From positions 1 through 64,000 of the forward strand of contig NC_018941.1 of the NCBI RefSeq assembly GCF_000304475.1: a stretch of DNA of 64,000 nucleotides, in the 5' to 3' direction. The notes below the pieces were generated by a model. The model saw nothing but the letters and a program-made list of their open reading frames with translations. It searched no databases and was not told the DNA's origin. Below, one piece after another: positions 1 to 64,000 of this stretch. A program made the position numbers and the translations under genes. How positions within the stretch are numbered: position 1 is the first letter of the stretch; each line of letters starts with the position of its first letter. The stretch comes from Kazachstania africana CBS 2517 (lineage: Eukaryota; Ascomycota; Saccharomycetes; Saccharomycetales; Saccharomycetaceae).

Positions 1-2109
1 CTGTTACTAGAGCTGGGAAAGTGGTGGGTACCGATCATATCTAGCATACAACCCTCTTTGATACCTAACAGTATAGTTCTCATCAAGGGCGTATAATAGT
101 CAACTTTTAATGTTCAAGTCCTCTGATCTACATCAAGCGTTTTTCAATGGTAGGCTGGCCAATGGGGCAATTTTAGGCGCCTATACTAATTGATGCAGCG
201 ATTAGCATTATCCGATCATACTAGCAACTTTTTTTCGCCACTAGCTCAGTCCTATGGATTATCTGCAGCATCTTTATCATTCAAATTCAGCAAAAAGGGA
301 TCATACAACAACTCTCGTTAATTTTCGATATCCCTTTTATAAAATTCTTCATGCGCCATCTTTCGATATTTTGGTAAGTGTTCTAAAGATTTTTATTCAA
401 CATTGAGCACCATTCACCACCATCTGGAACTACCTCTTCTATCTTACCAAGTTGGAAACTCGAGAATGTCTAAACAAGGAATCGTATAGGTTAAATAGTA
501 TATATGTTAAGAAGTACTTTGCTATCATTAGCATTACATACTGTAGTAGCGTCTGTTCCATACCTTGTATTGTATTGTTTCAGATTTACGGAGGTTATCT
601 ATTACTAGTATTATCTTAACATAAACAATATTCTATTAAGGCTTTATGAGACTTTTATTAGCTATCAATTCTATGCTGACGAGTATAAATTTGGTGTTGA
701 GCTCTACGAGTTGGATAAGAATGCTAAGTAATAATAATAATAATAGTTGCAGTAGTAATCAGTTTCTATCTATATTCTAGCTTATACTGTAGGGCTATCA
801 AGCCTAGTTGACATGCTCTCCTGTGTTGACGACGTTCTGTCTTACTAGCCTTGCGATGATATCCATTCAAATCAATACAGCATATTTAGATAGTTAATGA
901 ACTATTCAACCTGTCGTTTTTTTTCACTTTTTTCTTTGCTCACTCCGAAGTCTCTAATGACTGGGTATTCACTTGTCATCTGATTGAGATGACCGGAATT
1001 ATATCAATTCGAATTGTTTCAGAAAGAACTCCAGCAGCTGCTCTCAAAATTCTTCCTTCAGGTGCACTCCAATCCCAACAGACCTAAGGGAAAGATTACA
1101 GGTGTCTGACTTCTATTAATTATTGTAGCTGATATGTATAATAAAGTAGTCACCCTCAGTCATTTTGAGAGCATAAAAAATTATTCAACTTTCGGTCAGA
1201 CTTATCAGACAAATAGAGAAACTCAGGCTTTTTTTGCATTCTAAATAGACACAAGTCGTAATTTTGTAACTTATTTAATACTTTAGATCCATAAGGAAGT
1301 GGCTGTCCATATTATAATATCTCTTATGTCTATTACTTCATATGCCAACGTTAACACCAGACATCAATATTGCCTTATTACCTATCCAATGTGCTGTACT
1401 CACGTACAGTAAATAACCCACTAGGCACAATATCTGTTAAAGGGTAATTGACTCGAGGCAAATTACCAAAAAGAATGCTGGAAGTTTACTCCCACCAATA
1501 AGGGGGTCAAGTAATCAGTTAGGCTTCACCCGGTCTGAGCGACGATAATCAAGGTAAGAGAAAGACAGAATCCTATTAGAATTGAGTACATATATAGGCA
1601 TCAAATATCGTCTTAGAAGAAAGTTTGTGGACAGATTGTGGTACCATAGGAGTACGATATTATGTGATTTTGTTTCACTAAGAATTACCAATATTGACTT
1701 TGTTAGTACGCAACCTACATCTAGTTAACGTTCAAAATTTAATCCTATAATTTGAATAAAAAGAACTGAAACATCTTTAGTTCAATATTACGTCGGCAAG
1801 CTTTCCTTTGAAGTAACAGCAACATGGAGGTGTTCGAATGCTGCTAAACTAGCTTTCTGAGGAAGTTGTTTTTTCTGAAACAATATAAAAAGTGCAAGCG
1901 AAAGCTCCGGGATTGCAAATGTCCGCTTTCTCAGCCGGATAACATATATTTGAAGTAATGAAAGTTTTTCACTGTAGCATCGATGCACTAAAAATACATA
2001 TATTTTAGTAACGCTGGCTGATAGCACATGTTATACGTACAATACTGTTATCAAGCCAGTATTCTTTATTGCATCGTAAAGAAATGGCAACCATAAAAAA
2101 AGAAAGCTT
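1..2109. other. Gene-free AT-rich subtelomeric stretch
   Basis: I see no supportable gene. All six frames are closed by frequent stops and the only longer frame (1788-2027, minus) has no family features. A short AAT microsatellite lies near 728-745. No telomeric repeat, tRNA box pair or LTR boundary was found. The last few hundred bases are presumably the promoter of the zinc-cluster gene that starts at 2110. Confidence 0.5.
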
Positions 2110-4137
2110 ATGAAGTCATGTGTATTTTGCAGAAAAAGGAAGCTCAAATGTGACAAAACCAAGCCAGTGTGCGGGCAGTGTACAAAGAGAAAATTGCCTA
2201 AATGTGTTTATGTAGAGAGTTATAATTTTGACCTAAGAGAAGATGATCTCTTTAGTGGACTACCTAATTTAAAATTACTGGAAAGAATCCAGGAACTTGA
2301 GTCTCTTTTCCGCACAGTCTGCCATTCTTCACCAACCATGGAAGATTCTGATATAATCTCAGCCAAGCATGATGTATCAAACTACCTAATTATCAATTCA
2401 GATGATAAACGGATGATCCGATATGGTTTAACGTCATATATGAATGGAATACAGGGTCCTGATGACTACTTTGTAAGAGAGTTTCGAGGCATATGGGAAA
2501 GTGTGATTAAAGTATATGAAGATATTGAACGTACCGCTAATGATGCCAAACATTTTGTGGACTTTATTCCATTAGCTGTTTCTGAAAGTGTTCTCAATTC
2601 TTTATGCAGCTCTTTACCGAATTATAATGATATGAAGACAGGAATAAAAGACTTTTTCAATAATCCACTTCATGAAATGACGTCCTTTCTAGATGAAGAG
2701 AAAATTTTTGAGGAATTTGATAAATACTTTTTATATGGCGCTACAAATAGTACAAATGCTACCCAGTTAACACTTTATCAAATTTTAGTGCCAGAAAATA
2801 ATAATATATTCAAGATCGCAATAATTCTTCAGGTCTATTGTTTTGCACGTCCTAAGATGGTACCATCAATGATTGCAAGTTTTTTGGAAATGGTGTCAAA
2901 CTCAAATGGTTCTTTTGGAGTTGAAAAAGCACAGTTCTTGCTACTGCGTTATTTTTATAAATCCTTCTACGAAAAGAGAAATTTTTGGGATAATTCAGAT
3001 GATATTTTGTATACAGTTTCTACCTTAATCAATTGCTGTACGACAATCGGGTTATATGATGTAGATAAGTGGTATTTTGGCATGCAAGCTTCTGTTGGTG
3101 ATATAAATTGCCTAAAACATCCATTTTATTGGGCTCTATTGGTGGATGTTACTACATCCATTCACTATGGTAAGCCATTATGTATATCTTCCACATACCT
3201 TCATTTAGGTAGAGTATTTGACCAAAATGTTAATATTGATGCAACTGACAAGAAGAATGAAAGAAGAAGCAGGATATTAAAACTATTTTTAAGGCTTTCT
3301 GTGAACTATATCGATCAGCTTTCCAACATGCGTTTGATTTACCTGAACGAACTAATAAATGAATATCTTCGGTTTGTAGAGGAGCATTTTTTACCACTCA
3401 AATTTTATACAAATCTGGAATATGCACTAGTTGTGGATAAGTATGACGTGTTTTTTCTCTCACACGTGCTAGGAATACTGACATCCCTATATCACCTTAA
3501 AATAAAGTATCTCACCGGCACCTCCATATCCACTATTAATGAGTTTCTTAAAACCTCATTAATATCAATATCGCTGTGTACTGCCACTATTATAGCGCCA
3601 TGTAATGCGCCTTTGGCACTTCGCTCATCTAGGGATGAAGATCTGCAAACACTTTATCTTAATCATAGCTTATATTTAGTATCCCCATTAACGTTACGCA
3701 CAATACATCAGGCATACGATGTAGCTCTTTTACTCATCACAACTGTTCAAGGAACGCAATTCAATGAATCTGCTGAGAGGCTGTCTTTTTTCGAAAATCT
3801 AACCTCAGACAAAGGAGAAGCATTCTCTTCTCTCTTTGTCACACGTACGTTTGAATCAATATTGAATAAATTAATGGAGCCTGAGTCACAAGATTCGAGT
3901 AAGACTCTGCGGCAATCTCAGTATTTGATATCTATTCTCTTATTTGCAGCGACGTGGAAAGCAACGTTCACTCGTATGGCCAAAGCTGCGTCAGTTGCAC
4001 GACAAAGGATCCAAGATGAAAAAATGGGTCTTGAAACATTTTCCTTCAAAGATTTAGTATTTTCTATTTACAACGAGAACTTCAAATTGTCCCGTGAAGC
4101 TGAATTTCGGACGATTATTAAAGAGGTTATCGATTAA
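2110..4137 (+). CDS. Zn(II)2Cys6 zinc-cluster transcription factor
   Basis: This is a 675-residue fungal binuclear zinc-cluster regulator. The cluster sits at the extreme N-terminus, with six cysteines at residues 4, 7, 14, 21, 24 and 32 (C-x2-C-x6-C-x6-C-x2-C-x7-C), interleaved with Lys/Arg. This fold binds CGG triplets as a dimer. A short linker and a helical stretch follow (about residues 55-70, LKLLERIQELESLF), a plausible dimerisation coiled coil. The long remainder matches the size of the fungal middle-homology regulatory domain. The frame is uninterrupted and starts at an ATG three residues before the first cysteine. Nearest relatives are probably the subtelomeric or drug-response regulators of the YKL222C/YLL054C/YRM1 kind, but I cannot assign an orthologue or targets. 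It is one of few intact genes in the left half. Confidence 0.85.
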   Translation: MKSCVFCRKRKLKCDKTKPVCGQCTKRKLPKCVYVESYNFDLREDDLFSGLPNLKLLERIQELESLFRTVCHSSPTMEDSDIISAKHDVSNYLIINSDDKRMIRYGLTSYMNGIQGPDDYFVREFRGIWESVIKVYEDIERTANDAKHFVDFIPLAVSESVLNSLCSSLPNYNDMKTGIKDFFNNPLHEMTSFLDEEKIFEEFDKYFLYGATNSTNATQLTLYQILVPENNNIFKIAIILQVYCFARPKMVPSMIASFLEMVSNSNGSFGVEKAQFLLLRYFYKSFYEKRNFWDNSDDILYTVSTLINCCTTIGLYDVDKWYFGMQASVGDINCLKHPFYWALLVDVTTSIHYGKPLCISSTYLHLGRVFDQNVNIDATDKKNERRSRILKLFLRLSVNYIDQLSNMRLIYLNELINEYLRFVEEHFLPLKFYTNLEYALVVDKYDVFFLSHVLGILTSLYHLKIKYLTGTSISTINEFLKTSLISISLCTATIIAPCNAPLALRSSRDEDLQTLYLNHSLYLVSPLTLRTIHQAYDVALLLITTVQGTQFNESAERLSFFENLTSDKGEAFSSLFVTRTFESILNKLMEPESQDSSKTLRQSQYLISILLFAATWKATFTRMAKAASVARQRIQDEKMGLETFSFKDLVFSIYNENFKLSREAEFRTIIKEVID

Positions 4138-6954
4138 TTGGGGAATTTTTCTAAATAGTAGAAGACGGTTTTTGTACTGAGAAATAGGTCAACCTTTCTC
4201 GCGGTGACTATACTTGAGCCTTTTGCAGCAATTTTAGTAGTTAAGGAATATAATTATCTTATTTCACCATACTTACAGGGTAAATCACGTATAAGATATA
4301 GAACTATGTACTCTTAACAAAACGCATTGTGTCTTTGTACTTATTAGCAATCAAGTATGGTCAACATTGAAAAAGAATTGAATGATACGGTATGTGTATT
4401 AAATACAAAAAAGAGAGTTAGCTAATACGGCAAAAGTATGTTCAACAAGACATTATCATCAGCACTGTTTCCTAACCAAATCACTTTCTCTGTCAGCTAG
4501 CTTCTTAAAAATCCTTACGTAAGCTTTTCCCGAATTTTGTGAAATGTTTTCACTTTTTTCACTTATGAATAACGAATCGGAACATTTGCTTCAGCACCAA
4601 TATTTTAGTAGGGTTATTGTGTCTTCGCCACTCATAGTGCTTTTCATAGACTTATCGTGTAACTCGTCTGGCCGTCCGTGCACTTCATTAAACTGAGAAT
4701 ATCTGCAAAAAAGTGATATCGTTTTTTGTCTTGTTTAGCCCATCTAAGTAGACTGTATTACCGATAAAGTAAACCACATTTGGTAAGACGTTGCTTTGGA
4801 TGCCAAAAGGAGACGTTTGAACGATAAATTCTGTAACCACATATGTTGTGCTACGTATATGCTGGCGTACCTGTGACACTGAACTCTTTGCTGCCGATTG
4901 TTCTGCTGGTTGCCTCCCATTCTTTCATAGCAATGGCGCTCGTATTCTTAATAGATTGTTAGCGTCCACCCAGGGTGGTCAAAAACCAAACCTTCATTGT
5001 GGAGAGTTCTTCCCAAAGTACCGAGATTATCAGGATGAGTGTCATGACTCAAAAAGTGGTATCAGTGGCTAGTAACTCCTCCATTGGCGGAGCAGAACTT
5101 AGTAGCTCAAGTAGAGAAAAGCCTTCTACTACAGGATGGATTCTAGCTGGGGCCAAAGATAGAATCGGCTAGAAAAACATATCCCAGCATGTTCAATAAT
5201 AGATTATTGCAGCACAGATACGAGTGATGTCTAACTCACTATTGAATGTAGATCTAAACGTCGATGTCATATTCTCGAAGTATTTTGTCTTTGCTTTTCA
5301 ATCTTTGTAAAAGGATGAATTTGAGGAAGAATTTAACGGGAGTTAGATTTTGCTTTTTCACTATTTATCTAATCTGGTATGTGTACACTACTTATAGATA
5401 AATGTTACTTACTCGGTGGTGAAGGTAAAACAATTTTGGTAATACTTAGGTACTGGTGGATTAATTATTTCCGCTTTAGATGCGCTTCTTAATGTCACAA
5501 AGCTTTACATTTTCAGAGGCGGGTTGAAAAAGCAGGAAGGAACTTGTTCAGAACCACAGGGCTGAAAGATGGAAAATCGGACAACCTTACAGCCAAATTA
5601 TCCATCAGTTCCATAATTGTGAGATACCGATAACCACAATTCAATCTCAATTTTTGAAAGTCGTGTTACGTGTATATTTTTTACTTTAACAGATCAAAGA
5701 GCTTTAACTTGACTACGATCTTTTCTGTATTTAATTCTTTAATATAACATGAACCAAGATATCGGTAGCTTCAGAAAGGCAGTATTTTCTTGGAAGCATC
5801 AAAATCTTGTTCAATGAGCTTTGTGGTTATACGAAACTATTATTTCGATTCTGGATGCTAATGGTCACTACTGAGATTATTGCAAAGTTTGAAGCACTCT
5901 TCTTTTCACAAAAGGCCCTCTACTTGAGGACACTCAATATTAGTAATGTTATAATGGATTATATAAGTATGAACGAGGGCCGAACAGTTTTATGCATTTG
6001 AGAAAAAATATATGCCCAAAAGAACCTTTTTTCAAAACGATTTGGGAAAACAATCTTGATCAGTCTCTCATCCCGGTCAGCCTGGGTCATTGTTGAGGTA
6101 GCAACTTTTTTTAATGGTATCTTGTAGAATAACTTAAGTCTGAGAATTGCTTTACCATTTGACTTATCAATTAACTAGCCCAATCATGGATGAGTTTTAT
6201 TGTACAATACTTATTTTCGTAAAGCTTTTGTATGTCTACATATATAGCCTTCTTAGCTGCATCTCTAATAGCATTGACACAATTTTGAATATTACAGAAA
6301 CCTATGTCCATTCTTCCGTCCTGAGATATGATTTTTGCAATAGCTGTTGGAATATATTAACAGGAACGTTCAGGAAAGAACTCAATTTGCAATCTTTCCT
6401 TGGAAAAATCTTCCGATACTAAACTATGAGCTTCTTTGTCAGGCTCACTTTTTTATTTTTTATATCATCAAGAGATCACTAGATAAAAGTTATTCCGTTG
6501 CAACTACGGTGAGACTCATTTTCCCATAATTTACATAAAGAAGTCGCGCACTTTTGATAATTGTAGACATCATTCCTGATTACGGAACTAAATATAAAAT
6601 GTTGAAAGATATCCAATCAGGAAGCTAGAACCTATCCTCCACTATTAATACGAGTCAAATAGCCTAGGACTTCATCTAATTCAGAGTTATTCAATATACA
6701 AAAGAAGTCAATTCTCTTCGATATAATAAAGTATATAAGTAGACATCAAATATTACGGAAAAGTACATTTGATGATAGTTCTCTCTGTATGAGAGAGTTA
6801 AGAAAAATCGTTCTATTGATTCATATTTACGTTCTGTTGCTAAAATATGCCTGCTTGTAGTAATAGTTCATTTACTAGCTACTTTAATGTTATTGAGTCT
6901 CTAACCGTTTCAGGTTTCATTCAACGCCTGGAGCAACCACTAACAGATAAATAC
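4138..6954. other. Gene-free stretch with short relic frames
   Basis: No convincing gene. A Ser/Thr-rich frame at about 4975-5172 (plus) contains SSSSREKPSTTG and could be a fragment of a wall or flocculin-type protein, but it begins at a non-ATG codon and has no signal or GPI tail that I can see. Other frames (5807-6001, 6147-6529) are short and featureless. Bases 6655-6725 resemble 37837-37905, so part of this stretch is a dispersed repeat. Confidence 0.4.
6655..6725 (+). repeat. Dispersed repeat, copy 1 (partner 37837-37905)
   Basis: The stretch holding GAGTCAAATAGCCTAGGA, then CATCTAATTCAGAGT, then CAATATACAAAAGA matches 37837-37905 in the same order with scattered substitutions. The similarity fades on both sides. 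It could be an LTR fragment or part of an old segmental duplication. No terminal inverted ends or target duplication could be fixed by eye. Confidence 0.45.
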
Positions 6955-7700
6955 TGACTTTGTAATCTCAAAGGAAAACGAAATGTAATACACCAATGTT
7001 GCCATTAGAACCTTTGTTTATCACATCAATAATCAAGTTGCTCGAGTTTTTGGTATGTTCACATTCAACATCCTAGGATCTTCTCCACTGAGTAGTGACT
7101 TTAGGAACTCATTCAGCAGAAACAACTTCATAGATAGAACGTGCACTATTAGCAGTATGGTGGGAGATAATTCAAAGTGAAGTTTCCGAGAGTAGCATTG
7201 AATGCAGTGGTGACATCTGAGAACACCAGATGTTCAGCTAAAGACGTCACAGATCTCTCGAATTCATTATGCAGACCTTTTCTCATCTTCCTAATGTAAC
7301 CAAATTGACATAGTGTGGCCTTTGACAATGACAAATTGTCTGTCGACATCAAGTATGAAAACCTTGGGTGATTTTTTGTGGGCCTCCTTAACAACAACGT
7401 TATATATCAATTCGAATGCTGGAGAAGCTCATTAACTCCCTTGAGGTAGCTAATTGTTGGCAATTATGGTTCCAGTTCTGAACATTTGATAAAAGAAGCA
7501 TATATTATCAAATCTTTCTGAAATAAGATGATACGGTAAGTGAATATGTTGAAGCTAGAAGATGGTTCGTCGAGATCCTCAGAAACGCAGAATCAAGAGC
7601 AAAGAAGACAAATCTATTTTTCCTTTTACAAAAATCACTGTGAAAAATATTCGGTATGACATATTGGAAGAGGGGACAGGTAACATCGTTTTCTCTGACA
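6955..7700 (-). pseudogene. Subtelomeric helicase element, N-terminal relic (copy A)
   Basis: This minus-strand relic is collinear at DNA level with about 13135-13820, which lies just upstream of the better preserved helicase relic. The clearest shared part is 7150-7440 against 13320-13620: both encode, on the minus strand, variants of SLAEHLVF.DVTTAFN.TLGN.TLN. The 82-codon frame at 7149-7397 is what survives here. Only the part N-terminal to the helicase motor is present, so the copy is truncated as well as decayed. Identification rests on repeat similarity to the copy that carries the DEAH box. On its own the sequence would not be recognisable. Confidence 0.55.
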
Positions 7701-8670
7701 TGATACTATCAATATAAGAAAGCATTAGGATCTGCTGGATAGTAAATGTGCACCTGCACACAAAGTAGACAAGTAGCAGGCCACTTTTTTTGGAAAGTTG
7801 CATAGGCTAGTGTCTAAAGATTTGGCCAGAATATGCTTTCAGGTGTAGCAGGCGCGCTTGTATAACCTGAAAGTTAAGCTTCTACGATTATGTTGAACAG
7901 CTTGTGAAAATTTTCTTTCAGATTACGGGTGGGATTTTATGTGACTTTCCATATCGTTCCTTTCTCTCCTGATGCCAGCTAATTTCTACAAAACGTCATT
8001 TGTCGTTTCTTGCCTTTCAGTATTTTCTCGAAGGCCACAAATAAATCACACTGTGTTATTTTCATTATCGGAAAGCAGAGAGAAGAAGGACAGAAAATCA
8101 AAAGGGCCTCGAGGGCATCGCAATAACTAGCACGATTACCTCCACGTCTCGCCCGTCGCTGTCAGAAAAAGAAACTCAAAAAAAAAGGAATGACCGCCTT
8201 ATGTATGAAATAGAAGCCAAGAATGGTAAAAGGCTACCTTATATACATCTTCTTGAACCATATATTTTAGTAGATCGCCTCGAAAAGGTTTTACCGTTAA
8301 ATAATATGAGAGAAGGAGCTTCTATGCCACGGCTTCAGAGGGTTATATAGACTATCCCACTTACGCCAAAACACCGAGATTAGGTAAGAGTGCTGTTTAG
8401 TTGCTTCATAAATAGATAAAGCCATATAGAACTTCCTAGGAGAATTTAGTATCTGTGCTTACAAATCATTTTTAGTATTCGTACCCTTCTGACGCAACTG
8501 GAGAATAACTGCCTGCTTGGTTATCTTAGCACATGAGTGGAGGCCTCTTAATACATCTTTTGAGACCTCTGCCTTTGAACGGAGCAAACTGTCCTATAAA
8601 GGACGATGAAATTTGGATTCAGCAAAATTGGAATATACTCATAAACTTAGAAAACACAATATTATTCTCG
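7701..8670. other. Intergenic stretch and promoter of the oxidoreductase
   Basis: No gene seen. The stretch contains A/T runs and several TATA-like words (for example around 8238) ahead of the oxidoreductase gene. An in-frame ATG at 8533 would add 46 residues to that gene; see its entry. Confidence 0.4.
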
Positions 8671-9777
8671 ATGAAGGCAATTAAAAGCTTAGGTAAAAAG
8701 GCAGTTATCAAATCAGACGCTCCTTTGCCAAGGTTGGAAGTTGGACAGGTTCTTCTAAGAACAATAGCAGTGAGTGGCAATCCAGTTGATTGGAAAAACG
8801 TGGAGTTCCAATGGAGTGCAGATCACGCAACATTAGGCTGTGATGTTATTGGTGAAATTATCAAATTCGGTCCAGATGTGGACACTTCAGATTTCCATAT
8901 TGGGGATGTTATATCTTCTTACGTTCATGGTTCTTCTCTAAGGAGCCCAGAGAATGGTGCTTTTGCAGAATACGTTGCTGTAGATACAAAATTGTCAATG
9001 CATCTTCCAAGAAAGCTGAATTTCAGTGACTCAGAACATATCTCAGAAGGTCCAGTTACTACCTATGAAGGGGCTGCTAGTATTAGCACTTCGTGGTATA
9101 CTGCAGGCGCGTTACTATTCCACCATTTTAATCTAAAGTATACGACACCTAGGGAGCCACAAAATTCTTTCCCAATCTTGATTTGGGGGGGAACCACTGC
9201 TGTTGGTCAGGCATTGATTCAGTTAATTCGCACATTTAACGGCTATAGCAAAATTGTTGTTACTGCATCAAAGAAAAATGAGAAATTACTGAAAAAATAC
9301 GGTGCAGATGATGTCTTTGATTATCACGATCCTGAAGTTATTGCTAAGATCAAAGCCAAGTATACTGATTTCAGACACCTAATTGATTGTGTCTCAAGTA
9401 AAGAAACTATCCATCAAGTTTACGAGTGCTCTTCAGACAACGGAGAAGCAACTCTTCTCAACCTGTTAATGTTATCTCAGGATGCTATCAGACCTGAAAT
9501 CAGAAAATCTAATGTCAAAGTAGACTATACTATCCTTTACTCTGCATTTGGTGTAGATGTCAAATTCAGTGACTGGGTAATTCCAGCTGATCAGAGTTAT
9601 AGAAAATCACTCATCGAATTCGTTAAAGTTATTAATAGACTTTTTCTGGATGGAACACTTCATCATATACCAATAAAGGTCTATAAAAACGGTCTAGAAG
9701 GCATGATTGAAATCATGGATGATTTAAAATATGGAAGAAATTCTGCCGAAAAGTTGGTCGCGGTAATGCCTCATTAG
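8671..9777 (+). CDS. Zinc-free MDR oxidoreductase, YNL134C-like
   Basis: This is a medium-chain dehydrogenase/reductase of the quinone-reductase-like branch represented in S. cerevisiae by YNL134C and its relatives YCR102C and YLR460C. From the ATG at 8671 it is 368 residues, close to the family length of about 376. An upstream in-frame ATG at 8533 would add 46 residues that look unlike the family, so I prefer 8671. Visible landmarks are the N-terminal GroES-like region (SGNPVDWKN, then LGCDVIGEI), a nucleotide-binding glycine motif WGGTTAVGQALIQLI near residue 173, and the family C-terminus HHIPIKVYKNGL then GRNSAEKLVAV. The zinc ligands of true alcohol dehydrogenases are absent. Likely NADPH-dependent reduction of reactive carbonyls; the substrate is unknown. 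Confidence 0.88.
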   Translation: MKAIKSLGKKAVIKSDAPLPRLEVGQVLLRTIAVSGNPVDWKNVEFQWSADHATLGCDVIGEIIKFGPDVDTSDFHIGDVISSYVHGSSLRSPENGAFAEYVAVDTKLSMHLPRKLNFSDSEHISEGPVTTYEGAASISTSWYTAGALLFHHFNLKYTTPREPQNSFPILIWGGTTAVGQALIQLIRTFNGYSKIVVTASKKNEKLLKKYGADDVFDYHDPEVIAKIKAKYTDFRHLIDCVSSKETIHQVYECSSDNGEATLLNLLMLSQDAIRPEIRKSNVKVDYTILYSAFGVDVKFSDWVIPADQSYRKSLIEFVKVINRLFLDGTLHHIPIKVYKNGLEGMIEIMDDLKYGRNSAEKLVAVMPH

Positions 9778-10259
9778 CTGAAGTGAAGCCGTCGACTTAT
9801 ATATAATGCTTTAGAGGTCATATATCTGTATTGTTTATTGCTCCATGTTTTTATCTTTCCCTTTTTTTTTTTGTTTTCATTGCTTTTAGCATGAACCCAT
9901 CAAGTTCGTGCTGGCGGTAGCATACCAAGGTTAACCTAAGAATAATACGATTAAACAGTCACTTTAATCAGTAGAATGTTTTCTTTGGAAATGAAAATTT
10001 TATATTTCACTTACCTACTAATAACGAAGAAATCTATCTTATCGAAAATAAAAAAAGTACGGGAAAGTTCCAGGTATCTTGACAAGGAACCGACGGAAAA
10101 AAGATTGGTAGTCGTAGAAGAAAACAGCACATCGAATAACAGAAAATCAATAGGATCAGACAACAAATTCTACCGACTGACCCAGGTCACTGATGGCCTC
10201 CACCTGGAGGCATCTTATTCACTATATCCCGATCGAGCTTGACCTCAAGCACATACCAC
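9778..10259. other. Intergenic stretch
   Basis: A plus-strand frame of 88 codons (9976-10242) begins at an ATG but shows no domain, signal or composition that suggests a real protein. T-rich runs after 9840 may serve as the 3' end of the oxidoreductase transcript. Confidence 0.35.
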
Positions 10260-13200
10260 AACACCAACATCAAAATCTCCTGCTGTTCTGAAGCTACATG
10301 AAATTGACATATTGCCCTGGTACTCTATGTCCTTTTAATATCGAACAGCCAACCCACCACCTTCAACAGGTAATTCTTTTTAACGAGCAAAAACAGCCGC
10401 CGGTTCTTTCTGAGATTTCTTTATACTTCTTCACAATGCTGAGTGTCTCGCCGATAAAATTTCCTAAACCAAGGTACACAGTAGAAATGCCCCCAACTAT
10501 ATTATCAAAGATCAGTTCGATAATATCGACGTTCTTTGTAACCACCCCCTTCAATCCCTTCTTAAATTCTACAAGAGGGCCGTAATCAACAGACTCCATA
10601 TGTGCGACACGATGTTCAAAAGGCATTTATTATCCATCATAGTAAGTCCATAGCTGAAGGGTGCCAAGGTACTCAACACTTTATAAAGGAACGCCACTGC
10701 TTGCCTCTCCATGAGAAGTGTAAAATGAAACCTACAGAGAGCTTTAACCTCCAAGTTCATCAATGACAGAAACTCAGCAATTAGCGCACGCGCAACTTTT
10801 CCTACCTCTCTCTTACAGACACAGCCCTTCTTGGAAAAAAAGCATTCGTGACACATACTGCCACTCAACTCGTCATACTAGATAAAAATGCCCTTGCCAG
10901 AACTCCCCAGGAGAAGTGCTCTCATAGCGGAGACATCAGCCAGATCCAAAATTAAGTCTAGTGAATTTTTCAAAGTTCCATTAGATACACCAAAAAGAGT
11001 ATTTCAAGCTTGCTACAATTCAGCGGCATAATATACTCACTGGTTGCGCGATCAACTTCATCCTCGGTGTGAACATGTTTCAAAAAATTTGACAATTCAA
11101 CAATCTTTTTCGCATCTCTCTTGTGGTTTTCGTTACAGCATAACTCATGCCCTTTGTTCTCCAACCCATAAAACGTAGAAACGTTCATTGTAGGACACAG
11201 ATTCATGTCCATATTTTTCAGCTTCAAATTTTCAGCGCTGTTGTCATTGCGCTGACGTTTGTCACCTGGGACCAACTTAATAACTAACTCAATTGTTCTG
11301 ATCCTCCCAACTATTTGCAACCAAGCAACGGTGATCACAGAACAATCAACCAATACCATCACATCAACCAATGACCAATTTAAACCATTTGGTATCAGTT
11401 TAGTACCAAAGATGACTCTCGTAGAAGATAGAGGATCCTCGAATTCTTTGAAGATCTCAAGCTTCCTTGCAGGATCGATATCAGAAGACACCATTGCAGT
11501 GCGACCATCGTCGCAAAACGCCCTGTATACGGTACTTATTCTTCTCGTGTTACTGAAAAAGGACACTACCTTACCGGAACAGGTGCCTTCTAAATACGCA
11601 TCACAATTGCATTGACTCTACTGTCAATATTCCTCGCAACAAGTCTAGTACTATCTACTCTAACTGTTTTATTTGGAACCTCCTCGACTACATTAATGTA
11701 ATTAAGAGTGCTCCATGTATTATTTGGGATCCCTAGTTGGTTACAAATAATATCCAGCAACTATTCTGGAAGTCTAGCGGAGAAAAGGACAATTGTCAAA
11801 CAACCATAGGGGTTTACAACATTAGCAAAGTTTAAAGCATTACGAAAGCTCTTCTCTAACCACAAAACGTGAGCCTCATCAAAAATAAGAAATCCTCTAT
11901 CGAACTCACCAGCAAAAAACTGATCCCATTTTTCAAGTAAAGTAAGAGAACCTGTTCTACCAAATGAATAGAAACAGTCTACAAAGACATCTACACCATA
12001 TCTTCGTGCACACTTGTCAACAGGATGGATATGATATCCTTTATGGTAAAACCGCCACGGTCTAGCTTGACAATATTTGTTTTTTTCAATGATTCTTAAG
12101 GAACAGCAACAAAGTGAATGTATTTTACAGGCCTTGTTTCTTCAAGAGTGTTGTCGGCAGAATAAAAGTAGCAGATTTACCAAAGCTGTTGCAACTTGCA
12201 GGAATTGAAGAATCCTGCCGTCCCGCAAAACAGTAATGGTGAACATCAATTGGTTCATGGTTCCAATTCAAAAGTGGGGCCGAAGTGGGTCTGGCCCTCC
12301 TTAATGAGGTCATAATGGTTTCCGCGAGCATTTAAACAGAGCCTCTTTGAGGCACGAGTCTCAAACACTTGTGGCATTTCAGTGTAATATTCCATATTGT
12401 AAAAAGTCAACTTTTGAAATAACTGGCATAGTTCTTTTTTTGGCAGCAAAATCAAGGCTGTCATCAGTTGCTGCTGCAGCTGGAACCAATTGATTCACAC
12501 GGTATACATCTCTATGAGTTGCATAACTATGCCCATTTGGAATGCAGTTAAAGGTTGTATGTTTCAACCATGGAAATCTTGTCTGATTAAATGATTTCGC
12601 ACACCAATTAAAGCCTGGCGAAACAAGCTGGTAGTGAATTTCTATTTCAAAGCAACACAGTTGCAAACGACTGGAGCTGGACATTGAAAGTGTCCGCTTA
12701 ATTAATCTGAAATTCTCAATATCCCGGAACAGAAGTGTTCTAACAATCGAATTATCAGCTTTGCTAATTCTAGACAAGTCCCTATCTATTGCTTCAATTT
12801 GGTAATATCATTCTTCGCTTTCCTCCGCCCTATTCTCGTCCCCTTCTATAATAAAGACCACATTGAAAGCATCATCAACTCGTTACTCCAACACTTGTGA
12901 CCTGTAGCTAGACAACATGTCAGCACGAAATAATCCAATATCATCACCAAACAAATTAATAGTACAAGATCTAAAAACATACAGAAATCATAACAGCTTA
13001 GTAGAGACGAGTTGGTATAAAAACAAAACCCCAAATGTCATACTTTCTATTGTAAGTAGACTGAATAAAGAACAGCTTGGAGGCCAGATTAATAAAAATA
13101 TTCCTTGAAGTCGAAGCAAAGCTTAGAATACTCAGGTCTGTGAATCTCAAAGGAAACCCTGGTGTAATCCACAATATTGTCATTAATATTCAACTTGATT

Positions 13201-13860
13201 GAGCTTCTGAGATGCTCACATTCAGCATCCTGGGATCCCTCGACTGGGCAGAGGCATTGGGAATTAATGCAACAGGAAAACGTCAGAGATAGGACATGCA
13301 CTACTAGTAACATGGTCATATATTCAAAGTTGGGTTTCCGAGGGTGCCATTGAATGCAGTAGTGACATCTGGAAAGACCAGATGTTCAGCTAAAGATGCC
13401 ACAAGTCTGTCGAATTCATTGTCCAGGCTTTTTCTTATGCCCTTAATGTAACTAAAAGACATAATGTGGTCTTTGACAATGTCAGATTGTCCGTAAACAC
13501 CAAGTGTGAAAGCATTGGAGGATTCTTTGTGGGACTACTTAAGAACGACATTAGATATCAATTTGAATGCTGGGAAAAGGTCATTATCACCTTGAGGGTT
13601 AGTCAACTTTCGTACAAGGACTCTAGGTTCTGAACAATTGATAAAAGTAGCACAGGTTATCGAAGTTTTTGTGGCATCAAAACGATAAGGATAAGCAAAA
13701 ACATTTAGAATAAGGCAGGATTCGTTAAAGTCTTTCCAAAATGCAAAATCAAGGGCAGAAAAACAAATACAATTTTACATATAGTCTCTGTATAGATCTC
13801 CTGCAATAACTTCTTGGAAGATGGATAAATAAGAAATGAAATAACGGTTGTTCTTCGTGG
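10260..13860 (-). pseudogene. Subtelomeric DEAH-type helicase pseudogene (copy B, longest)
   Basis: A large minus-strand helicase gene broken by many stops and shifts. Read from high to low coordinates it gives an N-terminal domain (about 13860-12780, with FNVVFIIEG and YYQIEAIDRDL), then a linker frame (12379-12777). A P-loop-like remnant follows (GKSATFILP, around 12160), then motif II as FDEAHVLW at 11860-11883 and a motif III-like FSARLPE near 11780. The second RecA-like domain ends in motif VI QIVGRIR at 11297-11317. A Cys-rich segment (CHECFFSKKGCVC) at about 10810-10860 and a C-terminal tail to about 10363 follow. Layout and location fit the helicases carried by yeast subtelomeric elements (Y'-like, RecQ-related); that assignment is an inference. 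The frame at 10970-11566 is the best preserved part. Confidence 0.7.
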
Positions 13861-14548
13861 GCTAGGCAGGATTATCCTTTAATAGGCACAAGTTTCATTC
13901 TGATTAATATCATGGACAACTATGCAGTCTTATACGTTTCTGATTCTCTTGAAAATTTTATGCTCTTTTCGTTTCTTCGCTTATTATTTTTATTCGCTTA
14001 TCATCTTGCACTACTATCTTGGCACTGCTGATGATCTTATTAGTAACAGTTCTATATTTTTATTCGAGCAGGTTCTGAGATATCTTACTCCTGCAATCTT
14101 CTTTATACGTGGGTATGCAAGCGTTCTGGCAACCCTTATTCTCGAGTATCTAATCCTGTGATCATTGGCTGTCTTACAATTTTTTGTACTGAGCGTTTGC
14201 ATTTCTTTTTTTGACACGCTTAATACGATCCAGATTGTGACTTTCCCTCTATAATAAGTCTATAAAACAGAACAGATAACAGAGACTCATGCTTATTCTT
14301 TCGGTAATAGTAATGTTACTACTTATAACAGCCTCATACTTGCGGTTGTATAACTTCAATTAGTCAAAACCAATGTTAATGTCTTTTCTATAATATAGGA
14401 TTTCTCTAGAAAATTCAGTTACTGATCTACTTCGAGCTGGGTGATATGACTGTTTTTAAAGCAGTATCTCCTACTATAATGTAGAAAAATGTAGAGTGAG
14501 TATTTTTGTATAGATATATAATGTGCAATTGGTACACTAGCATTTTTG
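13861..14548. other. Intergenic stretch
   Basis: No gene seen. A 79-codon hydrophobic plus-strand frame (13922-14161) overlaps an antisense frame and has no family features. The right end is the 3' flank of the Bxi1-like gene on the minus strand. Confidence 0.35.
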
Positions 14549-15373
14549 TTATGAGTGCTGCATGAGTTGTTCTAGTATTAGTTTAATTCCTGCGAATAGA
14601 ATGGACATACTGACATAAAGCAATACTGTGGCCGTATAATCTAACTCAGGAGAGAGTTTCCTTACAATGTTGGTAATGATAGAAACGGGGTAAGATATGA
14701 CAAACACTACAGGCCATATTTTGAACATTAAAGCGGAGCATTTATCGTGAACGGGCAAAACGAGTAAAGCAAACAAACCCACAAGGCTTGTGACTTGTAC
14801 GACGACCCAAGTTATCAATCTACTCTTCCATAGAGAGGAGTCCATCTTGTCACCAAATTTCGTATCGCACACGATGCTACTTATGAGCAGCTCCAATATT
14901 AAAGAGGGTACGAGAGCCTTGAGAGAAATGGCAAAGTTTCCATCCAATAAACAACTCTGGATAAATCGATAGCAATGGGCCAAGGTGGAGATGAAAAAGA
15001 TAACTTGTTGTCCTCTCACAGATTCAACGAACCACGATGCAGTTTTCTTTTGCACTAGTGCCTCCTCGTCGACTGATTTCTTCTTCAAGTTCTCAGTTAC
15101 TACGGGCCAGCATATGTTATACACAGATGCATACCCGACTATTGTACCTACATTACCTAGCCAGGTATGTCGAATGACAAAACTCGAGGCTACTTCTGAG
15201 GGGCATATAACGTGTGATACGGCAAAAATGAATAGTACTTGGGCTGACAACAAGGAATAAACCCTGAGGTGAAATCTTCTAATAGTGCCAGAATCGTAAG
15301 AAGGCTTTTCATTTACAATGGTAGTACGATTACTTGAGTCTTCCTCTAATTGATGTCTCTTCATTTCGAGCAT
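14549..15373 (-). CDS. Divergent Bxi1-like (TMBIM/BAX-inhibitor) membrane protein, copy 1
   Basis: A 274-residue polytopic membrane protein starting at an ATG. After a hydrophilic N-terminus of about 30 residues comes TIRRFHLRVYSLLSAQVLF, which resembles the entry to the first membrane helix of the yeast Bxi1 (YNL305C) family. About seven hydrophobic segments follow, ending with a C-terminal LLYVSMSILFAGIKLIL. TMBIM proteins have seven helices and act in ER, vacuole or mitochondrial calcium and stress responses. This protein is clearly divergent: acidic residues usually present in the last helix are not evident. A paralogue lies at 30385-31170. Its downstream-coordinate neighbour, at 16615, is a killer-toxin-like relic on the same strand. 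A relation between the two is speculation. Confident that it is a membrane protein, moderately confident of the family. Confidence 0.7.
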   Translation of the reverse strand: MLEMKRHQLEEDSSNRTTIVNEKPSYDSGTIRRFHLRVYSLLSAQVLFIFAVSHVICPSEVASSFVIRHTWLGNVGTIVGYASVYNICWPVVTENLKKKSVDEEALVQKKTASWFVESVRGQQVIFFISTLAHCYRFIQSCLLDGNFAISLKALVPSLILELLISSIVCDTKFGDKMDSSLWKSRLITWVVVQVTSLVGLFALLVLPVHDKCSALMFKIWPVVFVISYPVSIITNIVRKLSPELDYTATVLLYVSMSILFAGIKLILEQLMQHS

Positions 15374-16614
15374 TTTGTGATGAGTAACTTAGTTTATCAA
15401 ATTGTAGATAGTTGAGGATGTCTTTCGTTTTATATCCAGGTTTAGCTCGAGAAATTGAGATCCCTGCCATAGTGTTGCTCTCCTTGGTGTAATGCAAGCA
15501 TTTTTTTTAGGCCGCATGAGGTGCGGTGATTTTGCAAAGGTCTTAATACAGGGGACTGATATTCAACGAAAAACAGCGGTGATGGTGAACCTTAGTTTGC
15601 ATAGGCCGTGGTATTATCCGGATACATCTGACACATTTTCTTGAGACTACGAATATAAATGCTGCATAGCGATTTGCGGAAACCACGGTCTCGACATTTT
15701 ACACAGGCACTACTCACAGTGTGATCCTGATAATCAACTATGAATTAGCAAGGGTAACACTAAATGCTTGAGCAACACTCAAAAAATTTCAATCATTTAT
15801 TTAAAGCTTCATATAATGTGCTTTTTGGAGGTAAAGTGAGAATTTAATCTTGTTTTGGACTCAAACAGGTTATGCAACTTCAAAAGGGGCCACTTACTCC
15901 AGAAACTCTGACATGTTCTTATAAATTAACCACCAAGCATTATTTCTGTTATATATCAATGGCTGGCTTCCACAGTCATTGGCTCAAGTAAAGAGTCTGC
16001 TCACAGTAAATAATTCTTGCTTATATCTGAGGAAAGGCGATTCTTCCAAAATTTGGTGCGTAAATATTTTATAGGACAGTCATTTTGTTGGTGTCAGAAC
16101 TTTCTATAAATAGGATTCATACGTCATATTGATAATGCAATAATTATTATCACTGCTATATGATCTTCTTAGAGCATATGTGTACTGGTGGTCCAAACTG
16201 AGAGTTATCATCCCGATTAACCCTATTAATTTAAGACTTATTTGGTGTTGTTGCTGTCTGAGAAAAGTTCAAAATCACTTAAACACATTAGCCATAGTAT
16301 CCTTGAAGAAAGACGTTTCTATAGCAATTGAGTAGTTTTCACTATGGTGCCTATCTACATTTACACTACCGAAGCTTACGTGATTGTCAAAACAATTAGC
16401 ATAACATGAACGACTGAATATAGCATTGCTCAAGACTTTGGTCTGCTTAAAGAAAGAAAGGTGATAAATGCTTGGCTCCCTAGGGCATTCCAGAGTTAAT
16501 TTTTTTCAATGGCCTGCCACACTGTTAAACATCCATAACAAAATTATCTATTTAAGTACAGTGAGGTAAAAAAAAATTTATTACAAAACTATAGCTAATA
16601 TATCATAGCATAAC
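15374..16614. other. Intergenic stretch between Bxi1-like gene and toxin-like relic
   Basis: No reading frame of note in either strand. The left part should contain the promoter of the minus-strand Bxi1-like gene. An A run at 16569-16577 lies just past the 3' end of the toxin-like frame. Confidence 0.35.
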
Positions 16615-17427
16615 TTACAAGCCGTCACATTCGCTGTCTATGCCTCCGTAAGCTTGAACATATCCTTCTCCGACAATTATTGAATTATCCCCAGCTGTAG
16701 AACTAGCTCCCATTGCGAGACAAAACTTACTTTCAACTGCATAGCATTCTGGACTGTTCGTACATGATTGAACTTGCGAGGTTATCCAACCACCAAGAAT
16801 TGGCCCAAATTCATCCACCTGTTCTCTTTCATCAAGCATCCATAAATTCGAAGCGACAACATTGAATCCGTAAGTATTAAACGAGACCCATTCTCCATTA
16901 TCTCTCTTATTGAACGTGGTAGCATTGGATATGTGGTCTGATAAAGCTGCTGCTGCGGATGCCACACTATCGGGACGAGCATATACAGTGGTATTGAAAT
17001 CGCCTCTATCAAATGTCCATGTAACGAAGTAATCACCTTCCTCGCGCTTTGAGATTTGATTTCCAGAACCAGTTTGTGCTTGTGCCAGAAAAGTGACATT
17101 AGCGGTGTGTTCCCCGAGATATTTAGAGATTATGTCGTAGTAGTCAGAAGTAACAAGCTGGCCACCAAAAAAGGTCATGTTGAGTTTAGGAATATCAAAA
17201 CTAACAATGTCATTTCTTTTTCCCACTTCGGCTGAACCTTTGTACCACTCCCATTCATTGTTTTCAGCATATAATTGAAGACCAGCAGCTAGAGCAGATG
17301 CCATAGCACCTACCGCTATAATCCCGACGCATGCCTCAAAAGCAGTAACCACAAAACCTGTAACAGCTACAATAGCACTAGTTGTACAAATTTTGCCTTC
17401 TAAATTTTCTGCGCTGTTTATTGCCGG
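16615..17427 (-). pseudogene. K1-type killer-toxin-like precursor, copy 1, 5' end missing
   Basis: An open minus-strand frame of about 270 codons (17427 to 16615) with no ATG at a sensible start. The 245-codon part from 17352 begins at GTG. It shows two hydrophobic stretches near its start, three Lys-Arg sites of Kex2 type (residues 45-46, 102-103 and 149-150 from the GTG codon) and several Asn glycosylation sequons. The Cys-rich C-terminal part has VQSCTNS and ends YGGIDSECDGL. The layout of hydrophobic pair, dibasic sites and Cys-bearing C-terminal chain is that of K1-type killer preprotoxins. Two related copies lie at 26833 and 34354. The secretory signal is missing, so I call it 5'-broken. 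An intron supplying an upstream exon was considered, but no GTATGT donor was found. Confidence 0.55.
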
Positions 17428-17699
17428 TTACCTTGCTTTATTTAGTAATAGTTAATAATCGAGATACGCTAATAGCGTACTATAAGAATTCAACAATATT
17501 AGAAAAAAAACTTCTTATGAGGAATCGAGATAACAGATCTGATCGAAGCTCCTGTACAATCACTGGTACTGGCAAACATTTTCAGCAGGGAATTATCTGT
17601 CACTGGAGAAGACGCGACAAACTTTTGTCCTCAATATTCATTCACATAAGGGAATTGAAAAGAACAATATATCACTTCATGAGACCCTCACCTCTCTTG

Positions 17700-19717
17700 T
17701 TCCCGAGATAATTTCAGGAATTTCTTACATTGAATCCATTTCTCCTTCAAATACCCAACTCTCCTGCTTACGATTATTAACATTTATGTCAACCGGAAAT
17801 GAAATTTTGACTACTTCTCTCTCCGTTTTAAGAAATATTAATCAATTAATCAATAGATATTCCACAAATGATGGATATAACGAATTTTTTCAGTTACTAT
17901 TACTATTACCACTACTCTTCATCTTTAGATACTCACCTTTTTCGAACCTCCTAAACACCCACATTGTAGCTCAATCTATATAAATCACTCACGCAAATAA
18001 CAAAATATCCATTCACATTTCAATACCCTCAATATTCATATAGAGACCGTCATTTCTTCTACCTTCACTTTGAAACCTCGCACAATCGTTTCCGTGGTAA
18101 CTCCCCAGACAAATTCGCTTCCGGATAGGGGAAATCACATCTTCCTTCTACGCGATAGAGAAAAATGGTTTATATTTGATCTTTTCTTCCGAAAAACAGC
18201 GCTCACCGAAACTAATAAAGATATCTTCTAACCTTTATATATAGCTAAGATACATGTATTCATCCAAACTCTACTCACCTTTCTTAGACCATCTCCACGC
18301 ATCATCTTCACAATAACGGTTACTTAGACATCTCACAGGTGCCTTCTGTATCCTTTTCTTCGTCTCTCTCCTATTGACTATTCATCCGCGCAAACTTATT
18401 TTTAGAAATCTCCGCGCGATCTTGACAAATCAAAGCTCAAATTTCATCTGCTCTGTGAGATTGTGCTTGTCAGCGCTTCCCTGGGTTACCTTCTTACACA
18501 AGGAGACGAAAAAAGATCATGTTGAAATAACATCTCTCCCAGGTACAACTAAAGTCAAAGACTATAACTACACCTATCATATTTCATCTCATTGAATATA
18601 TCCACAATCCACTAAGATATGACATCCTTCCATTCATCATCTATTTCACTTTCTCATTTCCCACACACCTCTCGAGTGGTCATATCATCTATCTACCTAT
18701 TTAATCTCTCTACTTGTCATTTTGTTTACAGACATAGCCTCTATACTCACACATACCACATCTCTATGAACTTTCTTAACTATTCAAATCAATCAACTAC
18801 GCCTATCATAAACCGAGACGATATGAACTTTACTTAATTTACAAATTCAATACTCTGATGAACTCAAATATCATTCCTAACTGCCTCTGACACTTCCGCA
18901 ACTAACTATTCCATAAGCGACATCGTCAACCATGTAAATTCACTAATCATTATTCATACTTCCTACTCTCACCAAGGTCTCCCTACCAAATGATCAATAA
19001 CCAAAAGATCGACAACACAGCTTCACAACATGCTCCATTCATTTGGGAACCTTGAGTTCAATTTAATGAGAATGATAAAGAGAGTCATTTACCAAATATC
19101 AGTCTATAACATCGTTTATGAAACACTTCATTGACCTATTTTCTTGTCATCTTTCATCTTTCTGGAATCTCTCAACTAATTTTTCTTATCAACTATGACA
19201 TCCCTGTTTAAATTTCTGCACCAATTTTACCCATCTTTAGATTGATTTAATATTTGTGACACAACTTTGAACGGACCAGCCATGAACTCAGATCATTGTA
19301 ACTATAATACAATAAATGTTCCAGAACCTCACGCTGCCATTCCTTAATCACCTGTTAAGTAACTCAGGTTAATTCAACTGGATATAATAAGAGATCAATA
19401 CCATACATAACACAAGGAGACATCTTTTAATGTATTCATTTTATTCAACTAAAAGAACAATAGATTAACCCTATTCACAGCCAACATTTCTATTCTATTT
19501 ACTTTCTTTCCATCACAGAATCGCTTCCAATGTCAATATAATGCTTCAACATATCATTTTCTGACACAACACTAGGATCATTCCAAATGAATCTGCGGCT
19601 TTATCCCATTGACAGCAATGAATTGAATACACCATCTCATTTCATATTCATTGTAATCCATTAATTCACCATTTACTTGGAATTACTTATCCTAATCCTT
19701 AATTACCATGAAACATA
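17700..19717. repeat. G-poor, strand-asymmetric repeat, unit 1
   Basis: The plus strand is extremely poor in G (2 G against 19 C in 18601-18660) and remains so for about 2 kb. Landmarks recur about 2.7-2.9 kb downstream: ATTAACATTTATG at 17778 and ATTAACATTTACG near 20489, CCTCGCACAATCG at 18078 and again near 20845, and CGCGCAAAC near 18388 and 21261. The part from about 18920 to 19620 is also related to 35900-36700. Stops close every frame. Short minus-strand stretches look like decayed protein (for example NDPSVVSENDML), so a former coding or retroelement origin is possible. Nothing intact. Confidence 0.6.
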
Positions 19718-20153
19718 NNNNNNNNNNNNNNNNNNNNNNNNNNNNNNNNNNNNNNNNNNNNNNNNNNNNNNNNNNNNNNNNNNNNNNNNNNNNNNNNNNN
19801 NNNNNNNNNNNNNNNNNNNNNNNNNNNNNNNNNNNNNNNNNNNNNNNNNNNNNNNNNNNNNNNNNNNNNNNNNNNNNNNNNNNNNNNNNNNNNNNNNNNN
19901 NNNNNNNNNNNNNNNNNNNNNNNNNNNNNNNNNNNNNNNNNNNNNNNNNNNNNNNNNNNNNNNNNNNNNNNNNNNNNNNNNNNNNNNNNNNNNNNNNNNN
20001 NNNNNNNNNNNNNNNNNNNNNNNNNNNNNNNNNNNNNNNNNNNNNNNNNNNNNNNNNNNNNNNNNNNNNNNNNNNNNNNNNNNNNNNNNNNNNNNNNNNN
20101 NNNNNNNNNNNNNNNNNNNNNNNNNNNNNNNNNNNNNNNNNNNNNNNNNNNNN
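19718..20153. other. Assembly gap (436 N)
   Basis: Run of unknown bases inside the G-poor repeat. Open frames crossing it are artefacts of translating N. Confidence 0.99.
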
Positions 20154-21321
20154 CCCTCTCCTTCTTGAAATAATATCTCAAATTTCCTACTATTTCTAGG
20201 CGAGATATCTCACTCGAAATACAGCGTCAGAGACATGATCCTGTCGTATAATGGATCTAATCACTGTCTCATAACATTATCTCATAGCAAATATAATTGA
20301 CTGCTCACTCCCTCTTGCCTACTCTCATTCTTCGCTGATTGATTTCCATATATTGTCCTCATCTTCACATACTTCCCTACTTTACATACTATTTTGGAAT
20401 AATATTTTAATATCATCATTGAATACCACTTTTCCACTCTTTCATCACTCTCTGTTCTGTAAACACCTACTTTTTCTCTTTTCCAATATTAACATTTACG
20501 CCAATCCGAAACGATATTTCTTCAACTTTACTTCGTCTTTTCCTGAAATATTAAAATAAAAATCAGGAACCCACTGACTAAACTATTACACACACGATAC
20601 ATCCATATATAAATGACAAACTTGCCCTATTTCCTCTGAACTAATGGGAAAACTATTATTTTACTATCTCTACTATCAATTTATTCTATATTCGAATAAT
20701 CGTCTTTCTCTGGACTGATGATCCTGAATATTACCTACATCATCCACATAAACTGTCCACACTCGACAGATTTCTATACATCTCTTCCCATTTTAATATT
20801 GTCTACACTCAGCTAGATACTGCCTTATATCGTCTCACTCTGACACCTCGCACAATCGCTCTTCTCACAACTTTCGAAAAATCTCGCATTCCGAACTGCG
20901 AAATTCATTTTCTATTCCATCCGCGACGGAGAAAACTGATTCTCATTGAATTATTTTTGTGTAAAACCTACGCTCACAGGATTCTCCTTATTTTCGTCGT
21001 AGCTTTTCTACAGTGAGAGAATACCGTACAGACAACACTTGAAAGATCTCGTGCGACCATTTCTCAGGAAACTTCTTTAATACTAATCTTTCAACCTTCT
21101 CACCTCAATACAATAATCAACACACACACTTTCTATCCAAAATACATTTAATTATTCCTGAACTACTCACCCGCTCCCTTTTCAATATCACTTACCTCTA
21201 CATATTACACTTCCCTCTGCCATTCTTCTCTTCGCCTTTTTCTCTTTCGACTATTTTCTCGCGCAAACAGACCTCTCGAAATCTGCGCTCGATCTCAGAA
21301 GAAAAAAATCTCAAATCTTCC
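20154..21321. repeat. G-poor, strand-asymmetric repeat, unit 2
   Basis: Second, diverged copy of the G-poor sequence. It matches unit 1 in order, with shared words around 20489, 20845 and 21261. On the minus strand the end of this unit reads EIERRFREVCLREKIVERE, and the equivalent place in unit 1 reads a decayed variant with IARRF and IVNRRE, which hints at an ancestral protein. No intact frame. Confidence 0.6.
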
Positions 21322-21540
21322 NNNNNNNNNNNNNNNNNNNNNNNNNNNNNNNNNNNNNNNNNNNNNNNNNNNNNNNNNNNNNNNNNNNNNNNNNNNNNNN
21401 NNNNNNNNNNNNNNNNNNNNNNNNNNNNNNNNNNNNNNNNNNNNNNNNNNNNNNNNNNNNNNNNNNNNNNNNNNNNNNNNNNNNNNNNNNNNNNNNNNNN
21501 NNNNNNNNNNNNNNNNNNNNNNNNNNNNNNNNNNNNNNNN
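21322..21540. other. Assembly gap (219 N)
   Basis: Run of unknown bases at the end of repeat unit 2. The frame 21198-21626 on the minus strand exists only because N codons do not stop it. Confidence 0.99.
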
Positions 21541-23152
21541 CTAGTGGCCCTTCCGTAACACATATTCAATATATGTTTACAATCGTGCGAAAGCCAACAT
21601 ATATAAGGCCTTATATCTTCTATCATTTTTTATCTATTAGACTTTCTTTCTCCCATGTATATTCTATACCATAGAAGATTGTATTATATAATAACTACTT
21701 TACTGTCCAGTGTTTGCTACTGTAATTATGACTCAAATAAACAATAGTCCTACTATGACTACAAAAGGTCCCCGCCCGGTATCTAACATACGCCAACAAA
21801 AAGTAGTCGCAGAAATCTATTTTCAAGTTCAGGTTTTTCAGCTCGAGTTAGGATTTCAATCCATATACTGACATATGAAGTTTACAGTGCGAATTGGCTT
21901 GATTTTGATTCAATATTATTTTGAAATTGTAGCTGTTCTTGTGACTGCAACGGAAGAGAAACAATTTTACCTTGCGGTCTAAAAAGCAATATATGCATTG
22001 AGCGCATCCTGCAGGGGCATTCTTCAACCAAAATACACTAAATTCCAGTGTTAGGTAATATTTTCAAGTAGCTTGCTTCTTTCAGGCAGTTTACATTTTC
22101 AGCATATTAGATAAGCAAGTATCTTGAAGTAAGTATAAAATTTCAAGATATATCATATCGGTGCATAATGTGTTATGTGCCCTTAACAACTGGATATAGA
22201 CCAAGACAGCGGGAATAAAACTACGTATTAATGTATCAGTCGCTAACGTGCTAGATTAAGACCCTTAGAAACTAAAACCGAATATTTATTAATAATAAAA
22301 AACATATTAATAAGAATTTGAACTGTCTGCTCTTTGGTGCCATTACTCAACTGGATTCAGAGGAAGTGAGGTAGTTATGTGCATTGTCCTGAGGGTATTA
22401 CCATCCGAACGGTCAAGATTCAACTGCTTTGAGGTTTCGCTTCTCAATTTCTTCGCAATTTTGTATATTTTGATTAGCAAAATAGGAAGTAAGTCGATGT
22501 TCTTTTGCCCATCTTAGGTTGTCTTTTTCACATAAATGGCTGCTTAGCGGGATGTGAGCAACTATAAACGAAGTGCTTTTTATAGTATCAAGTTTTTTTT
22601 CTCTGCGGATTATAATGCTTTTGCTTAGGGTTCCCATCTCTAAAACTTCGGTTTTTGCACAAAGAAAGAAAACATTTTGCAGCCAAAGATTATTGGCCTT
22701 TAGAAGACGATGTTGTCAGACAGTTGCTTCTGAGATTATAGGTAGCATTGAAAATTTTGTCCAGGAAACCACAAGATTTTGCTCTTAATTAGTCGAAGCA
22801 TGAACCAGATGCATATTAGAAAAGGACTTTTGGATTGCGCTACCACTGCCGGCTACATATGCAGCCATTTATTCTGAAGTATAAACCATTTTATAGTTGA
22901 TCTTGGACCGGCAGTTTCTTATGATTAGTGCTAGATACCGAGACACATGCATGGTATGTTACTTGCAGCTTCTGAAGTTGTGCGATTCCATACAATTTGA
23001 TCTCTGCTTTATTGATTGTGATTTTTATCCATGCTCGAAGCAGACTTTCTACTACCGGCAAAAATTGTATTCAAGACACCTTCTTTGGCGTGTTTCAGGT
23101 TTCATTTTCCCTAGCTTCTTTCTTTATATTTAATAAAAGGATTAGTCGATAG
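21541..23152. other. Intergenic stretch
   Basis: Base composition returns to normal after about 21700. No gene seen. Short frames at 22413-22788 and 22897-23133 have no family features. The right end is the promoter region of the secreted-protein gene. Confidence 0.35.
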
Positions 23153-23221
23153 CTATATGAGGTTAGAGGCTACTCGAATGAGTTTTTTCAATATCAATCT
23201 TTTTCAGCCCTGATCGCTTCA

Positions 23222-24127
23222 ATGTGCCTTCTAACCTATGCCGCAGTATCTACTGAAAACAATAGCACAACGCTATTATCAAACAATACTGACGAGGTAA
23301 CGGCAAAATACTTCTCACCAGCTCGTGGAAATCCTTACCTCCCAACTGACGACTTATACAGGCCCTACATCACTTTTCAGTTATTGAGTCAATTATATAA
23401 CAATCATCCTACCAAAGACATATCTTTGATAACTCAAAACAATGAAACAGGTATTGTAGCTATTCGTACCATTGACATAATAAATTATTCCGAATTATAT
23501 GAAGAAGAGTCCAATGAGCTGTACAGTTACATTGATATGAAACTTTTTAGTCAATTGAATGCTCTGTTCACAGGCACAAACGTTTCTAATAAGACTTTCG
23601 AAAATTTTGAGAAAGGATATTACAGAGAAATAATTGTTGATTCTTATAAGAATGCTACGTCCCATATTGCTAGCACCGCTTACAAAGGAAGTAATCCTAG
23701 TTTTTTGATGTCTTTCATTTCCTTAGTTGATACTCTTTCGACCATTGTAAGTAACATTTACGGCCTTGTAACCGATGGTTCATCCAATAAAAAGCACTCT
23801 TCAACTCAAATATGTGGCTCCTATTCGAACACTGTTAAAGTTGATGGTAAAGAATTCGGATATATAATTTACAAGTATTCGAAAAATGGTCATGGTTGTA
23901 ACTTTGCAAAAGGTAGTGACTTGGAAGTGGTCTTGATCGAAGCTATTGATACCAAATTTCCAAGAGGTATAACAGGGGTATGTGTCACTTTATTCCATGA
24001 TGAATCTAGAGTTGCTTATGCTAAATTCATTATGGCTGATAGTAAGATGAATTTTAGTGACGTTGCTTGTGAAGCGGTTTCCGGTTGGGATGCACCAGGG
24101 TCTGTGGCTGGTACAGTATCTGCTTAA
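23222..24127 (+). CDS. Putative small secreted protein, CSS2/CSS3-like C-terminal domain
   Basis: A 301-residue frame from the ATG at 23222. It has several Asn sequons, a central region with DDLYRPYITFQLLSQL, and a C-terminal domain of about 100 residues with paired cysteines (ICGSY, GHGC, TGVC, VACEAV). The cysteine spacing recalls the C-terminal domain of small yeast secreted proteins such as CSS2/CSS3; this resemblance is weak and from recall. The first residues are only half of a signal peptide. The same frame is open upstream to 23153 and supplies more hydrophobic residues but no ATG. A separate frame with an ATG at 23178 runs into the same place, with a T run at 23200-23204 between them. 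A one-base indel or assembly error is therefore likely. A damaged paralogue follows at 24320. Function unknown; a toxin-like role cannot be excluded. Confidence 0.6.
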   Translation: MCLLTYAAVSTENNSTTLLSNNTDEVTAKYFSPARGNPYLPTDDLYRPYITFQLLSQLYNNHPTKDISLITQNNETGIVAIRTIDIINYSELYEEESNELYSYIDMKLFSQLNALFTGTNVSNKTFENFEKGYYREIIVDSYKNATSHIASTAYKGSNPSFLMSFISLVDTLSTIVSNIYGLVTDGSSNKKHSSTQICGSYSNTVKVDGKEFGYIIYKYSKNGHGCNFAKGSDLEVVLIEAIDTKFPRGITGVCVTLFHDESRVAYAKFIMADSKMNFSDVACEAVSGWDAPGSVAGTVSA

Positions 24128-24319
24128 TTTGTTTCATTCTATCGTACAAAATTTTAAAAAGAAATTTCTTTACTATGGTAGCTTATTTTAAGATTTATGA
24201 TCTGTGATATATCGTTATAGTATATGCCTCAATTCTTTGCCTTTCGAAATTTATTTGTAACTGAGTTTCTTTCGTACTGAATAAATGCCAGCGCCTCTAC
24301 TGCATATAGGCCCAGATGT

Positions 24320-25172
24320 TTGTTCCATGGCCCCAAGGAAGCCTCCATCAATTACTTTTTCTTAGCCTCTGATAACCCCTTTGGCCCTTCGAATGAACTT
24401 TATAGACTTTACATTACCTATATTGTGATGAATAATTTATGTGCAGATTATCGAATCGCAGCCCCTTCTATCGCCGATCAAGACAAAAATACAAATATTA
24501 TGGGAATATGTATTATCACTAAAAATAGATTTCGCCTTTTTGGTTTTGATGCTGATGTTAAAGGGCCACATGTTCATCTTGATAGTGATCTTTTTGTTCA
24601 TTTAGGTACGATGTTCGGTGGATCAGTGGTTATTAATGGTACCCTTCCGCCAATCAATGAGTATGAAGTCTCAAGTTTATATGACTGGTTCATGGAGCAA
24701 AGGGTGTTCATAATGCATGTTGCTGACAATGACAAACAACCGCTCTGCGTTATCCAAAATATCAACGACTGACATGATATCTTCTATTGCTATGTCTATC
24801 AGTAATATTTGGTCTAGTGACTATGAGTCGCTATCTGCTGCAGATGGTAGTTTTGGAGGTTACCTAATGGTGGAGGAAGAGAGAATCAATTATGTAATTT
24901 ATAGGTATTCGAAGAATAAAAGAGAATCGAGTTCCTTTTCCGCTTTCAATGCCGAGGCTACTGAATTAAACAGACTTCTTATCGAAGCTCTCCATACAGA
25001 AATCCCAAACAATACAATAGGGTCATGTCTTTCATTCTTTCATAACGGGCCTTCAGCTGTTTATATTAAATTCCTCGAGGCTGAAAGCGAGCTGACTTTC
25101 GATGATATACGTTGTGAAGGTATGATGAGATGGGGTGTCTTGGGCATTATTTGCTATATCTTCATTACATAA
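24320..25172 (+). pseudogene. Damaged tandem copy of the secreted-protein gene
   Basis: Two overlapping frames (24320-24772 and 24717-25172) together align with the gene at 23222. NELYRLYITY matches DDLYRPYITF, INYVIYRYSKN matches FGYIIYKYSKN, and the LLIEAL and C...FFH landmarks also correspond. The frames are shifted relative to each other, with the break somewhere in 24717-24772. No signal peptide is seen upstream of 24320. Two of the conserved cysteines of the first copy are missing in the GHGC region. This is best read as a decayed tandem duplicate, with protein-level divergence large enough for an old duplication. Confidence 0.65.
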
Positions 25173-26742
25173 AGCACATACAAAGAAATATAATTAAAGG
25201 GTACCTTTTCAGTAATTCGTCCCCTAATGAAACTTGGGTGTATTTCTTAAAGAGATTCCTTTCATAGCTCGTTGAATTTTGTTATGGGTTTGGTGTCTAC
25301 GCCATGTGAAACTTCTTGCTCAAACCTAATTTCTTTTGAATTCACTGATTAGCAACAACTAAAATTAAGAAGCTCCTATAACAGAAACTCGAAAAGTCCT
25401 TGCATGAACTAGATCTACCGGAACTGAGATATACCATTGTATCTAAAATACTACATTGGAACCTTCAATTTTCAACCATCGATGATGCAAACTACTGCAT
25501 TGGCTGTCGGACCAACCCTGAGACGCTAAATAGTTCCACAACAATATAGTTGCTAATAGGTGAAGTGTTATTAGAGGCGGACAAAAGGTAACAATAGGAT
25601 GCAAATATGAATCAATAGGATGATTTTCCTTAATTATCTTATACAGAGAAAAATATAATCAAATATAGTTTCTAGTAATATTTGATGTGAATTTATATAG
25701 TTTATTGTATTAAAAGGAATTGACTCCCTTTGCATATTGAGTGACTCTTAACAGTAGAAGTTAGCCTAGCCTTTGTTCTTTGCTTTTAATATACATTAAG
25801 CATTGGACGCCTTTTAACAAATTCAACAACTCACGACTTCATAGGCTGACAGTACTACGATTATACATCTAAAATAGCGAATATTTCAGAGTATTCTACT
25901 TGCGCAGATTGCCATCGAGCACGCGCCAAGCGTTACTTCGATTGCACCGTCCCCCATTCGCGTCAATTTCCCTGTTGCTCTGCGTCTTTCACCCCCCCCC
26001 ACCAAATTCCCGTTTACAGAATCGCAAAAGTGAAAAACTTTTGGCCCTGAAAAAAGGCAGGTTTCCAAAAATAGAAAAGAAATCTAAGCTTCTCAGGTAT
26101 CTATACAATATTTTTTATTCTTGATAATAAATACGTCATACTGTTGGTCGTCTTTAGATCGAAAAGTCGATGTGGAAAAGATAGATAACTTTGTACAACT
26201 ATTAAACGATTATTATCTGCACAGGAGAAGGTAAAAGAGCTATATGCTCAAGATGAAACACTAATGAAGAAACAAAACGAACATAGACTTCCACGCTTAC
26301 CATTGAAACTTGGCGGTAAAAGTGCAATTCGCTTAGCCAATTAAGGTTCCTAGTCCAAAGTTGCCTTAGCGTAAACTTTTATAAATTCTGAAAATCAAGC
26401 GTGAAAAGCATTTGCAATAGCGGGTAAAAAAGTTTCTACATTAGGCTCTGTGTACTTAAGTCTTCTGCTCATAGTTTGTTTTAATTCACTTTGTACTTCC
26501 CTAAGAATATGCCTAATGGCGAAGAATATAATAAATACACTTCTTGCAGCTATAAGGTTCCTTTTCAAATCTATCTTTCTTTCCAACAAAATACTACAGC
26601 ACCTACTAAAGTTCAGTAATTTTGTTCTGGCTTATACTACCGGCAACACTTTAACCCATTAGAAGATGGCCACGCATACTGGAACAACTTTATTTAATGC
26701 AGCAGTGAATAAAAATTTTCCAAATGCGAAGCAATTTATTGA
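25173..26742. other. Intergenic stretch with local GC-rich patch
   Basis: No gene seen. Bases about 25900-26030 are unusually GC-rich for the window and include a run of ten C at 25991-26000. Open frames here (25886-26124) are low-complexity and opposite one another. TATA-like GTATAAAAGG at 26751-26760 marks the promoter of the next relic. Confidence 0.4.
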
Positions 26743-26832
26743 ATTGAAAAGTATAAAAGGTGGCTAAAACTGGGTGTTTCTAAAATAATATATTATCCAT
26801 TAAGGTATAATCAGATCACTGGTAATAGATTA

Positions 26833-27725
26833 TTGCAGTTCTCAAATTGCTTTAAGAATGTCGTTCTGGCGGTATTTATACTCGCAAGCTCTGTTGCAGC
26901 CTTAAGGTATAATAAAAGGGGTCACTATAGCTTTCGCGGCGGCAAAGTTGTTATTGACATTGGATGGGACACCGTTGCTGGATGGACTGGTATGGTTGCT
27001 GCTATTTGCAAAAAGTGTGCCGCGAGTAACCTTTGCTGCCTCGGCGGTGCTATTTTGACGACTATAGTTGCTGCGGCAGTCGCCATAAGTTTCGACAGTT
27101 CAGCGGGAGGATCAACTGATTATTACACTAAAAGAGGTCTTAGTGATATGGTAAACGTTACTTATGAAATGAGAAACTGGACGGAATCCTTTACTGCATC
27201 AGGTCTTCAATTAATTTCTGCCTTTAATCTCACTGATACATATGAAAAGAGAGATGATAATGTTTTGCCTCTGCAGCCATATATTCATTTCAGCAGTGAA
27301 TACGGTAATCATGTGGCAGTGAATTTCGGTGATGGGACTTTAAATCATTGGCAGAAGCCATCCTGAATTCAGAACCAAATTCGCCATACATTTCGCAAAA
27401 TATAACCAAACGAAGCGAAATGCCAGGTGACGATGGTTTTCAAGTGACATATGTTACGTACAATTACGATAATGTGAACAAAGATGTTTCTAACAGCTTT
27501 ATTGAAAATTACAGTGCTGAATATAAAGATGACATCACAGCAAATATAGATGATGCTATGGTTAATCACAGAGGTTGGAAGTATTGCGCAATGTTTGGTG
27601 AAGGAGGTTCAGGAAGTGATACAGATCTAGAAAGTGGAGCTACAGCCATAGCTGCACACGGTGAAATTTATTTTAACACATATGGAGGTATTGACAATGA
27701 ATGTAACAATGTTTTAGGCTCTTGA
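26833..27725 (+). pseudogene. K1-type killer-toxin-like precursor, copy 2, start lost and frameshifted
   Basis: Plus-strand relic in two frames (26833-27366 and 27348-27725). The first frame begins with a clear secretory signal core (VVLAVFILASSVAA), but the codon where a start is expected is TTG (26833), and no in-frame ATG lies between the upstream stop at 26740 and the signal. Dibasic Lys-Arg sites follow at residues 28-29, 100-101 and 139-140. Between the first two are two hydrophobic segments separated by a Cys cluster (CKKCAASNLCC), the layout of the K1 alpha region. The shift to the second frame falls in 27331-27363. The C-terminal part has a further Lys-Arg, a cysteine, and ends with NTYGGIDNEC as in the other copies. 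Two independent lesions make it a pseudogene. Confidence 0.6.
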
Positions 27726-28108
27726 CCAGTCTGAAATTTCGTTATCTAGGCATATTAGCTGCAAAATCATGGCCCTCGAAGTTCATATTTTACATTGTCT
27801 AAATTTTTATATTTTTATCTAATAAAACTATTATTATTTTTCCAAAAATTGGCGTGTTTAATAGAGCGGACGGAATCTATAGGTAAAGAAGGATAAGGCA
27901 GGAAAAAGGGAACAAGCTGTCAGAAAGATAAGTTTCTTTACCCGAAAAATCTCATGAAAAAAAAGTCTGGACGAAAACTTGAATAAACCCTACTAATTTA
28001 AAGGTATGCCTCGAGTAAACTTAGTTGTTGACATATATTTTTAAAAAAACTGAGTAAAGAAAATCTCTTTATACTTCGTTGATTAGATTTATATTCTCTA
28101 AAGCCAAA

Positions 28109-29870
28109 ATGGCAATTTTCAAAAATGTTGTGGGCTCATGCTTATCTGAACTAAGCCAACTAAATATAAAAAGAAATCTACAGGATCCCTTGATTCCGCA
28201 GTTGAGAGTCAACTAATTGGCTCCATACCATGCAATTCGTTCAGTAGTATACCCTATAGTAGTTTAGATACAAACATATCGACTCCAACGTCTGAGAAGC
28301 AGAAAGTTGATTATGAGCTCAAAGAGCTGAATGTTGAGGGTCAATTAGCTCTAAGAATCATATCCAGTCACATTTTAAGATTTCTGTCATTCAAAAAACT
28401 AGGTTTCGCAGTCGACACTGTAAAAGAGATTTATTCATATGAGGCAGCAGTAGCACTTCATAAACCACACTACAAACATATATTTTCTCGAAGAATGCTC
28501 GTCCCCTCCGGGTTATATTCATGGATATTTGAGTAACAAAACGCTCGTAGGGAAGACATGTCAAAAAAAGCAATTTTATTTGTATATGCACTTATTTGAA
28601 GCCAACAGACAAATTCGATTTCGCGATGTAGCAAACCTTGCAACGACATGACGTTCTAATTTTGGGTAAATGCCCATAAGAGAAGAGCTCTTCATTCAGT
28701 GGTGGAAAGGCGAAAAATGTGCAGCTTAGCTGAAGACGAAAAGGACAGTATAATCCTGAATGCTTCTAATCCCAAAATCCGAATTAAATCTAAAGTGGAT
28801 GAGCTTGGCTATTTTTTGGATAAACGCAATAGCCTCATCTGTATTCGTGATGAAAGGACATACAATCACTACTGAAAGAGACCTAAAAGCCCGTATCACA
28901 GGAACACTTCAATGTTTAAAACAGCTACATCGTATACCCAGGTCTTTTATCATTTACCGAATACCAAATGGATAACTTTATGGGCATGATATTAACGATG
29001 TACAATCCAGAAGAGAATAAACTCATGTTGGCATACTCTCCTTTGTGTCCTTTCATAAGCTGAATGCCTCAGCACTGCAACTCTCGCTGAGGAACTCGAA
29101 GATCTCTTCGACTTTTATCCTAGTTTGCATGGAAGAACTTAGCACGTCAACGAATAATGGAGCAACTATACTGAAGCACCTAATAGATCTGGAAAAATTA
29201 AATATTCTTGGTTCACAATTTTTGGGGCATGTCCCATGTTTGTTCTACAGTATGAATTTAACTAATGGCTGCCCTTTTCTAAGAGTTGAAGATGTAGAAG
29301 CAGATGGGATAGATGACTACTCTGAAATCAAATAACTGGAGTTGGCAACAGTAAAATTTCAATTAACAGAGGGAATTAAAACTGGTGTAATAAAAGAGGA
29401 TCAGTTGCTCTGTATTTTGCCTGTATATCCCGTAAGGATGCCGATTTTGATGTCATAGGTGGTGAGCAAATCACAGACTATGTCAATGAATATGTTAATC
29501 TGAAATCAATGATCAACTGGCACAATATAAGCTGAAAACGAGTATAAAAAAGCGTTATGTAGGGAATCTTGTGAAAGGCCGGCAAATTTCATTTGAACAA
29601 AGCCTGGAAATCGAAATCAACTTCTACAACAAGATGGGTATCAGCTTTGGATCCTTTTTAAGGTTGGGGAGCTGAGGTCCGTATTGTATGAAATTAATTG
29701 TAACAAAGACCATGAACTTAAATTTGAAACAGAAAAAAATATGATGGTTTGTGGCCTGTTGCTGCGAGTTATATCATTCGGGCAGCTATTCAAAACTCTT
29801 TTTAATGATTCATGTACAGTAAAATGCCCAGTTCATTGCCTCCTTTCCTATAATATAAAAGACTAATGGA
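28109..29870 (+). pseudogene. Unidentified, multiply frameshifted gene
   Basis: A series of short plus-strand frames in different phases look like one decayed protein. The first begins at an ATG at 28109 (MAIFKNVVGSCLSEL) and stops near 28216. The next, open without ATG from about 28151 to 28534, includes NVEGQLALRIISSHI. Further pieces are at 28718-28876 (from an ATG, with VDELGYFLDKRNSLICIRDE), 29045-29335 and 29684-29866. I do not recognise the family. No transmembrane or signal segment stands out. It may be a gene of the subtelomeric repertoire or part of a mobile element. The assignment to a single former gene is inferred from strand, order and spacing. Confidence 0.4.
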
Positions 29871-30384
29871 GAAAAAAAAATGGTTTATTCAACAGAAGGT
29901 AACAACCGCTTTAGGCGCGCGAATGATTTGGATGAGCTTCTTTTAAGTAATGCCAGGATTTCTATGAAAAGATCAAAAGATGCAGAAGACATGTATTCTT
30001 TTTAGCAATATCCAAGAGATGCTGTTTAGCGGCCAAATTGGACGAATTATAATACTTTCCAGAAAATAAACATTTCCTTTTTACAGCTGGTAGTAAAATT
30101 ACTCGTCTCGAAATATGATATATCCAAAAGGCATACTCATTTACTTTGGAAAGCTAATTTTCATGGAAAGTATCTGTCTCTTACTTCAGAAGTGTTCTCG
30201 TTCAGGCGTCATGAAATGTAGCTACTTTTTATTAGTATGACCGTAGAAATGGCATAATAACATTGACTAAAAGATCACGGCGAGTTTTAGGATGGTCTGC
30301 ATAAAAGACTTGTATTTTTGAATTTACATGTAGAATTAAATAGTAGAGCAGCTTTCAAAAGCTAGATGTTTTGAATAGCATTGT
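29871..30384. other. Intergenic stretch
   Basis: No gene seen; 3' flank of the Bxi1-like gene on the minus strand and the tail of the preceding relic. Confidence 0.35.
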
Positions 30385-31170
30385 TCATTTGATCCATTTT
30401 AGAAACTGTGGAAATATCGTAATAATACATATAAAAAGAAAAAGTGCATCTGGGCAACCCTTGATTGGACCAAAGTTCCGCAACATAGAAGCAAATACGA
30501 AAATTGGGTACATTCCTAAGAACAGTGCTGACCATATATTATATGCTAAAGAACAACTAATTCCTTGATCGATTAAAATAACAAAGAAGACAGTACCGAG
30601 CAAGACGCTAGTTATCCATAGCACCAGAATTTCCTTTGAAATAATAAACCCCATTTTCCCTCCAACTCTTGTATCACAAACGATTCCTGCAATAAGGAAC
30701 ACAATTATTGAAGAGGTTATCAAAGATTTGAACCGAGCATCGAAGTCTTCATTTAGCAAAGATAATCGAGTGAATTGATAAGAATAAGCTAAAGTATAGA
30801 TGAAATAGAGTACTCGTTGCTTGATGGTTAATTCGTAGAATCTCACAGAGGCATTCTTTTTCAGCAGTGACTCTTCATCTAGGATTTGTTTTTCAGAAGT
30901 GGCATTCCAAGGTGAGTATATAAGAAATAGTATTGATGCTGTTCCAATTACACCACTCAAAGGAGACAACCAGTTGTTTTTACTAATAAATATTGATACT
31001 GCTTTCCAGTGGAAGATACACTCTGCGAAAACAAGTACGAATATGACCTGAGCTGCTAAGATAGCGTAGACCTTACGACGAAAAATTCTCATCACAGCAA
31101 AATTATATGGATGTTCCCCTTCTTCTCCAGGAATATTATATTTCGGATATGTTTGTAGTGTGTCCGCCAT
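30385..31170 (-). CDS. Divergent Bxi1-like (TMBIM/BAX-inhibitor) membrane protein, copy 2
   Basis: A 261-residue membrane protein starting at an ATG, paralogous to the gene at 14549-15373. Both share the entry motif RRKVYAILAAQVIFV / HLRVYSLLSAQVLFI, a later IKQRVLYFIYTLAYSYQF / GQQVIFFISTLAHCYRF helix, the VCDTRVGGKM / VCDTKFGDKM loop and the same order of about seven hydrophobic segments. The C-terminus ends in a hydrophobic segment plus Lys. It is intact although nearly everything around it is decayed, which argues for selection or recent duplication. It lies between killer-toxin-like copies 2 and 3. The Bxi1/TMBIM assignment rests on the first-helix motif, helix count and length; subcellular site and function are unknown. 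Confidence 0.68.
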   Translation of the reverse strand: MADTLQTYPKYNIPGEEGEHPYNFAVMRIFRRKVYAILAAQVIFVLVFAECIFHWKAVSIFISKNNWLSPLSGVIGTASILFLIYSPWNATSEKQILDEESLLKKNASVRFYELTIKQRVLYFIYTLAYSYQFTRLSLLNEDFDARFKSLITSSIIVFLIAGIVCDTRVGGKMGFIISKEILVLWITSVLLGTVFFVILIDQGISCSLAYNIWSALFLGMYPIFVFASMLRNFGPIKGCPDALFLFICIITIFPQFLKWIK

Positions 31171-31643
31171 AACGAATTATACAACCTATAGTAATATGAT
31201 TCTACCTTCCTGGGATGATTAAAAGAAGATCGAGAAATTTTTTCTTTTAAAATGGTTTTTCGAGATATCTAGATTAAAAAAGGGGCTGTTCAAGTGAAAA
31301 AGCCTTTTGTCATATACAAGAGCTTTTTAGCAACTAGAAAAATACAAGCGGTGCCAAATTCGATGATATTGAGAACGGATCTGGAAAGAGAGCAATTTAC
31401 GATGCACAAGCCATTTAGAGGAAATGTTTACCTCTCCCTCTCGAGAAGGAAACTGACTCCAGTAGAAAGTCGGACGGCAATTAAAATAGATTTGCCCGCA
31501 TATACTTTAAGTCATATATTCGAATGCTTGGTATATTATCTATAATATATTAAGCTTTTTTCAAGGGCGTACTAAGCTATGCCTTAAATAGAAAATGAAT
31601 GTTTCTTCGGTTTCCGGATCAATGTGCAATAGGCCTTTTGCAA
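31171..31643. other. Intergenic stretch, promoter side of Bxi1-like copy 2
   Basis: No gene seen. A plus-strand 83-codon frame (31294-31545) has no family features. Confidence 0.3.
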
Positions 31644-32430
31644 CTATTGCTTCCTTAGGGCATTTCCTGTTATATTGATGAAACAGAAACTTAGAATTAA
31701 TATTTGGAGCAAATATACTGCTAGAAGAAGCCGTTGAGAAGTTATGATCTGATTACAGAATGGAGAAGTCCTCTGAGAAGTTATTCTTTTGAGCTCGAAA
31801 CGTACACATACCAGCAAAAGGATATTTTGTATCTCTAAAGGATCATATGCGGTATTAGTGCAACAATTACTATAGCTGGAAAAAGTACTATAATATTCAA
31901 AGAAGGAATAATATACAAAAGAACTAATGAAGCCAAGGGAGCGCTTCGGAAAGATTATGCTGTATCTAGGTAATTTCCTATTTATTGCGTCAATTTGATA
32001 ATGCCATTCTTCGTTTTCATCCTTTCCATTCATGCCCTTTTCTATAATAAAAACTCCATTAAAAGCATCTGCAATTTGTTGGTCTAAAACTTGGGATCTG
32101 TGGTTAGACAACGTGTCAGTGCGAAATAACCCAATGTCACACTTTCTGTTTTTATTGTAAGTAGACTGGATAAAGAACAACTTTGATACTGGATCAACAA
32201 AGACATTTCTAGACTTACCAGCGAAGTCGAGAAGACTCAATTCAGTGAATGAAAGAGAAAGCAGGAGCTATCCAAATAATTGTGATCAACAGCTTTGTAA
32301 GGCGGTTGATGACCTTCTCGATGGAGCAAGTAGTTTCAGAATTTTCACTTTCTGATGATATTCCCCATCTAACTCTGGGGCTTGAGATAGACGTAGCAGG
32401 AATAACCTCAAAAATGCTCAACAAAGTACT
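31644..32430 (-). pseudogene. Subtelomeric helicase element, N-terminal relic (copy C)
   Basis: Minus-strand relic whose DNA from about 31985 to 32240 aligns closely with 12795-13115 of the longest helicase relic. Both encode SKLFFIQSTYN, then IGLFR.D.LS..RSQVL, then FNVVFIIE / FNGVFIIE, then an EW.YQI.AI.R.L motif. Upstream (32242-32424) the frame matches the preceding part of copy B less clearly. After INRKLPRYSIIFP the sequence leaves the helicase alignment and continues in a different, partly hydrophobic frame to 31644. No DEAH box or second motor domain is present. This copy lacks an insertion of about 90 bases that copy B carries. Confidence 0.55.
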
Positions 32431-33358
32431 GGCAGTATGATCCTAGGTATTTTAATATGAATTACCAAGCGTGGAGTTTGAATGGTTGAGTGACAACAGT
32501 AAAAGTATCTGTTTTCTCGAATATCCGATGCTCGAGAAAAAGAGATTTGATAGAATTCATTCAAAGAAATGAACAGGTCAACTAAGATATGTAACTTACA
32601 TTAACAATGAACCTCAAAGCTGACAGAATTGAATATGCTGATTTCATAGAACGAAAGGAAAAAAATGCTAAAAAAGGTGAGTACCGTATTACTGACCAGC
32701 GCTCCTTCCATCAGACTACTGTTATTCCCTTCTGGTTTACCAAAGACCTATAGATTAGATTGTGCTAACACCAATTACTCTTGAGCAGCTTTCTTGAGCT
32801 GAATCTTCCTTCAAAATGGAATATCTTTCAAAGGCTCAGAATTGCCTTCTTTCCATGCATGAAACAACACTATACGCCTACTATCAATGGTATATTATGT
32901 TAAGAATAATACGGAATATTATCTCCAACTTTTACGAGGTATTGAAAACATTCGTAACTATGAACTTGTTTCCATTTATGTCAACTATTTTTCCATTCAA
33001 ACTATGTAAAATAGACTCATCCAACCAGTCAAGTATCTCTGATGGTATGCAATACTCAAGGTGTCTGATTTTTCATTAAAATCATTAGAATTTGTTTTCA
33101 CTCCAACATCCTACATTGTCTGCCTTTTGAATCCCTCCGACCATTCATAGAAGCTCGCTCTATAATGCAACGAATAAGAGGATACAAGTGTATAAAGCAC
33201 TCCATTTCTATGGTACTGAAATGAAGTTAACACACCTAACTTTTTCTATTCCGGAGAAAAGTTTGAACTATGAGACATCCCATCAGACCGGGATGATACA
33301 ACCACACAAATGCATTCAGAAAACAGTTCCACGATTTCTTTCATCAATACTACACCAT
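32431..33358. other. Gene-free stretch
   Basis: Short frames only (32816-33079, 33188-33403), none with recognisable features. Confidence 0.3.
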
Positions 33359-34025
33359 TCAACCAAGGAAAAACGTTTGTTGATAGTAACTTCTATTGAT
33401 TGACTCTAATATTTTAGCTATGTGTTGATTGTTTACTTTTCTTGATGCCGTTGAAGAATAGGACAAGTTCGTCAAGATCTTAATTTCGCTTTTATCTAAT
33501 TCGGGCAAAAAAAACAAAATTTTGTAGCGAGATGTATCAGTAAGTGTAGGTACATGATATGAAGAGGATAAAATCCTGATCTCTGCTCCATTGATAGGTG
33601 TAATGTGTGTTAGCAACAGTAGAAGACGATGAACATGGTTAGTGAGCTCGCAGGAGAACAGAACTCATGGCCAATTACTCTCAATCAGAAGGATAGAACG
33701 CTAGAGTCCGGTATAGTTCCATCTATTGAGGACAATATTATGAGTTACATCGGGACAAGTTATACTAGTTGTTCGAATACAAATGGTGACTACTTGTATT
33801 TTCAAACAGAATGATGGCTCTTCTATAAAGACAATGATGTTGAAACCGGCAGTGAAAGGGCGCGTATAATACCATACTACGAGGTACCCTTATATAAGAA
33901 TCTAAAACCGTACTACTTAAATTTGTATATGATTCATAAACGTTTATAAAACCGCCAATATCTCGCAACTTCTGACATTGAGATGTCAAATCCACGTCTT
34001 TCAGGCCCAGACGACCAACGAACAC
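33359..34025 (-). pseudogene. Unidentified coding relic
   Basis: Two minus-strand frames, 33765-34025 (GRLGLKDVDLTSQCQKLRDI) and 33359-33616 (HVPTLTDTSRYKILFFLPEL), have protein-like composition and follow each other in order, with closed frames between them. I do not recognise the family. They lie upstream of helicase copy C on the same strand and could be its far N-terminal part or a separate gene. Confidence 0.3.
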
Positions 34026-34140
34026 GCAGTTTAGTCAATTCTAACCTCTACTCTGGAGAAGAATAAGAGAAGTTAAAACTTTTGCTACTGTTAAAACATA
34101 TCAATGCTGGAAATGCGGCTTTGAGAAACTATTTTGTTTA

Positions 34141-34172
34141 GGTATATATATAAATATATATATATATATTCT
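34141..34172. repeat. TA microsatellite
   Basis: Alternating TA tract of about 30 bases. It sits roughly 180 bases beyond the 3' end of the minus-strand toxin-like relic. Confidence 0.8.
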
Positions 34173-34353
34173 CACTTCCAGAGATGAGTAACTTACTTGG
34201 TGTACGTAAGATCGGAACATTCAGGCCTCTAGGAAAAAAGCATTCCTCTTTTTTTCTTAGCCCCTTTTCTCGGTTCTGATTCTTCTTATTTTTTCTCTTT
34301 TATAAATGTATGTGGGCGGACAATGCACTACTGCTTATGATAAGGTAACAGGA

Positions 34354-35463
34354 CTAGCCATCTTCGCACACTGTATCGAGCCCACCATATTGGTTGTAGT
34401 AAACCTCTCCTACCATGGCTGACTCAACTGTACGTTGTGAACTGAAGCCCCAAGACAGGCAGAGTTTCTCATAATAGGCATAGCAGCTGTAACTATTAGT
34501 GCACGACTGCACGCTAACAACCTGGCTAAATACGTCGCTGGTAGCCCATTCTTTGCCAGCGGTAGTGAACTCGCCCCAGTCCCTCAGGTCCTGTATATAT
34601 CCGCTGTTACCTCCCCACGCAGTGTAAGACACCTATATTGAGCCAGTATCTCTCATTGTGAAAGTACTGTTGGAGTTCGCAGCGTTGCCTAGCATGTGAG
34701 ATGCACCTGCTTCCAGCACTGCCGTCACATCTCCCACGTCATATAGGGCCGTGTAGTGAAATTGTGGGCCTTGAGTATGTATATAATAACCGAGTGCTGC
34801 CTCTCCTATGTCGGTTGAATTATAGAGAGCTCTTACTGTCACATTGTGATGAGGGTCTAGATCATACGCAATCACAGCATCCACATCCTCATAGTTGCCA
34901 GTCAGGTTATGGCCGAGCCCTACTCCAAGCTCGTGTATTGCCCAGTAAGTCCCGATCTGGTCTCTTTTGACTAGTCCTGCAGGCAGAACTGCATTCTCGT
35001 TAGTATAGAACCATCCTGCGTCTTTTCCGTACGAACTGATGGCTACCGATGCGAATAGTCCTGTAACAGTTATTGCCCCCAAAGTAACACAGAGCTTGGT
35101 CTCCGATTTATAATCCGACACCGACTCAACGCCGAAAAGCGCTAGCCACCAGTCCGAACATTTCGAACCGGAGAGATATCCTGTTCCTGCTGGTATTAGT
35201 CCAAAGATTGTTATAGCTCCTTTAACAACTGCCGATTGCCATTTATTCAAAGTTCTTGCTGCAAATCTAAACCTGCTACAGCGACAGGATAAGCGTACTG
35301 CCATAGGAAATAAACCTATTACATCTCTAACGAACCACCAGCTAAGCATCATTATATGAAGTGAAAATACCATAACCGCCGAATCATACAAAAATCTACG
35401 TATAGTGAAATCCCTTATTTGTGGTACTTCGCGTACACGTTGCTGCGGAGGTGTATTACCCAT
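34354..35463 (-). pseudogene. K1-type killer-toxin-like precursor, copy 3, single in-frame TAG
   Basis: A minus-strand gene with an ATG at 35463 and one continuous phase to 34354, interrupted only by a TAG at 34633-34635. It encodes 276 codons before the stop and 92 after it. Features in order: a hydrophobic N-terminal segment (residues about 28-56), two further hydrophobic segments (about 78-98 and 124-143) bracketing a Cys-bearing loop (KCSDWW to TKLC), a Kex2-type Lys-Arg at 166-167, and Asn sequons. At 270-271 there is Met-Arg where copy 1 has Lys-Arg. The part after the TAG carries VQSCTNS and ends YGGLDTVCEDG, matching copies 1 and 2. The TAG makes it a probable pseudogene; its context is not that of known readthrough sites. 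Killer-toxin-like assignment is by layout. Confidence 0.6.
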
Positions 35464-35899
35464 TTCAGTAGTATCTGGAGGGTTTTACTGTTCATTAGAA
35501 GACATTATCACATTTTGCAGTTTCGTTCGTTTCAATACACAATTCTATAGGCCTTTTATATTGTTGTATTTTACATTTCGAGATGAAAATTTTTCACGTT
35601 TATGAGGAGCGCGTTGCAGATTTTAATTGTCACCACGGTTCCCATCAGGATTGGTTGCATTGTGCTGCAAACATATCCCATATGTTGTTATCTATACGGC
35701 CAACTTAATGATTAGAAACGTTCCACCATCCTAATCGGGATAAAACACAGTGTTTTCATCTACGTGCGCGAAAAATATAATAACTTTCAAAGCTTGCTAC
35801 TCTGGTACCTAATCCACGGTTCCAAAGTGCTTGTAATTTTAACTTGTCGCACCTCTCGTTTATGCTGTCAAACCCTAATGTCTGGAAATACAACAAATG
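35464..35899. other. Promoter side of toxin-like copy 3
   Basis: No gene seen between the ATG at 35463 and the start of the G-poor repeat. Confidence 0.3.
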
Positions 35900-36760
35900 A
35901 AAGAAACACTTACTAGTCATGACTTACATTTCCTACTCTCACTAAACGTCTCTCTACCAAACATGGACGTCAATAACTGAAAGACCGACAACACAGTTCC
36001 AGAATCTATTTTTCTGAACTTGAAAACATTGATTTCAATTGAAGGAGAAAAAGAAAGAGAACAATTTGCCAAATAATTCTATCTAAAATATCATTCTGTC
36101 AAGACACTTCACTGACTCAGTTCTTTATCATATTCTATCTAATATATCCATTATAATATTCAATTCACAAATCTCTCGAACGTCGATTCTTATTAACTGT
36201 AATACTATCCGTTAAATTATCATTAACTGGTTCTTATCTTTCTTGAATTTTTAAAGCATCTACTCAATGTGTAGCCTTATTCTAATAAACTCGTCACCCT
36301 TCTCACTCTATAACTAAAGAAACATCGTTCAGTTCGGCTTAAGAGAATTATTTGTAGAGGTGGATCATCTTGCTAATATATTCTTTCCAATCTTTTAATT
36401 CTTCTCAATCATATCAACAGGTAACATCCTAAGACATTCTGTTTGATTACTTTCACTAGCGATCTTAATCTCTTGACATATTTCAATAGCAGGACCGGCC
36501 ATAACTTTGACAGAATACTTGAACACATCATATTTTAGCACAACACCTTATACCATTTCAAATGAATATGCGACATTAACAAATTTGAGATCGACATTAA
36601 CAAATTTGGCATCGACATCGACATTAACAGTGCATATACCGTCTCATTCGACATTGGTTGTATTTCGCTAATTAACCATCTACTTGGAAAGATGTCTTAA
36701 ACGTTCCACTTTATCTTCAATTTCATTAATAAAACTAGCATCCTGAAATTTTATTTTATA
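35900..36760. repeat. G-poor repeat, partial third copy
   Basis: Shares ordered words with 18920-19620: TTTCCTACTCTCAC, then CTCTACCAAA, then GACCGACAACACAG, then GGACCGGCCAT and, further on, CAACACC...ATTTCAAATGAAT. On the minus strand it reads KVMAGPAIEICQEIKIAS, where unit 1 has a decayed FMAGPFKVVSQ. All frames are interrupted. Only the second part of the unit is present here. Confidence 0.5.
36571..36630. repeat. 21-base minisatellite
   Basis: CGACATTAACAAATTTG followed by a short variable tail occurs twice with a 21-base period, then a truncated third copy CGACATTAAC. It lies within the G-poor repeat. Confidence 0.75.
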
Positions 36761-37836
36761 AACTGGCAGCATTATCACATCATCTCCTTTGTTAGGTGAT
36801 AACCTCAATAAACATATCAAATCATTACTGTAGATCTTCGTGTCGGTATAATTTAACGAAATTGACAGGAAATAGTCCCAATAATATAATCTATAACAAA
36901 TATAACTAAGTTACTCCATATGATTTAAAAGGATGCTTTTAAAAATCAGCGGATCAATTGTACCGGTAGAAACTATCAATTATTCGAACGGCTTTGTGAT
37001 TCACAATTAAAAAATCAACATCACATAAACCAGTCACCGTAACTTCAAGTTGCACAATTAGATAATATATAACGTCTAACTTTAAAGAACGTCCTTCCAA
37101 TTCCGGAAACAGATACTCAACACCACCACATGGATTGGACATTTCCCCCTCCTATACGGTACCAACTCCATTATGTCCCTTACAAACAAAGGAAATACTG
37201 TGTAAAAGCTGACAACCTTCAAGTCAATAACCTTGTTCACAATGTCCAAAGTTAGCTTTGCTTCAAAGACAGTCCATAACATCAACACCAACACCTGCAG
37301 CTGAATAGCAAATCACGAAGGAATTAGCTTTTACCCATGGAACCTAGCTATTGAAGGAACATGTACCAGGCACATAGACGAACCAATATCCTTCGGTCTC
37401 TTCATAAGCATAGTACTCCATTAATCCTCAGCACTTCTACACGGTTAAATATCAATGCCATTGAAGAATATCAAATTTTACAAGGATTTTTGGGAGACTT
37501 GTCAATATTTTGGATGGTTTACGCTGTTCTAAACAATTAATCTCCCATTCCGTCACTTTAAAAAAAAGGCTTAGAAATTACAGAATGAATGATACCCCTG
37601 TCATTAAACCTCTTTCATCGAAGAAGTTGGTTTGTTCATTCATTCTACCTCCTCGTATTCACCTCTTCGACCTAAATATAAATTATCTTGATACAACTCT
37701 GTTTTGTGAAACTTCAGATCAAACGAAATTGAATTATGAACTTTTTAGTTTCGTATGTTTAAAAGTATTCAGTCTTTCAATGTATATTAGAAATAAAGAA
37801 CAAGAAACTAGAAGCTAGCTTTTATTGTTAATAAGA
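36761..37836. other. Mostly gene-free stretch with one short minus-strand coding relic
   Basis: Two overlapping minus-strand frames at 36954-37142 and 37082-37294 look protein-like (for example LEVTVTGLCDVDFLIVNHK) and may be one frameshifted relic, but I cannot identify it. A plus-strand frame at 37510-37818 starts at TTG and is featureless. Confidence 0.3.
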
Positions 37837-37905
37837 GTCAAATATCCTTGGACTCATCTAATTAAGAGTCATTGAATATACAAAAGATATCAAGCCTCCT
37901 TAATC
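37837..37905 (+). repeat. Dispersed repeat, copy 2 (partner 6655-6725)
   Basis: GAGTCAAATATCCTTGGA, CATCTAATTAAGAGT and GAATATACAAAAGA follow in the same order as at 6655-6725. Confidence 0.45.
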
Positions 37906-38517
37906 GTTTTTGCCTGATAAAGGAAGAAAATAGCATTCGCTGCGTGATAACTATTACCACTGCTTCGTTTATCAACCAGGATACAATATTTCTGAGAACA
38001 TTTGAAAAAACAAGTAAACAAGCGGCCAAACATGTGTTACTGTCACTGGACATTTTGCAAAACAAGAACTGTCACATAGGATAGTAAAGTAAGGAGACAG
38101 ACAATATTGTGTAACTGATGAATCCAGTCTTTTCATGGGAAATCGAATATTAAGATTTTTGAACCATACTCTGTAAGTTAAAAAAATGTTATCTTTTTTC
38201 GCTCTGGAATCAATTCCCTGCCATACTCAGCTGATGAAAAATTCGAAGGGGTGGAGTCATTTTATCTTGTGCATCAAAATGAACGTATCAATTAGAAGTA
38301 GAATGACAGTATTTCCAACATAAAAACTATGATCCATCGTTAGAGTTACCACTAGTGGGCAAATTTAATTCTATAGGTATAGTAAAGGCTGTACATTTCT
38401 CCGAACTGACAAAGAACTTTTCATAGAGCTCAAATCTGCTTAAACAATTTCGTGGTAAAACAAAGTAGCAGAACCGGCGATAAGCCAAAAAATCTCAATG
38501 CAACTAGAAACTACTGA

Positions 38518-39170
38518 ATTCTTCGACTTGCAAGATTTGAAATTGCCCTGAACCGTTTTCGAAACTCACTGACGTACAATGTCTATGAATATTTCAATTA
38601 TGGTCTGAACCGACTACGAGTGCTAGTAATCGGAATTTCTTCAATGATGCTAGTTTGTATCAATTACATGGATATGACAAAATGAGCTTTTCCTGTTCTG
38701 TTCCTAATCATTCTTGCTGGAACCATCATCAGATCAATTTTGTCTCTTATTGTCTCTTCGGATTATTTCACGCAAGAGAGAGTAAACGCATTACATCTTA
38801 CCGCCAAAAGCCAGTTTTCCATGTATGTCATTGAACGCAAATCCAACATTGACTTAGAAACATGGGATATTACTGCTTAAAAACGAATATCTACATGCAT
38901 AGGGATGAATTGTAGCCAACTCCTTACTGTTTCTACAATGATGGAAGAGACCTTCAATACTTCAGGTCTCTAATTGCAACTTTACATAGTAAAGCTAGTG
39001 TCATAGAAAATAGCAGTAATGTGGAGAGTTTAACTAAGGATGAGCTCAATGGTAGAAATTCGGAAACATCAGATTTTGAGTTATCTAAAGTGAGAGCAAG
39101 AGTAGTTGAGGTATTCAGCGAGGCCGTTGGCGACTATTGGAGAGAACTCAATATCACTGGAAGTTCTTAA
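38518..39170 (+). pseudogene. DUP/COS-family membrane protein relic
   Basis: A plus-strand reading starting without ATG after a stop at 38515 gives FRNSLTYNVYEYF, then a hydrophobic segment, a TGA at 38683-38685, a second hydrophobic segment (VLFLIILAGTIIRSILSLI), and LETWDITA ending in TAA at 38878. After a shift come NIYMHRDEL, a TAG at 38913-38915, then YCFYNDGRDLQYF and a C-terminal tail to 39170. Paired membrane segments, the EWD-type motif, and the later FY-DG motif are the order seen in yeast DUP240/COS proteins, which act in endosomal and vacuolar sorting of membrane cargo. It carries at least two stops and one shift and lacks the N-terminus. The family assignment is from motif order and subtelomeric location. 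Confidence 0.6.
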
Positions 39171-40861
39171 GTATTCTTCACGCCTAGATTATGTGATTTT
39201 TTGAAGAAACTCTTCGCAAAATATTTTCTGAAATATCTTCAGACATCATTTCGTATTAGATATAGAAATGTGTTATCGTGGTCCAGTATGAATAGCAATA
39301 TGGATAATTCTGAGGCATATTTTCAAGGCCATTTTTAGTAGAACTAGATTCTGCTACAACAAATGTTAACTTCTTGGTGGCATCAAGTTGGATAAACTAC
39401 TCGTACACCGGCACCCATTTTTATCTAACATAAATTTCATTACTATCACCTTCCTTTGTTATTCATTGAGGACGCTCGTTTGGCTAATCTGCTTTTGTGG
39501 TATCTATAATGCTATTCACCTCGCAGATTTGGTTTGATCAAGGGCGCTGAAGTCACTGATGCCTACATCAATTGAGGATTCTATTTCTTGAATGTTGTGC
39601 ATAGTGCACACACAGAAACTCAGCCCTATATATATTTTGAAGTGTTAGGTCCTTTGAGCAAGGTGAAACTGCCTCTATCTCTTGTAAATTCCAAGTAAAT
39701 TGACCTCAATCTAGCTCATTTTCTCGTGGCAATGAATAATGCTCTAAAAACGGAAACCATTATGAATCTCATTTTCCCAAAAGAAATATTCCGCAACAAT
39801 CCCAACAACACGGAAAGATAAATTCAAGTCAATTAGAATTTCCACATAAGCATTATATCAACCTGGATATCTGCATCTTGGTTGTCATGTATTTAACAGC
39901 TTTTTTCAGTTTTTATAATAATATGCAGCTCGGACAATTGGTTGTATTAGCTGAAGAGGCTAAAAGGGCAAGAAATTGTCATTAAAAGAGATAAAACTAT
40001 TTCGTAAGACGGAATGAGATATCTTAGATTAATGATATAAATATATCATATGCAAGGGTTATTTATCTAAAAGATGCGTATCCAGTACCACGTATATCTA
40101 AAATACACATATTTTCAAAAAAAAATTTATCAAACGACTCGAACTGTACTCTATGAACCTGATCGTCTTTTTGTTAATGTAATTAAGCTTTCTACTTCAA
40201 GAGTTTATTATTGTGTTTTAAGAAAAGTCAAAATTATAAATAGTCAGCTGGACGAAATATTTTCTTTACAGTCTACATATTGTAATTCCGGTGAACTTGA
40301 ATTGAACTTGTTTACTGAATTGTTTACTTAAAGAATGGTCAAATCAATGAGCCAGCTTAATTCCTCGCCTGCCAGCTCTTTAGCCACAGTTGCATTTCTA
40401 CGTATGCTTAATTGCTTCGATCTAAGAATAGCAGAAGCTTCTATAAGGCTGCACTTATAATTCGTACTAAGCTAACCACGTAAAGCTATGTGTTTGTCCA
40501 CATAGTGCCCGTATCTATCGTCAATTTGATATTATCTCTTCACAAATCTCTAATCCCTGAAGCCTCAATGGCTAATGATGAAAATCTGTACAGGTCTGAG
40601 ACGAAAATTTCTCTGAAATCTATACATATACCCTTGGCTGTTACCTTTTTTATCCTAGCTTCTTGTCCTCTCAACTGAGTAGAAACTGTGTGTATCACAT
40701 ACTTGGCATACTCTTATTCTGTTTTCTGCCACTGGCCAGTAGCGGATGTCGCACCGATCTGCTTCTGTCTCAACAAGCTCAACATCTCCTTCCCTGAAAT
40801 AAAATAAATACATGTGAATAAAGTACATAGATTTATTATCTGTTACCTCATCTCATGGGTA
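39171..40861. other. Gene-free stretch
   Basis: No gene seen. An 85-codon frame at 40074-40331 begins at an ATG but has no features. Bases about 39890-39970 resemble 42868-42945 (GCTTTTTTCAG followed by a similar run), another small dispersed similarity. Confidence 0.35.
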
Positions 40862-43942
<3,081 letters not shown>

Positions 43943-45535
43943 TTAACCTGTGAAAGATGATTTTGAACGTAAATATTCACCATATTTATATAAAACAAAT
44001 GGAATAAGGGCTAGTGCTAGTGATATGAAGCCAATGATGGATGAGCCCCAACCCACTGGATAGCCATCAATTGCTAAATTATTGTACATTGCTCTACCAA
44101 ATAATGGAAAAGCACAACCAAATACGCAACGGCATAACCCATTACCTGCATAGACGGAAGCAATGTAATTAGGATAACACAATGCTAAGTATGAAAAAGC
44201 AGTTTGAAATAGGTTGAAGGCAAATAAAACAAAGAAAATTTCTGCGATTATAGGAACTATCCAGTGTGTCATTGCAGCCCATCCAAAAAGAAACAATGCA
44301 CATGGTAAACTCCAACTCACAGACATGGCGAGTATTAGAAATGTTTCAGGGACAAATGTACCGTCTTGACGTCTCGGTTTCACTATTTTGCTTACAAATA
44401 ATAGCAGAACTGAAAATGCAACGCAACATCCAACACAAAATCCAAAATAAGAAAGCCCTAGTTCAATCAAAGTGAAGCCCCAGTTTTCAACAAATACAAT
44501 GGGTAAAGCTTCGAAGAAAAGATAGAGTGTACCGAAACAAAGGGCTGTGTATACATCAAATGCCAGGACGATTGGTTCTTTAACAATGATTTCAATCGGT
44601 CTATAAAGCGTATTGATCAAGAAGTCTTTGGGAGTTACACCAGCATCAAGCATTTCTTGTTCTGTGTGATATCTATTGTCACCTGTTTGTTTCCTAATTC
44701 TAGAAGCTCTTCTTGATAGAATATTCGCTGCTGACGTTTCAGGGAAAAAGAAGATACAACATATCAGGCATGGAATAGAGAGCCATAATAATAACCAAAA
44801 AGTCCATCTCCAATTTTTAGCAACTACCATTGAAGCACCTAATAGTGGGCCAATGATTGGAGCGGCTAGAGTTCCAACAGCCCATAACGCTATATAGGTA
44901 GTCAGCTTTCCAGGATGAATCACATCGGCAATTGAAGCCCCACCAGTTGATAAGGGAGGTGAGCATAAAATACCGGTTAGCAATCTCAAAATGATTAGCC
45001 CTTCAATATTTTGGACTGTTGCACAACCTATTTGTATGAGCATAAATATAGGGAAAGTAACAATATAAATTTGTTGTCTACCAATTTTGGCCACTTCGGA
45101 CAGTGGTGAAAAGAAGACTTGACCTAACCCACAACCAAGAACGTACAATGATAAATTTAATGTAGCAGTGACTTGACCTACGTGAAAATCATTCTGAATT
45201 CCATCTTGTCCTGGGGTATAAATTGATGATCCCATATAGTTGGTGCACGTCAGCAGTATGACTTCGAAAACGATCAAATTCTTCTTTAAATCGCTCCAAT
45301 TCTGTGGATTATCAGGATCGTCGTTTCCATTCCAATCCACTAAAAATGGAGCTGAGTCTCCAACCGGGTTTTCTCTGCCCGCTTTACTTTCTATGTCAGC
45401 TGATGATGAATCCTCATACATTGAGGTATCATTTCTCTCTGTATATTTGTTCTGTATATTTTCATGTACGTTGACAAGATGAAAATATTCGAGCAAATCA
45501 ACGAAGAAAGTGTTTTTGAATGCTTCTAAATACAT
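43943..45535 (-). CDS. FLR1: Plasma-membrane multidrug:H+ antiporter FLR1
   Basis: A 530-residue major-facilitator transporter of the DHA1 drug:H+ antiporter family, starting at an ATG. It matches Flr1 closely along its length: an N-terminal VDLLEYF segment, DWNGNDDPDNPQNW before the first helix, YMGSSIYTPG, NLSLYVLGCGLGQ, the RLLTGILCSPPLSTGG region, FFPETSAANIL, ETGD-like QTGDNRYHTEQE in the central loop, and the C-terminal GYPVGWGSS. About twelve membrane helices are apparent. Flr1 exports fluconazole, benomyl and other drugs in S. cerevisiae and is controlled by Yap1; here a TTACTAA site lies about 140 bases upstream. It is divergent from the ADH6/7-type gene. Slightly shorter than the S. 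cerevisiae protein (about 548). Confidence 0.92.
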   Translation of the reverse strand: MYLEAFKNTFFVDLLEYFHLVNVHENIQNKYTERNDTSMYEDSSSADIESKAGRENPVGDSAPFLVDWNGNDDPDNPQNWSDLKKNLIVFEVILLTCTNYMGSSIYTPGQDGIQNDFHVGQVTATLNLSLYVLGCGLGQVFFSPLSEVAKIGRQQIYIVTFPIFMLIQIGCATVQNIEGLIILRLLTGILCSPPLSTGGASIADVIHPGKLTTYIALWAVGTLAAPIIGPLLGASMVVAKNWRWTFWLLLWLSIPCLICCIFFFPETSAANILSRRASRIRKQTGDNRYHTEQEMLDAGVTPKDFLINTLYRPIEIIVKEPIVLAFDVYTALCFGTLYLFFEALPIVFVENWGFTLIELGLSYFGFCVGCCVAFSVLLLFVSKIVKPRRQDGTFVPETFLILAMSVSWSLPCALFLFGWAAMTHWIVPIIAEIFFVLFAFNLFQTAFSYLALCYPNYIASVYAGNGLCRCVFGCAFPLFGRAMYNNLAIDGYPVGWGSSIIGFISLALALIPFVLYKYGEYLRSKSSFTG

Positions 45536-45675
45536 CGAAAATGTTTTGCAATTGTATCTTTCTTTTTTGAATAAATTTGGCGTAAGGAAGGCATAAAATA
45601 GGAGACAAAAAGTCTATTGTTTACCATGTTATATATACATAACTCATCACATATAATACGTCATATATTTCAACT

Positions 45676-45682
45676 TTACTAA
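45676..45682 (+). promoter_or_regulatory. Yap1-type response element TTACTAA
   Basis: Exact match to a known Yap1 recognition word in the FLR1/ADH divergent promoter, 141 bases from the FLR1 start. Seven-base words occur often by chance in AT-rich DNA, so support comes from the known Yap1 control of FLR1. Confidence 0.45.
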
Positions 45683-46095
45683 GATTAGACTGTCATTTGA
45701 ATAGTAAATTTCCGTTAACTAAAAAAAGCAATTTGACATCTGAAATCGAGGTATAGAGATGGTACTTGAAAAGGGTCGTAATAGTTTAAAACGGCAATAT
45801 AAACAACATATGTGGTGTTATCATATGTCAGACAACCTCTAGGAATAAAGTCAATCATCTCGGCCGAGAGAATTGCATATTTGAAGTCCTTAAAACTAGT
45901 TTCGGAAAACAGTTCGGCCGACGTCTCTCGGTTGAATGTTTCGGGCGAGTTTGATGATTTACAGGTTGACATATTTGAAAAAAGCATCAAGCAAGTCAAT
46001 GGGGGATATCTATAAAGGTGATACTTCTCTCTCTCAGCTATGGTGTTTGATTCACAGTTTTGCAAACAAAATTGAAAACAAAAGACCAACTAAAA

Positions 46096-47184
46096 ATGTC
46101 TTATCCAGAAAAGTTTCAAGGTATTGCCATAGTCAACCCTAAAGATTGGAAAGCACCCCAAAAAATAACCTACGAACTTAAACAGTTCGGTCCACGCGAC
46201 ATCGACATCGACATCGAGATTGAATGTTGTGGTGTCTGTGGTTCTGATATACATTGTGCAGCTTCTCACTGGGGTGATATTGGTAACGATATGGTTGTTA
46301 GTCATGAAATCATCGGCAAAGTGATAAAACTTGGTCCAGATTGTAACACTGGTTTGAAATTGGGTGACAGAGTTGGTGTCGGCGCACAAGCCTTTTCCTG
46401 TCTCGAATGTGACCGTTGCAAGGAAGACAATGAACCATACTGTAGGAACGCCCTTTGGACATACTCTAGTACTTATCCTGATAAATATATCAGTAAAGGC
46501 GGTTACGCTTCACACATTAGAGTCCATGAACATTTCGCTATCCCTATTCCTGAAGAACTTCCAAGTCATTTGACAGCACCATTATTATGTGGTGGAATCA
46601 CCGTCTTTTCTCCATTATTAAGAAATGGTTGTGGACCAAACAAAAAAGTCGGTATCGTTGGTATTGGTGGAATAGGCCATATGGGTGTTCTATTGGCGAA
46701 GGCTATGGGAGCAGAAGTATTTGCCTTCTCTCGTTCGCATTCCAAGAAAGAAGATTCTTACAAGCTAGGTGCTGACCACTATATTGCCACTAAGGATGAT
46801 GAAGGCTGGGAAGAAAAGTACTATAACACATTGGACCTAGTTGTCGTTTGTGCTTCATCGTTATNNNGAGATATTGAAATTGATAAATTTGTCAAAGTTA
46901 TGAGAATTGGGGGCACAATCATATCAATTAGTGCTCCAGATATGAGCGAAAAACTTACATTATCTCCACTAGGCCTTTTAGGTGTTAAGATAGGAAACAG
47001 TGCCTTAGGGTCTATCTCAGAAATAAAAACAATGCTTGATTTAGTCGCCAAAAAGGGCGTTAATTTATGGGTAGAGACTGTTCCTATTAGCGAAGCTGGC
47101 GTTAATGAAGTTTTTGAAAGAATGGAAAAAGGTGATGTTAGATATAGATTCACACTTGTGGATTTCGATAAGGAATTTAAATAA
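46096..47184 (+). CDS. NADPH-dependent medium-chain alcohol dehydrogenase, ADH6/ADH7 type
   Basis: From the ATG at 46096 the protein is 362 residues and begins MSYPEKFQGIAI exactly as the family does; an upstream ATG at 46060 would add 12 unrelated residues. Catalytic zinc ligands are Cys48, His70 and Cys165, and structural zinc ligands are Cys102, 105, 108 and 116. The nucleotide fold has GIGGIGHMG, followed by FSRSHSKKED, whose Ser/Arg/Lys favour NADPH. Family members reduce cinnamaldehyde, furfural and other aldehydes. The C-terminus GDVRYRFTLVDFDKEF is conserved. Three unknown bases at 46865-46867 leave two residues undefined, and the spacing there is one residue longer than in the yeast relatives. 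I cannot choose between ADH6 and ADH7, which are paralogues. Confidence 0.9.
   Translation: MSYPEKFQGIAIVNPKDWKAPQKITYELKQFGPRDIDIDIEIECCGVCGSDIHCAASHWGDIGNDMVVSHEIIGKVIKLGPDCNTGLKLGDRVGVGAQAFSCLECDRCKEDNEPYCRNALWTYSSTYPDKYISKGGYASHIRVHEHFAIPIPEELPSHLTAPLLCGGITVFSPLLRNGCGPNKKVGIVGIGGIGHMGVLLAKAMGAEVFAFSRSHSKKEDSYKLGADHYIATKDDEGWEEKYYNTLDLVVVCASSLXXDIEIDKFVKVMRIGGTIISISAPDMSEKLTLSPLGLLGVKIGNSALGSISEIKTMLDLVAKKGVNLWVETVPISEAGVNEVFERMEKGDVRYRFTLVDFDKEFK
46865..46867. other. Three unknown bases inside the ADH gene
   Basis: An NNN placeholder that leaves the frame open. The true length may differ from three, as the spacing is one residue longer than in related proteins. Confidence 0.95.
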
Positions 47185-48829
47185 GTATTTTTATACTTTT
47201 ATACGATTATTGACTAAATAAACTTCCTATCTCAAGGACTTCTATTGTCATCTAGAGCATGCTATAGCATAATGATTATGTCTAGCAATAAGCACTTCTC
47301 TTCTTGTAAATTGCAGCTATATAAATTGAAAAAACTTATTGATAAATTCTAAGACAAAGTAATCTTTCAGGACACAAAATGTGATGCGTGATCATCTGTT
47401 GATTGCGCGGTACTGGTAGCTTGCAAGTGGATGTTGTTCCATACACAGTGCACTTCTATGTTTCAAATGTTCTCAATAGCTTGTGATAGGTTCCTTCAAA
47501 AAAATAGTGTTATCTGAAGGCCACCACCGAGGTAAGCGATATTCTTCTTGCACATGTTCGTGGGGATTGTTACAAGATTCGAAATAAAAATTCCCTCAAG
47601 CCCATTGTATGGTCTGACAAGTTTGCAGTGAAACACTATCATTAGCTGAAGATATGACTGCAAGTTCGTGTAAAATTTCTTACCTTACAACAAAGAGTGA
47701 GCGCAGAATAGTCATAATAATTGCTTTAAGCGTAAAAATAACCACATAATTTAGTACAAAACAATTCAGTGAACGAATTTATGCAGGCACCAAAAGCACT
47801 TTTATAGGCCATGGATTTAACAGCATAATAGTTTGGTGAGAGTACTATACAAAAGCTGACCAAATACTCCTCTCTGCTTGATGTTGTAACTCACAGGAAA
47901 CCAGCCCTGGGGTCGGCTGGGTCAAATACGTCACTTAGAACAGCCTCGGCCCTCAAACAGCGACAATGACGTTGTAGGTCACACAGACCGTAGTACCAAC
48001 GAGGCCTATACACTTCGACGTGAATTCTCTACTACTGTAAAAGCCACACACAGCATTCGAGCTCTCTATCCCAACCATAGAACATTACAGCGTGCTGCCT
48101 CCAGCTGGCGAACATGAAGATTTACGCTAAGCCACCCGTCGAGAAAAAAATTCCACAAAAAAGAAACGGCGTAATTTCCCGTTACCCGGGGTGTGGAATT
48201 TTTTTCCACCAACACACAAGTAACTCCTATTAAGTAGTCTAGTAACTGAAGCATCGAGGCCCCTTGCATCCGTAATGATATAGACCATACGAGGTCATAC
48301 GTACCCCGCAGTATTTTCTAGAAGGATTATATATTCATATCATTTCTTCTACTTTGGACCAAAAAGAATGGAGGCGGCACTATACACTCTGTTTGTGGAA
48401 TTGAGTGTGGATTGATGTGTGCTTCTCTGTGGAATTCCTGTGGGTGGAACTGAAGAAAATTAAAGACTTTGCCACAGCTCTAGGTCACATGATTTCCAAC
48501 TCTAAAAATAGAGCTCCATTTTCGAGGAAAAAGTGCGAGACCCGAGGGAACACATACAAAACGGTACCCGGCGGCCTGCAGTGATTTCTGTGAAAAACCA
48601 AACATCTCGTTGTCAGACCCTCGAACGGGAGTGTCCAGACTAATTCGTATTTTTTCTCTTAACTTGATTGTATAGTTGGGCACGAAAAGAAATTTGGAAG
48701 TTTGAGAACGACACTCGAGAAAATAGATGTATTTTTTTCAACTCACCAGATCAGACTTGCAAGAAAATATAGAATATTAGTGACAGTTTTGCAAAAAGAA
48801 CGTTCTTTAGCTCCATATAAAGGTACGCT
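47185..48829. other. Intergenic stretch upstream of the KRE6/SKN1-type gene
   Basis: No gene seen in 1.6 kb. Frames at 48066-48269 and 48480-48683 (minus) are short, without features. GC content is somewhat higher at 47900-48250. It probably holds long promoter sequence for the glucan gene. Confidence 0.35.
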
Positions 48830-50923
48830 ATGACATCTAGAAATCTGACACATGGTAAGGAGTCGTACAGTTCTTCATCTTTGAATGAACAAGACGACAG
48901 GCCCTTGTTGAATCCATTTTTGGCAAGTGAAGAAGATATCTCTTCAAAGTCTTCTTCACTCCACTATAAAAATGAGTACGGTCACGTTGATTCTGGATTA
49001 GGTTTCGATAACAGTCGCCAAATATCAGATTACGATGGTTATTACTCGAAAACAGATAATAACGATAATAACTTCATCAATAATAGCAATAATGAAAGTG
49101 ACAACACAAATAGCAATCTCACGCCTCCCGTAATGAATGTTCACCAGTCTGCATCTTCTCTGAACTCTACAAATGATATTCTTTCTCCTGCTGCCTTTGA
49201 TAGATACCCTTTGATTGGATCGAGAGTAACGTCAGTCGCAAATTTAGATCCGTCCAATCTTAACGGCAGCGTATCTCCATATTCTCCGGGAAATAGATCT
49301 AATTCAACTTTCTCGTCTGTCCTGAACCCTTTCAATGCAGAACAAGATTTTTCTCCATTTGGCGGGTATCCAACTTCTTCTTTCCCACTTTTACTAGAGG
49401 ATAAAGAAGATGATGACTATTTACATAATCCTGACCCAGAGGAAGAAGCAAAATTGGACAGACAAAGATTCATGGAAGACTTCAAACATATGAGTAAGAG
49501 ATCCTTTGCTGGTTTGGCTGGTATCTTATTCATTTTCCTCCTCGGTATATTCATATTCATCGTGCTACCTGCCATTACATATTCAGGAGCCATCTATCAT
49601 AATTCAACTCCAGACGTAACTACTATCCTCAGTTTATACTCATATCCTACATTGCAGGCAGTCAGGACAAATTTGGTGGACCCTGATACCCCAGAAAGTG
49701 CATATTCAAGACAAGCTAAAGACGGTGATTATTGGAAATTGGTCTTTTCTGATGAATTTAATGCAGAAGGTAGAACTTTCTACAACGGTGATGACCAATT
49801 TTGGCAAGGTCCAGATTTTAACTATGCTGCCACAAAGGATTTGGAATGGTATACTCCAGATGCTATCACCACTAAGGATGGTACTTTAAAATTAAGAATG
49901 GATGCCTTTAGAAGTCATGACCTTTATTATAGATCTGGTATGTTACAAAGTTGGAATAAATTATGTTTCACTGAAGGTATATTGGAAATTTCTGCTCAAT
50001 TACCAAATTACGGTAGTGTCTCGGGTCTATGGCCTGGTCTTTGGACAATGGGTAATTTAGGTAGACCTGGTTACATGGCTACCACTGAAGGTGTCTGGCC
50101 TTACAGTTATGATAGTTGTGATGCGGGCATTACACCAAACCAAAGTTCACCGGATGGTATTTCATATTTACCAGGACAAAGATTAAGTGTTTGCACGTGT
50201 GATGGCGAGGATCACCCAAATCAGGGTACTGGTAGAGGTGCTCCAGAAATTGACGTTATTGAAGGTGAAGTTGATACCAAATTAAAAGTTGGCCTTGCTT
50301 CTCAATCCTTGCAAGTCGCTCCCTTTGATATTTGGTATATGCCAGATTATGATTACATAGAAATTTACAACTTTTCCACAACCGTAATGAACACATATGC
50401 TGGTGGTCCATTCCAACAAGCTATTTCCGCAGTTTCAACGCTTAACACAACATGGTACGAGTTTGGTCCAGACGCTGGTTATTTCCAAAAATTTGCCATT
50501 GAATATTTGAATGACGATGATGATGGCTATGTTCGTTGGTTTGTGGGTGACACCCCAACATTTACTTTGTACGCAAATGCTTTACATCCAAACGGTAACA
50601 TTGGGTGGAGACGTATCAGTAAAGAGCCTATGTCTATGATTATCAACTTGGGTATATCGAACAATTGGGCCTATATCGATTGGCAAATGATTTTCTTCCC
50701 TGTTACCATGTCTGTTGATTATGTCAGAATTTATCAACCTAACGATTCTATTTCAATTACATGTGATCCTGCAGATTATCCAACTTATGATTACATCATC
50801 GATCATCCAAAGGCTTATGAAAATGTGAATTACACGTCATGGGAGGCTGCAGGGTATGATATACCCAAAAACGCATTAACTGGAGGTTGTTCAAGTTCTA
50901 AATACAAACTTGCCTCTTCCTAG
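48830..50923 (+). CDS. Beta-1,6-glucan synthesis protein, KRE6/SKN1 type (GH16)
   Basis: A 697-residue type II membrane glycoprotein. The N-terminal 225 residues are Ser/Asn-rich and cytosolic, with a polyasparagine-like patch at 77-95. One membrane anchor lies at about 227-251 (LAGILFIFLLGIFIFIVLP). The lumenal part is a glycoside-hydrolase-16-like domain with the catalytic-type motif EIDVIE at 473-478. Kre6 and Skn1 act in the secretory pathway and at the cell surface and are needed for beta-1,6-glucan in the wall. The two are duplicates in S. cerevisiae (about 720 and 771 residues); this copy is shorter than both and I cannot choose. Loss of KRE6 gives resistance to K1 killer toxin in S. 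cerevisiae, an interesting context. It converges on SAM4 with 56 bases between. Confidence 0.9.
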   Translation: MTSRNLTHGKESYSSSSLNEQDDRPLLNPFLASEEDISSKSSSLHYKNEYGHVDSGLGFDNSRQISDYDGYYSKTDNNDNNFINNSNNESDNTNSNLTPPVMNVHQSASSLNSTNDILSPAAFDRYPLIGSRVTSVANLDPSNLNGSVSPYSPGNRSNSTFSSVLNPFNAEQDFSPFGGYPTSSFPLLLEDKEDDDYLHNPDPEEEAKLDRQRFMEDFKHMSKRSFAGLAGILFIFLLGIFIFIVLPAITYSGAIYHNSTPDVTTILSLYSYPTLQAVRTNLVDPDTPESAYSRQAKDGDYWKLVFSDEFNAEGRTFYNGDDQFWQGPDFNYAATKDLEWYTPDAITTKDGTLKLRMDAFRSHDLYYRSGMLQSWNKLCFTEGILEISAQLPNYGSVSGLWPGLWTMGNLGRPGYMATTEGVWPYSYDSCDAGITPNQSSPDGISYLPGQRLSVCTCDGEDHPNQGTGRGAPEIDVIEGEVDTKLKVGLASQSLQVAPFDIWYMPDYDYIEIYNFSTTVMNTYAGGPFQQAISAVSTLNTTWYEFGPDAGYFQKFAIEYLNDDDDGYVRWFVGDTPTFTLYANALHPNGNIGWRRISKEPMSMIINLGISNNWAYIDWQMIFFPVTMSVDYVRIYQPNDSISITCDPADYPTYDYIIDHPKAYENVNYTSWEAAGYDIPKNALTGGCSSSKYKLASS

Positions 50924-50979
50924 TTCTTATCTTTGTAAAGATAAATGCATTTAGAAGATATACTATATAACAAATTGTT

Positions 50980-51960
50980 TTATTTATGTGATTTTTTTAC
51001 TGCGGCAGATACCTGCTCAATGTCATCAGGCATAGTTCTGCAACAGCCACCAATAATCCTTGCTCCTGCTTTTATGTATCTATTGACTACATCATTCCAA
51101 GTTATATCAGAATAGTGATTTGGTAACCAGATTTTCTTCACAGTATCATATATTTCACCACTATTTGGATAAGCAATTAACGGCATGTCCGGTAACTCTT
51201 TATGAATAGATTCTAAGATATCAGGGGAGTCACTGAAACTAACACAATTGATACCCAATAATAAGAAGTTGGGATTGATTTTACTACCGAGGGACTTTAT
51301 ATAATATCCAATTTCGTTCATGGTTGTACCATCTCTAAGGACTCCATTTTCATGGACTGAAAGACCAATATAGAAAGGCTTTGATAATATGGTGTCATCC
51401 CAGGACAGAATTGCTTTCAATTCATGGAAGTTGGGGACAGTTTCGAAGCCTATCAAGTCCAAATCCTTGTTCTGAAAAAAATTATCGAGCTGCGGTTTGA
51501 AATATGCATAGTAGTCTATATTTTCAGGATGCCCACCATAATCGCCGTTGAATTCCGCACAGACATGAGCACCCCAGGGCCCAATACATCCAATTAAGTA
51601 TTTTTCATCTCCAATACAAGAACGTGAGAAGCTCACGATCCTTTCCAAAAGTTCATTGTACTCCTTCAAAGTCTTGATTGGCGTATTCTCAGTAACTGAC
51701 TTGAAACTTGTTTGATATGTGATCGTCATCAAGATATCTGCACCGGCATCCAAAAAATCCTGAAACATGCCTTTCACGATTTCCCTATCCTTCGATGATG
51801 CATTGGACCAAAACGATTCACTGATAAATGGTATTGTAGACCATACTGGATTTGCCACGTGGATACCACGATTCTCTAATTCAGTACCCTGGCCGCCATC
51901 CAACACCAGGACTTTTTTAGGGTTTTCTTCTAAATATTCTTTAATAGGTTGACGAGGCAT
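50980..51960 (-). CDS. SAM4: Homocysteine S-methyltransferase SAM4
   Basis: Converts homocysteine to methionine using S-adenosylmethionine (or S-methylmethionine) as donor. The ATG at 51960 gives 326 residues, matching Sam4 (about 325). The six codons upstream begin at GTG, which yeast would not use. The N-terminus has VLVLDGGQGTELENRG, the central part KYLIGCIGPWGAH and LDLIGFETVPN. The zinc cysteines are in LLLGINCVSF and in the C-terminal IIGGCCRT. The sequence is closer to Sam4 than Mht1 in my reading, and the neighbour upstream in the same orientation is SAM3, the same pairing as SAM3-SAM4 in S. cerevisiae. The pair links uptake and use of S-adenosylmethionine as a methionine source. Confidence 0.9.
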   Translation of the reverse strand: MPRQPIKEYLEENPKKVLVLDGGQGTELENRGIHVANPVWSTIPFISESFWSNASSKDREIVKGMFQDFLDAGADILMTITYQTSFKSVTENTPIKTLKEYNELLERIVSFSRSCIGDEKYLIGCIGPWGAHVCAEFNGDYGGHPENIDYYAYFKPQLDNFFQNKDLDLIGFETVPNFHELKAILSWDDTILSKPFYIGLSVHENGVLRDGTTMNEIGYYIKSLGSKINPNFLLLGINCVSFSDSPDILESIHKELPDMPLIAYPNSGEIYDTVKKIWLPNHYSDITWNDVVNRYIKAGARIIGGCCRTMPDDIEQVSAAVKKSHK

Positions 51961-52243
51961 CTTTCTTATTAGTGTCACGGTTATCTAAAGTATGGAATTT
52001 TGTTCAAATGGTTGCTTCCCTGCCTTACTTTATATATGAAAATAAGTCTTAAACGAGAGAACTTCTTAGGACGTGCAATTTCTTGATCGAGAGTTTCTCC
52101 TTTTATGACTCAGGAGATTTTTGTCAATTCCGGAATAGTACGTAATTAAAGTTTAGATTTACGATTTTTGTTCGAGGAAATTAGTACAAATATTATATAA
52201 GCTATTTACAAATTAATCAACTGTCTTATATAGAAGATATGAT

Positions 52244-54001
52244 TTAGCACCAGAATCTATACACTCTGTAGTAGAAAGGCTTGGAAGCAATTATTATTTT
52301 TTGTTCTTCACGTTGTTGTTTGAACAGTGCAAGATTTTCCACGGCTCTACCAGTGTCCAAGTCGATGTGTTTTAGAGGAATAAACAGTGATCTCCAGCCT
52401 TTCTTGTATGTTTTGTGAAAAATGTAGACGACAATCATAATCGGTATACTGAGACAATTCTCGAAGAATGCAGATGCACTTGGTGATTCGTCCAATGGAG
52501 AAATTGAGACGTAAAGTTCCCCCATGATTAGCAATATGTTCAGAAGAGAACCTAATATACCACCATAGATACCCAGCATTGACTTATATGCGATCTCGTC
52601 ATTCGATCTATTTTGTTTTTTCAAGGCTATTCTGTACCTTACCTGAGAGAAGCATATACAGAACCAGGTGAAGAATGAAGATATGGAACACAATGCAAAT
52701 AACCAGGTGAAAACGGTGCCTTCCTCAGAACAGTCAATGAGGAAAGCCAATAGACCAAAGATACCACAGATGACAATACCCACCAATGGCCTTCCTTTCT
52801 TGTCAATGTAGCCGCAAATTCTTGGTAATTGGCCAGCTGAACCTAATGCTTGGATTACTCTTGAAGAAGCATAGACGCATGAATTACAGACAGAAATTAC
52901 GGCAACAAGAATAATAACATTCATGAAATTTGCCACGCTTGAGCCCATTGAACCAGCATTAGTTAGGGCAATGACAAATGGCGAAGCGGTGACATCTTCA
53001 TCACTTGAGGCGCCAAGAAGTCGCTCGTCTGTATATGGTACTAGACATCCAATTATGACAACAGTGGTAATGTAAAAGACAGCAATTCTCCAAAAAGTTC
53101 CCTTTGCAGCTCTAGAAATGGCAGATATTTTTTTCGATTCAGCTGCAGTCAAGAGAACCAATTCAGCACCGCCAAACGAAAAGGCAGCTGAAACGAATGT
53201 ATTGCATAGACTCTTGAAAACTGGATGGGCAAAAGAACCTGGATTGTGCCAGTATTTTGTACCTATATAACCACTGGAACCGGGACCTCCACCACATATA
53301 AGTACGATTCCGATGATAATGAAAATGATAATGGCCAATATTTTGATTATTGAAAGCCAGAACTCTGTTTCAGCAAAGCCTTCAACACCAAAAAGGTTTA
53401 GGAACATCACAAAAAGATAGAATATGGCAATCCAGACGGCAGGATCCACAGAATCGTTCCAGTATTGGATCACCATTGCACTTCCCATGAGTTCGCTGGG
53501 AAACGATATTAGCCAAGCTAGTGCATAATTTGTGGAAACTGTAAAACCGATTGATTCATCAATAAATCTGGTTACATGTGTAGCATAAGAACCCGAAACA
53601 GGATATTGGCACGAGAGTTCTGCAGCGCTCTGTACGACACAAAACATGGAAAGACCAACAAGTATGAAACCAATTAGTAGACAGCCTGGACCTGACGCTA
53701 ATGAGTAGCCTAAACCAATAAATAAACCAGTACCTAAAGTGCCCCCGATTGCTATCATGGTCAAATGTCTTTGCATTAATGCCTTTTTCAGAGGCTGTTT
53801 AGCCAGTCGCAACTGTACCTTCTCTTCAGCAGTATACTTCGAGTCATCTTCGTCTATCGTAGCATCTAAATCCACTCTCTTGAATGAATCTCTGAATCTG
53901 TATAGAAAGGTTCCTTTTTCTGAAGAGCTAAATTCTGAGCCAGTCTTGACACTGTCGGTATATATCTTGCTCACTTCTTTATTGACCACAGAAGAACTCA
54001 T
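52244..54001 (-). CDS. SAM3: S-adenosylmethionine permease SAM3 (MMP1-like)
   Basis: A 585-residue amino-acid permease of the yeast AAT family, starting at an ATG. The N-terminal cytosolic tail of about 80 residues leads to RHLTMIAIGGTLGTGLFIGLG at the first helix, and about twelve helices follow. Landmarks are AELSCQYPVSGSYATH, SFGGAELVLLTAAESK, CNSCVYASSRVIQALG and the C-terminal SKPFYYRVYRFWC. These match Sam3 and its duplicate Mmp1 (S-methylmethionine permease). I choose SAM3 because SAM4 follows immediately downstream on the same strand, with 283 bases between the start of SAM4 and the end of this gene. Substrate specificity between the two duplicates cannot be read from the sequence. 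Confidence 0.88.
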   Translation of the reverse strand: MSSSVVNKEVSKIYTDSVKTGSEFSSSEKGTFLYRFRDSFKRVDLDATIDEDDSKYTAEEKVQLRLAKQPLKKALMQRHLTMIAIGGTLGTGLFIGLGYSLASGPGCLLIGFILVGLSMFCVVQSAAELSCQYPVSGSYATHVTRFIDESIGFTVSTNYALAWLISFPSELMGSAMVIQYWNDSVDPAVWIAIFYLFVMFLNLFGVEGFAETEFWLSIIKILAIIIFIIIGIVLICGGGPGSSGYIGTKYWHNPGSFAHPVFKSLCNTFVSAAFSFGGAELVLLTAAESKKISAISRAAKGTFWRIAVFYITTVVIIGCLVPYTDERLLGASSDEDVTASPFVIALTNAGSMGSSVANFMNVIILVAVISVCNSCVYASSRVIQALGSAGQLPRICGYIDKKGRPLVGIVICGIFGLLAFLIDCSEEGTVFTWLFALCSISSFFTWFCICFSQVRYRIALKKQNRSNDEIAYKSMLGIYGGILGSLLNILLIMGELYVSISPLDESPSASAFFENCLSIPIMIVVYIFHKTYKKGWRSLFIPLKHIDLDTGRAVENLALFKQQREEQKIIIASKPFYYRVYRFWC

Positions 54002-55101
54002 TTTTTCTCTAGGATGTTAAGTGCAATCGATGTCTCTTTAATGCCAAGACAAGAACAACTATACATTGGAAATTCATGTGCTCTATATATGAAATGTGAC
54101 ATATACATACAGGCCGTTTTGAGTATTGCAATTTTTACACAGTTTTATGACGTTGTTTGTCTCGACACAGACATATTTGCTCTCGTTAAGAGCCTTAACT
54201 ATCGTTTTTCGAAGTGTGCATCTTCGAGAATGGCTGTAAAAAGGATTGAACAAAACAAGATATGGCACATAACGAAGAAAATTATGCAACAAGTCGATAT
54301 CTGCATGATAAGAGGTCGGAGAACGTTCGAGCCACATCATTTGCGATGGATTACCAGTAGCAATTAGATAACTCGGAAGTTCTTTTGTGCGCAACATTGT
54401 GAGAGCTTGTTGCGCTTGGCGTTCTCTGAGTCATTTACATAGACGAAAGCAGCTATTTATCCGAGAGCCTTCTAGAGGGGAAGAGGGCCGTGTAAAGTCC
54501 ATTTTGGGTGCTGCTGTGGCGTTCATGTTTGCTGACACCGTAGGTTCACTTTAAAAGTAGGGTAGTGTCCTTTGCCAAATGAGGGATTGTCTTGGAGTAG
54601 GACTGTTTCCAGTACTTGGTGTATGACTATGGACAGTCCGGGAGAAACGTTACTGAACTACGACTACAATTTGAAAGAAAAAATCTTGCATCATCTTGGT
54701 TTGCGATTTATAAGGTACGTAATTCTCAAGTGTTTCAATAGTTTAGTTAAATCTTTTTGGATCAATTGAGCTCCAGAAATTGAAACACTAATCTTGGGAC
54801 AGTGTACAATTTCTACTCAAGAAAACTCTGTCGCAACTGCGCACATCACGAATATGTATCTAGCTTTTTTTTTAATATCTTGTGGGCTTTAAAATGCAAT
54901 AGAGTAACTAAAATTTAAATTTCCTTCTGTTCCGCGAGGTTCGAAGTAAAAAAACCATTCCACTCAAAGGATCTCATGAGTATCCATAGCGTAATATTCT
55001 AATCAATGCTTAGTACCGAACAACATTTCCAAATCACCACTTCGACCTCTTAATTAAGAATAAATAAATATGTACATATACACGATTCCGATTACAAAAC
55101 T
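54002..55101. other. Intergenic stretch at a synteny junction
   Basis: No gene seen in 1.1 kb. The left part is the SAM3 promoter. In S. cerevisiae the gene next to QCR2 is AQY1, not SAM3, so a rearrangement or gene loss boundary lies here. GGTTCGAA at 54936 resembles a tRNA B box but has no tRNA fold around it. Confidence 0.4.
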
Positions 55102-56175
55102 TCACAATTCCTCTTTGAATGGTAATTTGGATGTGTCTCCAACCGCAACGTAATTGAAACCATCAAGTTTAAATGGCTTGATGATTTCTGTATTCACAAC
55201 TTCATTCATCTTGATTTTGGCCAATTCCATAGCTTTTGCAATGTCATTGTTTTTCTTTAGTTGACCTACTATCGATTTGAGGCTCTTTGACAAGATGCCA
55301 GCGTCTGTGCCTTTTAGATAGAGCTGAAAAAGTCCGTAGGAGTTATGGTACGTATCCACAAAAGAAGAATGGACTGATTCAAAACCTGGGAATAGTGGAC
55401 ATGTCAAATACGTCGAAAGGACCTCAAATAGTGGAATATCCGCTTTTTTGAGTGGGATACCAATCCCTACTACTGATTCTCCCGTTGCTCTGACTCTCGA
55501 TTCACCAGAGTAAGCCTTCGGAACTGCTTCCGATTTCAAAGCTTTCCCATTTGGCAAGCTACTAATCAAAGAATCCTGTACAAACTTTTTCAAACTGTTT
55601 TCCTCAATGCCTTCACCTATAATATTGATATTTTCTTTTGTGTAGACTTTGTTCGAATAATTTTTAATATCATCGAGAGAAATTGATTGGACGCCATCAT
55701 ACAAAACTGGGTTACCCAAACCAGTCCTGTAAGTGATATTGTACAATGCATCCTGAGCCTTAGCTATTGGATCCATAGATCTGATTTGAGAATCGTAGTT
55801 TGCCGCTGGAAAGACGGATTCTACGAGTTCATGGGGTCTGAAAGTAGTCTTATACAAAACATTTCCCATAGCATTGACAAAATATGGTAAATTTTCTGAT
55901 AAAAACGTCGCTTTCAGGGTAATAAATTCCCTGTCTACCATAGATTCAAACTTACCGCCTAATAACTCGGACTCTCTAACTAATCTCAAGGAAGACTTTC
56001 CATTGGTATTTTGATAATTAAACCTCGACAATAAATGGGCCAGACCATCTTTCTCTGCATAACGTGACCCACCATGAACTTTCACCGTTAATATAGAAAC
56101 CTTCCCCGGATTACCATTTACCGTACTAATTGTATAACGCCTGACAACCTGTCTTGATAAATGTGATCTTAACAT
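55102..56175 (-). CDS. QCR2: Cytochrome bc1 complex core protein 2
   Basis: Subunit of ubiquinol-cytochrome c reductase (complex III) in the mitochondrial inner membrane. Taking the ATG at 56175 gives 357 residues, near the yeast length of about 368, with a basic, Arg-rich presequence (MLRSHLSRQVVRRYT). The open frame extends upstream only through a TTG. Landmarks: VKVHGGSRYAEKDGLAHLL, VRESELLGG, LKATFLSENLPY, GLGNPVLYDGV, and the C-terminal FNYVAVGDTSKLP. It belongs to the M16 peptidase fold but, as usual for core 2, lacks the HxxEH zinc motif. It is divergent from RPC82 as in S. cerevisiae, sharing a promoter with Cbf1-type and CCAAT elements. Confidence 0.93.
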   Translation of the reverse strand: MLRSHLSRQVVRRYTISTVNGNPGKVSILTVKVHGGSRYAEKDGLAHLLSRFNYQNTNGKSSLRLVRESELLGGKFESMVDREFITLKATFLSENLPYFVNAMGNVLYKTTFRPHELVESVFPAANYDSQIRSMDPIAKAQDALYNITYRTGLGNPVLYDGVQSISLDDIKNYSNKVYTKENINIIGEGIEENSLKKFVQDSLISSLPNGKALKSEAVPKAYSGESRVRATGESVVGIGIPLKKADIPLFEVLSTYLTCPLFPGFESVHSSFVDTYHNSYGLFQLYLKGTDAGILSKSLKSIVGQLKKNNDIAKAMELAKIKMNEVVNTEIIKPFKLDGFNYVAVGDTSKLPFKEEL

Positions 56176-56357
56176 TCTTGTCAACAAGCTAGCACAGTAA
56201 CTCGATTGAAAAAACTCTTCAAAGGAACCTAATCTCTGCTCAACCGAAACCTTCAAAGGAGTCTCTTCATTCCATCAGCCTAATCACTCTTTTATAAACC
56301 TCAAAACTCCGTTACCCAGTCGACCTGCTGTGCACAGTAAACGATTCCTCGAGAATA

Positions 56358-56362
56358 ATTGG
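56358..56362 (-). promoter_or_regulatory. CCAAT box (HAP complex type) upstream of QCR2
   Basis: ATTGG on the plus strand reads AGCCAATTA toward QCR2, about 180 bases from its ATG. Respiratory-chain genes are commonly HAP2/3/4/5 targets. Short motif, so moderate support only. Confidence 0.4.
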
Positions 56363-56366
56363 CTGA

Positions 56367-56402
56367 AAATCACATGACTGAAAATAATTTTATTACCACG
56401 TG
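56367..56402. promoter_or_regulatory. Pair of Cbf1-type E-boxes in the QCR2/RPC82 promoter
   Basis: ATCACATG at about 56369-56376 and CACGTG at 56397-56402 (ATCACGTG on the minus strand) both fit RTCACRTG. Cbf1 sites occur before several yeast respiratory-complex genes. The centromere explanation for the same motif was rejected because no CDEIII follows. Confidence 0.45.
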
Positions 56403-56560
56403 ATTTTTATCAACTTTTTTTCATCGAGTGAAATTTTTCTGCTAAAGTCATCGCTGGTGAAAAAAGAGAAAGAGAGAGCCTGATCTGTGAAAAACAATAG
56501 AGAGCTAGATCATCATTTTCCATTGTCATAGATCTTTAGGAGGTGAATTTTGTACTGAAA

Positions 56561-58528
56561 ATGGATGCTATACTATCTTCGAGTTCCAATAACACAAATG
56601 ATGCACAAAATGGTGGTGAAAGGCCAAATGATACGGCTTCTGCCGCAGTGAAACAAGATCCTGTAGATATCATGAACGTATCTTCAATTGAACAGAGAAC
56701 TTTGAATCCTGAACGGTTTTTGTATATAGAGTTAGTAAAATCACACATGGGTCAGAAAGCTGCTCAAATTATTGATGTGTTGATAGGATTAGGCAGATTG
56801 AGTGCTCGTCAAATTTGTGAAAAATTATCCTCTACCTCCTTCGATGTGAAAACTGTGAAGACTACATTAGTTTCTTTGATCCAGTTACGTTGTGTCAGAT
56901 ACCTGGAAGAGACAGCTTTAAATGGGAAGAAGACAACCTATTATTATTATAACGAAGACGGTTTATCACTTTTACTCTATTCTGGTTTAATAATAGAAGA
57001 AATCAATCAACTATTCCCTTCAGATGGAACAGAAAATATATCTGCATCACATATAGTGCAGAACATCCTAACTTTTGGTTCAATCACCTTAGATAGTTAC
57101 TTACAAAATTCAGATTCAGATACTTCGAAGCATCACACTGCAAGTATCTTCGTTAAACTTTGTGAAACTGGCTTCTTGATACCAATTTCAAAATTGCAAT
57201 ACACTCCTATCAATGAAATATGGAATATTTTATATCAAAAAAACTATAATCTAATTCCAAGAAATTCTACATTATCTGAATTAAAGAAGAAAACTGAGGC
57301 CAAATCAAAAACTAAAAGTGAATTTTCAAATATTTTGAATTCTATCAATGATTTATCAAAGATAATAATTATTGATCCAGAAACGTCTTTGAAAACGGTC
57401 ATTGGAAATATCCCATTAACTTTTAACCTAGAAAGATTTCTAAAATCAAGAAGATCAAAACAGCTTGCACAATTTGCCAAATCAAGAATTGGAAAAACAT
57501 CATCTATCATTTATAAAACTGCATTGAGAATGACTGAACAAGTCTCTCCACCTTTGATAAACCCATTAACTTACACAGACCTACTACAAGATCAGGATGA
57601 AACTGCTGCTATGTTCACTGATCTTGAATTATTGGAAGAAAAGACACCAGGGTTATCTTTCAATGCTATTGATATTGCAAAGTATCTACCTTCTGATGTA
57701 GATCTAAGAGGAAGCTTAGTTTCCAAAAAGACTGGTAAAAGGGCAAATAATGTCAATAACAATGCAAACCCAAGTAAAAAAATGAAAACAGAAGATGGTT
57801 TTGCAATCCCTGCATTACCTAAACATTTGTTAGATGCTGCTGAAGAAATAGGAGATGGTGATGACCATGATTTGGACGATGATTATGACGACGATGACCC
57901 TCATTCCGTTGGTTTAATTAATAGTCATTTAAAACTTTTGGTATCTTCTGGCCTGAAATTCTTGAAAGAAACAAAGCCAGGTGTTTATTACGTCCCATAC
58001 AGTTCATTGATGCCATCATTAAGATCATCAGTTTATGACTATATTATTGCATCAACACTCGGACAATCAGCAATGCGTATACGTCGTTGCATCTGTGCTA
58101 ATAAGCTTGTTTCTGAAAAAGTCATCAATTCAACTGCATTGATGAAGGAAAAAGATATCAGAGCTGCTATATCATCTTTAATTAGATATAACGTGGTTGA
58201 AATCCAAGAAGTGCCAAGAACCGTAGACAGATCTGCTGCAAGGGCTGTATTTTTATTCAGATCAAAAGAAAGTCATTCTTACATGTTTATAAAACAAAAT
58301 CTAGCTTGGAATATGGGTAACTTACTCTTCAAAAAAGAAAAATTAAATGAAGAGAACTCTACTTTATTGACAAAAGCAAATAGAGATGATGTCAAAGGCA
58401 GAGAAGCTGAATTATTATTGGCAAGCGAGTTAAATCAACTAAAAATGGTTAATGAACGTCAGTTAACATCTTTCACTCGTCTTACCAGATTGATATCCCT
58501 CTGGGAAGCCTTTAAGTACAATAACTAG
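56561..58528 (+). CDS. RPC82: RNA polymerase III subunit C82
   Basis: Largest subunit of the C82/C34/C31 initiation subcomplex of nuclear RNA polymerase III. The ATG at 56561 gives 655 residues, as in S. cerevisiae (about 654); the six codons before it start at GTG. The protein consists of successive winged-helix domains: NPERFLYIELVKSHMGQKAAQIIDVL opens the first, and IRRCICANKLVSEK lies in a later one. An acidic linker of Asp repeats sits at about 57855-57900. The C-terminus forms a coiled coil ending in TSFTRLTRLISLWEAF. Convergent with SKI3 (79 bases apart) and divergent from QCR2, as in the S. cerevisiae block. Confidence 0.93.
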   Translation: MDAILSSSSNNTNDAQNGGERPNDTASAAVKQDPVDIMNVSSIEQRTLNPERFLYIELVKSHMGQKAAQIIDVLIGLGRLSARQICEKLSSTSFDVKTVKTTLVSLIQLRCVRYLEETALNGKKTTYYYYNEDGLSLLLYSGLIIEEINQLFPSDGTENISASHIVQNILTFGSITLDSYLQNSDSDTSKHHTASIFVKLCETGFLIPISKLQYTPINEIWNILYQKNYNLIPRNSTLSELKKKTEAKSKTKSEFSNILNSINDLSKIIIIDPETSLKTVIGNIPLTFNLERFLKSRRSKQLAQFAKSRIGKTSSIIYKTALRMTEQVSPPLINPLTYTDLLQDQDETAAMFTDLELLEEKTPGLSFNAIDIAKYLPSDVDLRGSLVSKKTGKRANNVNNNANPSKKMKTEDGFAIPALPKHLLDAAEEIGDGDDHDLDDDYDDDDPHSVGLINSHLKLLVSSGLKFLKETKPGVYYVPYSSLMPSLRSSVYDYIIASTLGQSAMRIRRCICANKLVSEKVINSTALMKEKDIRAAISSLIRYNVVEIQEVPRTVDRSAARAVFLFRSKESHSYMFIKQNLAWNMGNLLFKKEKLNEENSTLLTKANRDDVKGREAELLLASELNQLKMVNERQLTSFTRLTRLISLWEAFKYNN

Positions 58529-58607
58529 GTATGCATATATAACTCTAAATAAGTCTCAAAAGAAAAAAACTTGCTGTACATTTAATTCAACTAGTCGATA
58601 TTTTTAA

Positions 58608-61600
58608 TCAGAAACAACCATTTAAAGCTGATATAGCATTTTTATTCCAAGGTGTCAGGAATAAACTCTTCTGGATACTCCTAACGTCCTTTAACTTACA
58701 GTACGAATTACTCAACTGCTCAGCAGTAATTTTGTTTTGACCGTCTGTGGAAAGTTTTTGTTTAATTTTTTCGTCTAGATGGTTCCAGGAATTGGAATTA
58801 TTAGGAAACAAGAATGCTGCTCTCTGAGTTAAAGTTTTGTCTGAAGTAATCTTTAGTCTCTTCTGTATCTCTTCAATCAATTGTTGTACTTCTTTATGTT
58901 TATCAGCAATTATATGTGAAGGCCCAATTGATTTCAATTCATCCAACACGTGCCTCATGCTATCACCATCGTTTTCTAAAATGGTCATAGCAACAATTGT
59001 CAAGGTGATGAAAAGATCAGAGCCGTATTGTAGAGCATAATCGGTTAATTCCTGCATTGCTATTTCTTTAGCTTCATCGCCTACTTCATAAAGAACTTTC
59101 GATATAAGCATTATCAGACTTTTGGAGTCTTTTGAGAGGTTCAACAATTGTTGAAAGTTTACTAGAGTTTCGTCGAAGTTGCCAAGATAGAAAAACGATA
59201 ATCCCAGACAAATATAGTTGGATAAAATTCCCTTCAGCACTTTCTTGCTATGCAAACCATTTTCCTGGTAATCTGTCAATAAACCCTGCGATAAATTTGC
59301 ATTTTCTACGGCATTTTCGTAATCACCGGAACCTAATTGAATTCTTGCCAATTGAGATTTGACAATGGCAAAATTAAACAATTCCTCATCATTTTGAGTT
59401 TTTTCGAATCTCTTCTCAAGGTTCTCAGTCAATCTGTTAGCAAGCTTTTCAGCAACCTTGAAGTTGTGAAGTCTTTCCAACACCAACAAAGCACATTGTA
59501 ATGCGAATGGATCATTCGGATTTTTTTTGAAATACTGCTCCAGACCAAAAGCAATAGTATTCAGTTCTTCAGTAGCAGTGAGGTCTCTTTCTTCATTACC
59601 ACCCCCTATTCTGTTTTTTAAAACGCTACTTGCATATAAGAGCTGTACAATCTTAGATCTACCATTGGCCAAAATATACGAATGCCCAAACATGTTTGCA
59701 CTTTCAGTAGATTTACCCTCCTTTTCATATAACAATGCCATACCCAGCCATGGTGAGGAGTTCTGTGGGGCCATGCTTTGGGCTCTCGACATTATTTCAC
59801 CAGCCAATACAGTATCGTTATTTTGCAGAGCGAGTAATGCTAGATTAAACCAGATTTCGACATCCTTTGGTGATAAAACCATTGCTTTAATAAAACAATG
59901 TTGGGCAACATGATAATTCAGTTCCATTGTGGCTATACCGAACCCAATCCAAGCTTCTGGACTATTAGATTGATATTTGATAGATTTTTTAAAAGACATA
60001 ATTGCAGCATCTTTATAGCGTAATTCCTTGATAGTGCAGTAAGCCATCAGTTCCGAAATACCAAGATTATACCATATAGATGATCTAAGCGTACCTGGTA
60101 AAGTCTGAAAGTTGTCTGCATGGGATGCAATTGCATATTTGGAGGCCAATATCAGAAAGTCGCATGCAATAGATATATTGTCCGTACTTTCGGAAGACAG
60201 CAACTTATCAAGGGTGACACCATCAATATTATTTATTTCCTCAGTTTCCTCAGGTAAAACAAATGCAGAAAAAATGGCTACCAATGATTCGACTGGTAGT
60301 GTATCGATTTTTGATTCTACCAATAGATAAAGATAAAGCACTTTGGACAGTGTAATCCATACATTCTGAATGACACAGTCCAAATCTATGACTAATTCCT
60401 TGATCAGATCGATGGCTTCGCTAATGATTGCTATTGCTTTCATGAGATAACCCTGATTGTATAAATCAAAAGAATAATCAACTATTTGAGTCGCCAATTC
60501 CATCTTAAATACCTCCTTTTCCGGCTCGTCCTTCAAGACATGTCTTAGTATATCGATTGCTCTTTCGAACTCATCCATTTGAGCAAGCGCTACGGAATTG
60601 AAATATTTAGCGTAGTTATGGTCAGGAGACAGCTCGACAGCTTTTTCAAAAACTTTGATAGAGGCTTCAACACGCCCACATGCAAAATAGGCCTGACCTA
60701 AACCAACCCACGATTCTATATCATTTGGATCAACACGTAATGCAGACTGGAACCATTCGATCGAATCAGTTTCATTCTGGTCCTCTAAAAATGAAATCCC
60801 CATAACTCTGTATGGCCAGTTAGCCTTGCGCAATTCGGTTTTGGCATTTTCCGATTTGATCAATCTTTCCGCAATCTGGGAAGCTGTTGCCCAGTTACCA
60901 CAGTCAGTATAGATGGTACAGATATATTCTGCTGCAGCTATATCACCAGAATCTAGCTCAAAGGCCTTATAGTAACACTTAAAAGCTCTTCCTCTGTCAT
61001 TGTAAAACTTTGCATAGATATCACCCAATAATGAGTAAGCTTCTGCATAGGTGTCCGAACAATATTTAATAACTTGAACCAGTAACTTGAACGCAATTTT
61101 TATATTGATATCATCTTTATCCTCGTAGTATTTCGAAATATAAACTTTGGCTTGTCTCCACAGGGTCTTCGATTTAAATTCCAATGTACGTAAATCAGTC
61201 CCTTCAATTTTGTTCACAATTGTTGTAAATAACTCGACTGACTCATCTAACTCACCAATGTGCCCTTTACACCATGCCAACTGTGAAAGAATTTCTAAAT
61301 TTGATGAAGTTGAAGGTTCTTGTTCAATGATATTAGTTATTAACGTATAAGCGCCGTTCCAATCCTCCCTTTCAATGGCAATAATACCTTTACCTATTTT
61401 TGCATTAATATTTGTTGGATCCTCGGACAAGATTTTATCAAACAAAGATAAAGCAGGCTTATGATTCTTTGGAGATTCGACATAAGTGTAACACGTGGCT
61501 AAATCGATCGTCAGCTCTTTCTTACTGTTTATCAAATTTGTACCAAGATCTCTAATATTATATGAGATAAGTGATATACCAGCTTTGATATATTTGGAAG

Positions 61601-62870
61601 CAGCCTCATATTCTTTATTTAGAATATAGTATCGAGATATGATACGATAAGCTAAGGTACTGTTTTTAGTCTGGCCGATATTTTCTATCAAAGTCGTCAA
61701 TATATCTTCCTCAGATAACCAACCCTTATCTTTTGATTGGTCTTCATCATCCCTATCATTTTGCATCAGTTCCTTAAGCTCTTCTTCATCTTCATCTTCT
61801 TCAAAATCAGTATTCCTTGAATCTGCTTCATCAAGTTTAATATCTAGTGCTTTTACATTATAACTTGAAAAATTAGAGTTAATCCAGGCATACAGTAAAA
61901 TGGCCAAAGGTTCATTAGGAAATCGCTGGAAAAATTTTATTACAATCATAGGATCCATCGAGTCTAGATCACTGAAATCAGACCAATCGAAATAATATTT
62001 CCATGCAATCAAAGAGTCGTGATCAATCAGAACCATTTCATCAACCATTGTCCTTATTTTGTCAAAATACTGCAATTTGATATCGGTTGGCATTGATTTC
62101 AATACTTTTATTCTATATTCAAGCCACATTCCCTCTAGGGCTTTTCTTTCGGCATCATCATCGATCAAGTTCACTAACTGATTATAAAGATCATCTAATA
62201 TAGAGTCCTTGTAGATTTTCCATGCTAATGAATTTACTTTGATTTGATAATTTGGATCATTGGTACTCAGCTTCAATCTTTCTTGACTTAAAATTTTAGA
62301 TACTTGCAATGTCTCTTTTGCACTTAGAATCTTGATTAACTCTTGTAAGGGTTGACCTGGGTCTTTGAATAAATGCCTACCCATCAGTTCATACAGTAAT
62401 GTACCAGTTCGGAAAGATTTATAATAAGATTCTGAAAAGTCATCATTGCCTGTGAAATGTAGCTTCATGTTCTTTATCAAGTTTATGAGATCGACCTGAG
62501 ACTCCTGGAGCTCAAGCAACACCTCCATGTACGTACTACACAGTAGGAAAAAGTCATCAAATGACACGATATCCGGAAGAATATGTTTCCTAGTCTCATG
62601 ATTTTGAAACAGAAGAAACAGGCCTTTCCATGCCAGAAGGTTCTCTGGAACCAACTGTGTCGCTGACTTATAATTGTTCACTGCATTCGTTAGGTTATGA
62701 TTAATATCATTTTCTGTCAAAGAAGCATAGGATTTTCCCAGAAACACATATGCAAAATAGTTATTCTTATCCAGCTTCAAGACTTCTTTCGAAATAGAAA
62801 TGGCTTCTTCATAGTCGGCTCTTGCCAATTCTTGTTTAGCCTCCTTTAGCAACTGCTTGACGTCGGCCAT
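58608..62870 (-). CDS. SKI3: Ski complex TPR scaffold Ski3
   Basis: A 1420-residue tetratricopeptide-repeat protein (S. cerevisiae Ski3 is about 1432). With Ski2 helicase and Ski8 it forms the Ski complex, which feeds mRNA into the cytoplasmic exosome and represses poly(A)-minus viral RNA; ski mutants over-express killer virus. TPRs are visible from the N-terminus (ELARADYEEAISISKEVLKL) through the central part (WFQSALRVDPNDIESWVGLGQ is typical) to the C-terminal arm. An acidic insert of Asp/Glu occurs around 61730-61815. The start ATG at 62870 fits the family. Shares a 181-base divergent promoter with MLC2. It sits in the conserved syntenic block, so its nearness to toxin-like relics is not by itself meaningful. 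Confidence 0.93.
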   Translation of the reverse strand: MADVKQLLKEAKQELARADYEEAISISKEVLKLDKNNYFAYVFLGKSYASLTENDINHNLTNAVNNYKSATQLVPENLLAWKGLFLLFQNHETRKHILPDIVSFDDFFLLCSTYMEVLLELQESQVDLINLIKNMKLHFTGNDDFSESYYKSFRTGTLLYELMGRHLFKDPGQPLQELIKILSAKETLQVSKILSQERLKLSTNDPNYQIKVNSLAWKIYKDSILDDLYNQLVNLIDDDAERKALEGMWLEYRIKVLKSMPTDIKLQYFDKIRTMVDEMVLIDHDSLIAWKYYFDWSDFSDLDSMDPMIVIKFFQRFPNEPLAILLYAWINSNFSSYNVKALDIKLDEADSRNTDFEEDEDEEELKELMQNDRDDEDQSKDKGWLSEEDILTTLIENIGQTKNSTLAYRIISRYYILNKEYEAASKYIKAGISLISYNIRDLGTNLINSKKELTIDLATCYTYVESPKNHKPALSLFDKILSEDPTNINAKIGKGIIAIEREDWNGAYTLITNIIEQEPSTSSNLEILSQLAWCKGHIGELDESVELFTTIVNKIEGTDLRTLEFKSKTLWRQAKVYISKYYEDKDDINIKIAFKLLVQVIKYCSDTYAEAYSLLGDIYAKFYNDRGRAFKCYYKAFELDSGDIAAAEYICTIYTDCGNWATASQIAERLIKSENAKTELRKANWPYRVMGISFLEDQNETDSIEWFQSALRVDPNDIESWVGLGQAYFACGRVEASIKVFEKAVELSPDHNYAKYFNSVALAQMDEFERAIDILRHVLKDEPEKEVFKMELATQIVDYSFDLYNQGYLMKAIAIISEAIDLIKELVIDLDCVIQNVWITLSKVLYLYLLVESKIDTLPVESLVAIFSAFVLPEETEEINNIDGVTLDKLLSSESTDNISIACDFLILASKYAIASHADNFQTLPGTLRSSIWYNLGISELMAYCTIKELRYKDAAIMSFKKSIKYQSNSPEAWIGFGIATMELNYHVAQHCFIKAMVLSPKDVEIWFNLALLALQNNDTVLAGEIMSRAQSMAPQNSSPWLGMALLYEKEGKSTESANMFGHSYILANGRSKIVQLLYASSVLKNRIGGGNEERDLTATEELNTIAFGLEQYFKKNPNDPFALQCALLVLERLHNFKVAEKLANRLTENLEKRFEKTQNDEELFNFAIVKSQLARIQLGSGDYENAVENANLSQGLLTDYQENGLHSKKVLKGILSNYICLGLSFFYLGNFDETLVNFQQLLNLSKDSKSLIMLISKVLYEVGDEAKEIAMQELTDYALQYGSDLFITLTIVAMTILENDGDSMRHVLDELKSIGPSHIIADKHKEVQQLIEEIQKRLKITSDKTLTQRAAFLFPNNSNSWNHLDEKIKQKLSTDGQNKITAEQLSNSYCKLKDVRSIQKSLFLTPWNKNAISALNGCF

Positions 62871-63051
62871 ATGTGTTTTAATATTCTGATCCTTGCTGTA
62901 GGATAAACTAAAATATCTATCCTTATTGGCTTTTCAGTGTGGGTTTTCAATATCTAGCTATTTTTTTCTCACTATTTATTAAATTGAAAAAGATTGATAC
63001 TATCTCGAATATAGAGGATTACTAAGGAAAGTTACTTACTATATAGTAATA
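62871..63051. promoter_or_regulatory. Divergent promoter SKI3/MLC2
   Basis: A 181-base spacer between the two ATGs, AT-rich with several A/T tracts. No specific factor site is claimed. Confidence 0.5.
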
Positions 63052-63534
63052 ATGGAGAGGAATACGTCAGTGACGTTTAACCAATTGACGCAGAATTTTA
63101 TTCAGAAGCTGAAGGATGCATTTCAAATGATTGATGATGATGGTGACGGTTATATAAGTGAGGGCGATCTGAAGAAGATTTTACAGAGCATAGGTAGGAA
63201 TCCAGCGGAAGATGAACTAAATGCTATGTTGAGTAGGCCTAATGGTAAGAGAGGAGTGAATGGTATTTCGTTTCCCGAATATCTTTCCTTAATGGCAGAC
63301 CTTACAGGAGAATTTCCAGAGGAAGAGGAATTGATCGAGTGCTTCAATATTGTCTCGGATGAAAACAAGACTATATTAGTGAAGGACCTAGTAGAAAGTC
63401 TGAAAGAAGCAGGATTTGAGAATCCAGAAGTTGAATTTGCCAAGATTTTGAAAAATCATAGTTCTAATCAACAATCCTCTGGGAAAAAAGTCTTCAAAAG
63501 TAATCAATTTTTAGATACAATAATTGATCAATAA
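63052..63534 (+). CDS. MLC2: Myosin-II regulatory light chain
   Basis: A 160-residue EF-hand protein (Mlc2 is about 163 residues). One canonical calcium loop is visible at residues 28-39 (DDDGDGYISEGD). Later EF-hands are degenerate, as is usual for myosin light chains. Mlc2 binds the IQ motif of Myo1 at the bud neck and affects actomyosin ring disassembly in cytokinesis. Identification rests on size, the single good EF-hand and its place between SKI3 and RPO26, as in S. cerevisiae (YPR188C). The general EF-hand sequence alone would also allow other light chains or a calmodulin-like protein. Convergent with RPO26, 62 bases apart. Confidence 0.88.
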   Translation: MERNTSVTFNQLTQNFIQKLKDAFQMIDDDGDGYISEGDLKKILQSIGRNPAEDELNAMLSRPNGKRGVNGISFPEYLSLMADLTGEFPEEEELIECFNIVSDENKTILVKDLVESLKEAGFENPEVEFAKILKNHSSNQQSSGKKVFKSNQFLDTIIDQ

Positions 63535-63596
63535 TTAGATATTCAGTTTACATATAGTTATACATATACAATTAACAGTGATTCATAAATCAAGAT

Positions 63597-64000
63597 TCAT
63601 AAATCAACAATTAATTCTTCAACACTCCAATCTTCAAAAGAACCATCTGGTAAATATCTTCTGATGACTAGTGGGATTTTCTTTTCAGCTAATTCTTTCA
63701 TGGCAATCCTTAGAGGATCTGTTTCGCCTTCTAAATCTACAAAAACAGGTGCGTTCATAGAAATCTGTAGAGCTCTAGTACCTAGGATTCTTGCTCTTTC
63801 ATATTTTGTCATGTATGGTGTGGTGGTTCTGTCTTCTTTGGCAATAGCTTTTTCTTTCAAAGTCTTCTTTCTAGTAGATTGGTATTCGTCGTTGAATCCA
63901 CTTGTAATGATTGTATTCCCATTTTCATCTTTTAAGCCACCATCCACTGTGGCATTATTATTTTCATTATTATTATTATTGTTGTTATTATTTATGGCTT
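63597..64000 (-). CDS. RPO26: RNA polymerase subunit ABC23 (Rpb6), 5' end outside window
   Basis: C-terminal part of the subunit shared by RNA polymerases I, II and III. The region with [20 protein letters not shown] through [17 protein letters not shown] is almost invariant. The frame runs off the window: it continues upstream through GTG at 63947 and a run of nine Asn codons interrupted only by Glu-Asn-Asn-Asn (AAT/AAC repeat, about 63954-63992). The acidic N-terminal region and first exon (S. cerevisiae RPO26 has an intron near its start) must lie beyond 64000. The Asn run lies in the poorly conserved N-terminal linker. The apparent start at 63947 is an internal GTG. Confidence 0.93.

What the first reader, a model, noticed from the sequence alone, without database searches (positions are those of the whole stretch)
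16615..35463. Three related killer-toxin-like precursors in one subtelomere
Relics at 16615-17427, 26833-27725 and 34354-35463 share paired hydrophobic segments, Kex2-type Lys-Arg sites, glycosylation sequons, a Cys-bearing C-terminal chain and the ending YGG(I/L)D..C. That order is the K1 killer preprotoxin layout. Chromosomal K1-like genes derived from dsRNA satellites are known in some yeasts. These copies differ enough to be an old, diversified family rather than recent duplicates.
Basis: partly seen in the sequence, partly recalled or inferred. Interest (0 to 1): 0.75.

Follow-up and report, generated by a model that had tools for sequence, protein, structure and literature searches.

The report
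Broken K2-family killer toxin genes
This stretch near a yeast chromosome end holds three broken copies of a known kind of gene, the K2/KHS family of secreted yeast-killing toxins, so it is a graveyard of a known toxin family rather than a new system.

Summary
The three relics are real and related. They belong to the K2/K21(K66)/KHS killer-toxin family (Pfam DUF5341); K1 membership could not be tested. Exact matches to KAFR_ proteins identify the genome as Kazachstania africana CBS 2517. The scans found 12 members there, a lower bound. 11 of 12 lie within about 35 kb of a contig end; 3 look intact and 9 are broken or lack a proper start. Copy 1 is a 5'-truncated paralogue (75% identity) of KAFR_0E04500, already published as a K2 homologue (PMC5618225, passages). 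Copy 2 is a frame-broken KHS-like copy. Copy 3 carries an in-frame TAG at the start of its beta chain, shared with a contig-6 copy. The shared ending matches residues conserved in over 90% of K2-like beta chains (PMC13404059, passages). No complete toxin can be made from the frames as read. One loose end remains: the TAG-bearing pair keeps an open prepro-alpha-gamma frame. Immunity or read-through is possible but unproven; gene conversion explains it as well. Structure prediction failed.

The parts
16615..17427 (-). Copy 1: 270-codon open frame, 5'-truncated K2-like precursor (part of alpha, gamma, beta)
   Evidence: 75% identity to KAFR_0E04500, from its residue 108 on; DUF5341 20.5 bits, below the 25-bit cut-off
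16627..16728 (-). Beta signature of copy 1
26743..27366 (+). Copy 2, first frame (207 codons): signal-like, alpha and part of gamma, KHS-like
   Evidence: profile match E 4e-8 to the KHS-like alignment A6; tblastn
27333..27725 (+). Copy 2, second frame (130 codons): rest of gamma and beta
   Evidence: DUF5341 82.9 bits, E 3.8e-23
27579..27704 (+). Beta signature of copy 2
34633..35484 (-). Copy 3, piece before the TAG (first ATG of this frame at 35463): prepro, alpha, gamma; ends with the TAG at 34633-34635
   Evidence: 91% identity to the contig-6 copy; no Pfam match
34354..34632 (-). Copy 3, piece after the TAG (92 codons): beta chain
   Evidence: DUF5341 25.9 bits; 45% identity over 64 residues to KAFR_0E00110
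34366..34467 (-). Beta signature of copy 3
32681..36140 (.). Segment duplicated at C6:25494-28957 that carries copy 3
   Evidence: 87-88% DNA identity; divergence dips inside the gene

Best explanation
The three relics are decayed, subtelomerically duplicated members of the chromosomal K2/KHS killer-preprotoxin family (DUF5341) of K. africana: copies 1 and 3 of a K2-like clade, copy 2 of a KHS-like clade. An intact member would be secreted as a preprotoxin and cut by Kex2 at Lys-Arg sites into a hydrophobic alpha chain and a cysteine-bearing beta chain, with the glycosylated gamma part removed. Alpha would permeabilise the target yeast membrane and beta would bind the wall or receptor. That mechanism is inferred from K1/K2 literature, not shown here. 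What is shown is the sequence membership, the shared beta signature, the breaks and the duplications. None of the three as read can give a complete toxin. That they arose by subtelomeric duplication and ectopic exchange and then decayed is inference from the duplicated segments and the divergence pattern.
For: DUF5341 matches: copy 2 E 3.8e-23, copy 3 beta piece 25.9 bits, copy 1 20.5 bits. 12 places genome-wide, 7 of 12 over the cut-off, 0 of 14 control genomes. Copy 1 is 75% identical to KAFR_0E04500, reported at 32% identity to K2. The two clades are homologous by profile, E 1.9e-8. The signature matches K2 residues K326, C328, E346, Y348, G353, G354, D356, C359, with the same 34-residue span in copies 1 and 3; it is 42 residues in copy 2. 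Tree of 19 rows: K2-like clade 98/98, KHS-like clade 81/89. Copy 1 versus KAFR_0E04500: dS 0.90, dN/dS 0.18 (bootstrap 0.11-0.26). Duplicated segment of copy 3.
Against: Copy 1 scores below the DUF5341 cut-off on its own, and so do copy 3, KAFR_0E04500, and two more (5 of 12). The piece of copy 3 before the TAG has no Pfam match and only a weak profile match, E 0.035. No named K1, K2 or K21 reference came back to align to. In the tree only 4 of 16 inner branches pass the program's mark, the KHS-like fork is drawn open, and three rows are long. A solved-structure search by sequence found nothing relevant. Both models failed (pLDDT 39.4 and 40.8), and the viral structure search with the first gave 0 matches at E 0.001. 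No toxin activity is shown for any DUF5341 member of this species in what I saw.
Confidence: 0.9

Rival explanations
1. The relics belong to the K1/K1L/KKT family, whose genes K. africana carries in its subtelomeres.
For: Same precursor layout; KKT genes and pseudogenes are multi-copy and mostly subtelomeric, and K. africana is one of the species (PMC7888664). A common fold for K1, K2, K66 and KHS1 has been proposed (PMC13404059).
Against: DUF5341 match and K2-type beta signature. KAFR_0E04500, nearest to copy 1, is the published K2 homologue. The KKT paper speaks of K2-related genes of K. africana separately, and a survey separates the families.
Confidence: 0.05
2. Copy 3 and its contig-6 twin are kept as beta-less precursors that give immunity, the stop falling at the gamma/beta junction.
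For: Shared TAG just after the gamma/beta processing site, Lys-Arg in the contig-6 copy. K1 immunity needs delta, alpha and part of gamma but not beta; for K2 the prepro region suffices (PMC13211469, passages). Truncated KKT genes were proposed as immunity genes (PMC7888664). dN/dS is 0.17 in the prepro/alpha part (7 synonymous, 4 nonsynonymous).
Against: The part after the TAG is no less constrained (dN/dS 0.29) and the gamma part is relaxed (1.26). With a transition bias of 3-4 neither side alone departs from neutrality (P 0.09-0.10), only the two together (P 0.02-0.03). dS of 0.065 lies below the flanks' 0.126-0.159, which points to gene conversion. Copy 3 itself lacks the start used in the contig-6 frame and has two pairs of compensating one-base indels.
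Confidence: 0.1
3. Translation passes through the TAG at some rate, so that copy 3 and its twin still make a full precursor.
For: The same TAG in two copies and lower divergence after the TAG (13/276) than in the 3' flank (69/548), P 0.0003.
Against: Gene conversion explains both. Post-TAG neutrality is not rejected on its own. The codon after the TAG is GTG; efficient read-through contexts known to me have C next (recalled).
Confidence: 0.04
4. Some breaks are sequencing or assembly errors and the genes are more intact than they look.
For: N runs and repeats lie between the copies; several members elsewhere lack an ATG just before a signal-like segment.
Against: The TAG is a substitution found at two places; the frame break of copy 2 does not lie in a long homopolymer; copy 1's homology stops with its 5' part missing.
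Confidence: 0.1

Closest known systems
K2 family of yeast killer toxins (K2, K21/K66, KHS; Pfam PF17276 DUF5341)
   Same: DUF5341 in the beta region, conserved beta signature, prepro-alpha-gamma-beta order, Lys-Arg sites, sequons mostly in gamma, hydrophobic alpha
   Different: Chromosomal, multi-copy and mostly broken here; no complete precursor in the window
KAFR_0E04500 of K. africana, published K2 homologue (PMC5618225, passages)
   Same: 75% identical to copy 1; 374 aa and intact
   Different: Copy 1 lacks the first 107 residues
S. cerevisiae YER187W-like proteins and T. phaffii TPHA_0P01860 (P0002-P0007)
   Same: KHS-like clade with copy 2. YER187W too is subtelomeric and has an in-frame stop in some strains (PMC6213463, passages)
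   Different: P0002-P0005 are single frames of 344-363 aa; copy 2 is in two frames
K1/K1L/KKT family
   Same: Precursor layout, subtelomeric expansion with many pseudogenes, proposed common fold
   Different: Separate sequence family in a published survey; not testable here

Membership tests
K2 family (DUF5341) | DUF5341 profile match | tested here: met
   Copy 2 at 82.9 bits and copy 3 beta piece at 25.9 bits are over the 25-bit cut-off; copy 1 at 20.5 bits is below it. In the whole-genome search copy 3 scored 23.8, below it
K2 family (DUF5341) | Beta residues K.C...E.Y....GG.D..C | tested here: met
   3 of 3 copies, 0 in 100 simulated windows; residue list from PMC13404059 passages
K2 family (DUF5341) | Signal, hydrophobic alpha, Kex2 sites, gamma, beta in this order | tested here: inconclusive
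   Pieces present in order; copy 1 lacks the N-terminus; copy 3 has one hydrophobic segment over the cut-off
K2 family (DUF5341) | Direct alignment to the K2, K21 or KHS reference | not tested
   No K2 or K21 record came back; one hit bears the name YER187Wp-like (P0006). The 32% identity of KAFR_0E04500 to K2 is from PMC5618225
K2 family (DUF5341) | Killing activity | not testable with these tools
   Needs a halo assay
K1/K1L/KKT family | PSI-BLAST-level similarity to K1 or K1L | not testable with these tools
[quoted passage not shown]
   Models of relatives at pLDDT 39.4 and 40.8; no significant structure match

The most novel reading that the evidence does not exclude
K. africana keeps beta-less K2-type precursors (copy 3 and its contig-6 twin) as immunity genes, born by a stop at the gamma/beta junction and kept alike by gene conversion, beside intact K2-like toxin genes elsewhere in the genome.
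Probability: 0.1. Interest if true: 0.55.

Novelty: new member of a known kind. Interest (0 to 1): 0.28.

Why it matters
The region extends a published pattern, subtelomeric expansion and decay of killer-toxin genes (described for K1-like KKT genes of the same species), to the K2/KHS family, with at least 12 members in one genome in two clades. It gives a natural set in which to ask whether precursors that have lost the beta chain still protect their host. It also shows that the K1 layout alone does not separate K1 from K2 relatives.

Tried and rejected
K1 assignment: set aside because the profile and signature are of the K2/KHS type; a direct K1 test could not be run. Structure: A2 (13 rows, KAFR_0E04500 first) and A3 (10 rows, a KHS-like protein first) gave models of pLDDT 39.4 and 40.8. 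Only the first was sent to the viral library; its 305 matches at E up to 10 include none at 0.001. The PDB structure library was not searched. A5 was compared with the second secreted family (A4): no similarity (E 0.34). 5' introns as the reason for missing ATGs: a scan of six upstream regions found 0 strict GTATGT sites, three relaxed 5'-site variants, one branch-point-like site (in copy 2) and no region with both. dsRNA leader motif GAAAAA: 1 of 5 starts. Viral contigs: P0012 no match; P0004 8 pattern matches, none confirmed.

A first dN/dS for copy 3 before the TAG was 0.64 (bootstrap 0.40-1.06) because a misframed stretch was included; without it 0.41. A first neutrality simulation gave P 0.05-0.11 for the post-TAG piece; one search replaced it. 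Whether the open frame of copy 1 proves long constraint: P(no stop) is 0.14-0.18, 0.03-0.04 or 0.002-0.004 for 47, 93 or 186 neutral changes, so it depends on the lineage share.
Full report
What is there. The window is C2:1-64000 of an 11.13-Mb, 12-contig genome. Proteins from other contigs of it are exact matches to KAFR_0C06580, KAFR_0E00110 and KAFR_0E04500 of Kazachstania africana CBS 2517. The three relics are at 16615-17427 (-), 26743-27725 (+, two frames) and 34354-35484 (-, two pieces).

Family. Pfam gives DUF5341 for copy 2 (82.9 bits), the beta piece of copy 3 (25.9 bits, just over the cut-off) and, below the cut-off, copy 1 (20.5 bits). A whole-genome search lists 12 places, 7 over the cut-off. 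The same 12 carry the signature K-x-C...E-x-Y...GG-x-D-x-x-C (3 in the window, 8 in the other 20 fetched subtelomeric stretches, 1 in L010). Passages of PMC13404059 list K326, C328, E346, Y348, G353, G354, D356 and C359 as conserved in over 90% of K2-like sequences. Copies 1 and 3 have the same 34-residue span, copy 2 a 42-residue one. Passages of PMC13211469 and PMC6213463 place DUF5341 in K2, K21/K66 and KHS. PMC5618225 (passages) reported KAFR_0E04500 as 32% identical to the K2 preprotoxin; copy 1 is its 75% paralogue. A full-text search for KAFR_0E04500 found that paper only, and one for DUF5341 found three papers. I saw no description of these three copies, but supplementary tables could not be read.

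Clades. A tree of 19 beta-chain rows puts copies 1 and 3 with the contig-6, contig-7 (19 kb), KAFR_0E04500 and KAFR_0E00110 proteins and two unnamed ones (98/98), and copy 2 with KHS-like proteins of S. cerevisiae and T. phaffii and three other K. africana copies (81/89). Only 4 of 16 inner branches reach the program's mark, and three rows are long. The two groups are homologous by profile comparison (E 1.9e-8).

State of the copies. Copy 1 matches KAFR_0E04500 from residue 108 to the end; DNA similarity stops at 17402. Over the shared part dS is 0.90 and dN/dS 0.18 (0.11-0.26). This ratio pools both lineages, one of which is an intact gene. Copy 2 changes frame between about 27324 and 27348. 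Copy 3 has a TAG at 34633-34635, and its contig-6 twin has the same TAG. Of the 12 members, 3 look intact (KAFR_0E04500, KAFR_0E00110, C7:10.6 kb), while the other 9 are interrupted, truncated or lack an in-frame ATG before the signal-like part.

The TAG pair. Copy 3 lies in a 3.4-kb segment duplicated at C6:25494-28957. Divergence is 25/826 before and 13/276 after the TAG, against 69/548 in the 3' and 100/644 in the 5' flank. dN/dS is 0.41 before (misframed stretch left out), 0.29 after and 0.37 overall; inside the first part it is 0.17 for prepro/alpha and 1.26 for gamma. Fisher tests give P 0.06, 0.03 and 0.006, but simulations with transition bias 3-4 give 0.09-0.10, 0.09-0.10 and 0.02-0.03. 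The flanks show 180 transitions to 92 transversions. Synonymous divergence (0.065) is itself below the flanks, P 0.0005 against 13%. Gene conversion plus earlier constraint is the simplest reading; constraint after the TAG is hinted at, not shown.

Immunity. K1 immunity does not need beta, and for K2 the prepro region suffices (PMC13211469, passages). Truncated KKT genes of K. africana and others were proposed to protect (PMC7888664, passages); that paper adds that K. africana is nonetheless sensitive. YER187W, a K66 homologue, also has an in-frame stop in some S. cerevisiae strains (PMC6213463). I put an immunity role for the TAG pair at 0.1.

Surroundings. The left 41 kb is a patchwork of segments shared with other contig ends. 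Beside copy 2 lies a tandem pair of secreted-looking genes, a second family with copies on C3, C6 (two ends) and C9. It has no Pfam hit for its first member and only weak ones for others, and no similarity to DUF5341 members.

Verdict. Known family, broken copies: a new member of a known kind, of modest interest.

Noticed in passing
window 23153-24127 and 24230-25172 (+): Tandem pair of secreted-looking, glycosylated proteins of a second family; 11 matches in the genome incl. pairs on C3, C6 (both ends) and C9. No convincing Pfam or PDB match. PMC12875307 (section 7, part 1) reports Ksino/Klus-like genes in K. africana; whether these are the same was not tested.
   Followed up: partly
window 18311-21541: Subtelomeric repeat block matching the very ends of C1, C5 and C7, lying inside the contig beside two N runs (19718-20153, 21322-21540): an internal chromosome-end block or a scaffolding join.
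   Followed up: partly
window 10970-11494 (-): Helicase C-terminal fragment below the Pfam cut-off, in a stretch repeated near other contig ends.
   Followed up: no
window 14549-15373 (-) and 30385-31176 (-): Two multi-span membrane-protein-like frames that look like relatives of each other by eye; no Pfam hit.
   Followed up: no
L008 (C1:7 kb), L009 (C3:1.328 Mb), L006 (C7:19 kb), copy 2: Four DUF5341 frames start with a signal-like segment but have no in-frame ATG before it; KAFR_0C06580 as deposited (P0001) starts inside the toxin.
   Followed up: partly
P0010 and P0011: Unnamed K2-like proteins from environmental assemblies; P0011 sits on a contig of at most 2017 bases, about the size of a killer satellite RNA (size range recalled).
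   Followed up: no
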